64,000 nt of DNA from Arctopsyche grandis (taxonomy: Eukaryota > Arthropoda > Insecta > Trichoptera > Hydropsychidae), in contig NC_135365.1 of the NCBI RefSeq assembly GCF_051622035.1, positions 7,099,501 through 7,163,500 of the forward strand, given 5' to 3'. How positions within the stretch are numbered: position 1 is the stretch's first letter; the number at the start of each line of letters is the position of its first letter. Of this stretch, positions 1-64,000 are shown piece by piece. A program made the position numbers and the translations under genes. The notes below the pieces were generated by a model. It saw nothing but the letters and a program-made list of their open reading frames with translations. It was not told the DNA's origin and ran no database searches.

Positions 1-54
1 ATGAATTTCTCCATTTCATAAAAATCTTGTATGGGTGAGAGGGTGGTATTATTA

Positions 55-845
55 TATATAATATTTTTTGAATTAATTATAGTATTATTAATTACAGTAT
101 TTTTAGTATAATAATTATAGCATTTTTACTATAGGTAGTATTTTTGATTATAGTATTATTAATCATAGTATTTTCAAAGTTTTTCTTAGTTTCACTTGTT
201 TTAATTTTGAAATTTAAGTATAATATTTCAAATTATAATACTTTTAGATGTAGTACTTTAAATTGTAATATTTTTAATTATAGTTTATTTATTATCTAGT
301 ATACATATACATTATTTTTAATTTCAATTTAGTTTTTACGTGTTTTACACACAATCAACTAGGAATATTAATATTTTTACTTTAATATAAATTTTCAGAT
401 AGACGGTTATTTTACGAATAACTCGTAACATCAGAAGAAATCACAAAATCTGGATTGGGATCAAAATTGAGGTAAGACAATTATATTCATAATATCGACA
501 TGTTAATATTGAAATATTTAACAAAAACCAAATTTTCGACATAATGAACCTCCCTTTTTCATAATAATCTTGTAAGGGTGAGAGGGTGGTATTATTTTTT
601 GAATTAATTAAAGTATAATTAATTACAGCGTTTTTTATTATGGTATATTAATCATAGTATTGTTTATTATAATGTTTTAAATATAATATTTTTGATTTTA
701 AAATTTCAAAGTATAGTATTTTAAATTATAATATTTTTAGATGTAGTATTTTAAACTCAAATATTTTTAATTATAGTATTTTTAATTTTAATATTTTTAA
801 TTATAGTATTTTGTATAATTATATTTTTAACTTATTATTTTTAAA
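55..845. repeat. AT-rich degenerate tandem repeats upstream of the SecA-like gene
   Basis: Two stretches (about 55-300 and 590-845) are built from variants of TAGTATTTTTAATTATAATA-like units of roughly 12-24 bp. The noncoding exon lies between them. The same arrays occur in unit B at about 12760-13030 and 13370-13650, where the second has about one extra 59-bp period. They are intronic or upstream sequence with no coding potential. Confidence 0.7.
399..471 (+). other. Putative noncoding 5' exon of the SecA-like gene
   Basis: The block is bounded by TTTTCAG at 393-398 and a GAG/GTAAGA donor at 472. It contains stop codons in all useful frames, so it would be 5' UTR. The next acceptor (AAATTTCAG ending at 851) sits 15 bp before the ATG. 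The block is conserved twice in unit B (12545-12618 and 13138-13216) with both splice signals, which supports a real exon. Confidence 0.55.
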
Positions 846-866
846 TTTCAGCGATCCAAAAAAAAG

Positions 867-3800
867 ATGGAAAATTTTGATGGACGGGAAGGATTCCAGA
901 ATGATAGTCGAATCGAGGTGACGAGAAAAACGGTGTTCAGCGAAGATGGCAAACAATACATCAAGGGAGAGTGGCAGGAAAACAATTTAACAAAAATATT
1001 ATCCTGTCAATTTAATACTACGTTCACCGATGAAAAGACGTTTTACATCAGAAATCAATCTCCAGGATATTTGTTTACAATAGATAGTGAAAATTTTATT
1101 GCTCGTGTACGTATTTCAGATACAACTGGTTTATATGTGGAAAATAGCTTTTTGGATAACGGTATCATATATGAGCTTTTACTTAACAGAATTAAAATAA
1201 CGGAAGTTGTAAAAGATGGTTTAATGAATAAAAAGAAACATTGCTACAAAGATTTCATTTCACTTATCAGTGACATTTGCCACAAGATTGGTGATGATAT
1301 CACTGTCAATGATGATATTTTACAAATATATATTGAAATTGGAAATATAAATGAAGTAGATGTGTCATTTAAGAATGCTTTGATTATGAATGAACTTGTC
1401 AAAAATGAATATGTTTCAGAGGAAATCAAAGCTATTGCGAGAACATTCATGAATATATTACGGTCTATTTATAAAAGATATGACATGCTACCAAATATAG
1501 AAATTTCCGAAATTGAGGATTTCAATCTTGCCAAAGAAGTGATAAAAATCATTGGTGAAGGACTAGAACACCATAAAAGAACTTTACATGACAATTATTT
1601 TATTTTTTTCGACAATAACAACTTCAACGATTTATCAGCAAAGCAGCTTCTATTTATAACAAAAACTGACATGAAAATGATTTCAGATCTTGCATCTGTC
1701 TCTGACAATAAATGTTTTTCTAAAATTTTAAACCTGTTACAAGCCTTTTTCATCAAAAATGTTGAAGCCGCTACGAAATACGTTTCTTATAGAAATATGG
1801 CACCAATGTTCAATTCAGTTTCTTATTACATTTTTAAAAGCTTCACTGAGCTTATCGAAACCATAAGCAGTATTACAAAAACATCTGTTGAAAATACTTT
1901 GAATATCATACAAACACATTCTACTATAAACTGGGAATCCCCCTGTTCCTTAGATTTGTCCATGGAAAGACAGTGTCGCTTCATCTTTCAATTGATTACG
2001 TTTTTCAGTAAAGGTTCAAACAAAAAATATGAATACACGTTTAAATTTTTAACGTCTAAAAACGATCAAAAAAAATTTAAGAAATTATTAAATTTAAATG
2101 TCACCCGTCGTATATTTAATGTTGAATTTGCAAGTATACCAGAAGACCGACGCATATGGTTATACTTACTCGATGATGCAATGTCCATAGAAAGGAATGA
2201 TAAGTGTTTTGAAAATTTTCAACCCGTGTTGTCTGATTTTGTGAATTACATCAGCAAATCCGATAGCTCTTTGGAAGTATTTCGAAACTTCACCCACAAC
2301 CTCATACAGTTTATCGTAAGTGCAAATCCTTATCTAAAAAACAAAATTTTGGAAGGAGACCGAAGTATCCTGGTGCAACAGATGGAGCATATCAAGCGAT
2401 TAACAAGAGATTTTCAAATTAATAACGACGCATTTGTTAGTCTGAGAAACGTGATTGAAGAATATAACCAGTACTGGAAAAGAAAAGAAACAATTATACA
2501 AAAAATCGATTGTACATTTGATTATGAACCACACAAATCGAAAATGAATGCGCTGTCTCATAAATTACGTGAAATAATCTTAAATGTCCTTCGCAAAAAT
2601 GTAAGTCCATCTAAACTCATAAGGTTCTTTAGATCGTACAATGAGTTTTTAGATGATTTTGATGATATAAATTTTGATTGGTTCGTTAAGATTCAAACGA
2701 GTGAGAATACCATAATGAATCCTAAGATTGGTGAGACGATAGAACTAGTGAGGAATAAATTATCTCACGGGAAAGCTTCTTACAAAGTAACAAAGCCTGA
2801 ACTGTTTTTAAAGCACTTTGAGAACACAGACGATCGCCATTACATCATCGAAGTGCTTGAAGAACTGATTAAATATGTAAATGAACTTTTGATTAAAACA
2901 CAATGGTTAAATAATCATGACCTAAGCGATGACGAAAATGTGATGGCTTCCAGTCTGCTGATTTCGGCCATAAAAAGTTCTTTTCTTTATTTGAAAGAAC
3001 AACCTGACTATATTTCGTTCGAATCATTCCTCGAAGATAGCACGAAGCCTTTTGCTAGTCTTATACGAAACAGCAATTCCTACGAAGACTTTGAGAAGCG
3101 GTCGACTGTGGTAAAGCAATCTTTTTGGTACATAAGAAAGCAAGATGAGATTAATATTGATGAGGCTTTAAAACTTTACAATCAGCTGTCGTATAACAAA
3201 ATACTCGTCGAGGATTCTGAGATTTTGAAGACTTGCTACAAATATTACTTGGAAGAGTATGAAAAATGTATGGGAGAATGTTTAGGAATGCTGCAAGAAG
3301 ATAAAATTAAATTCCTAGTCGATGGCTTGAACAGCACCAAGACGAATTTGAAAATAAAAGAGTGGACATCTGAATATAAAAGGTCACAATTGCTGTACCA
3401 GCTTGCTTGGTTAGCTGCTTTGTGGTCCGTGCTAGTTTCGAAGGATATCGAATGCACTAAAAAGTATTTAAAACCACATTGCATTCAAATACTATGCATT
3501 TTGTTAATGCTTAACGTAGAAAGTAATGCCTCACTTGACAATAAATGCTTCGCACAAGTCTTAACTGGTCAGGGAAAATCTTTAATACTGGGATTGCTCT
3601 CATCTTTGTTAGCGCTCTCGGGACACGAAGTGGCTCTGATTTGTTACAGCAAGTATTTGGCGAAACGAGACGATGAAAGCTTTGCCCCGTATTTAGGGAC
3701 ATTGGACATCCTGTCTAAGATAACTTATGGAACATTTGAAGATATGTCTAATAAACTGATTGCTCCTGTATTAAACAAAAAAACATACGGGTTACGGTAT

Positions 3801-5219
3801 CTGGTTAAAAAAAGAGTCTGTGAAGACGATAATTTTAAAATTTTGAATACACCAAACAATATGACCGATACTGTATTACTGATTGATGAAGTTGACGTGT
3901 TTTTTTCGAAAGAGTTTTACGGCAATACCTATAATCCATGTGTCAGCATTGAAATGAAAGCCATCGCCGATATACAGTTAAAAATATGGGGTTTAGTTAA
4001 AGAACGTTGTAGTAAAATTACTGTTGTGAAAAAGGTACAAGAGTATATTCAATTTGAATTAAATTCAGTAAATGAAGAGTTTTTAAAATTCGAAGAATTC
4101 AGATGTAGACCTAATGAATATTTACTTTTGGTAACTGCTGACAATAATACCATCACGGAAAAGAAATATACAAACCGAACTCTATTTAATGAACATCTCC
4201 ACGAAATGATTGATTGCGCGATAAGTGTGTCAATAGAAAATGATAATTCGAAATTCAATAAAAAATTTAAATTGACTGATAATGGAAATATTTGTTTCAG
4301 AGAATATGACGGTATTTACTATGAAAATTTCCGTTCGTATTATGATGTGTTTTGCTATTTCAAATTGAAGAAAGTTAATTTCAACACTAACAATTACACT
4401 AACTATGGCTATTTAACGATAGACAGTGGACAAATTTCCTATGCAAATTTACCAAAGCAGTATTCTTGTATGCTTGGAGTCACTGGCACTCTCGTGTCAT
4501 TGAACGATTACGAAAAACAGACAATCCATAATATTTACAATGTAAAGAAAACATTCAGTATGCCATCTGTATTCGGGGCCTCTAATTTAAAATTTGACGA
4601 AAAGGCCGATTTTGTCGTTTTGAATACAAAAGCAGCCTGGTTTGAAAGGATATATTCCAGTGTAAGTTCTCAAATTGCCAAAGACAGGTCAGTTTTGATA
4701 TTCTTCGATACAGATATTGAAATAAACGAGTTCATAAAAGAGCACGGGGGTAAATTTGACCGGTTAAACGTTTTAACTGGCAACACTAATGCTGACGAAG
4801 TGGAACGATTGATTGAAGAAGCCGCCATTTCTAAAACAACCACACTGGCAACTAGGAGTATGGGTCGTGGCGTTGACTATAAATCCAGTGTCCGTGTGGA
4901 GAAAAATGGTGGTTTGCATGTCATACAAACATTCTTTTCACTTGATATCAAAGAAGAGATTCAAATTAAAGGGCGTACCGCTCGTAAGGATAATAAAGGT
5001 AGTTATGAGTTGATTACTCTTCTTAGTGTACTGATAAATTCAAATTTAGTGACTAGAAAGACTAATAAAGCCAGAATAGATTACCAAGTACTAAATAGTG
5101 CTAGGCATGATCAAGTTAATGTTCAAGGAATAAAAGCTTTGGAATCAGTTATGAAAGCTGAAGATAATCATAACAAAACGATGCAATATTTAAAGTCTTT
5201 TTACTGTAACACTGAATAA
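867..5219 (+). CDS. SecA-like DEAD-motor ATPase, 1450 aa, single coding exon
   Basis: The C-terminal ~570 residues read as the SecA superfamily-2 motor. Walker A is TGQGKS at 900-905, where bacterial SecA usually has GEGKT. It is followed by a YLAKRD string near 930. Walker B is LLIDEVD with D1007-E1008, GVTGT is at 1204-1208, SMGRGVDY at about 1331-1338, and QIKGRTAR at 1366-1373. Residues 1 to about 880 are charged, probably helical, and match nothing I recognise. I see no signal peptide, membrane segment or SecA C-terminal zinc-binding tail. The start is chosen because ATG 867 lies just after a good splice acceptor and begins the frame shared with unit B. SecA in bacteria drives preprotein export through SecYEG; eukaryotic cytosol has no such pathway, so the role here is unknown. 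Noncoding introns, insect SINEs and a tandem copy argue against bacterial contamination. Assignment to the SecA motor family is firm; function is open. Confidence 0.88.
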   Translation: MENFDGREGFQNDSRIEVTRKTVFSEDGKQYIKGEWQENNLTKILSCQFNTTFTDEKTFYIRNQSPGYLFTIDSENFIARVRISDTTGLYVENSFLDNGIIYELLLNRIKITEVVKDGLMNKKKHCYKDFISLISDICHKIGDDITVNDDILQIYIEIGNINEVDVSFKNALIMNELVKNEYVSEEIKAIARTFMNILRSIYKRYDMLPNIEISEIEDFNLAKEVIKIIGEGLEHHKRTLHDNYFIFFDNNNFNDLSAKQLLFITKTDMKMISDLASVSDNKCFSKILNLLQAFFIKNVEAATKYVSYRNMAPMFNSVSYYIFKSFTELIETISSITKTSVENTLNIIQTHSTINWESPCSLDLSMERQCRFIFQLITFFSKGSNKKYEYTFKFLTSKNDQKKFKKLLNLNVTRRIFNVEFASIPEDRRIWLYLLDDAMSIERNDKCFENFQPVLSDFVNYISKSDSSLEVFRNFTHNLIQFIVSANPYLKNKILEGDRSILVQQMEHIKRLTRDFQINNDAFVSLRNVIEEYNQYWKRKETIIQKIDCTFDYEPHKSKMNALSHKLREIILNVLRKNVSPSKLIRFFRSYNEFLDDFDDINFDWFVKIQTSENTIMNPKIGETIELVRNKLSHGKASYKVTKPELFLKHFENTDDRHYIIEVLEELIKYVNELLIKTQWLNNHDLSDDENVMASSLLISAIKSSFLYLKEQPDYISFESFLEDSTKPFASLIRNSNSYEDFEKRSTVVKQSFWYIRKQDEINIDEALKLYNQLSYNKILVEDSEILKTCYKYYLEEYEKCMGECLGMLQEDKIKFLVDGLNSTKTNLKIKEWTSEYKRSQLLYQLAWLAALWSVLVSKDIECTKKYLKPHCIQILCILLMLNVESNASLDNKCFAQVLTGQGKSLILGLLSSLLALSGHEVALICYSKYLAKRDDESFAPYLGTLDILSKITYGTFEDMSNKLIAPVLNKKTYGLRYLVKKRVCEDDNFKILNTPNNMTDTVLLIDEVDVFFSKEFYGNTYNPCVSIEMKAIADIQLKIWGLVKERCSKITVVKKVQEYIQFELNSVNEEFLKFEEFRCRPNEYLLLVTADNNTITEKKYTNRTLFNEHLHEMIDCAISVSIENDNSKFNKKFKLTDNGNICFREYDGIYYENFRSYYDVFCYFKLKKVNFNTNNYTNYGYLTIDSGQISYANLPKQYSCMLGVTGTLVSLNDYEKQTIHNIYNVKKTFSMPSVFGASNLKFDEKADFVVLNTKAAWFERIYSSVSSQIAKDRSVLIFFDTDIEINEFIKEHGGKFDRLNVLTGNTNADEVERLIEEAAISKTTTLATRSMGRGVDYKSSVRVEKNGGLHVIQTFFSLDIKEEIQIKGRTARKDNKGSYELITLLSVLINSNLVTRKTNKARIDYQVLNSARHDQVNVQGIKALESVMKAEDNHNKTMQYLKSFYCNTE

Positions 5220-5221
5220 CC

Positions 5222-5675
5222 AGCAACGTGGACTAGTGGTTAGCATATATACTTTCGAACATAGTGGTCACGGGATTGAGTCCCACTGGTTGCTGCTGGC
5301 CAGACCTTGATTTGTGACTCCAGGTCGGTGTTTCCTATTAGAGTTTGCCAATTTATCTAATTTTCATTGAAACGGTTCCAACAAATTTGCAACCTTTACC
5401 CATTTCTCCCAATTTTAGAGTTTTCAGCTTCCGAACTTTGCTGATTCGTATAAAAATGCTGCATATTTGTTCATGAAATTTGACGATTTATATAAAAAAA
5501 TTGATCCGAAAATGTAAGTTTATCCAAAAATGTATCCATAGAGTTATCTATGTATGTATGTATGGTGCATTGTTAAAATTATTCGAAAAATTGTATTTCA
5601 ATGTTTGTAACTAGCCAGGAAGGCGCATTCGGGTTTACGTGTTAGGCCTTCTTGGTATGTATATGTATGTAAAAA
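5222..5675 (+). mobile_element. tRNA-derived SINE inserted at the stop codon of the SecA-like gene
   Basis: A tRNA-like head carries an A box (GGACTAGTGGTTAG) and a B box (GGGATTGAGTCCC). A body follows with GAGTTTGCCAATTTATCT and GAAACGGTTCC, and the family 3' end is GGAAGGCGCATTCGGG...GGCCTTCTTGGTAT. It starts within 3 nt of the TAA at 5217-5219. Unit B lacks it: there the sequence runs directly from CTGAATAA into CTGTTTTCCTTC. The insertion is therefore later than the duplication, and it now forms the start of the 3' UTR of this copy. The head differs from that of the other SINEs here, so it may be a subfamily. Confidence 0.85.
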
Positions 5676-5998
5676 AAAATGTTTTCCTTCTTTTATTATA
5701 GTAAATGTGTATTTAACTATGGTACATCACTATAATGATTTTATTATATGTGAGTACATATATATACATTTTTTTTTTACTTGTTATAAAAAGATTGTAT
5801 AGATCTGGTTGAGGTACATACGTATATGTATGCATATTGTTTTGTGATAAGTATTAATCATTTTACAGTTCCTAAAAACACCATTTTGTATTGCTATTTT
5901 CGAAATTACTTATTACTGATCGAAATTACTATTATTAGTGTGAGAGTTAAAACGAATCCAAACGATGATGCATATGTATACATATTTATTTATTTAGA

Positions 5999-6500
5999 AA
6001 TACTTGGGTGAGACGGCGTAGCCGATGGACCAAAAATATATGTATTTATTTTCGATGTGATATATGTATGTAAGTAAGTAATGTAAGATTTCAACATTGT
6101 AATAATTTTATTGCTTAAATGTTATAATACAGTATTAGATACATGAATTAAAAAAAAAAAGTATAAAAACATGTATAACGTAGTCTATAAACAATAAAAA
6201 GTATTTCAAAATAAAAAAAAAATACTTGGGAGAGGCGGTTAACTTAAGAACAAAATATATTTATTTATTTTCAATGTGATATGTAAGCTTTCATAATTGT
6301 AATAATGTTATTGCATACACGTATTTGAAGAAAATGTATTTATAAACAATAAAAATAATTTCAAAATCAAAGAATACTTAAGAGTAGTTGGCATAGCCGA
6401 TGGACACAAAATATATGTATTTATTTTTGATATGATATGTAAGTTTTCATCATTGTAATAATATCATTGTTTAAATGTTATAATACAATATTGGATATAT
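5999..6500. repeat. Three diverged tandem repeats (~130-220 bp) 3' of the SecA-like gene
   Basis: Units begin AATACTT(GGG/AAG) with a GGCATAGCCGATGGA-like string and continue through ATATATGTATTTATTTT, TCATTGTAATAAT and TAAACAATAAAAA. Starts lie near 5999, 6221 and 6373. Each unit carries AATAAA strings that could act as polyadenylation signals. The array is shared with unit B. Confidence 0.7.
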
Positions 6501-6599
6501 TTGAAGTTTGTTTTAACTTATTTTATTAGCCAATATTATTGTTGGTAGTGAACGACAGTCTCATTGCCATCAATCCCAATGATGTTTAACTTCAAAATC

Positions 6600-7147
6600 A
6601 CAGCAAGTTGGAAAGATACTCTTGTTTCTTTCTTTTTATGAAGCATATTTTTTTATATAAGACCATGGAGTCAAAGGATGGAAAGATTTTAATGTACTAT
6701 GCAGTAAGTATTAAGGCGCATTGGGTTTACTTGTTAGACCTTCTTGGTATAAATATATAAATAAAATTTGAAATCCAGCAATCGGCATTAACCAGTGGTG
6801 TAGTCGGGGCAGGTCGCCGCTCTGGCACTTTGATTGATATGAAAATTGTTTTATGAGTAAATTTAAAAAATATTTTGGCTAATATTACTAACACTTGAGA
6901 TGAGAAGAATAAGAGGCGACTTAATTGAAGTCTTTAAAATAATATATAATCATCATAATTGTCCTATGTCCAAACTCATTACGTTCAATGAAAACACTCA
7001 TCTCAGAGGTCACACTCTCATACTCCAAAAAGAAAAATCGAATAAATTGATCAGATATTCCTTCTTTTAAGAGTGGTTAAAATTTGGAGTAGTCATGGGG
7101 TTAATGACCCTCGCCCTAGAAATTACATAATGTACATACATACTTAT
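6600..7147. other. Spacer with SINE and hAT fragments
   Basis: No gene is visible. A diverged SINE 3' end lies at about 6712-6755 (GCGCATTGGGTTTACTTGTTAGACC). A hAT-like end, CAGTGGTGTAGTCGGGGC, starts at 6793 without a partner I could find. Confidence 0.5.
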
Positions 7148-7588
7148 CAGTGGCGTAGCTACCGCGCCCGCAGACCCCGCAATGCGGGGGGCGCCGAGAC
7201 CTGGGGGGCGCCACAAAGCACCCTTTTGAACGTCAGTGCCACTTTTCAACCTATTTGCTGAGAATTCTCTCTTATTCTTATATATCTTTTTTCAATGTGT
7301 AAACAATAAAAAAAATTATAACCAATAAAATTTCGCTGTCACCATTAACAGGTGGGAAGTTTTTAAGGAAAATTCACCATCAGTTACTTAAAACAGATTG
7401 TGCACTGCTTGTTGGTCGTCCAGATTAAACTATTAATGTACTTCGATATATAGGTACATATACCGATACGTAAAAAAGGTATAAATTATTAATTTGGAAA
7501 GTTGTTTTGCTGTAAGTAAATAATATGAATATATGGGGGGGGGGGGGCGCCTTAAAATATTATGCGGGGGGGCACCAGGAATTCACTG
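7148..7588. mobile_element. hAT-like MITE with exact 8-bp TSD
   Basis: The element starts CAGTGGCGTAGCTACCGCGC and ends ...GGAATTCACTG. It is flanked on both sides by ATACTTAT (7140-7147 and 7589-7596), the 8-bp duplication typical of hAT. Both ends are G/C-rich with GCGGGGGGCGCC-type blocks in inverted orientation, and a 14-base G run lies near 7535. No transposase is encoded. Confidence 0.85.
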
Positions 7589-7596
7589 ATACTTAT

Positions 7597-8277
7597 ATAT
7601 GTAAAATCAAAATTATATATTTTTGTTTGTGTAATTCAGTTAAAATAAAGTTTTACAAATAAATAAGCTAATAATAATAATTTTATAACAGATTAAACGT
7701 TTTATTATTGAAAAAAATGTGTTTGTATTACAAATAATGAATGGCCCCCACCCTACCAATTTTCTGGACCCGCCCCTGCTTGCTAGCATATTAAATCTTA
7801 CACATAGTGCTCTTCTTTGCCTTTAGATGTCACAATTATCGAAGATATTCTCCATCAGCAGGCAAAAATTGTAAATAACTAATCCAATTTTTATACGATT
7901 AATATTACCTATGATTGGCAGCACTAGACGGGCGCTTAATATAGCTATGGGATGATCCGCTACTGCGTATGGGTTATGGGTGCTGTGATTATTCCGCACA
8001 AATCGATCTCGCACACGTCACTAAAATCACGATCACGGAATATTTGAGACCTGCAAATTCCATTCACCGAAAGCAGGGCCGTGTGGCAGATTTTCTCAGT
8101 ATGATACAAGTCTTTGAGATGCCGCCCCCAAAAAATGTTTATACCTTCGATTGTTATTTAAACTGCACAAAATGTACGAATGCTATTTTTATTTTGAAAA
8201 TACAAAATACTTTAAAATAATGATATCAACTATGACAATCAACTACAACAATCTGCTGTAACAATGTAACATGTAAC
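7597..8277. other. Spacer, no gene recognised
   Basis: A hAT-like terminus (TTCTGGACCCGCCCCTG, about 7761-7777) is present without a clear mate. Short open frames at 7969-8220 show no domain or splice context. Confidence 0.45.
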
Positions 8278-8363
8278 CAGTGGTGACATCCCAATTTTGG
8301 AACAACGAGTTTCCAAATTTTTTTTTCAAAAAATTTATTTTGAAAATATGTATATATGTACAT

Positions 8364-9538
8364 CAGCGGTTTCCAAAGTGGGAGGCGCACCTCCCTGGGG
8401 AGGCGCGGACTATTGCCAGGGGAGGCACCAAAACTTTTTAATAAAAAAATAATTTTCATACCATAATATCTACAAATAAATAAAACTTCATATCGTAGCT
8501 TAACAGTAAAAATTCAATGCATGAATGTTTATATTTATTTTTCTTTCATTTTTATATATACATTTAATTAGCAACCTTTCTCGAAGAAAACCAATATGAA
8601 GAGGCACATTTGTGGACGAACGATAATTTTATCGTTAAACTTACCTATTTGGTTGAAATTTTTGGAAAATTGAGCGGTTTAAATAAATCAATCCAGGGAT
8701 CACAAATACATCCACTTGTTCAAAAAGACAAAGTAAAAGCTTTCATTAAAAAGTTGAAGTTATGGAAATCAAATTTACAAAAGAATGAGTTGGATATGTT
8801 TTCACTTTCCAAAGATTTCTGGGCCACAGCCAATATTGAAGCAATTAAAAATCTTTTTACTGACCACTTGAATGGTTTAGTGCTGCATTTTTCCAATTAT
8901 TTCAAAGACCTTGATGCCTCAAAGTTTTTGTGGATACAGAATCCGAAATCCTACAATGAAGAGGACGAATTCGAGCTGACAACCATCGAAAAAGAAAAAT
9001 TGATAGAATTATCATGCGATAGCTCACTAAAACAAAAGTTTCAAAATGAAACCATAATTAAAATTTAGATGAATCTTAGTGGAGAGTATGAATCTTTGTA
9101 TTGCAAAGCAATGCAAGTGCTTCTGCCGTTTGTAACTTCTTATTTATGCGAAACGGGCCTTTCGGCACTAGCTGCAATGAAAACCAAATATCGAGCCAGA
9201 TTAATAGTCGAAAAGGAGTTATGAGGGGCACTCCCCATATTGCCCCCAAGATTTGATAAACTTTGTGCCAATAAACAACAACATCCTTCGCATTAAATTT
9301 TGATGTATTAGATGTAGTTTAATTAGTAATTTAATATAAAAATAAATATACGTGTTCGTATAAATTTATGTTATAGCAAAACCTTTTTATTATTCTGTCT
9401 ATTTTAGTGCTCAGATTTTTTTTTAAATAAAGGTTTATTATTTAAAACGTGTCTATATTATTATATCTATTAAAAAATATAACGTAGGGAGGCGCAGAAA
9501 AAAGGGAGGCGTAGTAGCATAAAGTTTGGAAACCGCTA
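8364..9538 (+). mobile_element. Inner hAT element (Charlie/ZBED5-like) with transposase remnant
   Basis: The termini are CAGCGGTTTCCAAAGTGGGAGG at the left and TTTGGAAACCGCTA at the right, both next to GGGAGGCGC-type repeats. Flanks ATGTACAT (8356-8363) and ATATACAT (9539-9546) match at 7 of 8 positions. The element sits inside another hAT element and encodes the transposase fragment at 8577-9296. Confidence 0.85.
8577..9296 (+). pseudogene. hAT transposase C-terminal fragment, broken by two stops
   Basis: The open stretch 8610-9065 reads like the middle and C-terminal part of ZBED5/SCAND3-type hAT transposases: a YLVEIFGKLSGLN-like string, then KVKAFIKKLKLWK, then WIQNPKSYNEEDEF. After an in-frame TAG (9066-9068) the same frame continues as the hAT dimerisation region, with LLPFVTSYLCETGLSAL and MKTKYRARL. 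A TGA interrupts it at 9222-9224 and the frame closes at 9294-9296 with no frameshift. The N-terminal BED finger and first catalytic residues are missing. It is a decayed, internally deleted transposase that cannot make full-length protein. Confidence 0.85.
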
Positions 9539-9705
9539 ATATACATAGATACAATTATTTTTTTCGTCCAAGGCACATTTACATGAAAGTTCATTAAATT
9601 TTCAAGATATGTATAATTTTTGACAAAATTATATGAATTTTTAGATTAAATAACGGGTTTCCGGAAACCCATGGAAACCATTAGGGTGACACCACTGCAT
9701 GTAAC

Positions 9706-10365
9706 AATGACTGTAGTTGAAGTTAAAAGAGTAAAACTGTAGTAACTACAGTTTTACCCTTAATTACACCTCGTAATTCTTAAGATCATTTTCATTTATA
9801 TCTGATTCATTTTCAACCGCTAGTATTGACTGAAGACTAGTACAATAATTTTCTAGCGTTTTTCACCTATATCTTTGAGTTTTAAAACGTCATATAAAAA
9901 CTGAAAAATTTTGATATGGGTTTCCAGAAGCGTTAATCGTTAATTCAGAGAATTAAGGGTAATGTCCAGAATATAGTTGAAATATTTTATTTTAAATTTA
10001 TTCTCCTGTTTTTTTTAATCATTCAATAAATGCTGTGAAATGACTTGGACCTTTCATTTGGATCCCAAACGCAATAATACGCTACAATATTACATATTAC
10101 CGATTTTCGTTTAGCGATAACTATTGTCAGTGTGCGATCGCAACGTGCGAAATAATCCGTTTATTGTATTTATTATATGTATGAATTTTCTTTATAAGAA
10201 ACTAGTTGACTTTTAAGTATGAGTAAAACTATCAATTTAGAATGATTCATGAAATAGCTCCCTGTTCCATGGTTTGAATTTTTTTAACACGAGGAAATTG
10301 TTCGTTTTCGTGTATTTATTTTATTTAAATGAAAAAAAATTGTAACAAATCCGGATACATACACA
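9706..10365. other. Spacer, no gene recognised
   Basis: AT-rich sequence with a short hairpin near 9735-9765 (GTAAAACTGTAGTAACTACAGTTTTAC). Nothing else can be supported. Confidence 0.4.
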
Positions 10366-11767
10366 CAGTGGCATTGCGTGGGAAGTGGGTGCGTAATTTA
10401 ATTAAGGTATTTTTTTAATTTTTCATATGGAATATTTTATTAAAATTTTATTTGTTTAAAATTGGGTATTTCAATTATCATATTACTGAAAAATTAAAAC
10501 TTTGTTTTCTTGTTAATAGTTTTTACTTTATATATGTACGTAGTAACAATAGATGAAGTTTTGTGATCATGCGAAAATTCGAACTCGAGATTTTGACTGA
10601 TAGAATCGATTACTGATCACGTTTTCATGATCTAGAAAAAAATGTGTGTCTGTGTGTATTTTGGGGATTTTTTGAACAGTCCAGAACAGAACAATCGAAT
10701 TAAAACTAGGTATGGATTACTGAAATTCTTATCGATACGATTTAATTATATTTCAAATTTTTAAGTTGACCAGAAATGGTACCTCCCCTTATACATATGT
10801 ACATAGGTGTCCTCTTTTTTTGAGTTTTTGAATTCAATTATCGAACGACTAAATAACTAAATCGAACTGAATTTTTTTAACATATAATAGAAATAATAAT
10901 CTTTATAACCTTATATTTTTTAAATATTTTTATCTGAACCGGAAGTAGTACTTTTACTCTAGAGAATCGAGGTTTTTTATGGTTTTCTAAGAAACCTTTT
11001 GGTTTATTGAACTGAAATTTCATGTCTACAAGTTTAAGCATAATACCAAGTTAATTCTAAAATTTAGTAAGCATCCCTCAACTAGAAGTGGCAGTTTACT
11101 CTTTTGCGATTTTTCTGCCACTATTTTTTTCGACTCCTTAAACATGTGTTCTTCACGAAAAAATTCAAATATAATTCTTGTATCAATGTGATGAAAATTA
11201 AAAAAATCACTAAATTTAATAAACCGGAAGTGGGATTTTTTCCTCTTAGAAAGGTCAAAAGTGTTGTCGTCTGGATTCTGTCCATACCCCTGAACGTATT
11301 AAGCTCAAAATTTATATTTGTATTATTTATGTACTTTAGAGCTGCTAAAATTTTAGTCAGAATTCATAAACCGGAAGTAGTATTTTTTTTTAAAACAATA
11401 TTTCATTATTTTGTTTTGACCTTTTAAATTATTTTTATTTTCTTGATATTTAATGTGTACTTGACAGTGATTTTAATTATTGAATAAAATCCGACAACCG
11501 GAAGTAGAACTTTTCTCTTGTGCAAGTTTCCATACATTTCTGCTCAATTTGTATCGCCATCAAAGTCATTAGTATTTTAAATCTGTATGTACGGTTCAAT
11601 ATCGAATTTTGTTTTGTGACCTTTTTATATTCCTCAAATACATAGATAAAGTCATGGGTTGGTCACACCCGATTTTTTTTTATTTCATCCACGAGAAATG
11701 TTGGGTTGGTAAGGGCTTACACCCCGACTTGCCACACAGGATAGTACCTACCCTTGTGACGCCACTG
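10366..11767. mobile_element. Probable hAT-like element with internal repeats
   Basis: The left end is CAGTGGCATTGCGTGGG and the right end is CCTTGTGACGCCACTG. Flanking octamers CATACACA (10358-10365) and CATAGACA (11768-11775) match at 7 of 8. The inverted termini are short (CAGTGGCRT). Most of the interior is the degenerate repeat array at 10770-11520. No transposase was found. Confidence 0.55.
10770..11520. repeat. Degenerate ~145-bp tandem repeats with an ACCGGAAGTRG core
   Basis: A motif close to ACCGGAAGTAGTACTTTT recurs near 10770, 10938, 11082, 11223, 11371 and 11498, about 130-165 bp apart. It is preceded by similar AT-rich text each time. The units are strongly diverged. Confidence 0.6.
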
Positions 11768-11834
11768 CATAGACAAGTTCATAAATCGTTAAATCGACTA
11801 GGGCTGCCCAACCAGTCGTCCACGGCTTGATTTT

Positions 11835-12535
11835 AAGTGGATCTTTGCTCCATTCTTAAAATGTACTTACATACATACATATGTTGACAAATATTACCTG
11901 AAAATATCTGAAACACAAATTACATATTCGTTGTGCATACGTTTCAGATAAATGAATGATGTAACATATCGATGTGCATATGTACATATACATACATTAA
12001 TATACATATAGATTAATACCCAATCTTAACGAATGCGACACAAAAATCGATCTCTTGCTCTACGGGTCTACGTATTTGGCCGAATCTGTTTTTCTAATAG
12101 AACAATAGATTATTAAATATGAATATTATAAAATCGGATACACGAAATTCTTTGAACGATAAAAATCTTGACTAATGTCTTTTAGTGAATATCTCTTTCA
12201 TTGTAAATCCCAAAAATATTTCCAAATCCGGGGAGTGTCAACGATCTGTTGTAGCATAGACTATGCTTATTTTTTAAATTGTAATTTTTTCATAAGCATT
12301 ATATATTTTTTTACGTTATATAAAACATATCCCCCCATCTCTGTATGTTTGTAGATTGCGATAATTTTTTATAGAAAATAGTTGTACGAAAATATTAGGT
12401 TTATACCAGGGCAGCCGAATTACAAAAAGGTTTGGCTTCCCTGTTATAAACTATCGAGAGTATACTTTTTTCCAAAAATAAACATGTCTTTTAAATACTA
12501 TAAACTAAGAATTTTAATATTTATACTCATTATAT
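11835..12535. other. Spacer, no gene recognised
   Basis: AT-rich, with TACATACATATG-type simple-sequence patches (11860-12010). No feature can be supported. Confidence 0.4.
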
Positions 12536-12544
12536 AAATTTCAG

Positions 12545-12618
12545 ATAGATAGTGATTTACAATAAAATCGTATCATCAGAAAACAAGTCACAAAATCTGG
12601 ATTGGGATCAAAATTGAG
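12545..12618 (+). other. Noncoding exon homologue, first copy in unit B
   Basis: It corresponds to 399-471, with TTTCAG before it and GAG/GTAAGAC after it. It is diverged (TAGTGATTTACAATAAAATCG in place of ACGGTTATTTTACGAATAACT). Confidence 0.5.
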
Positions 12619-13137
12619 GTAAGACAATTATGTTCATAATAACGACATGTTAATATTCAAATATCTAAAAAAAAAATTTCGTCATAATGAATTTCTCCAT
12701 TTCATAATGATCTTGTATGGGTGAGATGGTGGTATTATTATGTATAATATTTTTTGAATTAATCATAGTATTATTAATTACAATATTTTTTATTATAGTA
12801 TATTAATTATAGTATTTTTTAATATAGTATTTTTTATTATAGGTAGTATTTTTGATTATAATATTATTAATCATAGTATTTACAAGATTTTTCTTAGTTT
12901 TAATTTTTAAATTTTCAAGTAGGTATATGTAGTATTTCAAATTATAATATTTTTAAATGTAGTATTTTAAATTGTAATATTTTTAAATGTAGTATTTTAA
13001 ATTGTAATATTTTAAATTATAGTATATTACTTATCTAGTATACATATACATTATTTTTAATTTTAAATTAAGTTTTTACGTGTTTTACACACAATCAAAT
13101 AGGAATATTAATATTTTTACTTTAATATGATTTTCAG

Positions 13138-13216
13138 ATAGACAGCTACTTTATTTTACGATAAGCTCGTAACATCAGAAAATAATCACAAAATCTGGAT
13201 TGGGATCAAAATTGAG
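13138..13216 (+). other. Noncoding exon homologue, second copy in unit B
   Basis: It corresponds to 399-471, with TTTTCAG before it and GAG/GTAAGAC after it. It is closer to the unit-A exon than 12545-12618 is. A short internal gain (TTATTTTACGATAAGC) makes it 79 bp. Confidence 0.5.
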
Positions 13217-13673
13217 GTAAGACAATTATATTCATAATATCGAAATGTCAATATTGAAATATTAAACAAAAACCAAATTTTAGACATAATGAACCTCTCT
13301 TTTTCATAATAATCTTGTATGGGTGAGAGGGTGGTATTATTTTTTTGAATTAATTAAAGTCTAATTAATTACAGTGTTTTTTTATTATGGTATATTAATC
13401 ATAGTATTGTTTATTATAATGTTTTAAATATAATATTTTTGATTTTAAAATTTTAAAGTATAGTATTTTAAATTATAATAATTTTAGATGTAGTATTTTA
13501 AATTCAAATATTTTTAATTATAGTATTTTTAATTTTAATATTTTTAGATGTAGTATTTTAAATTCAAATATTTTTAATTATAGTATTTTTAATTTTAATA
13601 TTTTTAATTATAGTATTTTGTATAATTATATTTTTAATTTATTATTTTTAAATTTCAGCGATCCAAAAAAAAT

Positions 13674-16373
13674 ATTGAAAATTTTGTTGGACGGGAAGGA
13701 TTCCAGAATGATAGTCGAATCGAGGTGACGAGAAAAACGGTGTTCAGCGAAGATGGCAAACAATACATCGAGGGAGAGTGGCAGGAAAACAATTTAACAA
13801 AAATATTATCCTGTCAATTTAATACTACGTTCACCGATGAAAAGACGTTTTACATCAGAAATCAAACTCCAGGATATTTGTTTACAATAGATAGTGAAAA
13901 TTTTATTGCTCGTGTACGTATTTCAGATACAACTGGTTTATATGTGGAAAATAGCTTTTTGGATAACGGTATCATATATGAGCTTTTACTTAACAGAATT
14001 AAAATAACGGAAGTTGTAAAAGATGGTTTAACGAATAAAAAGAAACATTGCTACAAAGATTTCATTTCACTTATCAGTGACATTTGCCACAAGATTGGTG
14101 ATGATATCACTGTCAATGATGATATTTTACAAATATATATTGAAATTGGAAATATAAATGAAGTAGATGTGTCATTTAAGAATGCTTTGATTATGAATAA
14201 ACTTGTCGAAAATGAATATGTTTCAGAGGAAATCAAAGATATTGCGAGAACATTCTTGGATATATTACGGTCTATTTTTAAAAGAAATGACATGCTACCA
14301 AATATAGAAATTGCCGAAATTGAGGATTTCAATCTTGCCGAAGAAGTGATAAAAATCATTGGTGAAGGACTAGAACACCATAAAAGAACTTTACATGGCA
14401 ATTATTTTATTTTTTTCGACAATAACAACTTCAACGATTTATCAGCAAAGCAGTTTCTATTTATAAAAAAAAATGACATGATAATGATTTCAGATCTTGC
14501 ATCTGTCTCTAGCAATAAATGCTTTTCTAAAATTTTAAACCTGTTTCTAGCCTCTTTCATCAAAAATGTTAAAGGCGCTACGAAATACGTTTCTTTTAGA
14601 AATATGGAACCAATGTTCAATTCAGTTACTTATTACATTTTTAAAAGCTTCACTGAGCTTATCGAAACCATAAGCAGTATTACAAAAACATCTGTTGAAG
14701 ATACTTTGAATATCATACAAACAAATTCTACTATAAACTGGGAATCCCCTTGTTCCTTAGATTTGTCCATGGAAAGACAATGTCGCTTCATCTTTCAATT
14801 AATTACGTTTTTCAGTAGTACAGGTTCAAATAAAAAATATGAATACACGTTTAAATTTTTAACGTCTAAAAACGATCAAAAAAAATTTAAGAAATTATTA
14901 AATTTAAATGTCACCCGTCGTATATTTAATGTTGAATTTGCAAGTATACCAGAAGACCGACGCATATGGTTATACTTACTCGATGATGCAATGTCCATAG
15001 AAAGGAATGATAAGTGTTTTGAAAATTTTCAACCCGTGTTGTCTGATTTTGTGAATTACATCAGCAAATCCGATAGCTCTTTGGAAGTATTTCGAAACTT
15101 CACCCACAATCTCATACAGTTTATCGTAAGTACAAATCCTTATCTGAAAAACAATATTTTGGAAGGAGACCGAAGTATCCTGGTGCAACAGATGGAGCAT
15201 ATTAAACGGATAACAAGAGATTTTGAAACGGATAACAAGAGATTGAGAAACACGATTAAAGAATATAACCAGTACTGGCAAAAAAATGCAACAATTATAC
15301 AAAAAACCGATTGTAAATTTGATTACCAGTCACAGAGATTGAGAATGAAAGCGTTTTCTAATCTATTTCATGAAACAGTGTCGACTTTCCTCTTTGAAGA
15401 TGCAAGTCCACCTAAACTCATGCAGTTATTTAGATTGTACAGTGAGTTTTTAGATGATTTTGATAAGATAAATTTTGACTTGTTCATTAAAAGTCAAACG
15501 AGTAAGAATATTAATTCTAAGGTTGGTGAGGCGACGAAACTAGTGAGGAGTAATTTATCTCACGAGAAAGCTTCATACAAAGTAACAAAACCTGAACTCA
15601 ATTTAAATGAACTTTTGATTAAAAACCAACGTTTAAATGCTACAGAGTGCGGTGGAGTGTCGGATAAAAATACAGCCCATTGTAATAAAATTATGAAGTG
15701 CGGCCAAAACATAACAGAAATAATCAACAAAATGGCCAAAATGTTGGCGGATCCTTCCAATAAATTCAGCAAGGAACAAATGGTCAAATTTTTGCCATTT
15801 ACTACTGATATTTCAAAACAGATTGATGATATGTCAATCAACATTGCTATGTTGGATGTCGAGATGTCTGAAACCACGACATACAGTCACAGAGAGGCTC
15901 CTAGAATGAAAGTAATAAATAAAACAATTAATAAATTGGAAAGTAGAAAAAAAAGAGAAAATAACGTAATGATATATAATTTAATTGATACTGGGAACAA
16001 TAACGACGACAAAAAAGAAATTTCCAATATACTATCAAAAGTAAAAATACCTGGTGAACAAAAATTTACTGCACATAGGCTGGGATTATACGATGGAGCA
16101 AAACCACGACCTTTAAAAGTAAAGTTTAATGACAAGCAAGCGGCTATATTGTTGATACAAAAAGGTCCAAAGCTAGGATTCAAGATAAAACGAGACCAAT
16201 CACTTGTACAAAGACTACATTTAAGTAAACTGATTGGTGAATTAATATTCAGAAAAAAAAACGGTGAAAAAAACTTAACTATCAAATATGTTAACCGAGT
16301 ACCATTAATAACCAAAAAATATATTTCAAAAAACTCTCATTTCGCTAATAAAACATCAAACGCTCAAAATTAA
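13674..16373 (+). pseudogene. Chimeric SecA-like copy: N-terminal half fused in frame to a LINE ORF1-type segment
   Basis: The frame aligned to unit A begins at 13674 with ATT where A has ATG (ENF-GREGFQN follows). The next in-frame ATG lies about 170 codons downstream, so normal initiation is lost. From there to about 15638 it follows the non-motor N-terminal region of A closely, with no stop and in-frame indels. After KNQRLN the sequence becomes unrelated: a polar, coiled-coil-prone stretch, then KRENNVMIYNL, then RLGLYDGAKPRPLKVKF, then LTIKYVNRVPLI. This order (helical region, RNA-recognition-like domain, C-terminal domain) resembles ORF1 proteins of non-LTR retrotransposons. The whole ATPase motor is missing. 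An uninterrupted ~900-codon frame across the junction is notable; it is either recent decay or a fusion using a non-AUG or alternative start. I call it a pseudogene because the start is lost and the tail is degraded. Confidence 0.7.
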
Positions 16374-16542
16374 AAATTCAATATCTAATAAATTCTATAG
16401 CGACTTCTTCATATTATATTACTTTTTTTACCGAAACTTGGCAAAAAAATATATTTACACATGTATGATAAATATATCAATAACAACAACTTTATACCTG
16501 TGTTAAAGGTTTTAATTTTAAATATATATTTGGTAATAAACG
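15639..16542 (+). mobile_element. LINE ORF1-type retroelement fragment inside the SecA-like copy
   Basis: The borders are set by loss and return of alignment to unit A: it departs after 15638 (A about 2916) and returns at 16543 (A about 4616). The coding part ends at TAA 16371-16373 and is followed by about 170 bp of AT-rich sequence. No poly(A) tail or target-site duplication is obvious. Because 1.7 kb of A has no counterpart, simple insertion is not enough; a deletion or template switch must also have occurred. Confidence 0.6.
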
Positions 16543-17138
16543 GTTTTGAATACAAAAGCAGCCTGGTTTGAAAGAATATATTCCAGTTTAAGTTCTCAAA
16601 TTGCAAAAGACAGGTCAGTTTTGATATTCTTCGATACATATATTGAAATTAACATGTTCATAAAAGAGCATGGGGATAAATTTGACCAGTAAAACGTTTT
16701 AACCAGCAACACAAATGCTGATGAAGTGACGATTGATTGAAGATGAAGCCATTTCTCAGACAACTTCACTGGCAACGAGGGGTATGGGTCATGGCGTTGA
16801 CTATAAATCCAGTGTCCTTGTGGAGAAAAATGGGGGGTTTGCATGTCATACAAACATTCTTTACACTTGATATCAAAGAAAAGATTCAAATTAAAGGGCA
16901 CAGCGTGCGTAGGAATAATAAAGGTAGTTATTAGTTGATTACTCTTCTTAGTGTACTGATAAATTCAAATTTAGTGAGTAGAAAGACTACTAAAGCCAGA
17001 ATAAATTACCAAGTACTAAATAGTGTTAGATATAATCTAGTTAATGTTCAAGAAATAAAAGCTTTAGAAACAGTTATGAAAGCTGAAGATAATCATAACA
17101 AGACGATTCAATATTTAAAGTCTTTATACTGTAACTGA
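16543..17138 (+). pseudogene. Degraded 3' tail of the SecA-like copy
   Basis: It aligns to codons about 1250-1450 of the unit-A gene (TKAAWFERIYSS and IQIKGHSVRR are recognisable). It is broken by a TAA where A has CGG (near 16690), a frameshift near 16725-16740, and TAG in place of the ATG of GSYEL... near 16932. The conserved GRTAR of motif VI reads GHSVR. It cannot be part of a functional motor. Confidence 0.8.
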
Positions 17139-17448
17139 ATAACTGTTTTCCTTCTTTTATTGTAGCATTGTGTGTTTAACCATGATAAATCATTATATTA
17201 ATTTTATTACATATTTAAGTATATCCATTTTTTTAAACTTAATAATAGAAAGATTAAATTTCTAGTTGATAGGTACATATGTATGTTTGTGTACTAAAGT
17301 AAATGTATTGTTTAGAAATTAGTATTCATCATTTTACAGTTATTAAAAATAACATTTTGTATTGCTATTTTCGGAAATACTTTCTGTGTGTGAACTAAAA
17401 AGAATTGTAACAATGATACATATGTAATATACATATTTATTTATTTAG

Positions 17449-17900
17449 AATACTTGGGAAACACGGCATAGCTGTTGGACCAAAAATATATGTATTTATT
17501 TTTGATGTGATATTTATGTATTAATGTATGCAAGTCAGATTTTAATATCGTAATAATTTAAATGCTTACATGGTATAATACAGTATTGGATACATGCATT
17601 TGAAGAAATAATTTTGTAAAAATATTAAAAGCAAAAACAATAAAAAGCAAAAAGGTGGATATCCGATGGACCCAAAATATATGAATTTATTTTTGCTTAA
17701 ATGTTATAATATAGTATTGGATATATGTATTTGAAGAAAATATGTTTTAATTTATTTATAAACAAATAAAAATACTTGATAGTGGCGGCATAGCCGATGC
17801 ATACAAAATATATGTATTAATTTTTCATATGAAGTTTTCATCATTGTAATAATTTCATTGCTTAAATGTTATAATACAGTATTGGATGTATTTGAAGTTT
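17449..17900. repeat. 3' tandem repeats of unit B
   Basis: Counterpart of 5999-6500: AATACTTGGGAAACACGGCATAGC at 17449, a shortened middle unit near 17654 and AATACTTGATAGTGGCGGCATAGCC at about 17770. Confidence 0.65.
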
Positions 17901-17999
17901 GTTTTAATTTATTACCTTGAAATAAATGTTTTGTTAGTAGTGAACGACAGACTCATTTCCAGCGTACATGAATCCCAATGTAATTTTTTTCTAACTTAA

Positions 18000-19279
18000 A
18001 AATCGAAAAAGATTTCAATAAATCAATATAAAAATAATATGTAAAAAACATGTAGAAGAAATACCATGTAAAAGATGAATAATATGAACCGTGATGATGT
18101 TATTGAAAACCTTTGATGGCCTAGACGGGGCCTCCTTTGAATTGAATTATTTTCATGATTTTATATTTTAATTCAGTCGAACAGAAAAATTAATTGAAAT
18201 TAATATGAAATTCTGAATATCAACAAAGCATTATTGAGGATGACGTATGTACATATGTTATTATTTAATTACATTCATAATAGCTTTGGAATTGCCGCAT
18301 ATCATTAATGAAAATAGATTATAAAATGAAAAATGCCTCAACGTCCAACTAATTTGAAATTTCTCCACGTCTGTATAATTGGCTGGCGAAAAAATTAAAA
18401 TAAAGTAATTTTGCAAATTATATTCAATTTCAATTCATTAATCTTATACTTGTGTTATTATTATGCATTTTTAAAAATTCTATTTTTAAAAAAATAATTG
18501 TGAATGATACAAACTTGTATTAAGATTCCATCATTATATATATTTTGAAGAGACCAGTATTTACTAATATGTATGTATGTACATAGGGTCTATTTCTTTT
18601 AGACATAATTTTCAAAATAAAAATTAATTTTAATACTTTGTGGTGCAATCTATGAAGGAATGTGATTTAAATTTATAACAAAAAAAAATCAAAGAAATTA
18701 TTAGAAAATAGCATATAAAAAAACATACATTAAATTTAGTGTAAATGCCTTTTTGTTCAAGATTTAAATACCTACACAGCAGACTTACTCCTCAGTTTTA
18801 ACTCAACATTTCTTCTTCCACCTTATACAGAACTTATCAGAAAATAAATACATAGCTCTCCAGCACACATCCATATGTATATCCTGATCCAACAACTTGC
18901 AATCTAATGTTTATACTTGATAGAAAATTTTTTGTAAAGGTATACAAAAACTTGTTTTTGGTCAAAATGACTGATTTTAGTTCATATCCCGGTATCCCAA
19001 TACGGCCAAAACTTTACACGTCAAAATTATCATTATCTCTTAGCCATTATTATGTAAAAAAGTAAATTTTTGTGTCAAAATTGTGTTCTTATTCAATAAA
19101 TAGCAAATGGACAGTATAAAAATCTAACGAACATTCGTCAAATAACAATGCCTGTTAAAATTTTATATCAAGATCGTACCAACCTTGTATATTGTCCATT
19201 TAATATAAATACTGACCTTTCGTATTTAAATACTGACAAAATACTTATTACTAAAATACGAGCCTATATTATATTGAGT
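18000..19279. other. Spacer, no gene recognised
   Basis: AT-rich intergenic sequence. I found no convincing exon, terminal inverted repeat or tandem array. Confidence 0.4.
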
Positions 19280-19600
19280 TCGGTGATTACTAGTCATATG
19301 TGAACCGGTCACAGGACAACCGGTCGCTCTAGATCGGTCACACGTGATCACCCGTCACACTAAAACTGGTCACGGGAAAACTGGTCACACCCTAAAACTG
19401 GTCACACCTGAAAATTGGTCATGAAAAAACTGGTCACACCCAAAAATTAAAAATTGGTCGAATTTTTGGGTGTGACCAGTTTTCTCGTGACCAGTTTTAG
19501 GGTGTGATCAGTTTTAGTGTGACGGGTGATCATGTGTGACCGATCTAGATCGAGCGGTTGTCCTGTGACTGGTTCACATATGACTAGTAGTCCGTTTACC
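19280..19600. repeat. Palindromic element built from GGTCACAC-type units (copy 1)
   Basis: The two halves are inverted copies. The left begins CGGTGATTACTAGTCATATG and the right ends CATATGACTAGTAGTCCG. Each arm contains about five short direct repeats of ACTGGTCACACC or GACCGGTCACA around a small centre (AAAAATTAAAAATTGG). A second copy lies at 58430-59554. It lies about 100 bp upstream of the ATG of the first ZAD gene. Confidence 0.8.
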
Positions 19601-19697
19601 ATTAAATTGGCTATGCTCAATTTTTTTAGAATTCAGAGATGCAGTTGGTACCATTAGCTGTCAATCGAGTCTTCTGTCAACTGTCAATTTGCATATT

Positions 19698-21913
19698 ATG
19701 GAGTGTCGTTTGTGTTTAAGCTTTGCATCATCTAATCCCATCTACGAAACACACGATGTAGCGACACAAATCAGACACTGCTGTCACTTAGAGGTAATTA
19801 AAAAAACTTACAAAAACATCGTCTAAAATAGCTAAAATCATCATTTACCTTTTAGATACAAAAAGACGATGGATTATCAGAGAGAATATGTCGATTATGC
19901 GAGTCACACCTTGAATACTTGATTGATTTTAAAAAAAAATGCAAAGAATCAGACCAAACGCAACGACGGAGATTGTTGGAAAATTCGAAAATTGAAGTAA
20001 AACCATCAAGCTCCAAATCACCAGAGGTAATATTCATTTCACTAAAGCTTAATTTTACTTTTTACTAAATAGATAAGTTTAACAATATCCAAAATTTAAA
20101 TTAATTTGTTTAACCCTTTGAGTGCTGACGTCTTTTCTGTTGGAAGCCCAGCATGCAGAAAATTTTGCCAACATTTCCAACTAAAATTATTTAGAAATCC
20201 AATAGAAAGCGGGCATAAAAATTGTAGCTAATCCGAACAAACTCTAAATAACTACCGCCGAGGATTTCGAGTTTTGTAAAGGTGTGTTTAGACTCTCTAA
20301 TATATCTTGCAACAATATAAAATAAACAAAACAAGTCTATTAATAAATGTATTTTTCTAAAACCAGTTCCATCTTCTTCATTGTTGTTAAAATGTAATTT
20401 TCATAATCTAAATGCCAAGTCACAATCTAAAATACTCAGCAGTTAGGAATTTCCATCGGGAAATTCTGCAATGGTTATAAATTCAGAAGTTCCGGTGTAA
20501 ACGAACCTTTATAAACGTTGGCAAATAAATGAAATGGATTACACGAACCATGTTCAATGCATTTTTTTTCAACACTACCTGGAAAGGCTTAGCTGGTAGT
20601 ATCCTTGTTTACTTTGTATTATGCCCAAAATACAAAGCCTATCGACGTTTTTCAGGTCCATAGACTTGTTGGCAAAACATCGATCGGCGTTGGTCAGCAT
20701 TAAAGGGGTTAAATTTTATTATATTTGAAAATTAATACACTAGTATGTTCCATTTCATTTATCACAGTTGTATAAAAATACAAAAGTGTTTGTTTAAAAA
20801 TCTACTCATTGAAAATTCACTTGTTTTGTTTCACAGATCCACAGCTCTAAACCATCCTATGTATGTGACTACTGCGGAAAATCATTTAAAATAAAGTTCA
20901 CCATGAGAGACCACATCCTATCCCACAACGGCGTTAAGCCATACAAATGCACGATCTGTCCGAAGACGTTCAGCTTCAGGAGCACGCAGTGGATGCACAT
21001 AAAGAGCCACAACAGCGACAAACCTCACAAATGCCAAATGTGTCCCAAGGAGTTCAACTTCAAACGCGACCTGATCCGACACTCGCTGATCCACTCGGGC
21101 GAGAAGCTCCACAAGTGTGAGATATGCTTAAAAGCTTTCACATTCAAATTCAACCTGCACAAACACATACGAGTACACACTCCGGAAGAGCTGCAGAACA
21201 GTTCGATGTGTAACGAAGCGTTCGTTCTAAAAGACCGTCCTCCAAACATCTGCGACATATGCGGGAAGGTTTACACGTCAAAAAGTACGCTGACGGCTCA
21301 CATGAAAGTCCACGCTGACATTAGGCCGTACAAATGCGAGATTTGCTTCAAAGACTTCGTCTTCATGAACCGGCTGACCGTTCACATGAGGATTCACGAC
21401 GAGGTGCAAGCCTACAAGTGCGAGATGTGCCCGAAAGCGTACTCCTTGAAGTCCAGATTGACGGCGCATATGAAAGTTCACACCGGCGAACAGCCGCACA
21501 AGTGTACGGTGTGTCCTAAAGCTTTCACCTTCAAAAGTGTTCTGAATGTGCACCTGAAGAGTCACACAGGGGAGCGGCCTTTCGCTTGCGAAACGTGCTT
21601 CAAAACGTTCCCTACCGAATATCAGCTCACTCGGCACTTGAAGATTCACTCGGGAGAACGGAATCACATTTGTAAATTGTGCTTTAAGGGGTTCACCACC
21701 AGCGACATTTTGTTGAATCATATGAAAATTCACAGAGGAGACAAGCCGCACGGATGCGATTTGTGTTCGAAAGCATTCTTGACCAAATATCAACTGAGGC
21801 AGCATATCAGAACTCATACTGGAGAAACCCCGTTCAAGTGTGACGTCTGTTCAAAAGAGTTCACTCTGAACAGAGGCTTAGTCAGACATATGAAATATCA
21901 TTCTATAGAATGA
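19698..21913 (+). CDS. ZAD-C2H2 zinc-finger protein 1 (447 aa, three exons)
   Basis: The exons are 19698-19793, 19856-20026 and 20837-21913, all phase 0, with donors GAG/GTAATT and GAG/GTAATA and acceptors TTTTAG and TTTCACAG. Exons 1-2 encode a ZAD (zf-AD) domain with zinc-ligand pairs C3/C6 and C44/C47, a dimerisation module found mainly in insect transcription factors. Exon 3 encodes twelve C2H2 fingers from YVCDYCGKSF to FKCDVCSKEF, most joined by TGE-like linkers. One degenerate unit after finger 4 (SSMCNEAFVLKDRP) lacks its ligands. It is likely a nuclear DNA-binding regulator; its target cannot be told from sequence. Exon 3 is richer in G+C than its surroundings. The gene has a paralogue with the same layout at 59976-63700. 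Its promoter region holds the GGTCACAC palindrome, and intron 2 holds a piggyBac-like MITE. Confidence 0.92.
20110..20712. mobile_element. piggyBac-like MITE (family 1) in intron 2 of ZAD gene 1
   Basis: It is flanked by TTAA on both sides, with termini CCCTTTGAGTGCTGACGTC and TTGGTCAGCATTAAAGGGG as inverted repeats. TTAA duplication and CCYTT ends are the piggyBac pattern. The second family member is at 38928-39446, in inverse orientation. No transposase. Confidence 0.8.
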
Positions 21914-22099
21914 AAATGTTTTTCTGGATATGTATTTGAAAGTACATATGCATATGAGAATATTTAAGGTGGGAGAAATGTCGTGGTTATGGGTACGAAA
22001 ATGGGGTATGGCATTTTGAGAAATACTCACCAATGGGGTTTACTTACGCTTTGGCTATTGGTGTGGCAGCTCCAAATTTACTAAGTACTTGAATATAAT

Positions 22100-22625
22100 C
22101 GCCCGCATACGCAATTTAACTTTCAAGCTAGCCAAAGTAAAAACTTTGTAATAATATAATATAGATAAAAACGGACGCGATGTGGGTATGTGGCAGACGC
22201 GTCGATGAGTATGGAGATTTAAAAAAAAAAACAAATTTTAGAACACCAGTATATGTTGTGCCTAGAGATATTTAATAAAATAAATACACGCGAACAACGC
22301 GCACAGCCAATCAGAGCGAAGTAGTCCACGTGGACTAAAACCATTGACCAATAGGTGCATTTTAAGCATCCGTTATTTTTATGCGCATACGTTAAGTCGG
22401 TGAACACAATATAACATATGCGTGTTTAATAATAATAATAAATGCCTAATAATTGAGCGCCGAGTGAGCAACGGGTGACGTCATCGTCAGTTGCGCTGCA
22501 CGGGAGCGTACACACATACACAGATTCACGAAGCCACACACACACACACACATTCATCATTTCGAACGGGTAAACGGCGCATTAATACGCGCGCGCGCCT
22601 ATTAATTATCTTACACTATATTTAT
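22100..22625. promoter_or_regulatory. GC/CpG-richer, CCAAT- and CRE-containing stretch
   Basis: Unlike the surrounding AT-rich DNA, this stretch holds CAGCCAATCAGAG (about 22303), TTGACCAATAGG (about 22345), a CRE palindrome GGTGACGTCATC (about 22475), a (CA)n run and GCGCGCGCGC (about 22590). Such clusters often mark promoters. I found no exon starting here on either strand, so promoter status is a guess. Confidence 0.3.
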
Positions 22626-22916
22626 ATATAACCAGGCCTTTTTTTGAAGAAAAAAAAAAGGTGCCGGAACTCACTTCTTGTCAAGATTTAATTGAAAAAG
22701 ATTATATTCAAATTATCTTATATAGAATATTCGTTTGAAACATAAAAAATGCCGAGACAAAAAGGTCCCGGAACGCCGTTCCACCGCGTTACATTGGAAA
22801 AAAATCTCTATATATAACATTTAATTTTAATTTAATTTAATTCGTGTATCGATTCCTTTCCGAAACCACCCTTTGAAATCAACAGGCACAACACTAGTTA
22901 AAATATTTATGATTTG

Positions 22917-23145
22917 TCAGCAGTATAGCTCGGTGGTTGCGTTAATGCTAACCAGCGAGAGGTTCCCGGGTTCAAGCTTTGAGTTGACCTCGATAGTGGA
23001 GAATTTATTTGGAGTATTTCTGCAGTGCTGCTGGTCAGACTTGGATATTTGTCGCTCCGAGTCGATCGTTTCCTATCAGAGTTTGCCAATTTATCTGATT
23101 TCATTGTTGAAACGGTTCCTCATCAAATTGACAACCAACCCCCCT
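22917..23145 (+). mobile_element. tRNA-derived SINE, 3' truncated
   Basis: Head CAGTATAGCTCGGTGGTTGCG (A box) and CGGGTTCAAGC (B box), then TGCTGCTGGTCAGACTTGG and the AGAGTTTGCCAATTTATCTG body. The family 3' end (GGCCTTCCTGG) is missing. Confidence 0.75.
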
Positions 23146-23536
23146 ACTATTTAATTATAATTTCAAATTTATAATCTATAAATTTATATATGTACAAGTT
23201 TAAAACCATATGTGTCGCCAGGGGTTTTTAAATCTGTAATGGCATCATGGTAAAATATAAATTAAAAAAAAATCTTATTATTTATCCAATCTTACCCAAC
23301 TTCATTCTTCTATTGTACATTGTGTCCTCACTGGTAATGGACAATAGTAATTCTGTTGTTGTCAATGTACTTCACTTTTTAAATTTCATATTACTTGTCA
23401 ACGCCTTCATCTACGTATCAGTAATCTACCTTTATTTAATATTTCTAAATCTTTTGAAGTATATAATTCGTTGTAGGTTAAACTTTTGCAAAAAATTCAT
23501 GCAAATATTAGCTCTTTTATATCGGGTTGACATGAT

Positions 23537-24613
23537 CAGGGATGTAGTGCTAAAAAAAGAACGCTGAATTTACTAATTTTAACACCCCCCTCCCTACACA
23601 AATTATTTTAGTTGAATTTTTTATATTAGCTAATAATGATTTTTAAAAATCTGTTAGTGTTTATGTGTCTTTGTAACTAATCTAAATATTTTAGACATTA
23701 AACAAAATAAGGGTATTTTTTTTTATATTCCATTGTGTTAATTTTTTGAAAAATTTCAAACTTTCAAATTTAAATTTAACATTCAAATTCATATTTTTAT
23801 TATTTAAAACAAGTTAAAAAGGCGCCAAAGGCGAAAATTTTTTGTCCAACTATCTAAGTCAATCAAATTGCATCACCAAACAGCTTTCAATTTACTTACT
23901 TTCTACGGACTGTCTTATTTTTCTTTGGTTAATTTTTTTATATTTGTACAAGAATAAATAGAATATATAAATAATAGATATTATCAAATTTTAAATCTAT
24001 CTAAAATCTTGACTATATTCACCATCGCCCGCACATCCCAAACCGGGCCTTGGGCTAACACGCTCAAGCCCCCCCCCCCCCCCAAATTAAATAATTAAAA
24101 TTAAAAATCATTTCATGAATATTTTTCACAATACACATTAAGTAGTAATAAGATATTGAGGATCTCCTGATAAATGATAGTATATTTTATCTACCTGAAC
24201 ATAAGTACGAAGACGAAAAATACTCTTCAACCAGGCCATAATATTCACATATTAAATATTAGCTTGATTGGTAAGAAATCCTTTTAAATTTAAATCAACG
24301 TTAGCCTCACATAGAAATCGAACCAATAACAAAGTGAAACTAAGAATAGCCTTGTAAAAAGAATCACAACAGATGTATTATCACAGAAAAAAACCTATAA
24401 AAAATAAATTAATGTTTACTACATTAAATGAAAAATCTATATATATATCAATAGAGGTCGAATTTTTTTTCTGTTTGCGAATTTCGAAATAAAAACACGT
24501 TTTTTTATGATATCAGTATTTGAGGCCAAAATCTCGAATTTAGAAAAGTAGCGGAGAGCGTTCCTGCTTAGAAAAAAGTGCCGGACCGTCGCTCCGGCCC
24601 CACTACATCTCTG
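23537..24613. mobile_element. hAT-like element with exact 8-bp TSD
   Basis: The termini CAGGGATGTAGTG and CACTACATCTCTG are inverted repeats. GACATGAT flanks both ends (23529-23536 and 24614-24621). The right end carries GTGCCGGACCGTCGCTCCGG. A run of about 16 C lies near 24069. There is no transposase frame; a related fragment (GTGCCGGAACTCAC, GTCCCGGAACGCCG) lies outside at 22660-22780. Confidence 0.85.
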
Positions 24614-24631
24614 GACATGATGTGAGTAACT

Positions 24632-25600
24632 TGGACGTTACTCCAACCGTTTTGTATCCGACTCAAGTGGGTCTGGGTTACTGCATCGAAAGTCGAAAGA
24701 TCGAAAAGAATGTATGTATGGTAAACCGTACTATATATACAGTGCCGGTTTTAGGGGGGGCTGGGTAGGGCGGCGCCCGAGTAAGTTAGGGTACCACTTA
24801 ATGCGCCGAAGGCGATTCAAAATTTAAAATTAGAGCACCGAAGGCGCAACAAAATTTTAGATCAGAGCTCTAAAGGCGAATCTACGTACTAAGTTCAAAC
24901 ATTTGTATTTATTTATTTTTAACTCCGCCAGTGGGGTTGGGAAACCTTGCTAACCACTTTTCTGCCGGTTCCAAGCCCGGAAAAAGGAGGATGATAACCA
25001 ATTTTTTAATATTTTTCTAGGGGCGCTTAGAAAAAAATTGTCCGAGAGCGCCATAGGTTGTAAGGCCGGCACTGTATATATGTATATATATATACTGCGT
25101 CTACGTGACGAGACAGAATGTTAAATTACAGAAAACACGAATATTGGAAGGCAAAGATCGAAAAAAAATGGTGCATGATAAACGGTACATACTCACTTAA
25201 TTTGCGCGAGCAGGATACAACAGGAACAAGAGGAACATGCTTTTCCTCCCGTATTCTGCGCGCGCACATTAATACGGTATGAAAAGCCTGTTCCTCTTGT
25301 TTCTGTTGTATCCTGCTCGCGCAAATTAAGTGAGTATATACCGTTTACCATGCACCATTTTTTTTGATCTTTCGACTTAAGATCTTTCGATTTTCGATAT
25401 TTGCGTTTTCTGTAATTTAACATTCTGGCTCGTCACGGAGACCGATATATACTACCCGCTTTTCGTATGTATGCATGGTAAACGACTATTTCACATAAAA
25501 ATCGCGAAAAAACTTCGATCTTTCGACTTTCGCTCAAGTCACTTTCGATGCAGTAACGGTCATTGGACTCGAGTAAGTTGGACAGTGCTCAACTTAGCCG
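24632..25600. mobile_element. Large fold-back element interrupted by a hAT MITE
   Basis: The left arm (about 24632-24739 and 25080-25230) and right arm (about 25300-25600) are inverted copies. Matching strings include ACGTGACGAGACAGAATGTT against CATTCTGGCTCGTCACGG, and GCGCGAGCAGGATACAACAG against TGTTGTATCCTGCTCGCGC. CTGCATCGAAAGTCGAAAGATC is matched by ATCTTTCGACTTTCG...CGATGCAG. The centre is near 25255. The left arm is split by the element at 24740-25074. Confidence 0.75.
24740..25074. mobile_element. hAT-like MITE inside the fold-back element
   Basis: The termini are CAGTGCCGGTTTTAGGGGGGG and AAGGCCGGCACTG. Flanks TATATATA and TATATATG are consistent with an 8-bp duplication, though the site is low-complexity. 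The interior has repeats of GCRCCGAAGGCG followed by AAAATTT. Confidence 0.7.
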
Positions 25601-25868
25601 ATTTTTATTACAAGCTTTTTTTTATCAACAATATACTTACAAGTAGCATTCCAAAATGGCGGTGAAGAGCGGAACGTCGAAGTATATAGGAAAAAAATGG
25701 TCAGTACCAAAGACAATATGGTTTGTAAAGCAGTAGTATCTTTATCTTCCTGCTAAACTTCGGGAAAAAATATATAACGCGCACTCAATTCATTTACGGG
25801 TCCAGATTTTTTGTTCGCTGAACAGGAGAGAGTTTGGTGAATTTCAAGCCATTTATCAACATGTCTGC

Positions 25869-26101
25869 GATGGTTACCTGACAACTCGTTCACAGATTTT
25901 CCGTAAACCGAGGATGCGCTCCAGGCATTATCGCATCTGTCTGTTATCGGCGAACAGACGGTCTGTGTAAGAGATGGCTGCATACGTAATGGCATAGTAA
26001 ACGAGATCTTAGTGAACAGACGGGGTGAGAAAGACATGGCCGTATACGTAATGCCTGGAGCGCATCCTCGGTTTACGGAAAATCTGTGAACGAGTTGTCG
26101 T
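25869..26101. repeat. Inverted repeat with ~50-bp arms
   Basis: The left arm runs from ACAACTCGTTCACAGATTTT to CGCTCCAGGCATTA. The right arm is the reverse complement, from TAATGCCTGGAGCGCATCC to AAAATCTGTGAACGAGTTGT. A spacer of about 125 bp carries a weaker inner inversion around CATACGTAATGGCAT. Probably a non-autonomous DNA element; no target duplication was recognised. Confidence 0.7.
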
Positions 26102-26399
26102 CTCACCGTCTACGATAGCTCCCTATACCTTGCGGTACCAGATCTGTCATTTTAAAATTTTCCAAATGGTGATTACGTGTCAACCACATTTACAAGTCAC
26201 TTGGAAGTCTAAGCTACTCGCATAGTGTCAACCCGGTATTTGGAACATTCAAGACGTCCAAAATGGCTAAATTTGTTGTTTCAATTAAATTTTACTTAAA
26301 ATTTCAAAGATAATTGTGAGACCTGCAAAACTTGCATCAATTGTGGAGCATTTTTATGATTTCGTGTAGGGGGCGAATTTAGTTTGCCTTGACATGAAG

Positions 26400-27020
26400 A
26401 AGGGCATACATAACCGGCTTCGGGCAAAAACACACTGAGAAGCACGCGGTACGTGTTTTTTTTTTAAGATACTTCTGCACATGTAATAAAAACAAAAGTA
26501 TGCATAACCATTCCTGAAGCATGCAGTCCGAAAAATCACCCCCTGGAGTATTTTCGGTGATATTTTATCCTTGTTTTTACATAGGCTTAACAGTGATCGA
26601 TAACGGTGATACTCATATTTTATGAAATGTAGGAGAAACTTAAGGTCGTACAAATTAACAATGAACTGGGGACGCCCTTCCTTGGCTGGAGCCACGAAGA
26701 CGTGCCATAAAGTTCCTTTCAGTGTTTTTTCGCCTTAAAAGTGCAGACACACATAGTGGTATGCGGCAATATTTTAGATGGTTTTGCTCATACAAAAATA
26801 ACGTTAGCACGCCTTCTACACGCCACTGCAATCCTTCCTAAAACTCAGCCTCTGAAGTGTTTCTGAAGGTTTGACAATGGTTGATTTCCATATTTGAAGA
26901 AATTTAGGAGAAACTTGTCGAAATAATAAGATTTTACGAATTAACAATGACATAAAGACGCGCCTATCACAGCCCGAGTCCAACTAAGGCATTCCATGCC
27001 GCACTTTTGAGTGTGCTGTT
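26400..27020. mobile_element. Two diverged Harbinger-like MITE copies
   Basis: The first (about 26417-26735) starts GGGCAAAAACACACTGAG and ends CAGTGTTTTTTCGCC next to TTA. Inside are AAAATCACCCCCTGGAGTAT and GAAATGTAGGAGAAACTT. The second (about 26737-27020) keeps CTCTGAAGTGTTTCTGAAGG and GAAATTTAGGAGAAACTTG. Both belong to the family seen intact at 33321-33699. Confidence 0.6.
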
Positions 27021-27232
27021 ACCATAAAGCATTGATTTGTAGCTAGATTGTGTATGATGTGCCAGGAATGTAATCATGGTCCATTATCAAGTAATTTAAA
27101 CTTGTACTCTAAGATTTGGAAAACACAATTGATGCAAACATTAACATTTAATGAATGAAGAAGTTTTTTACAATTTTGATAAGAATTCAAATCAAATCAA
27201 ATACATATGTATGTCTAATCAGCTGACATAAG

Positions 27233-27280
27233 ATAGCGAATTATTAAATAGACGTTTTGGTCTATTTAATAATTCGCTAT
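27233..27280. repeat. Perfect 20-bp-arm hairpin
   Basis: The arm at 27233-27252 (ATAGCGAATTATTAAATAGA) is exactly reverse-complemented at 27261-27280, with an 8-nt loop (CGTTTTGG). No gene context. Confidence 0.85.
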
Positions 27281-28048
27281 TCGTTTCGACTATTTTGACC
27301 GACTGATCGTTGTTTTGGTAAAACTAGTCATGCAAATTTGCGTAGATACAATAATATTATTTACATATGTATGTATGTACGCACTTTTATATTTTGCTTG
27401 GACAATCGTGGCCAGTCATATGCATTCATCAAAAATCATTTAGTAAATTGACAGCAAATTGGATTACGTCTTTTTCGTCAACAACACATGCGTCATGCGT
27501 AAAAACTAAATTTTTCTTCGCATCGATAGCGTACACTTGTCTCTTTCGCGCACGCACTCGACTAACGTGAGTGTGAAAGAGATGGAAGACTCAATCAGTG
27601 ACGTGTAAACCTTTCAATTTATTGGTATTTTGGTGATAAATTTTCCCACACGTATAATTATTGTTATGTATTTAGAATGAAAGCCGATTCAATAAAAATA
27701 TCCTGCTGATGTAAAATTGTAAAATAAAACATGTTATTTCTTATCTAATGTGTTTATATTATAATTTATCAAATTGTTGCTCACAATATATGTATACTTA
27801 ACCTTCAGAATTATGTTGATTCAGGATTGTATAGTCAGTATGAATGTAGATAGATCCAGATTGGACGATTTATCTGTAGGTTTAGATTTAAACGTGTTTT
27901 TTTTCGCTTTTAATGGCGAAAAAATTCTATTCTCAAAAATGAATGGTAGACCACAAATTACAATAAAATGATAATTTTGTTTATCAAAGAAAATTAAGTT
28001 GCGATCTCTTTTTTATACGTATGTACATAAAGAGGCCAAGACATATAT

Positions 28049-28345
28049 GTTACAGTGAAAGCATATTTCAAGTGAAAATATATTTTCAACAATTCAAGCA
28101 GTGAAAATTTATCAAACAATGAATTTTATGAATGTTTAACTCTATAAATTTAACCCTAACAACCCAATCTTAAAATAATAGGGTCAACCCTTACTTAACC
28201 TAACCTATCCTAACCCTTAAATAGTACTAACCCTAACAATCTAATCTTAAATTAATAAAACCAACTTTGAAAATGTAACTGGTTATGATTTCACTGAAAC
28301 GTCAGTGAAAGTATATTTTCAATTGAAATATAATTTCACTGTGAC
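28049..28345. mobile_element. MITE with ~40-bp terminal inverted repeats (copy 1)
   Basis: The left end is GTTACAGTGAAAGCATATTT continuing with CAAGTGAAAATATATTTTCA. The right end is the near reverse complement, closing AATTTCACTGTGAC. The interior contains AACCTAACCTATCCTAACCC. A second copy is at 51693-51941. The superfamily is undetermined. Confidence 0.8.
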
Positions 28346-28505
28346 AAATACATTTTAATATGTTCAAATAAATCATCTTCGGAATTTGATTTCAATACAA
28401 GTTGCTATGTTTCAGGTGAGCCATTTTGAATACGTCGATAATTGAAAGTAGACTGTTATTAATAGAGATAGAACCGGAAGCGTGCTTTTTCTAGGAAACA
28501 GGGCG

Positions 28506-28558
28506 TTATTTTTAATTAATAATATTGCGCAAACCGTAATATTATTAATTAAAAATAA
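28506..28558. repeat. Perfect 21-bp-arm AT-rich hairpin
   Basis: The arm at 28506-28526 is exactly complementary to 28538-28558, with the 11-nt loop GCGCAAACCGT. It lies just after an ACCGGAAGCG string. There is no T-rich tail or gene that would suggest a terminator. Confidence 0.8.
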
Positions 28559-28599
28559 TAATCAAAAAGTGTAGAGTAGGTTATTTTTTTATGACTCTG

Positions 28600-30300
28600 A
28601 CTCCGCTTGAAATGCTCCGACTCCGACTCCACAGCCCTGGAATAAAGTTGAACTTAAAACTCGACTCACAAAGTATAATAAGCAACTTTTTACTCACTAT
28701 AATTTTCTACCTTGTTTTATTTGTAAAGAAATTCGGAGAAATTTCGCAATCTTTTGCACGTATTGATAGATAGTTAAATGTTGCACTAGTCCATCCTCTG
28801 CCTACATTTTCTAGTATCATTTTGTCAATTTTTATCTCAAAACAGTTTTTTTTTAACCTATTATCTAGTAATAATATTCATGAAAGACAACAGTTCTTTT
28901 AAGTGTTACAATGTATACTAAAAGTACATTTTTTCACGGTTAAACAACATATGTATTTAATAACAATTAAAAGGGATGATATTGCAGCTTTAGTCATGAT
29001 TATGTGGAAAGAAGAATTACACAATAGATTAATGGTCATCATTTAAAATTGTATTTACGTACGCTATTTTACAGAAACAGATAAATAAATCGTTCTAGTA
29101 ACTATATTCAAAATGTATTGTTATCGTGGCTTATCAATAACACTGACATGTATCACAGTAGACATGTGTCATATATGGACCATGATTTTATCTTACAATT
29201 CAAAATAAAAAATAATAACCAATTCCATACGTTATACGTACTCGTATTAATTTTCACTTTTATACAGTGCGAGTACCCAAACCTTCCGTTGTGAAATAAG
29301 AATGATTTATGGTTTTGCAATATGTTCATATTGTGTTTTTAGCACCCCTCCAGACTTGGCGTTTTGCGTACTAATTTTGCACAAAAAACCCATTTTGATT
29401 GAGTCATAAGCTTTTACGCACCATCCCCAACACGCCACCGAAACTGAGTCATGGGTTTTTAGCACCCCATTTCGTTGCGAGATTGAAATCAAATATTAAA
29501 ATAATAACTCGAGAATTTGTTTATATCTGGTTATTTTATCGTTTACTCGGTTTTACGGTTTGACTTCATTCTATGCTTCTCAAGATGTTAAAACTTCAGT
29601 GAGATGTAGGTATGTATTAAAAAGTTAGTTAAACAGTACAAAAGAGAGCTAGGAATATAGGTAGACTGAAACATAAATCATACGAAAGTATTCGAATTCC
29701 ACGTATTGACTGATTTTCATATGAACAAAATTTCATCTGCAGCGCATCCAGCTTAGGATTATCATTATATTGTTCTGGTTCGCTACGTTTTCAATATCAA
29801 ACTCTAAATATAACATAAATTAACTACATATACTTGCACTTTTAGAAGGTTGAATGTAATTATTCTTATTTTTTGTAAAATTTAATGGATGCAAAAAAAG
29901 TATTGAATGTGTTCACTTGAAATAAATATAAATTATCAATAAGACTTGGGCAAAAAACAAATGAAAAGTGATAGTGGACCAGGTTTGTAGATGTAGATAG
30001 ATGAGGGATATAATAGGTCATTAGGGCAATGACAAATAAGAATACACATTCCAACAGGGCTGAATGCAAAACAGCAAAAAAAAAGATGTTTTATTAAGAT
30101 CACAATAGCCAAAACGCCTCAAAAGCATACTGCTCTAATCAACGTCCGCTGTCTAATAATAAGTACATACTCAATTATTAGGTAACTAGATTTTAGAATA
30201 ATCGAGGAACACAGGTGGAAGATGGACGTGAACGGATGAATTAAGAAAAGTACTTCAAATTCAATATGGAAAGTCATCCAACTCTGAATTCGTTGGTCTT
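28600..30300. other. Spacer, no gene recognised
   Basis: Mostly AT-rich. A stretch at 29330-29475 repeats TTTTTAGCACCCC(T/A) and GAGTCAT strings in direct and inverted order and may be a decayed element. No exon can be supported. Confidence 0.35.
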
Positions 30301-30317
30301 TTGTCGTGTACCTTGAG

Positions 30318-30610
30318 GGTGAAATCACACAAGGAAAAACGGCACGTCGTGTGCATGGCTCCCCGCTGTGGGTTGTCTCCTACATTTCTTCAATTATGGG
30401 ATACACTGTTATCGATATTTGTCAAGCAAGGATAAAAACAATGATACAATTTTAGCGAAAACACTCCGAAGGGCTATTTTGGGGTGGGAAATGCTGAGCG
30501 TTCCATGACGATGTGAAACGCACGGCCCATTTTGTTCGCTTGTTTAAAAGTATCAAAAAAAATACGTGCCACGTGCATCGCTGTGTGTTTACGACCTAAG
30601 AGTGCATGGT
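30318..30610 (-). mobile_element. Harbinger-like MITE, inverse orientation, diverged
   Basis: It carries the family signatures reversed: CTCCTACATTTCTTCAATTATGGGATACACTGTTATCGAT, then AAAACACTCCGAAGGGCTATTTT. The ends are GGGTGAAATCACAC and CTGTGTGTTTACGACC. Confidence 0.55.
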
Positions 30611-30699
30611 AAAAGCTATTTAAATGTCAAATCTGTATTTTAAAATATTGTATGTAGGTACTGATATATAACAAAGTGCACTTTGGTACATACTACATA

Positions 30700-32390
30700 C
30701 GGAAACGAGTTGCACATACGATAGTCTCGGATGAAAGTGAGAGTGTCACACTTATCTGGTTTTAGTTTGACGGGCGCCAACAATTTTACGCCTTGTCGAT
30801 AGTAAAACATAACAAAAAGCTAAAAAAAAAAACAAGATACACTGGAAAGTAACTATCCTGTTTACATTTTTGTTTATAATCACTACAATTTTGGCTACGT
30901 ATGAATATTGAAGAATAGATTTGATACTTCCGTTCTAAATTTAGCCTAATCTATTCCAACACTTGTTTGGTTTGATTAGCGATTACTACTATCAACATTT
31001 TCGTCTGTTTCTATCTGCAGTCATGGAGTTCCTGGTTAATTGAAAGACTGCTGTAATGATAGCAGTGCTATTCAACTCTAATATTATAAAAATTAAAAAT
31101 AAATATATCATTTTTATTTTTTTTCTATGTATATGATTCATTTACATATAATATATCTATCTATATGTGTATGTATGTACATATATTATCGTAGACCCTC
31201 TTTAACTTGTATCCCAACTGATGAGATTTTTGCTTAAAGCACAATACAATCGGTCAGATGGTTCGAGCAAAAACTTAGTCCGTAGCTGGACATTTTTTAT
31301 ATACATATGTACAATTTGAAACGACGAAGCACCGTTTTTTTACAAACCTCCTCTACGTTTTTTATCGATATGATTTCAAAGTCGCATCTTTATTCGACAA
31401 AAAATTCTAATAAAACCAATCCGGGAAATCAGTGACTCGATGGATCGCTCGTAGGATTGCTTGCTACAATAATTACCGTAGCATGCAATTTATCACTCGA
31501 TAAATTGCTTCGATGGTAGTCAAAACTGGATTCAAAACCAGGGTTTTTTTTAAGAATATTTTTTAATACTTCAATAACTAAAAATTTCAAGGAAAATTAT
31601 AAAATCACCGATGCACATTTATGAAAATAAAAAACCGATTTCAATGTTTATAAAGAGGCCCGTAACAAGAAGGTCGCTGGCCGTCCAAACTGCAACGTAC
31701 AAATTGTCAATGCCACCCTCTTACATTTTTTTTTAATTTCGGGGAAAAAATGAATTAATTTTTTTAATAGAATTATACTAAGTGATTAGGAAACATTTTA
31801 AAGTTTCAACATTCAATTGATTTTTTTCATTGGAATTAATATTGTTCATAATAAAAAAAACGAGTAGTTCAGCAGGTGAATTTATTCCCGGTAGAAATAA
31901 TATGTTTGTAGGAGACATCATTTTCGCAAAAGATTTTTAGAATTTCAATCCATCTATTAGATTAAGTGTACTCGAAACTTACCAGGAAAGTTACCCAAAA
32001 AACTAGTACTGTACTCAGAGACGCCAAGAAAAAATCCAAGCCCTGTTGTAACTACGAACTCACTCCGTTTTTTTGTCATTACATATACGTAAGACAATTT
32101 TAATTGCATCGGCTTTTATCCTGTTTATAAGCTTGTCAGACCTGACTGTACTGGTAAACAAATACGAATAGTCACATTACCTTTATAGCAGGTTGAGCAG
32201 CCCTGTCCAAAGGTATTTCCAACTCTAAAAAACAAACACCCAAGGCCATATCCAATCATTGCATGCGTACTATCGTGCATCAACAAAGCCATTTCATCGC
32301 AATCGCCAAATCTGCATTCGAAAAAAAACAAACGAGCAAAAGTGCGTGCGGGAAAAGTGTGGTGTATGGCGTGCACAGGGTTAAAAAAAA
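30700..32390. other. Spacer upstream of the ADAP gene, no gene recognised
   Basis: AT-rich sequence with simple-sequence patches. No exon, paired terminal repeats or RNA gene could be supported. Confidence 0.4.
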
Positions 32391-32394
32391 ACAA

Positions 32395-32571
32395 CACAGT
32401 GTATGGGGGGAAGAAACGGGAAGCGGGGTGAAGTGGAGAGGAGTGGAGTAGGGAGAGGCGGGAGGGGAAGTAGAAATGTAGAAACTTAGGAAAGTGGTGG
32501 TGGTGGCGGTAGTGGTGGTGGCGGTAGTGGGAAATGAGCATCAGACAGTGGCGTGCGCGCCGCGGTCGGAG
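32395..32571 (+). promoter_or_regulatory. Putative 5' leader of the ADAP-like gene with two upstream AUGs
   Basis: G-rich, locally GC-elevated DNA precedes the coding start. It includes a (GTGGTGGTGGCGGTA)n patch at 32493-32530. A minimal start-stop ATGTAG lies at 32476-32481. A second ATG at 32534 opens a 22-codon frame ending at TAG 32600-32602, overlapping the main start in another frame. Translation of the main frame would therefore need leaky scanning or a downstream transcription start. The transcription start is not identifiable from sequence. Confidence 0.4.
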
Positions 32572-35500
32572 ATGGTCGATCGCAACGAGCGGTTGCTACT
32601 AGAGCTACTCTCCAAGCCGGGCAACAACAAATGCGCCGATTGCAACAAATCCCGTGAGCAAAAACATTCGTCAATCGCCCGCCAATCACAACGATCCTTC
32701 GGGCGAGTTCCGGTCTCTCGTATCCGGTGTCGCGTGCGCTTGTTTACGAGTCCGGCCGCCATTCACGAGGCTCGCCCGCGCCGTCACAACAAACAGCGCC
32801 ACTCCCGTTTAGGTTATGTCTCCCGCCGGCCGACTCTCGACCTTATGACCCCGCGCATACGGACCGCAATCGTTCGCCCGGCTCTTGATAAATTTGGCGA
32901 CGCTGCGGGAGAGCGCTGCGACCGTTGCTCTCGACATAGTAAATGCGTAGACGGTCATTCATAGAATGCGAACTCGACTCTGATTGGCCGAGCGCGCGCG
33001 ATCCGCTCGCTGATTGGTCCGAAAGTTGTTCAATTTTTTTTATTACTTTTTATTAATAACAATATACATATACAAATTGACGCGCAGTTGCGTCGTTCGC
33101 GCAAAACAAATTGTGTCTACATTGTGTTGTGCAAATTTGTTTACCTGGCGCTTTCGTACCTGTCAAAATTTAATCGATGTCGATCGGTTTGGACCTGAAC
33201 GAAGATCGCCCGTTGGAGACGTGCGAGTGACAGTTAATTCAGCCGTAAAGCGACCGATAACGTCCATGTCTTGGGGTTGAATTTAAGTTGGGATAGTGCC
33301 CAACATAATTAAACGATAACTTAGGGTGAAAACACACTGAATGGTACATGGTGCGCGTTTTTTTTATATACTTTTAAGTATGTGAAAAAAACGCGGCACG
33401 CCTAGCCCATATACATGGTACACAGTCCCAAAAATCACCCCCTGGAGTGTTTCGATGATATTTTATCCATGTATTTATCCTAGTTTGATAGTGGTTGATA
33501 ACGGGGAATCCCATATTTGAAGAAATGTAGGAGAAACTTGTCGGTTGCATATGGATATGCATACACGCGTAACCCCCCCAAACATATGCACTCTGCACGT
33601 GCAACTACACCCGAATTCGGGAAAACCCACTGTTTACGGTCACGGCGGCAAGCCAAGGACGTGATGTCCCATACCACTCAGTGTGTTTTTATCCTTAATA
33701 TTGTGCAAAAATAATCTGTATATTTTTTCTATAAGACTTATTTAATATTTGGAACATTTTGCCACTTATATTATTTTCCATAACTTGCTTTATAATAAAA
33801 CACGCTTACAGTGGCGTCGCTAGGCTCGTGCGGTCTGCACCGGGTGACACCAAATTGTTCAATTTGAAAAACGCTGATTCGACATAATCGTATGACAGTC
33901 CTCGAGCGGCTACACACCTCATTGCAATTTCTGTATATATACAGCTTTCTGTATTTATACAGCTACCGTGAAATCTGTCTGGTGCAGCTATATATATAAT
34001 ATCAAATATGAGCCATACTTGACTTTTGTTTGAATTCCTGAGAAATCAGTGTATGTACCTATCTAAAGGTAAGAAAATTAACTGATTCAGTCAGACGGAG
34101 ACGCAATCCAGATATAACGTGTGAACTTACCTTCTCTTTTGGCGCTTCTCTCGTAAGTCATAGCAATTAACGAATATTAATAATTATTAAAAAATATTTT
34201 CTAGATGACGCCAATAACACTTACACATTATAAAGGTTATAAATAAGATAACAAGCGTGTTGTATAGCTATCACTAAATATAATAAAATCAACGTTTTTT
34301 TCCCACGTTTATCAAAAGATAAATATTTAACACAAATAAGTAATTTATGCACCCTATTTTTAAAAGTTTTTTAGACTTCTAAAAAAAAAAAATCAGTATC
34401 ACCTATTATTACTTTATTTACATGCTATCAGTAAACTCAATAACACTGTTTGCTCAAAACCAGATATTTTAAGATTGACCATTTTAGAACCGAGTCGTAG
34501 ATATGAATGATGATAAACATGCGCGTACATACTATCATTAACGTAATCAAAAAAGTCTCTACATTACAGTATCTTAATATACAATTATTTCAAAATAGAA
34601 TTATCAATCAAATAACAGTAGATGAAATATAAATTTATTTATAAAGTTGCACATAAATGATACAATTCGCAGCAAAAGTACCACCGAATAAATATATTAA
34701 GCCGAAATCGATGCCCAATATGTTGCAATTTGTAATATTTCCTTTGATACTGTTTAAAAATGCGCATAATTTCAGAAGTTCCGATATTTCGTTTTCGTCT
34801 GCGGTTTAAATAAACAAGAAATCAAGCTTAATTCGTCATTTTTTTAATACTAAATTTAAACTCTCACCCGTATTCGGTTCCAGCAGTCGCTTACTAGCGA
34901 TGATTCTCGAGCTATTTATCAAGTATTTCAACAGTTCGCCGGTCACACACGGTATGATGAAAATCCATAGGAAGTGGATAAGATTCAACACTTCATATAC
35001 ACTTATCGACTAAAATAGTTACATTTATTCTCGTTATGTAGTGAATATGTACATAAATAAAATTCTCGAATCATATTGTTCCCTCACCTGTTCAATATAA
35101 TATAGTGTAATCCTGTCTCCAAATATTACAATTATACTGTGTAGCATTGCATGAGGTGACAAGATGAGCTGTGAACATTGAAAATAAATTCTTAATTATT
35201 AAAACAATTAGAAAATGCTGGAATTAAAATAATCACATAGACCGATTACGGTCCGACGGTTCACATTGTATGGTGAATTGAGTCCATTGGTCCAATCGTG
35301 TTAAGATTTAAAATCACCTTAATGGCCTCACTTTAGTTACATAGCATATTAAGGTGATGGTTCACTTATAAAGCCATCAGATCGTATATGAATATATGTA
35401 TGTATATCATGATGGACTCATTCCATCAGCTGATTGCTAATAATCTGTTAACCGTCGTTACATATGCAATGATATATCATTATATAATACACGTGCTGGA

Positions 35501-38500
35501 AATCTATCATCGGGTCTTTAAAATACAGTAGATACATATATGAGATGGACTCATTCTATCAGCTGGTTTTGATTCTATGTATACATTGTATATGCATTTC
35601 TCATTACATTATGGATATATTTTTATTTTATTTTATTTCATTTCATAGAACATGAACACTCGCCTTTACAGATCGCTCCAAAGCAACAAGTGCACTTATA
35701 AAGATGCAATACTATCGAGTGTATTTTCAGTTGCAATATATTCAAACTGGCGTTTTAGGTCATTCATATTCGAACACAATTCAACTAGTGAATTATATCT
35801 CTACAAGTGCAAATGCACTTTCAACAATGTGCGCCAGTTGTAATGTAACAGTTGAGTTTTGACAGCTCTGATGTTTTTACGAATGCTTTAAAATTCAATA
35901 ATGCGTTAATATTTGCTAGGTATTACAAATAAAGGCAATGAGTACAAAAATGTGACTTTCCTACCCAATTTACTAGTCGAGTGACGTTTTTTTGACGTCA
36001 CCTAACTTCTAACTCCATCTAATGTGGTACAAATTTATAATTGACCTGTATTTTCTGTTATAATATAGTTTGACCAGTTGGAATGTACATAATTCGCCAT
36101 ATGAATCAACTATCGTGGGTTAGACGCAATATATTCCAACGTGTAAACGGATTATTTCGCACTGGAGTTCTCCTTATGATTTTTCACGTGGGTAAATCTC
36201 GATGGATGGAATTTTCGGGTGCCAGATGTTCCGTGATCGAGATTTTAGTGACGTGCGCGAGATCGTTTTGTGCGGAATAATCACCAAACCATTCCAACTA
36301 GTCAAAATATATTACAACTGAAAATACACTATTACGCTAGTTGGAACTAGGTTAGATGGAATACATTCCAACTTGTCCAAATATACTACAACTGTAAGAT
36401 TTTTTATTTTTATTACATTTTTATACCAGGAAGGTCTTACAGGTAAACCCCAAATGCACCTTCCTGGCCAATTGCAAACAATACAGCATTTTTATTATAC
36501 ACAAGTCGCTGAATTACGAGACACTGAAAACTCGCAAATTAACGAGACATCTATGAATTGTACATAAATTTTATTGTATATTAATCATAATCAAATAGTG
36601 GTGACATAGTAGGTAAGAAGGACTTTAGCCAATTTTTAATCGGGAACCTTTTCAACAATGAAATCAGAAAATTGGCAAACTCTGATAGGAAAAGATCGAC
36701 CTGGAGTCACAAATATCCAGGTCTGACCAGCAGCACTTCAGATATAATCAGAAAAATTCTTTTCAATCGAGGTCAGCTCATGGGATCGAACCCGGCGCCT
36801 CTCGGTGTTAGGCAGAAGCTTAACGACCGAGCTATGCTGATGGCTACACTTCAACTGTAACATATACATACAGTTAGTTAGCCCAAATGCTATATTTTGT
36901 ATGCCAGCGACTCACAGGTGAGTCGCGTCGATTTCTCTTTCGAAACATAAACCCTGATTGGACTCAATTCAGTATATGACATGTCTATAATAAGGTCTGA
37001 CTTGAATTAAATTATAATTGTAATACATATGTACTTACCAGTGTGTTAAAAATGGAATATGTCATGTGAATATTTTGTACGATTACAATATAAATCTTGC
37101 AAATTTCTTTTGATGTTAATTGAATATTGTCATTCTCACGTACGTTTCTGTATTTGTGTGCTTTTAATATTTTATTCAAATCATAAATATGCGATATGTT
37201 TGCCGCACAGAATAGAGCATATTGAAGGTGCAATAGATCTACATACAAGACTTGAAAATAAAACCAAAACAACCAATGTGTAATCATGCGCCAATGCTGA
37301 ATAACGTTCCATAAATTGAACAAGATGGATGGCAGCAACGTTATGCAATATATTGTTTTCAATACGGTATTGGAACGACTTTCAGGCAACTTGCCTTCTA
37401 TTTTGTCTAAATTTTTGATCACATCTAAAACGCCGCCTGTCCTATTGAAAGTAGGCAAAACTATTGATAGCGTGAAAATCACACAATATTCTATGATCAG
37501 TATAAAACTTAATGAAGCACGCAACGACACTATTGAGGAAAATCTCAAGATTGCTCTTTTCAAATTCCACAAAGATAATGCTGACCGAATGAAAGCTCTA
37601 ACTTTTGCTACGGTATTCGGTTCTGAGACGATTCTATTATTTTCACAGTAAAATCTCATCCCTATCCAATCGAACAGACGAGGAAAAATTTCAAATCTCT
37701 TCAACGTTGTTGTATTTTTTAATGTATAACCCATCTTAGCGATTCCGAGTCTAATAAGAGCGTAGTATTTTGGATAATCGATACTTTAGTCTGGGCTTTC
37801 ATATTACTAGAGTCAACACGAATCAATTATGAATCGTTTAATTTGTCAGTTGAATTTGTTTCAATGTAAAATATTCACGACCAGTTGATTGATTTGTTTT
37901 TACAGTGCATTTGTCACGTCTTTGGATGCACGGTGAACTTAAGTCTTGTTTACGATGTTTGACGTCGCATTTGTGTCTGAATATTAACTTCAAATGCGCA
38001 TCTTCTCTAACTATTTTCATCTGCTGTGTTTGATATGTGATAATTTTGTTGATTGAAGATTGCATACAGTTTGTTTTCAGCTGCGTTGTGGGCTTTCGCT
38101 ATGACCGTTGTTGTTTTACCGATGCGACAGTGAGTCGTCATATTTGTGTAACTTTTTTGAAAATTTTCAATCTGATTAGAATTTGTTGTTGTTTTATCAA
38201 ATTTTAAAAATAAATTATGCGATTGTGACCTTTTTACAAAAATACCAAATCATATATGTATGCATATTTATCATACATATGTATAAATATTGAAACTTTC
38301 GGATATGAATTTGCAATTGTGTAAATGGGAATTCCCTTGGTTTGATTCACGTTTGAAGTTTCCGAATATATACTATGACGTGTTTGGTTTAGGATTTTTT
38401 TTTTTCATTTGAACGGTTCATTCAAACGGAAAGTAATCTGGGGCCAAGTTTTTTTATTTATTAATTTTTTTTACATATATACCAGGAAGGCCTTACAGGT

Positions 38501-41500
38501 TAACCCCAATGCGCCTTCCTGGCCAATTACAAACATTACAAAACAATTACGAGACACTGAAAAACTCGCAAATTAACGAGACATCTATTAATTGTACATA
38601 AATTTTATTGTACATTAATCATACTCAAATAGTGGTGACATAGTGGGTAGGAAGGATTTTTAGCCAATTTTAAACGGGAACCGTTTCAACAATGAAATCA
38701 GAGAAAACTCTGCAAACTCTGATAGGAAACGATCGACCTGGAGTCACAAATATCTAAGTCTGACCAGCAGCACCGCAGATGTACTCAGAAAAATTATTTT
38801 TCAATCGAGGTCAGCTCATGGGATCGAACCCGGCGCCCCTCGGTGTTGAGTAGAAACTTAACGAGCGAGCTATGCTGCTGGCTTAAAAAAATTTAAACTT
38901 TCTATTGGCTTAAAAAATTTAAAACGATTAACCTTTTGAATGCTGACCAACGCCGATCGGCGTTTTGCTGACGAGGCCATAGGTCTGCAAAACGCCGATA
39001 ACGTTGTAAATTTAGAATGAACAAAGTAAACAAGAACACTACCTGCTAATGAGTCTTTAAACGTAGCATTTGAAAAAAAATGCATTGAACATGGTTCGTG
39101 TAATCCGTGTCATTCATTTGTCAACGCTTATAAAGACTCACTTACACCGTAATTTCTGGATTTATAACCATAGCAGAATTACCCAATGGAAATCACTAAC
39201 TGCTGAGTACTTTAGATTGTGAGCATTACATTTTAACAACAATGAATAAGATGGAACTAGTTTTGGGAAAATGCATTCATTAATGGACTTCTTTTGTTTA
39301 TTTTATATTGTTGCAAGATATATTAGAGAGTCTAAACACACCTTTACAAAACTCGAAATCCTCGGCGGTAGTTATCTAGGGTTTGTTTGGAAATTTTCAC
39401 CGTGGTGGGCTTTCAACAGAAAAGACGTCAGCACTCAGAGGGTTAAGAATTATAATATGGATAAAAAATTTCATATTAATTTTGATTCTCATTGGAAAAT
39501 CTGGACAAATACTGGAACCGATCCAAGTTTTATAAATTCTGCTTTATATTAGTCGAAAAATCAACTCTTGCCAATTTAGTTTTCCACGAAAATATTGTTG
39601 AAAACATCTTCATATAGGTTTTGACTCATTTTTTTTGACTATCCGATTCAATATGATCGACTATCAACCGATAGAATGAGTCCAATGAGTTAACATGTTT
39701 TCCAATTTGAAGAATTCTATGCAGTGGCGTTAATTCTATGATTAATATGGTTAAATTTTTTAATTCTATGATTAATATGGTTAAATTTTCTAATTCTATG
39801 ATTAATATGGTTAAATTTTCTAATTATATGATTAATGTGGTTAAATTATTATTCGCTAATTCGATGATTAATATGGTTAAATTTTCTTTGGAAATTTTTT
39901 TTTCTGTTTTAAAACGGGCAGCTCTGATTCAAACGAAAACTTTCAAATCTTAAACGAAAATTATGTAAATATGTACATAGAAATCAGAAAATATTCAATT
40001 TATTTTAGAAAAATATGTTTTTATTTAATGAATTTATAATCCAGCTCAGTGGTTAGTGTATAATACTATCAACCGAGGTATCATGGGTTCAATCTCCGAC
40101 CCGGTGCTGTTGTCCAGACCTTGATCGTTTATTATTAGAGTTTGCCTTTTTATCTGATTTTATTGTTGAAACGATTCCAAATGAATTGGCAACCTATCCT
40201 CATGTGTCGCCATTATTTGAATATAATTTCAAATCTAATATATAATTTCGAAAGAGACTTTGTATTCAACTATTGTTGGTTCGTAGAAAAACAAATGAAT
40301 GTTCAAATAAATTTAAATAAAATAAAACTATTCAAATAAATTTAATAACATTTTTACTATTATATTGGCCGTGTTTAAGCGGTTTATATTACAAATACCG
40401 AGCGAAGCCGGGTAAAAACACTAGTTTATAATAAAAATGTTATGAATTTATATAAAGTACATACATACAAATTTGGCCATAAGTGTCGCCTCAGGGCAAA
40501 CCCCGTAATCTTCTATATATGTATATATAAATAAAATTGAATGTCTGTGTGTGTCTCGAATAGTCTCCTAAACCACTGAACCGATTACGATGGAACTTTC
40601 AGCATTTGTTGTATGCATGTCCGGGAAGATTACTGTGAAAAAGGCCGGTAAAAAACGGGAAAAAACCTCAATAATAATATTTTTAATCACGATTTCAGTG
40701 ACGCGAAAGTAAAGCTATCCCGCCTTCAACGCATCACGCCGCGAGTGTGACAATAATCGCGCCACGCCTACCTCGCACTCGAATCTACTGACCATTCAGG
40801 GCTGTACCACAAACACACAGCGGATGGCCCATGTCAAAAAATATATATAAAAGAAAATATTGCACGCGTTATTGTGGCATTGCAATGCATGCCGGGTTCA
40901 GCTAGTGCTACATATAAATTAAAAAAAAAAAAACAATATAAACATGTATCAACTTCTAGATCAAGTTCATTGAGAAGCAACGAATCAAAGTTTAGAACGA
41001 TAAACTTGAAAGGTATCAGTTGTATGTATGTGTAATAATATTCTTATAAATAATACGTGTATTTACATATTTTTAATTAGTTCTCTTTTCATTCATAATC
41101 ACTTTATTTATATCGCAGATTTTAATTGACAAATTCTTGCCGAGAGTTCGAGCGCACTTTGTGAAAAATGCAACATAGATAGTATGCAAATTTTGATTAG
41201 CGTCTCCGTTAAAGGTGAACTTTAAAAACGCAGATGCGATAAGGAGTCTCTGAATGTCAACACGCTTAATTATGTATAATACTGCTTGCGTTAACTTAAA
41301 ATGTGAAAATACTTAGGCATACAACGTTGCCTGGTGCGAATATATGTAACATAAAGTGCACTAGTATGATTTCCACTTTGGCTAATTTTACCACCGTTTG
41401 TGGTCGAAAATTTCAAATGACGTCAGCTGAATTCCTTATTCGCGTCGGATGACTCAACGGACAAGTAGTTCCAGGAAGAAATTTAATTAACTGCGCGACA

Positions 41501-44500
41501 GGATGTTTAAAAAAACCAGAGCAATATGTTATCGTTCAATTAAAACACTTACTGTACTTAGAAGCTGACGTATCCTTTTGATATGTGTATGGAAATACCA
41601 TAGAAAAATATTTTTTATTTACATTGCTAGTATGACTGATTGTTCTGAAGAAGTATGTAGTTGAATTCCGATACTTAAATTCCATTGCTTTCCAAGAAGA
41701 AAATTTTTGATTAGTTTACATGCGTATTTACTGAGAATAGATTAAGGGCGAAAACACAACGAGTAGTATTTTTTACTTTTAAACATGCGAAAAAAACGCA
41801 GCACCATATACATGGTACATAGTCCCAAATATCACCCCCTGGAGTGTTTTCGGTGATATTGTCCTTCCTTGTTTGACAGTAATCGACAGCCAGCAGCATA
41901 GCTCAGTGGATGCGTTTATGTTTAGCACCAAGAGATTATTGGGTGCGATCCTGGGCTAATCTTTAATATACTGCCGGTTAGACTGAATCCAAGTCGATCG
42001 TTTCTTATCAGATTTTGCCAATTTTTCTGATTTTCATTGAAACGATTCCTGCAAAATTGGCTTTCCCTCCCCATTTCTCTCGCGAAAGCGAGTTATTGTG
42101 TTATATCTCAGGTTTCCCTCTATAGATGTTTCTGTGGATGCTTATTGTATATAAATTCGTATTATATATAATGTTTATTGATGTATTTTATACGATGTTT
42201 GCAATGTCTGACCATAGATGTCATGTAAAAGTTTCGATATATGTAATAATTGTTTATTAAATATATATAATTTCTTAAGTCTTAATCTGTTTAGCACACT
42301 CGTTGCTTTGGAGCAATCTGTTAGGCGATTGTGCATTATTAATTGAAAAATTAAATATATGACCAAAGTAGCCGATGTTGATTCAGTGAGAGTCGTGAAC
42401 AAAACTGATGCTTATTCCGGATTCAAAATGTCTCTCGAGATGGCTTCTTATTTTATTGTGATTTGTTTCAGATCCAGAATGGGCCTCTTACAATTTGGGG
42501 ATCTTCATATGCACGCGGTGCGCTGGAGTGCACCGCAACATGGGAGCTCACATCAGCAAAGTGAAACACCTCAAGTTGGACCGATGGGAGGACTCGCAGC
42601 TGGAAAGGATGCAAGAAGTGGGCAATAATGCGGCGCGTGCCAAATATGAAGAACGAGTGCCACCGTGCTATAGGAGGCCGATTGAAAACGATCCTCAGTG
42701 AGATTCTTCCTGTTAAAATTAAATATATTGTTGCGTAGGTGTCCAGATGAAGGGCCACAGTCGATTCACAGCTTTTATTCAACGTTTTAGGAGGTTCACA
42801 CGGAACCATTGGTCTACCGTGTGTACCTCCTTATAAGGGACAAGTTTCACAACACAGGTCTGTGAGAACTCCAACGTATCCTTTGTTCGGGCACTTACCG
42901 AGTCTCGTTAGCCTAATCCGGGGTCTCTATTGATCACCCACAAATCACCTTAAAACAGTGGATACTCTCTCATGTTCCCACGTTACAATATTATAAGAAT
43001 TTTTTTATAACTGGCATTTTAATTGTATGATTGTGTATGCAAAGGTTGCTTTGTATGAGGATATTAAGTATTGCATACTTTGGTTTAAAGGTCCATTCAA
43101 ACTGGCACAACACAGCCCGGCGACTGCACGTAAACAGCAGTATGAAAAATATTCTTTGGTACATTATGTATATACGGACACATTCATGTGCTCTGTAATG
43201 TGTAAGTGGAGTAGACGTAACAGCAACAGCTGAAAAAATCTATTCATATTATACAGCAGTATATGTCACAGTAACGTATCAAGCAAAACTGGTTTTCTTT
43301 GGCCACTGTGGAAATATTCACACACGACGTGACGTAATAGTAGCAAGTGCACGCATACTAACGAAAGTGCGCATGTGCATATGAATATTTTCTCAAACGT
43401 CATTGTGATAATATTGTCTGGAAGCAAGCAATATTGCGCTGTATCGTTGCACTCTGTTAATGTATGTATATGTATGCCGATTTTGCCTTGCACTTGGCCA
43501 AACCGTACTGTATAGTATGAATAGAAGTAGTCTTTTCCGTGCTCTGCTGTGCCAGGTTGTTGATTTTCAGTGATGAATAGTATAAAGATACCTAAAAAGT
43601 GATATATTTTTGAGTGTGGAAACTCGTCGCAATATTATCAATCTCAAGTAATGAAGGATCTCTCGAGATAGATATTGTTCCATTTATAAAGTCCTACCCA
43701 CACTCTTCTGAAAAGATACGCAAAAGAAAAATTTACTCCATTATTAGTAAATGCGCATCTTTTCCATGAAGTGGGGATATAAAATGGAAAAAAATACAAC
43801 CTTAAAAAATAATTCGTTCAGTTCTTTTCATTTTAAGGATTTTATTAATTACTCAGAATTTTTCATCGGCAACTGATCCTTTTTTTAGTAATCGATTTAT
43901 GAACTTTCTCTTGCATGAAATCTTGATGTATCCCAATACTTCTTACGCTGCAAGTCTGCTTCAACCTTTGATTAGAATTGGATGATTCTTAACAATTGAT
44001 TTGTATTGATTTTAGAATTTTAATCGAGCAATGGATAAGGGCGAAATACCAACGGGAAGAATTCTGCCATTCGGACAGACAAAACTATACGTCTGGCTAT
44101 ATGGAAGGCTTCCTCATGAAGCGCGGCAAAGAAGACAGCAAATACCACCCGAGAAAGTTCGTCTTGTCAGAAGCGGAAGACATTCTCAAATACCACGTCA
44201 AAGAGAACAAAGATCCGAAGGCCATACTGAGACTGTCAGAGCTGAACGTAGCTTTCGCCCCTCAAAAAATTGGCCACATGAACTCGTTACAACTGACGTA
44301 CATCAAAGACGGCTCTACGAGGCACATCTATGTGTATCACGAAGATCCCGAAAGCATCAACAACTGGTGTGCTTATATTATACTACAGCGAGAGGTTACT
44401 AAGGTCAAATTATAAACAACTTATGAATTATTTACAGGTATATGGCGATTCGATGCGCTAAACTGCATCGGCTGCAAGTGGCTTTCCCGTCTGTGTCGGA

Positions 44501-46728
44501 GACCGAACTATCCGCTCATTTAACACGAGACTTTCCTAGGGAAGGCTGGCTGTGGAAGACAGGTCCTCGGCCTACCGACGCGTACAAAAAACGATGGTTC
44601 ACCCTCGACAATCGGAAACTCATGTATCACGACGATCCGTTAGATGCTTATCCAAAAGGAGAAATATTTTTAGGTATGTTGAAGTTCGATTCTCTTTCTA
44701 TATACATAGAATATTTTTGCAGGTTTTATTTATAATGTTTTTGTTTTTAGGTTATAATTTGGAAGGTTTTGGGGTTCGAGTGGGAGTTGTTCCCGGCTAC
44801 CGAGACATGGGATACAGCTTCACGTTGCACACTCCAGAACGGGCTTTCTGTTTGAGCACTACGTGCGAGGAAGACCGTGACGGTTGGATAGCCGTCATTG
44901 ATAAAGTTTTACAACGCCCCCTCACACCACAAGACTCGTCGAGTGAGTTTGCAATGTATATGTTATTCGCAGTGACCAAATTTGCAGCTATAAGTACAAA
45001 TGTATGCGTCTGAACGTTCGTCAGGCCTGTCAAAGAGCAAGTGCCCCATAGATGGCTACATTATAGATAGTACAGAAACGCTCCTCCCATACACACTAGG
45101 CACGTTCGCCGACTGATTTATGCCGTGCTATTATTTTTTACAAGCTTTTTATTATCTAGTTAAATATTTGTGATCTGATTTAGAGCCACTTCCACTCTTT
45201 AGATTGCTTTGATATTTTACCTACATTGAGGTAAACTATTGTTTCCAACATGAAGCTAAAAGAGTTTAATCATTAACGAACTCATTCAAATTTATATTGG
45301 AATCTTTTGTCAAATCGCAGCGATGACAGCTAGTTATGCATACGCCACTTTCTAGTACCCCTTTACAACCCAATTATGCAGTGGTAAAAGCTACTTTTTT
45401 CACTCATTTTTCATTATACATATTTATGTTTTCCATATATACCAGGAAGGCCTTACAGATAAACCCCAATGCGCCTTCCTGGCCAATTAAAAATTACAAT
45501 TCAGCATTTTTATATAAGTCACTGAATTACGAGACACTGAAAAACTCGCAAATCAATGAGACATCTATCAAATTGTACACAAACTTATTTATTGCACATT
45601 AATCAATCACAAATTATAGGTGACATATTGTATGGGAAGGATTTTAGCCATTTTTTTCCGGGAACCGTTTCAACAATGAAATCAGAGAAAATTGGCAAAC
45701 TCTGATAGGAAACGATCAACCTGAAGTCACAAATCCAGGTCTGACCAACAGCAAAAATTCATTTTCACTCGAGGCCAGGCCCTGGGATCGAACCCGGCGC
45801 CTCTCGACGCTAAGCAGAAGCGTAACGACCGAGCTATACTGCTGGCTACATATGTATGGAATACTTTGAAATTCTGACTACTTTGAATTGACAAGTCTTT
45901 CTATTGTAGTCTTACTTTAATTTTTGATCATTGTGGCGCATTAGGAATTCCTGTAATGCTACAATGGTCCAAACTTTAAATAAATAAATTTTCGACGGTC
46001 TCCTACCTCATCTCATATGTAGATGAGGATTCATCAAACCAAAATTTGAGATTGTAATCTTCCACATGTGTATATGTAGCCAATTTAAAAGTTCGACTCC
46101 AAAATATTTGTCGTTTAATATATTGGAAAATAACGATGTGGCGTTGAAACAAAGTATCGGTTATTCATATGTCAAAATGATATATACGAATTTTAGCTCA
46201 AGCAAAGCTGAATACTTTCTCTATATTCACTTAATTAGTTTATATCATCGTTTGATTAAGAATTCAAAATTTGTAGTATTCAGAATTCAAAAAGTATTCA
46301 AAATTTGGCCATTGGAGATTTTTTTACAAATAAAATTTGTGTGAATTAAAAAATATATTATATCATACAAAAATATAAATGTACAATTTAAAAATATGAT
46401 TATATTATAAAACAAAAGAACACCTAAAAAAATGATGATTCTTTAATATAATATTTCTACACTTAAAATATTAAAATAAGAAATAATACTTGAGCCCTTT
46501 AATAAATAAATAACAAAAAAGACTATATTGCTCACACTAACAGAAATATATTTATTTTATTCTAATGCGCAAATGATTCGTTTTAAGGAGCAAAGTTTTA
46601 TTTTCTAAATGCACTTAAATTGTACCCCATAATTTTATTAATTGTATTAAATTTTGATTTCAGTTGCGGCTCGTTTAGTACGAAAGAGGACCGCCTCGAA
46701 TACAATGAACATATTTTCTGCCAGGTAG
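32572..46728 (+). CDS. Arf-GAP with dual PH domains (ADAP/centaurin-alpha family), 383 aa, six exons
   Basis: The exons are 32572-32653, 42472-42697, 44016-44366, 44438-44673, 44751-44942 and 46664-46728. All introns are GT-AG and all phases join. The ArfGAP zinc finger is C21-X2-C24-X16-C41-X2-C44 with the catalytic arginine at R49 in GVHRNMG. This domain stimulates GTP hydrolysis on Arf GTPases. A linker with EQWIRAKYQREEF leads to PH1 (about 131-230, starting YMEGFLMKRG). PH2 spans about 255-355 (REGWLWKTGP, KKRWFTLDNRKLMY). In ADAP proteins the PH domains bind PtdIns(3,4,5)P3 or inositol phosphates and recruit the protein to the plasma membrane. Length matches the ~375-residue family norm. 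The short last exon encodes IAARLVRKRTASNTMNIFSAR, rich in basic residues. H28 stands where related proteins usually have Asp or Asn. Intron 1 is 9.8 kb and contains a gustatory receptor gene on the other strand. Confidence 0.93.
32960..33030. promoter_or_regulatory. Inverted CCAAT boxes in GC-rich start of intron 1
   Basis: CTCTGATTGGCCGAG (about 32978) and CTGATTGGTCC (about 33010) are two ATTGG boxes beside GCGCGCGCG. They lie 300-360 bp downstream of coding exon 1. They may belong to the ADAP promoter island or an alternative start. Confidence 0.3.
33321..33699 (+). mobile_element. Harbinger-like MITE (best-preserved copy), ADAP intron 1
   Basis: The terminal inverted repeats are GGGTGAAAACACACTGAATG at the left and CACTCAGTGTGTTTTTATCC at the right. 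Both are flanked by TTA, which fits a 3-bp PIF/Harbinger duplication. The interior includes AAAATCACCCCCTGGAGTGT and GAATTCGGGAAAACCCACTG. Other copies: 26400-27020, 30318-30610, 41748-41888 and 58905-59270. Confidence 0.7.
33812..34600. other. Intron 1 spacer with a solo hAT-like end
   Basis: CAGTGGCGTCGCTAGGCTCG at about 33812 resembles a hAT terminus followed by GTGCGGTCTGCACCGGGTG. I could not find its mate. The rest is AT-rich without exons. Confidence 0.4.
34635..37734 (-). CDS. Gustatory receptor family protein, 360 aa, four exons
   Basis: On the minus strand the exons are 37734-37039 (232 codons), 35168-35088, 35009-34868 and 34798-34635, with donors GTAAGT, GTGAGG and GTGAGA and AG acceptors. 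The phases join exactly. The protein is very hydrophobic with about seven predicted membrane spans. It has the gustatory receptor C-terminal organisation: short exons carrying single spans, a HFLWIFIIPCVTGELL segment in exon 3, and a last exon with NSIKGNITNCNILGIDFGL and NCIIYVQLYK. The last of these stands where the family usually has TYxxxxxQF. Insect gustatory receptors are ligand-gated cation channels in chemosensory neurons. Length is at the short end of the usual 350-450. The ligand cannot be predicted. The gene lies wholly in intron 1 of the ADAP gene, on the opposite strand. ATG 37734 opens the long first exon; a further 5' exon cannot be excluded. Confidence 0.85.
35700..36861. mobile_element. 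Terminal-inverted-repeat element, diverged, with SINE insertion (copy of 54029 family)
   Basis: It shares GTGTATTTTCAGT, ACTGGCGTTTTAGGTCATTC, CAACAATGTGCGCCAGTTGTA and CAGTTGAGTTTTGACAGCT with 54029-54330. It ends CTACACTTCAACTGTAAC at 36861. A minus-strand SINE (36422-36846) lies just inside the right end. All of this is within the large first intron of the gustatory receptor gene. Confidence 0.6.
36422..36846 (-). mobile_element. tRNA-derived SINE (minus)
   Basis: Read on the minus strand, the head is GCCATCAGCATAGCTCGGTC with B box GGGTTCGATCCC. The body is GAGTTTGCCAATTTTCTGAT and the 3' end is AAGGTGCATTTGGGGTTTAC...CTTCCTGGTAT. Confidence 0.8.
38478..38883 (-). mobile_element. tRNA-derived SINE (minus)
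   Basis: The head is CAGCAGCATAGCTCGCTCGT with B box GGGTTCGATCCC on the minus strand. The 3' end is GGAAGGCGCATTGGGGTTAA...GGCCTTCCTGGTAT. It is nearly full-length and close to the copy at 45438-45847. Confidence 0.85.
38928..39446. mobile_element. piggyBac-like MITE (family 1)
   Basis: TTAA flanks both ends. The left end is CCTTTTGAATGCTGACCAACGCCGATCGGCG and the right end is GACGTCAGCACTCAGAGG. It is the same family as 20110-20712 but inverted. Confidence 0.8.
39731..39890. repeat. Five tandem copies of a ~30-bp unit
   Basis: The unit TAATTCTATGATTAATATGG followed by TTAAATTTTC is repeated five times; the fourth copy has a 6-bp gain. The unit is a multiple of three in most copies, so one frame stays open (MINMVKFSNS-like). 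I read it as a minisatellite in an intron, not a gene. Confidence 0.85.
40040..40225 (+). mobile_element. SINE fragment
   Basis: Diverged head CCAGCTCAGTGGTTAGTG with B box GGGTTCAATCTCC, then CCAGACCTTGATCG and AGAGTTTGCCTTTTTATCTG. The 3' end is missing. Confidence 0.65.
40231..40427. repeat. Repeat ending GAGCGAAGCCGGGTAAAA
   Basis: It shares TAATATATAATTTCGAAAGA and ACAAATACCGAGCGAAGCCGGG with 54879-55104. The ending recalls the 3' ends of insect Helitron-like elements. The first copy closes with ACACTAGT. Confidence 0.55.
40512..40905 (+). mobile_element. Helitron-like non-autonomous element
   Basis: It starts TCTATATATG with GAATGTCTGTGTGTGTCTCG and has CTAAACCACTGAACCGATTA near the 5' end. 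It ends CAATGCATGCCGGGTTCAG then CTAG/T. A TC start, a CTAG end and a small palindrome before the end (TTGCAATGCATG) fit a Helitron. No Rep/helicase is encoded. Confidence 0.6.
40950..41740. other. ADAP intron 1, no feature recognised
   Basis: AT-rich intronic sequence. Nothing further is supported. Confidence 0.4.
41748..41888 (+). mobile_element. Harbinger-like MITE, truncated by a SINE
   Basis: It starts AGGGCGAAAACACAACGAG after TTA and includes AATATCACCCCCTGGAGTGT and GACAGTAATCGACAG. The sequence then passes abruptly into a SINE head at 41889. Confidence 0.65.
41889..42095 (+). mobile_element. tRNA-derived SINE, 3' truncated
   Basis: Head GCCAGCAGCATAGCTCAGTG with B box GGGTGCGATCC, then TGCCAATTTTTCTGATTTTC and GAAACGATTCC. 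It interrupts the MITE at 41748. Confidence 0.75.
45050..45430. other. ADAP intron 5, unannotated part
   Basis: Intronic AT-rich sequence between exon 5 and a SINE. No feature recognised. Confidence 0.4.
45438..45847 (-). mobile_element. tRNA-derived SINE (minus) in ADAP intron 5
   Basis: Minus-strand head GCCAGCAGTATAGCTCGGTC with B box GGGTTCGATCCC. The 3' end on the plus strand reads ATACCAGGAAGGCCTTACAG followed by ACCCCAATGCGCCTTCCTGG. Nearly full-length. Confidence 0.85.
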
Positions 46729-47446
<718 letters not shown>

Positions 47447-47459
47447 ATGTATATATATT

Positions 47460-48520
47460 GATTTGTTGCTGTCATTGTGTTCTTACTTATACATCGAACT
47501 ATTGTATTACGGTCGATGCTGGCCGCGAGACCGAATCGTATACTTTTGACGATCGGCCAGCCTCGATTAATATAATTTTTTATATGTTCTTATATTATAT
47601 ATGTATATAACCAAAGATATAAAGATTGGTTTTTTTTTTTTTTTGTACAACAACAATATCGTTTCCTTTGAATGTATGTAATATAGTATTGTGGTTTGTT
47701 TTTTACTGTAAAATATGTATGCATTGTTGAAGCTTATACTATGTTGGTGTTGGATATAACTAGTTAAGTGACTTAACTAGTCAAACTATACGTTGACTGA
47801 ATCATATGCTTCTATATTGTCAAGGATATGAGTTATTGATACATTTATTGAGGGCCATCATATTAATAATTTAAATGGATTAGTTACCAGCTATTTGTTA
47901 TAAAATATCCATTGTAATTAATATTTTACCAAATATTTCTAGATAAAATGTGTGTGTTTGAGGCCTTCGCCATGTAGTGACAGTTCATATATACAATATA
48001 AGGCCTGATCCTTATGTATGTATTATAGATGAAAACATGATGCGTATATCGGACTCAATCTAGCAGCTGAGATGTGACTTACAACCACAATAGTGGTGCT
48101 GTCGTCTCTCATAATTCAGTTTAGGTGTGTCTTTCAATGAAGCCTCAATTAGATTAATGTTGTAAGCGACAACAAATAAAACGTGTTTCCTGTATTGAAA
48201 AAAAAACTATTATAAATGTTGCGTTTATAATATTGTTCTAGTTGACGCTATGGGTGTTGGTTTACCATGTTTTCTAAACAACTGTCACCATCTCAATCAT
48301 AGTGGCCTCTGTGTGTGTTGTCTTTAGCTAAAATGGCTTGTCTAGGGATTCTAAAAATACCGACATTTGTCACTACCGGTACTACCAGAAGAAAAGTCCT
48401 AATATGTACTGATATTATTTATTAATTACGAAATAATGTGTAATTTTACACCGCGCGAATTAAGAGTCATCAATGATCAGCGAATCTCAAAAAGTAAATA
48501 AAATTTTGCATGGCTTTGCA
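47460..48520. other. Spacer, possibly distal ADAP 3' UTR
   Basis: Moderately complex sequence with a short GC-richer palindromic patch (GATGCTGGCCGCGAG...CGATCGGCCAGCCTC, about 47513-47562). No exon recognised. Confidence 0.35.
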
Positions 48521-49017
48521 TTAATCCTTTGCCCGCGGCAATAAATATAGCGGCACCTTTTTCGCGAATTTGGCAATTGAGTTTTCGACCTTAAATACAG
48601 ATTTTAATATTTACTCAAGTAACCAGATATGTTAATTAACACATAAAGTATTATTTTAAACAGTAAAATACATAATATATCTCGTAGTTTTGGCTTAATT
48701 GTCAAATAATCAGTCTTCATACAATTGAGACGTATCGTCGCCATTGTTCAACAGACGTGACGTCACATAAACGAGGTTTCAGTATGGTTCCACAAAAAAC
48801 TAATTTTGACTGGTATATATGAATTTTAAGCAAATTGAATAGATGGCATTCAACTCTCAGTAATATATTCAACCAATTTTGAACCTTAAAACAATTGAAA
48901 TAGGCGCATATAAGCCTCAAAATCCCGTGCAAAGTACAGAAATTCTATGGAAGACAGCTGCGCTACAGACTTGTCGCGCAATGCTTCCATAGAAAACGGC
49001 CGCGGGCAAATGGTTAA
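48521..49017. mobile_element. piggyBac-like MITE (family 2)
   Basis: TTAA flanks termini TCCTTTGCCCGCGGC and GCCGCGGGCAAATGG, which form inverted repeats. A close relative is at 54378-54859. The interior contains ACAGACGTGACGTCACATAA. No transposase. Confidence 0.8.
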
Positions 49018-49243
49018 AGGATTTTTTTATGCGTGGAAAGACGGTTCGGTGATCATTGGTCACAAAAGTCACTAAAATCTCTATAACGGAATATCTGTCA
49101 GCCGAAAAGTCCATCATACTAACGAAAACTCGAGTGCCAAATATTCCGCATTCGCGATTTTCATAGCAAAAATTGTCTTTGTGACCACCGCAATGTGACT
49201 AATAATCCAATTACCGTGGAAGACAGTCATAAATCAACATATG

Positions 49244-49540
49244 TATGTATTTGGAAATAGTCTCAGGTATAAGTGCGATATTTTCGGCATACTTTGATTT
49301 TAAATTACACAATACACTTGGCGTCTCCTTTGAATAGCGGGTCAAAAAGGATGTTGAATGCCAACTCATTCTTCGACTAATCCATACAAACTAGCTGATA
49401 TATGTATTTGGAAATAGTCTCAGGTGTATGTACGATATTTTCGGCATACTTTGATTTTAAATTTATGATGCATTTAACGTCTCCTTTGAATAGCAGGTCA
49501 AAAAAGATGTTGAATGTCAACTTATTCTTCGCCTAATATT
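49244..49540. repeat. Tandem duplication, ~157-bp unit
   Basis: The two units start TATGTATTTGGAAATAGTCTC at 49244 and 49401. They share GATATTTTCGGCATACTTTG, GTCTCCTTTGAATAGC(G/A)GG and AACT(C/T)ATTCTTCG. About 10-15% divergence by eye. Confidence 0.8.
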
Positions 49541-49547
49541 TTTTCTT

Positions 49548-50030
49548 TTAAATACAAAACAATTCAACTGACATAAATTTGAAATTATCATACTTCGATA
49601 GTTCCGGAAGGACCGGTTTCGACGGTGCTGGTATTGGAATCCCTAGTCTTGTCCTGTTTATTTCTATACTTTGAAACTTAATGATGATGGAAATGGTTGT
49701 ACGTTTTGAGGCAGTGGAATTTTTAATCTTGAATCGAAATAATTCTTCCATATAATTTGAGCAATAACTTTGATATTAATAATTTTATTGTGTAAATAAG
49801 CTAATATTATGTATGTATGTAGAGTCGAGGCTGTCATGATAGAGTCTCAGTTGGGACAGCCCACTCGTGGAGTTGTGCGGTAAATCAGACTCGGCTAAAT
49901 GTTGATATCGATGCTCAAAGTCTAGGATTAGGCTCGGTGTTCGATTCGACTCTATTGCGACAACCTCGGTAGAGTGCCAAGGTTCAATCTTCTTCATATT
50001 CGAGTCTTCCTTTGGATGTCTAACGTAAGT
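49548..50030. other. Spacer with two adjacent minus-strand open frames, not called as genes
   Basis: Frames at 49751-49548 and 49997-49785 (minus) have less biased composition than their surroundings. They show no domain and no clear splice pairing. Confidence 0.3.
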
Positions 50031-50280
50031 TATAGTTATTTGTAGCTAATGTCACTTCACAGTTTCTTCATAGTCTTCACCGGACCAAACACATTGTTCC
50101 AGACAATGTTACCAATACGGTATACGTATGTAATTCTAAAGCAAAGATTTGGCTGAAGTTGTCATATGTATGTATATTGAAGAATTTTAGATACATCCTT
50201 AAAAATTGGATTCTCCACTTTCCTTTAAAAATATTATATAGAAGAATTGATTCATATAAACTTTATACATGAACATATAC

Positions 50281-50771
50281 TAATTTGGGTGCCACTTTAG
50301 TATGCGATCTACCTTCACGTTTTTACTCTAATATGCGGTCTCAGTTCTCGCGTGTGACAGTGAGACTGAATAATACCGACCCTAACAACCTAATCTTAAA
50401 TGAATAGGGCCAACCCTAACTTAACCTAACCTAACCTGACCCTTGAATAAATAGGTGTTGGCTGCTAAGACATGTTTTTTGTGAAAATATTTATTAAAAA
50501 ACATATCTTAGCAGCCAACACCTATTGATTTAAGGGTCAGGTTAGGTTAGGTTTAGTTAGTGTTGGCCCTATTCATTTAAGATTAGGTTGTTAGGGTCGA
50601 TATTTTCTTCGCTGCTGATGATATTTTAATAGAAATGCTTCGACAACATTATGGGGCAGTAGGAAAAAACAAAAATTTTAATAAACAAGTCATTGCTACG
50701 ATACAAATAAAAAAAAATAGTTGACTGCGAATCAAAGGTAGACCGCATACTAAAGTAGCATCCTAATTTGA
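50281..50771. mobile_element. Fold-back element with inner hairpin and CCTAA-rich arms
   Basis: The outer inverted ends are AATTTGGGTGCCACTTTAGT and its mate ACTAAAGTAGCATCCTAATT. An inner long hairpin is centred near 50485, with TAGGTGTTGGCTGCTAAGA against TCTTAGCAGCCAACACCTA. The arms extend outward through CTTAACCTAACCTAACCTGA and its complement. Confidence 0.8.
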
Positions 50772-51078
50772 GTCAATCAAATGGTATATTAAATTGCTGC
50801 ATAGGGTTGGATTGGGATAAATCAATATTAATCAATTTTATTTCCGGTTCACAGTGAAGCTTGATTAGTCGATTAATAAGTATGACTTGAATATCTAATA
50901 CATAATAAAAATGGAGTGTTCATATTGAACGAGTTCGTGTATAATTCACGGATTGAATGATCAAGCTTTCACCAGATATATAACTTGGCTCCAATTTCAT
51001 ACAAACTTGATTACATATAGGCCGATATATTTCGGATTCTGCAGTAATCTTTTTTTTTATACATATATATAATATTAA

Positions 51079-51444
51079 GCAAGTAGTATGGCTCGGTGGT
51101 TGCGTTTATGTTTAGCACCGAGAGCTTACCGGGTTCGATCCCGTGCTAACTTTTAATGCTGCTGGTCAGACTTGGATATTTGTGACTCCAAGTCAATCGT
51201 TTCCTATCAGAGTTTGTCAATTAATCTGATTTCATCGTTGAAACGGTTCCTCCATCAAATCGACAAAAACCATTGTACCCGCTATGTCACAAATATCTGA
51301 ATTTGATTTATGTACAAGTCTAAATCCGTAGATGTCTGTATGGATTAATTAATTGTTAATTTATGTAATAAAATATGCTGTAATGTTTGTATTTAATTGT
51401 CTAGGGAGGCGTATTGGGGTTTACCTGTTAGGCCTTCCTGGTAT
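51079..51444 (+). mobile_element. tRNA-derived SINE
   Basis: Head AAGTAGTATGGCTCGGTGGTT with B box GGGTTCGATCCC. The body is TGCTGCTGGTCAGACTTGGA and the 3' end is GGGAGGCGTATTGGGGTTTA...GGCCTTCCTGGTAT. Confidence 0.85.
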
Positions 51445-51469
51445 ATACATATCTACATATGTAAAATAA

Positions 51470-51560
51470 ATATACCAAGGAGGCCTAACAACAGGTAAAC
51501 CTCAATGTGCATTCCTGGCCAATTACCATCGATAAAACAATTTATACAGTATCACGGAGA
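51470..51560 (-). mobile_element. SINE 3' fragment, tail-to-tail with the preceding SINE
   Basis: ATACCAAGGAGGCCTAACAA followed by AACCTCAATGTGCATTCCTGG is the minus-strand 3' end of the family. It faces 51079-51444 across 25 bp. Confidence 0.65.
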
Positions 51561-51692
51561 CATCTATGGACATTCTATAATGCTAATATTTCGAGAAATA
51601 CATACATTTTTCAGAGTAGGTAGCATATTTGTATATCAGCAAATTCGAGTTGCTATAAACTCGAGCATTATGTTCCTGGTTTATTTGTTTAT

Positions 51693-51941
51693 GTTACAGT
51701 GAAAGCATATTTCAAGTGAAAATATATTTTCATCAATTCAAGCAGTGAAAACGTATCAAACAATGAATTTACAACTCTATAAATTTAACCCTTAATAGGG
51801 CCAACCCTTACTTAACCTAACCCTTAAATAATACCAACCCTAACAATCTAATCTTAAATGAATAAAACCAACCCTGAAAATGTAACTGGTTATGATTTCA
51901 CTGAAAATATATTTTCACTTGAAATATAATTTCACTGTGAC
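51693..51941. mobile_element. MITE with ~40-bp terminal inverted repeats (copy 2)
   Basis: GTTACAGTGAAAGCATATTT at the left; ACTTGAAATATAATTTCACTGTGAC closes the right. It aligns with 28049-28345 along its length, including the TTAACCTAACCC interior. Confidence 0.8.
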
Positions 51942-51959
51942 ATATACATATAGCGCAAA

Positions 51960-54028
51960 TCATTGAAAATAATCATGTAATACATTATATAGAGATCTAC
52001 TATTATATATCGAAATATATGTGTCGGTGAGTTATGACGATATATTTATACATTATTGTTGGAATTGAAATGAGTAGGTGTCCATCCGAGGCCGTCGCGA
52101 TAAATTGACAGTCCGTATTTAATACCAAGCCTGATCTCTGATGGAAAATACTGTAAATGAGTCTCAATGTTAGCCTATCTGTGATTGTCGTCGATAACTT
52201 TCAGCCGGTGTAATTTCATCGATGATATTTACCGTGAGTTTTCTGAACTGATTGAGCTGGTCTTAGCCGTCGGTGTCTTTTTATCGGGACAGGCCACATT
52301 TCATTTGATTTAATTGTATTGTGTTACTAATGAAATATATACCACATATCTTTTGGAATACCTTGGAACGTCATAGAAATGGAAAATAATTGCATAGGAA
52401 AAATCGACAAGACATATCGTAGACGTTTTCAGTGCGTGATGCTAATTTTGATGTTTCTTCAAATTGTAAATAACGAAAATTTATACTGTCCGTTGCGGAA
52501 CTGCCGATGCGTTCACACCGACTTACTTTGTTGCCTCAACTGAACCATTCAATACGCATTTAAATATTATATATATATATATATATACATATATTATAGC
52601 CATTAAGAATTTAACAACGTTTATGTTGTTAAATTAAAATAATTTCACTGCCATAATAAAATCTTACATATATATATACGATAATTATTAAATTTATATA
52701 TATATAATAATAAAGCTAGTGGCTTATAAAAATAAATGTATTTCAATACTTATACAATGCAATAATCATATATATTATACATGTATTGTTATGTATGATG
52801 CAATTAATTTCGAAACTCATCGTTGATTCATATCATAATAAAACCATATATTTAAATATATTATATACCGCCTTTTGTATTTGTCTTCATATTCGACACT
52901 AGTTATGAAATATACATACATTTTTGCTATTTAATCCATTGTAATAATAATGATAAATAAAATTTATAGTATTACTGATGTTGTATAAAAATATTTTGTA
53001 TCGACTTATTTATATTATATGAAATATTTTTTGTATAATATATGTAGCTTTTCTCACGTACCGATTGTGGGTTCGTCGTTGTTTGCCGATGCTTAAGACG
53101 TCGACAGTTTATATGCTTACCTACCTTAACCAGTCTGGAAGTAATTAGTCGGTGAATCGGCTGATGATCACCGATGAGATATATATGTATATTATATAAC
53201 GATTCTTCAATATGAATAATATGAAAAAAGTATTCACAATTTTTAATCAATGCTTCAAGTATTTATGTAATTGTGAAATTTAATATAATTATAAATCGTT
53301 TATGTGTGTATAATCTGAATGACATGACGGCTGCCGACTTTGACCGTGACGATTGTTCCGATTGAGACGTGTTTTAATGCCGTATTCGCGCTCGGTGGGG
53401 CCGAATCAGTGTGATTGTTTTTAATATAAGAATCGGTCGCACAAAGTTTCATTGGAGCGGTCGTCACGGTAACGGTAATTCGGTATAAATAAATATATTC
53501 AAAATTATCAAAAATATATTCTACTTTGGAATGAAACAAAAAAAAATAAATAGAAAATGGTGCTCGAGATGATTTGTATTATTTTTTAGATAAGTGAAGT
53601 AAACAAGTGTATTTTTTTTAATTTTAATTTATATCCATTCAATAGGAATAAATAATAGTTCAAGAAAAAATTACGGTGTAACATGTGTAGTCGAGAATGC
53701 ATTTTTTTTTCATATATATATATATATATATATATATGTATACATATTCTTTAAATTTATTGATTGTTATTATTATTCATTTTTGTATAGTATATTATTT
53801 TTAGTACAAATAGTTTTAGGGGTTTTTTTTTTTTTAATTGAGATTTATTATTGTATACTTTGAACGCATTTATTTGTTTAACGAATCCCATGTTTACACT
53901 GTGTGCGTGTGTATGTGTGTATTGTTTAGTTATGAATTATTTTTTTTTAATTATGTGCAATAAAAGTTTACAAAGTTTACTCACGAGTCTCATTACATAT
54001 AGTATGAATTATTACTATTCATATATCT
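51960..54028. other. Spacer, no gene recognised
   Basis: AT-rich with (TA)n patches (52570, 52690, 53715). A GC-richer block at 53318-53480 is open on the minus strand but has no recognisable domain or splice context. Confidence 0.4.
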
Positions 54029-54377
54029 GTTACAGTTGAAGTGTATTTTCAGTGTATTCCTACTGGCGTTTTATGTCATTCATATTAGACTACAATTCAA
54101 ATGGTAAATTATATCTCTGCAAGCACAAATATGTACACTTTCAACAATGTGCGCCAGTTGTAATAGAACAGTTGAGTTTTGACAGCTTTGATGTTTTTAT
54201 GAAAGCTTTAGAATTCAATAATGCATTGATATTTGCTAGATAATACAAATAAAGGTAATGAGTACCGTATTGCGAATGTGTTCAAAACAAAAATGTGACT
54301 TTCCAACACAATTTACTAGTCGAGTGACGTTTTCACGAAAGCCTATTCTTTCCACCTTACCTGGTACCAACTTATAG

Positions 54378-54859
54378 TTAACCCTTTGCCCGCGGCAATA
54401 AATATAGCATTTAAATATATAGCAATTAAATATAGCTTAAATACAGATTTTAATATTTACTCAAGTAACCAGATATGTTAATTAACACTTAAAGTATTAT
54501 TTTAAACAATAAAATACATAATATATCTCGGTAGTTTTGGTTTAATTGTCAAATAATCATTCTTCATACAATTGAGACGTATCGTCGCCATTGTTCAACA
54601 GACGTGACGTCACATAAACGAGATTTCAGTATGGTTCCACAAAAAACTAATTTTGACTGGTATATATTCATTTTAAGCAAATTGAATAGATGGCATTCAA
54701 CTCTCAGTAATATATTCAACCAATTTTGAACCTTAAAACAGTTGAAATAGGCGCATATAAGGCTCAAAATCCCGTACAAAGTACAGAAATTCTATGGAAG
54801 ACAGCCGCACTACAGACTTGTCGCGCAATGCTTCCATAGAAGACGGCCGCAGGCAAACT
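54378..54859. mobile_element. piggyBac-like MITE (family 2), right end lost
   Basis: TTAA then CCCTTTGCCCGCGGC at the left; GACGGCCGCAGGCAAACTG at the right, without a following TTAA. It is highly similar to 48521-49017 over the central 400 bp. Confidence 0.75.
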
Positions 54860-54878
54860 GTATTTCCAGTTTTAATCT

Positions 54879-55104
54879 AATATATATATAATTTCGAAAG
54901 AGACTTTATATGTAAGGTTTAAAGGTTTGGGTGGGAGCATCGAAAACAAATCAAAGCTGACGACGATATTGATATTGTTGAATTATTTTTTTTTTATTCA
55001 AATAAATTTAATAAAAAAAACAAATGAATGTTTACTATTAGATTGTTTGCCATGTTTAAGCTGTTTATGTTACAAATACCGAGCGAAGCCGGGTAAAACC
55101 ATTT
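54879..55104. repeat. Repeat ending GAGCGAAGCCGGGTAAAA (copy 2)
   Basis: Shares both ends with 40231-40427; the middle is longer and diverged. Confidence 0.5.
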
Positions 55105-55612
55105 AATATATATATAATATTTTGTCCGGTTGGAATGTAATTCGCCATATGAATCAACTTACATCGCTTAGACGAAATCTATTACAACTGAAAATACACT
55201 TCAACTGTAACATATACATTCAATATACAAAATATAATATTGATAAAATTTATAATTGTTTTATTTTCATTTTTTTATATCAATCCTTATATTACATATG
55301 TATATTGTTCTATAAGTGTGTAATATAAACTGTATACTTCATTTTAGTTAGACTGGTAGTAAAAAGAGAAATACCCGATTCCGATTGATGCTTCAACCAA
55401 TAAGAATCGCTTATTTGAAGATCCATAGAAAAGCTTAACTCACAATTTACAAACATACATAGGTGTAATGGCATCATCCAATCAGCAATGAATAGGTAGC
55501 TTTTTTCCAATCCATTTACTCAAAATGAAAGACTTAAATTAGGCCTGTATCATTCTTGATTTTCAGTTATTTTCAGAAATGTAATATTAAATTAACGGAT
55601 GAGAAATTCATA

Positions 55613-56114
55613 TTATAATAATCCTGGTTTTGAGCGATCATATCGACTGACTTCTATGTTTGTAGATTTTTTTAAATTCATCGTATCGTCGTCGGTGACA
55701 ATTTTTACCAGCGTCACTTCGTGAAAAACTTGGCTGACAGCTTCCTCTCGAAAATCAAATTGTTTGAACATATTTATGCTGATTGTATTGTCCAGAGATA
55801 TTTTGACTTCGAACGTTTTCAGGCGTAGATTTTCGATCCCGTAAAGCATCATCATGGTTGTCGCTTCGCGACCAAATCCTTTCTTCCGAGCGCTCGGTTC
55901 GGCTACCATTATTTCCACTTCAGCTTTAGCCGGATCATCAGCGCTGATGAACAGGTTGGTGTCTCCGATCATTGAATCTATGATGTAAATTTGTAAAAAA
56001 TATTATAAAATAGCTAACTCTTTTGAATTCGTGTCAACGAGAAGTGAGTATACCTACTGATTTCATTATGTGTTTCTTCAAATATAGATTTGTCTAATAT
56101 GATGAATGTACACT
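55613..56114 (-). CDS. NAT9-like GNAT N-acetyltransferase, 3' two exons only
   Basis: The minus-strand exons are 56114-56058 (reading CTFIILDKSIFEETHNEI) and 55977-55613 (reading SMIGDTNLFI to the stop). They are joined in phase across GTAGGT...CATAG. The acetyl-CoA-binding GNAT core is visible as EVEIMVAEPSARKKGFGREA, then LKTFEVKISLDNTISINMFKQ and VFHEVTL, the NAT9 signature order. NAT9 proteins in flies and mammals are microtubule-associated and linked to tubulin acetylation. The first ~80 residues, including the usual YHEWM-type start region, were not found upstream to 59900. A TE lies 72 bp upstream of the first visible exon. The gene is either split by a long repeat-filled intron or 5'-truncated; the frames that remain are intact. 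Confidence 0.75.
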
Positions 56115-56186
56115 CTGAAAATAAAATAAAAACTCATTATACATATTGAATAAACTTACTGAAAATTTTGTACTTATTACAAGCTA

Positions 56187-56845
56187 AATGCTGCTCATAC
56201 ATGAGGCCAATATTATTAAGACATCCCAATAAGCCGAGTCAGTATTGGCCTCGCGTAAATAGGCATTCCGAGACAGTAACATTTCTTATACTGCATTTAC
56301 ACGAGGCCAATATTAGCTCGGCTTATTGGGATGTCTTAAAGAGGGCTGGATACCCGAAACGTTTATTTTTTTGCCGTTCCTCTCTTCGAAATATTGTATA
56401 TTGAGTGAATGCGACAGTTGCGCCTCGACCAGATAATATCTACAAAATATCGACAAAATCGGGGTTTCGTATTCTCCAGTTTTCTCCTCCGAAACTGAAC
56501 CAATTTAAAAAAAAATTTCATCATCGGTATGAGAAAAATATTTTCTATGTTTGTGTGGTCGTATTTTTTTAAAAATCAACCGTTAAATAAGCACGCTAGA
56601 CTCTTTTCGCGAGTGTAAAAAAGAGGCGATTTTATCGATGTTTAGCGGCTCCTAACTCCTATAAAAAATAACTAATCAAAAAAATAAAACCACAGAAACA
56701 TGCCAATGGTAGATATCCATAGCATATTAAAAAACAATTTCTCTAGTGCCATTATTGAGGAAGAGAGAAGTGTAATACGTTTGTATGGACAAGGCGTTAG
56801 TGTATAGCCCTCTTAACAATTGGCCTCATGTAAATGCAGCATAAG
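56187..56845. mobile_element. Terminal-inverted-repeat element upstream of the NAT9-like exons
   Basis: The ends are ATGCTGCTCATACATGAGGCC and GGCCTCATGTAAATGCAGCAT. The left part holds an additional inverted pair: GACATCCCAATAAGCCGAG against CTCGGCTTATTGGGATGTC. No transposase frame. Confidence 0.65.
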
Positions 56846-57021
56846 AGCCACTCCAACTAAACAAAACTATTTAAAATCAAGTACGTAGGGGAGAAGTATC
56901 ACGAAAGAGCCATTTTTATAAATCGATTCATAAATACTGTTTAATCAATCGAAAATTGAAAAATATATTAACAAAACATAAAAAAACATTTAGGAAGGGA
57001 AATTGATAACAAAAAAACATC

Positions 57022-57171
<150 letters not shown>

Positions 57172-57239
57172 TGGTAATTATTAAAATTGAGTTGGATTTT
57201 TCTGGCGAGTTTAATAAGGCAAGATTCGATAAGTTTCAG

Positions 57240-57436
57240 GATTTGTTGTCCGGGAAGATTACTGTGAAAAAATAACGGGGAAAAACGGGAACGGAAATGG
57301 GACAAACGGGAATGAGTGTCATTGCAATGCAATAATTTCAAATGTGTTCGCTGCCTGCGTTTTTCCGACAAATGGGAACGGGAACGGGAATTGCATGCGT
57401 TATTGTGACATTGCAACGCATGCAGGGTTCAGCTAG
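57240..57436 (+). mobile_element. Helitron-like 3' fragment
   Basis: TGTCCGGGAAGATTACTGTG and GCATGCAGGGTTCAG then CTAG/T match the element at 40512-40905. Repeats of AACGGGAA fill the middle. The 5' part is missing, the sequence abutting the (AT)n tract region. Confidence 0.55.
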
Positions 57437-57439
57437 TTC

Positions 57440-58400
57440 TAAAATAAATTGTCATAAAATAAGTCACTTTGTCGGTAAATTTCTTTATTGGTCAATTTAA
57501 AATTAATTAAATATGGGTATATATAATGAAAGGACCACTCCTTTCATGGAAATATTGAATGGCCCTTTTAAGGAAATGGTACTTTTTGAGAAATAACCTA
57601 AAAATATTCACACAGTTAAGAGAAAATAAACATACAGAGCTTAATCCTTGATAACTGGTGTATTTAATTACGTTCTCAAAGTATTACACATTAAAAAGGT
57701 AAGTTAAGTTATTTGCTTAAGCATAAACAAAAAAAAAAACACTTAGTAACGGAAATAAATTTTCAAAAAACAATTCCGGACAGTTTCGACCCTGAACTTT
57801 CAGATCAAGTAGAGTTTTGCAGTGTTGCCATTGTTAAAAATAATATTCATTTCTGTATCATTATTTAACATAGACTGGCAATCACGATTGGCCCTTTCAT
57901 GGTACTTCTCCCCTACATTATTTTAGTATGGAATATTACCAACTGCAATTTAATCTTTCGCCCAGGGTCATCTCTCCCTCTCCAACCTACGCTACGGGCC
58001 TGTTATATAAATAAAATACATATATACAATTTATTCAAATCGATACTTCTTAATCCGAATGAGGTTTCTTGTTACAGCGGTTTTTTAAAAATCAAAAGAA
58101 AACTGACATGTCGAACAAGTAAACAAATGCTTTTAGGAATATTGATGTATATCCGCCATCTCGGCTATTTTAAGCACTTACAATTGATTTAATGGACTCA
58201 ATTTATCAGATGATTTCTAAACTGACAGCTCTACAAGCAGGTCAACTAAACATTCACTGCTATCGTGACGGCCGCGTAGACATATTTACTTTATCTATGT
58301 ACGTAGTAACAATAGATAAAGTTTTTTTTTAATTTAGTCATAATTAAGCTTCAATTGAATTTAAGCAATTGATTAATTAACTTATGGCAAAATATTATTT
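57440..58400. other. Spacer, no gene recognised
   Basis: AT-rich; nothing supported. I looked here on the minus strand for a NAT9 first exon and did not find one. Confidence 0.4.
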
Positions 58401-58588
58401 TTTAACAGGTAACACCAATGCGCCGGTTCGGTGATTACTAGTCAAATGTGAACCGGTCGCTCTAGATCGGTCACACGTGATCACCCGTCACACTAAAACT
58501 GGTCACACCCGAAAATTGGTCACGAAAAACTGGTCACACCCAAAAATTAAAAAGTAGTCGAATTTTTGGGTGTGACCCATAGATGTAT

Positions 58589-58893
58589 AATACATAGATC
58601 CGCCCTCACGGTTTATACTGGTCTCCCTTTTGGCGCATGCACACTTTTCTCTCAGTAGGTTAGTAGCTTCTAAGTAGGAAAGGTCGACTGCGGAGATCTT
58701 GTCGATACATATGCGGAGATCTTTTCATTTTTTCGTCACTAACTGAGGGGTGCGGGGGGTTTAACTAGCGGGGAAGTTGGGAAAAAAAATGTTTTTTCCC
58801 TACGACGCAGCGGTACCTACCTACCTACTGAGAGAAACTGTGCATGCGCCAAAAGGGAAACCAGTATAAAGCGTGAGGGCGGATCTATCTGTA
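58589..58893. mobile_element. Nested inverted-repeat element
   Basis: ATAGATCCGCCCTCACGGTT through TTTGGCGCATGCACA at the left is matched inverted by TGTGCATGCGCCAAAAGGG through GTGAGGGCGGATCTAT at the right. It contains GAGGGGTGCGGGGGGTTTAA, whose reverse complement lies outside it at about 59334-59360. Confidence 0.75.
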
Positions 58894-58904
58894 TTTTATA
58901 TGTA

Positions 58905-59270
58905 TGGTGAAAACACACTGAATGGTACGTGGTGCGCGTTTTTTTTTTATATACTTTTAAGTATGTGAAAAAAACGCGGCACCCCTAGCCCATATACATG
59001 GTACACAGTCCCAAAAATCACCCCCTGGAGTGTTTCGATGATATTTTATCCATGTATTTATCCTAGTTTCATAGTGATTGATAACGGTGAATCCCATATT
59101 TGAAGAAATGTAGGAGAAACTTGTCTGTTGCATATGGATATGCATACACGCGTAACCCCCCAAACATATGCACTCTGCACGTGCAACTACACCCGAATTC
59201 GGGAAAACCCACTGTTTACGGTCACGGCGGCAAGCTAAGAACGTGATGTCCCATACCACCCAGGGGAAGT
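58905..59270 (+). mobile_element. Harbinger-like MITE nested in the composite
   Basis: GGTGAAAACACACTGAATGG through GATGTCCCATACCACCCAG. It is almost identical in the interior to 33321-33699; the right terminal repeat is lost. Confidence 0.75.
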
Positions 59271-59554
59271 GAAAAAACCACCGACGACTGTGTCGTAGGG
59301 AAAAAACCTTTTTTTTCCCCAACTTCCCCCCGCTAGTTAAACCCCCCGCACCCCTCAGTCAGTGGCGACAAATCTCCAACGAAATTTGTATGTAATGCCA
59401 TATCTAGGTTATTCTAGATCTATGGTGTGACCAGTTTTTTCGTGACCAATTTTCGGGTGTGACCAGTTTTGGTGTGACGGGTGATCACGTGTGACCGATC
59501 TAGAGCGACCGGTTGTCCTGTGACTGGTTCACATATGACTAGTAGTCCGTTTAC

Positions 59555-59740
59555 CCAATGCGCTTTCCTGGCCAGAAACATTGTACATTTGATACAAGTA
59601 TATGTATTATTATACAGAATAAATACATAGAGACATCTATGGTCAAATTTGTAAATTTTGCAGCATATTTTAAACAACTCAGTAAATACATATCAATAAA
59701 CATCCACAGAGACATTTAATGGTTAAATTTGTAAATTATA
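59555..59740 (-). mobile_element. SINE remainder to the right of the palindromic insertion
   Basis: CCAATGCGCTTTCCTGGCC followed by AGAGACATCTATGGT is minus-strand SINE 3' body as in the other copies. It is cut from its 3' terminus by the 58430-59554 insertion. Confidence 0.6.
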
Positions 59741-59975
59741 ATTTAGGGAAAAAGTCGTTGGGCATGTGATAAGATTGACAAAATAAATATTTCTATCAAT
59801 TAGTACTAAGGAAACTTATTGAGGGTGCAAAATATTTTCGCAATGTTACAAGATTATTGTTTTATAATGTCAAAATCCAAATGGTCGACTACTGTGACGT
59901 TCATCACAAGAATTGGTATGAGTGCATAGCAACTGTCAAAGTTCTGTAGAAAATCAGAACATATTGAATGTCGAC

Positions 59976-62900
59976 ATGGCGATGGAGTGTCGTCTTTGCC
60001 TTTGTTCCGTTCGAGCTGAATTTTCCATTAATATTTATGAAAAATCAGAAGCCCTAGCTAAATGGATACGCAGCTGTTGTCGGCTGCAGGTATATTACAC
60101 ATGTTGATATTTAGTTATATTTAGATGGAAACCTGATACGATTCATTAAATTTCTTTCACAGGTGGATAAAGAAGACGGATTGCCTCATACTATATGTTT
60201 TTCCTGCGAATCCAACTTGGAGATGTTGATCGAATTCAAAAATACCTGTAAACAAAGTGTTACTGATAAGGGATTGACAGCGCGAAGATGTTTGGATATT
60301 GCAATAGATGTAGATTCGTTGGACGATTTGGATTGGGAGGACGAATGTCGTGCCATTGGTTTAATATCGGATGACGATGATATGGATAACGAAAAACAGA
60401 CGAGCATTCCAGAAGAAATTAATCCAATCAGTATCGATGATGCTTCACTATGCCCAAAACAGGATGTCAAAGTGGTAATATTATTGGATTTTCATTAGAC
60501 TTTAACTCATTTAGCATCATTTGAAAGCTAACCTTTACTAACATATTACATACATACATACTAGGGTTTCTGTATTCCCGGACTTTTTCAATTCCCGGGA
60601 TACGGGACGGAGTTCAGGATCGTTCCCGGGATTCCCAGGATCCCGAGACATATGTAAAAAAAAATTTTTATTAATAAAAAAAATATTTATTTATTTACAA
60701 AATATAAAAAAATGTAAACAATACATAATATATCTATTAACTGGAAAAAATTTAATAATAAAAGTAAACTTATTTAAAGTAGCTTCTTGAGAATACTAAA
60801 ATATTTAAATGAGAATCCGCCTATTTCTAGATTTGGTAAAAAAATTTCAACAATGGAAAAAACTCATTCAGTTTCGGTCGAAGTTGGTTTTATTGTTAAA
60901 AGGGACAAAAACATTTTTTATCTTGTCAGCATGTATATTTTAATTTCGTTTTTAAAGTCGAGGCTATTTTTACATACCTCCTTTGCATTTCACATGGTTT
61001 TCGTGTTAGTGGTCATTTTTTATATCTCTTATCTTTATTTACGTTATTTTGTATATTTGTCTTTGATAACTCCTTATTTAATTCTTCATTCATTGTCAAA
61101 CACATAATTGTTCTTCATCCGAATCTAAAAGAGTTTCTTCCTTTGTGGAATCGTCAATACCAGAAGGATATACTCGCTTCATAATAGTTTCACCGTAGGA
61201 TATTCTACATTCACTTTTATTACAACATTTAAAGAATGTTTTGTTCGGTATAAAATTAGAAATCAGTTTTAGGCTTCTTCTTTCTTCGATTTTAATTTTC
61301 AATTCTTGGAATAATTCATCAGTAAGGTCAAGTACTTCGCTATTGAGATTTTCCAAAAATAGGATTACAAGAAACCATTTTGGCCAAACGCACAAACGCC
61401 AAACGCTCATAAAACTTCCACGTCCGGGGAATGCGCTGTACTTACTGCTAAACAACAAACGACCCGGGTCAGAAACCCTAATACATACATATGTATATAT
61501 ATTAGGGCTGGCATACGTCCCTGTAGACCGTGGCATTTTATTTATTTATTATTTATTTATTGAAAGGAGGAATGTCGTGCCAGTGGTTTAATATCGGATG
61601 ACGATGATATGGATAGCGAAAAACCGATGAGCAATCCAGAAAAAATGAATCCAATCAGTATCGATGAAGCTTCACTATGCCCAAAACAGGATGTCGAAAT
61701 GGTAATATTATTGGTTTTTCATTTGACTTTAACTCATTTAGCATCATTTGAAAGCTAACCTTTACTGACATATTACATACATACATATGTATATATATTA
61801 GAGCTGGCATACGTCCCGGTAGACTGTGACTTGTCCCGGTTTTTATAGATATATGTCCCCGTGTCCCAGTCCACGATCAGTTGTCCCGGTATTCTATTTA
61901 TCTAAAAACTTCTAAGGAAAAACAAGTAAATGTGAGAATGAAAGGTGAAAGGACCGCAAGGCTTCAAGGGAAAGTACGAATTTGGAGTCTCGGTCTTGTT
62001 AAATTTTGCCCAGTTTCGATATTGAGCTTTTCGCCATGCCGATCCGTATTTTTATTTCAGTCTCACACTCATTATCATCCAACAGCGTTGATCCGAGATA
62101 ACTTAACTCGTGTACAACTTCAAGATCATACAGAGCATCCGTCCTAGTGAGTTGACCACGTCATTCCACCATCATAATCTTTGTTTTCGCTATATTCATC
62201 CCGAGTCTCTGCTTTCGTATTGCAGACTATAGAGTAAATTCACCCTATCTTCTTTGGAGTTGAACATGAGAGTGGTATCTTCGGCGTATCAGAGATTGGA
62301 TATACTTTTACTCCCCCATTTTTTTCCTTCCATAACACTGAGCAACAAAATGAGTTACCGGAGTGGAGACAAATCAATCTTTACTATTTTTGCCCATTAA
62401 ATTCCAATATGACAATAATTTTTGTTGGTTTGTTCTCGTTTGTAAGATATGAGCGTTTAAAAAAATGCCAAGTTTTTACAGATATTTGGCTTTTGCAGTC
62501 TTTAACTCAATATCTAGTTTTGCAGTGCCAAAACGGAGTATTGGAATCGATAGTCACATGTTTTTTCTATTGATTGTGATTTTTTATTGCTTTAAAATCT
62601 TGTTCATCCTTGCTAACAACAGCGTCCAAGTTTCGCATCCCTACAGCAGAACTAGTGATTAATATCAATATGTATTATTTTGCTGTCAGTTGGCGTTAGT
62701 GTATTGTTCTAGTTTCTAGTTCAGATGGCTAATAACTATGCAATGGCCAACAATTGTAGCGAATAATATTTAATTGATTATACTATGTATTTTTCAGGTG
62801 GATTTAACAGCAAAGGATTCAAATCAATGTTCTGAAGAAATAAATAACGCTTCAAAAGTGTGTCCAGAAAGTAAAACACAAACGGCAACAAATGTCTTGA

Positions 62901-63700
62901 AATGTCCTATATGTCCGAAAAAATTTTTTAAACTTCGTAATTTAAACAAGCACGTCAAAAACCACGAAAAAAAGCGCATCGAAAAACAAAACAAAAAACA
63001 GAACAGAAATCACCAATGTGAAAGCTGCCTGAAATGTTTTGCAGAGAAAAATGAGTTAAATGTTCACATGGAAAGTCACGTTCCTTATGAAACTAGCAGA
63101 TGTTTTATCTGCCTGAAACTGTTTTCAAAGGATGACGAGTTAAGAGTTCACTTGAGAAGTCACACTCGTAAAAAAGCTTACAAATGTGATTTCTGCCTGA
63201 AACTGTTTTCAAATAATGATGAGTTAAAATTTCACATCAGAAGTCACACTCCGAATAATTCTTACAAATCTGCAATCTGGCCGAAACTGTTTTCAAACAA
63301 AGACAAGTTAAAAGTTCACATGGAAAGATACGCTCCGAATGAAACTTACAAATGTGAAATCTGCCCGAAACTTTTTTCAAACAATGACGAATTTAAAATT
63401 CACATGGAAAGCCACTCAGAAAATATAACATTCAAATGTAAATTTTGCTCAAAGTGTTTCAGCAAGAGCGCTTCTTTGACCGAGCATCTGAAATCTAGGT
63501 CCGCAAGGAAATCTTACAAATGTAAAGTATGCTTGAAGTGTTTTACGCGGAATCGTGAATTAAACGAACACATGACTTCTCACAAGGGAGAAAAACCTTT
63601 CAAGTGTGAAATCTGCTCGGTAAGTCTTTCGACCAGTCTCAATTTATCCAAACACGTTAAGTCGCAACATATGAACGCAAAAAGTGCTAACATGCCATAG
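59976..63700 (+). CDS. ZAD-C2H2 zinc-finger protein 2 (442 aa, three exons)
   Basis: The exons are 59976-60089, 60163-60474 and 62798-63700, all phase 0, with donors CAG/GTATAT and GTG/GTAATA and acceptors TTTCACAG and TTTTTCAG. The ZAD ligands are C5/C8 in exon 1 and C50/C53 in exon 2. Exon 2 continues with an acidic stretch (ISDDDDMDNE). Exon 3 has nine C2H2-like units. Unit 5 (KSAIWPKLF...HMERY) has lost three of four ligands, and unit 7 ends HLKSR in place of HxxxH, so about seven can bind zinc. Many units share KLFSNNDEL, indicating recent internal duplication. ATG 59976 is the first in-frame ATG. It is likely a nuclear regulator, and a paralogue of the gene at 19698. Polyadenylation signals (AATAAA) follow at about 63720. 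Intron 2 (2.3 kb) holds a duplicated exon tail and a hAT element. Confidence 0.9.
60562..61480. mobile_element. hAT-like element in intron 2 of ZAD gene 2
   Basis: The termini TAGGGTTTCTG and CAGAAACCCTA are exact inverted repeats, flanked by ATACATAC on both sides (60554-60561 and 61481-61488). The ends are rich in CCCGGG. A minus-strand open frame (about 61380-61096) with EERRSLKLISNFIPNKTFF and an acidic DSDEEQL end may be transposase-derived. Confidence 0.75.
61571..61835 (+). repeat. Tandem duplicate of the exon-2 tail and adjoining intron of ZAD gene 2
   Basis: 61571-61701 repeats the end of exon 2 (reading ECRASGLISDDDDMDSEK to KQDVEM) with no stop and an intact GTAATA donor at 61702. 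The match continues through the intron to CATACATACATATGTATATA and CTGGCATACGTCCC. The acceptor and the 5' part of the exon are not included. Confidence 0.85.
61840..62797. other. Remainder of intron 2 of ZAD gene 2
   Basis: No exon or paired repeat recognised. 62030-62350 has a less AT-rich composition, and its phrases (TTGATCCGAGATAACTTAAC, GAGAGTGGTATCTTCGGCGTA) look like decayed retroelement sequence, but I cannot place it. Confidence 0.35.
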
Positions 63701-64000
63701 TTATACAATATAACATCAAATAAAAATAAATAGATCTATAGCGAAAGCATATGAATATCTGTAGTATCTTATTGGTAAATGAAATTAACTATAATCCAAA
63801 TCGAATATCAAGAAGCATTTGATTGTGTGTATCTCGTTAGTATAAGGTTTGCCAGTCTCCAGCAGTTATTAAACTGTCGATGAAACGTATAATATCTTTA
63901 AAATACCAAAGCTTTAGCTCTTGTGATTGAATTCTATACTAGCTACATTGCAAAAAGTATCGATTAGTGGGAGTGATTAGCAGTTGAAGTTGAAGATTTG
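63701..64000 (+). other. 3' flank of ZAD gene 2
   Basis: It holds the AATAAA strings near 63720. Otherwise featureless to the window edge. Confidence 0.5.

Follow-up and report, generated by a model that had tools for sequence, protein, structure and literature searches.

An intact SecA-like motor gene and its broken sister copy in a nuclear, very probably insect, chromosome

Near the left end of the window, the whole stretch of 64,000 nucleotides analyzed here, lies an uninterrupted reading frame encoding a SecA-like protein, P0001 (Table 1), whose 1450 open codons would arise by chance at the frame's base composition with p ~1.6e-53. The core motor motifs claimed in an earlier note on this DNA are found at the residues given in Table 1, and their identification is backed by database matches that go beyond the motifs themselves. 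In Pfam, SecA_DEAD matched P0001 with E 1.4e-9, above its cut-off, and P-loop_SecA and Helicase_C both matched at 2e-4, each below its own cut-off; the SecA models of NCBIfam reached E 6e-18, every one of them far below cut-off, and a sequence search of the PDB matched SecA chains at E 1e-10.

Table 1. Features of the SecA-like gene, of its flanks and of the second copy
Feature	Position	Strand	Details
Noncoding internal 5' exon, probable	399..471	+	acceptor 397-398, donor GTAAGA after 471
5' intron, 380 nt, probable	472..851	+	GTAAGA after base 471; TTTCAG ends at 851
P0001, SecA-like protein, intact ORF	867-5219	+	1450 aa / 1450 codons
N-terminal ~870 residues	867..3476	+	no recognised domain
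Motor half 1 (NBD1), residues 872-1225	3480..4541	+	Q874, TGQGKS (900-905), DEVD (1007-1010), TGT (1206); SecA fold
Motor half 2 (NBD2), residues 1226-1405	4542..5081	+	GRGVD at 1333, QIKGRTAR at 1366
C-terminal helix, residues 1406-1447 (model H707-748)	5082..5207	+	structure model
SINE-like dispersed repeat	5277..5414	.	directly past stop codon; no insert at matching place in copy 2
Copy 2, 5' region and N-terminal part	12687..15615	+	89% identical to 1-2819
Foreign ~900-nt segment replacing middle of copy 2	15639..16542	+	sequence comparison
3' end of copy 2	16543..17143	+	90.7% identical to 4617-5220

In a fold search with the motor model, which was built on SecA-like alignment rows and is therefore biased towards this fold, the lead of the SecA entries amounted to 3-9 Z units, and they aligned in order from NBD1 through NBD2. 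The earlier note had named a best match to a non-SecA helicase family as one result that would speak against it; the top matches are SecA-like by sequence and by fold, and a non-SecA helicase identity is ruled out. A related proposal, that the motor has been turned into a nucleic-acid helicase or sensor in the manner of RIG-I or the DEAD-box proteins instead of acting on polypeptides, is improbable in view of the same lead and ordered alignment, and Pfam found no helicase accessory domain in P0001. We are highly confident that P0001 is an arthropod SecA-like protein with a SecA-type motor.

The description of P0001 as a bacterial-type SecA holds for the motor and fails for the complete enzyme. 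Like the canonical SecA / SecA2 preprotein translocase ATPase, the protein has the SecA fold and the ATPase motifs, namely Walker A, a DEAD-type Walker B and motifs V and VI; unlike it, P0001 lacks SecA_SW and a Pfam match to SecA_PP_bind, and grouping with canonical-type proteins was rejected for its whole motor, as discussed below. The wing/scaffold domain PF07516 gave no Pfam match in P0001 at E<=1, and the reading frame stops about 80 residues past motif VI, with the C-terminal helix occupying the place where the scaffold begins in SecA; Pfam found this domain in 2/2 canonical controls and did not find it in 3/3 accessory and 3/3 plasmid proteins. The preprotein cross-linking domain PF01043 (SecA_PP_bind) had no Pfam match in P0001 either; the model aligns through this region with low confidence, and two of three accessory proteins gave weak Pfam matches to it. 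NBD1 contains a divergent PPXD-like stretch, and the GLHQ letters of its return segment are missing by eye; the remaining motif residues are kept, apart from a Walker A Gln in place of Glu. The first motor alignment seemed to lack a piece ahead of TGT; judged by eye, misalignment of a divergent segment is the likelier cause.

Long matches between P0001 and its bacterial relatives show about 20-35% identity, and short ones (57-69 residues) 43-51%; the branch of P0001 in the motor tree is very long, at 3.68 changes per site. The old lateral acquisition proposed earlier therefore stands in outline, as a transfer between domains of life. The tree groups (canonical-type, giant and other accessory) were named only once the tree had been viewed. 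P0001 is drawn next to, and outside, a clade of 22 giant rows from Legionella, Rickettsia, Midichloriaceae, Parachlamydiaceae, Amoebophilaceae and others, with unstarred support of 81/63 and 88/76, and no starred set of at most half the rows contains it. Grouping P0001 with canonical-type SecA was rejected for the whole motor (AU p 0.00126) and was not rejected for NBD2 alone (p 0.055). The highest pairwise totals with P0001 belong to a Legionella/Neisseriaceae group.

Most giants share the TGxGKS and GRT[AS]R letters with P0001, and like it they have large extra regions; the five scanned with Pfam (L024, L010, P0003-P0005) are also without the wing/scaffold domain. They differ from P0001 in their N-terminal regions (HEAT in P0004) and in a motor that often lies in the middle of the protein. 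The Ser of the Walker A motif (GKS) occurs in 18/22 giant rows, in 10/10 other accessory rows and in 0/21 canonical-type rows, and GRT[AS]R is present in P0001 and in 16/22 giant rows. The Gln, on the other hand, is private to P0001 so far, since all 54 ORFs bearing the motif have Glu, in a search whose pattern permitted any letter there. The earlier view of TGQGKS as a family trait is borne out for the Ser and, among these ORFs, finds no support for the Gln. Kinship of the motor with accessory ("effector-type") SecA-like proteins circulating among intracellular bacteria is probable; our confidence in it was lowered slightly because the canonical-type row L019 outranks the giants in the pairwise totals, being ninth (99.3 bits, in two pieces) and above all of them (best 98.2).

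The N-terminal region, which the earlier note called of unknown kind, has kept that description. The best matches were insignificant both in Pfam (DUF2605, E 0.15) and in the PDB (an FtsH fragment, E 0.77), and NCBIfam and PHROGs gave none. Searched by tblastn against 84 loci, residues 1-870 returned two matches only, at E 0.2; a comparison with 55 ORFs gave none at E 1e-3. A weak match to a Bandiella protein at residues 528-644 (E 0.002 against this protein alone, 0.2 against the 84 loci) was set aside as likely coil. The structure model of residues 1-880, from a two-sequence input, had a pLDDT of 32.5 and was unusable.

Newness of the gene is not supported, as a 2013 study had already described genes for SecA-domain proteins in insects (PMC3639933). 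That study reported large clades in Daphnia and Harpegnathos, considered most annotated introns spurious, and argued for transfer from eukaryotes into Wolbachia (PMC3639933). P0001 fits the description of this family, with a long gene whose SecA domain lies towards the 3' end and whose 5' part has no match in bacteria, and looks like a new member of it. The closest known kin by description also include the Wolbachia genes wBol1_1091 and wBol1_1092. Of these, wBol1_1091, which appeared neutral between two Wolbachia strains, has a SecA domain in its 3' half and a 5' half matched only by mosquitoes (PMC3639933); by description it resembles the P0001 gene, both being long (4488 and 4353 nt, respectively) with the SecA domain at the 3' side. 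SecA-like genes are reported in both wBol1-b and wHa (PMC3639933, PMC5062602), and wHa_3920 and wHa_3930 belong to the phage WO eukaryotic association module, with SecA domains closer to invertebrate than to bacterial proteins (PMC5062602, PMC9203015). These two genes, likened to P0001 by description, lie in a prophage, whereas P0001 lies in an insect chromosome. Among the titles listed in open-literature searches, none announced a study of the function of an insect SecA-like protein.

A recent transfer into the insect, with an extant Wolbachia or Rickettsia symbiont as donor, would agree with these Wolbachia genes, one of which matches in size and layout, and with the top motor match by tblastn among the 84 loci, which belongs to a Rickettsia endosymbiont and spans 236 columns at 33%. 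This origin is nevertheless very unlikely, given the low identity of the long bacterial matches, the lack of a bacterial match for residues 1-870 in the 84 loci and 55 ORFs, and the probable spliced leader, SINE-like repeat and tandem duplication at the locus.

The surroundings indicate that the gene very probably resides in a nuclear chromosome of arthropod, indeed insect, origin, as the earlier note had it. The splice signals of the proposed noncoding 5' exon are present and the exon is plausible; the acceptor makes it likely to be internal, a qualification to the original proposal. The same exon, with both splice signals, occurs two more times, in two units upstream of copy 2. The SINE neighbor fits as well, as stretches of the repeat recur at seven further places, on both strands, within 6501-64000; the hAT neighbor was not confirmed, its ORF (8568-9065) being without a Pfam match. 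The window also carries centaurin-alpha, GNAT and zinc-finger genes. The assignment to arthropods rests on a Pfam match to zf-AD, an arthropod domain, with E 5.7e-6 and 26.9 bits, slightly below the cut-off of 28. The bins holding the gene have a GC content of 0.26-0.34, inside the range of the whole window (0.23-0.46). For misassembly of symbiont DNA into an insect contig, only the bacterial-looking motor speaks; the intron signals, the repeat at the stop codon, the foreign insert in copy 2, the neighboring genes and the GC content reduce it to a negligible chance, and symbiont contamination was rejected on these grounds. Rfam matched nothing in the window. A search of 1-20000 for inverted pairs, as at the ends of mobile elements (arms of at least 40, seed 14), gave five, four at 19285-19592 and an AT-rich one at 13415-13486.

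The second, broken copy had been missed in the earlier sequence reading. It has ATT in place of ATG at the old start, and the region of Walker A, DEVD and TGT is absent, replaced by the foreign segment. The first 243 codons of this segment continue in frame; it has no Pfam match and, by eye, resembles a LINE ORF1 protein. The 600-nt tail contains two stop codons and three out-of-frame gaps, and its motifs V and VI are altered.

An intact gene beside a broken sister provides a natural control with which constraint can be measured. Omega between the copies is 1.07 over 657 N-terminal codons, where no constraint is visible, and 0.50 in the tail, once codons that copy 2 interrupts by a gap or a stop are set aside. 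Residues 1-350 differ by 30 nonsynonymous changes and 1 synonymous change (simulated P 0.003, post hoc because this excess was picked by scanning along the gene), residues 351-500 by 5 and 6, and residues 501-650 by about 64 and 17, respectively, a mosaic that suggests gene conversion. P0001 might be a decaying or neutral passenger, that is, a transferred family member, duplicated by chance, whose use was recently lost and whose open frame is left over. The N-terminal omega, the broken sister, the Gln where 54/54 ORFs show Glu and the missing GLHQ letters agree with this. We consider it unlikely, however, as the 1450 codons contain no stop, whereas the 600-nt tail of copy 2 alone carries two stops plus three gaps that break the frame, the tail omega is 0.50, and the other motif residues are kept.

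The best explanation, to which we give a probability of about 0.6, is that P0001 is an intact nuclear arthropod SecA-like motor, kin to symbiont proteins, that remodels polypeptides in the cytosol. Its ATPase, with two RecA domains and the SecA fold, would follow an N-terminal region that evolves fast, and long residence in arthropod chromosomes would have left it very divergent, with a probable spliced leader and a local duplication. ATP would be bound and hydrolyzed between NBD1 and NBD2, whose catalytic motif letters are intact, and by analogy with SecA this cycle may open and close a clamp on a polypeptide, while the N-terminal region may select the target. Since no wing/scaffold domain is observed, the motor would work in the cytosol, remodeling or extracting proteins, and not on a Sec channel. 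Whether its substrate is protein rather than RNA we put at even odds. Because the family is spread over both arthropods and symbionts of theirs, it may take part in the conflict between the two, which we advance only tentatively. More speculative still, and doubtful, is the idea that an arthropod lineage tamed a bacterial translocating motor and turned it, in the cytosol, into a weapon against intracellular bacteria or a sensor of them. The SecA clamp would then pull apart proteins that the N-terminal region recognizes, and this region would diversify through tandem duplication under positive selection, the latter because of the 30:1 ratio in residues 1-350.

SecA has long been regarded as an engine of bacteria and plastids. 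SecA-type motors in arthropod chromosomes, traded with Wolbachia and its kin, would if true represent a second use without the channel partner. To a family in print since 2013 (PMC3639933), the window contributes an intact SecA-like gene plus an adjacent broken sister.

The first accessory relatives came from a plasmid search, and 11 records of a phage collection matched, all inside residues 1190-1428. A viral contig collection gave no relative when searched with P0001 and two giants when searched with the motor alignment.

P0001, the 1450-residue SecA-like protein encoded by the first of two copies in the window, very probably belongs to a kind of gene that is already in print. In one study, the Wolbachia gene wBol1_1091 (4488 nt) is matched over its full length by Culex and Aedes proteins, with matches to its 5' half in mosquitoes only, and wBol1_1092 is matched in Harpegnathos over its whole length and, by one Daphnia sequence, over nearly all of it (PMC3639933). 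The study also mentions large Daphnia and Harpegnathos clades, names Drosophila willistoni and Tribolium as further sources of SecA-domain hits, and argues for transfer from eukaryotes to Wolbachia (PMC3639933); a second paper places SecA among the phage WO domains nearer to invertebrates than to bacteria (PMC5062602). P0001 resembles wBol1_1091, as described there, in length and layout (PMC3639933). The SecA motor reported by the earlier note was correctly observed and partly well interpreted; it is not supported as new, the surprise having been published.

The catalytic letters are complete, as had been claimed, with Gln instead of Glu in Walker A, and modelling shows the motor with a predicted SecA fold. 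The wing/scaffold domain, present in 2/2 canonical and 0/3 accessory control proteins, was not found by Pfam in P0001 or in three plasmid proteins. P0001 may be an ATP-driven clamp that acts on polypeptides without SecYEG; its N-terminus would choose the target, and it might have a role in host-symbiont conflict. In a Rickettsia endosymbiont of Labidopullus, the relative has genes for an ankyrin-repeat and a Fic protein in its neighbourhood, which is consistent with a host-directed role of the bacterial kin and says nothing direct on the insect gene.

The window is a eukaryotic chromosome: it contains centaurin-alpha exons (Pfam PH domains; PDB 3feh match at 1e-27), C2H2 zinc-finger genes and a GNAT domain (both Pfam), a zf-AD exon (Pfam, slightly below cut-off) and a SINE-like repeat at dispersed sites; one of its copies, a neighbour anticipated earlier, lies immediately 3' of the P0001 stop codon. 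A noncoding exon and an intron are suggested upstream of the coding exon, and the exon recurs with the same signals two more times upstream of copy 2, the broken second copy.

Putative 5' features of the P0001 gene, as suggested by splice signals
Feature	Position	Strand	Length	Basis
Noncoding 5' exon	399-471	+	73 nt	splice signals in sequence
5' intron, ahead of coding exon			380 nt	splice signals in sequence

The 5' intron and flank (60-840 and 12690-13665) are made of short AT-rich repeats whose number differs from one gene copy to the other; ahead of copy 2, the unit with the exon is present twice. Elsewhere, a CTGGTCAC-rich unit forms nested inverted repeats at 19285-19592, with one arm length of 89 nt (93% complementary) and another of 61 nt (89%), and a 257-codon open frame lacking a Pfam match (37012-37785, minus strand) resembles, by eye, an insect chemoreceptor fragment.

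Copy 2 matches copy 1 at 12687-15615 (89%, to 1-2819) and 16543-17143 (91%, to 4617-5220). Copy 2 lacks an ATG at the former start position, its Walker A and DEVD middle is swapped for a foreign segment, and its tail carries 2 stops and 3 out-of-frame gaps; 911 codons (13638-16373) stay open through the joint of the N-terminal part with the foreign LINE-like segment. Between the copies, dN/dS is 0.50 in the tail (32.5 N, 16.5 S, 198 codons), which fits copy 2 drifting while copy 1 was held, versus 1.07 in the N-terminal part (107.5 N, 25.5 S, 657 codons). Residues 1-350 show 30 N against 1 S; a simulation of neutral change gives P 0.003 for S<=1 of 31 in this segment, which was picked post hoc. 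Because of these values, the motor end of P0001 looks held and its N-terminus free or positively selected; the N/S mosaic along the N-terminal part points to gene conversion. The broken sister copy and the question of function make P0001 worth testing.

In a tree of 54 motors, 22 SecA-like giants of intracellular bacteria form a starred clade (100/98); P0001 is drawn next to it with support values of 81/63, and its branch has a length of 3.68. Constraining P0001 with the 21 canonical-type rows is 24.6 log units worse for the whole motor (p-AU 0.00126), and gives p 0.055 for NBD2 alone. GKS occurs in 18/22 giants, 10/10 other accessory rows and 0/21 canonical-type rows, and GRT[AS]R in 16/22, 0/10 and 0/21, a pattern that misread 3 of the 21. 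By pairwise totals, the top eight belong to the other accessory group (Legionella, Neisseriaceae, an elusimicrobium, a Ruminococcaceae row), the ninth is L019, a canonical-type planctomycete row, and the giants follow, a ranking that argues against simple descent of P0001 from the giants. The best single alignments of the giants begin at residue 818 (E 1e-19).

The plasmid search turned up 18 matching records, and the first accessory relatives were on plasmids of Megaera and Bandiella, both symbionts of Euplotes, and on those of Legionella geestiana and Rhizobium. Scanning genomes with a motor alignment of four rows gave at least 585 pattern matches; among the matches listed, 352 were confirmed and 80 kept. 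Residues 1-870 matched nothing at E<0.1 in 84 loci, nor at 1e-3 in 55 ORFs. Giant proteins make up many of these 55; they reach 5028 codons, with an open end, and come from Legionellaceae, Rickettsiales, Chlamydiae, Amoebophilaceae and others. Two near-identical IMG/VR contigs (L085, L086) each encode a giant SecA-like protein of ~3556 residues; the DNA is either carried by a virus or comes from a symbiont and was catalogued as viral. On a Megaera plasmid (L001:1-10778), two adjoining genes of 15.7 kb and 4.8 kb are annotated SecA-like and are possibly a two-gene unit, a long gene paired with a longer one as in Wolbachia wBol1_1091/1092.
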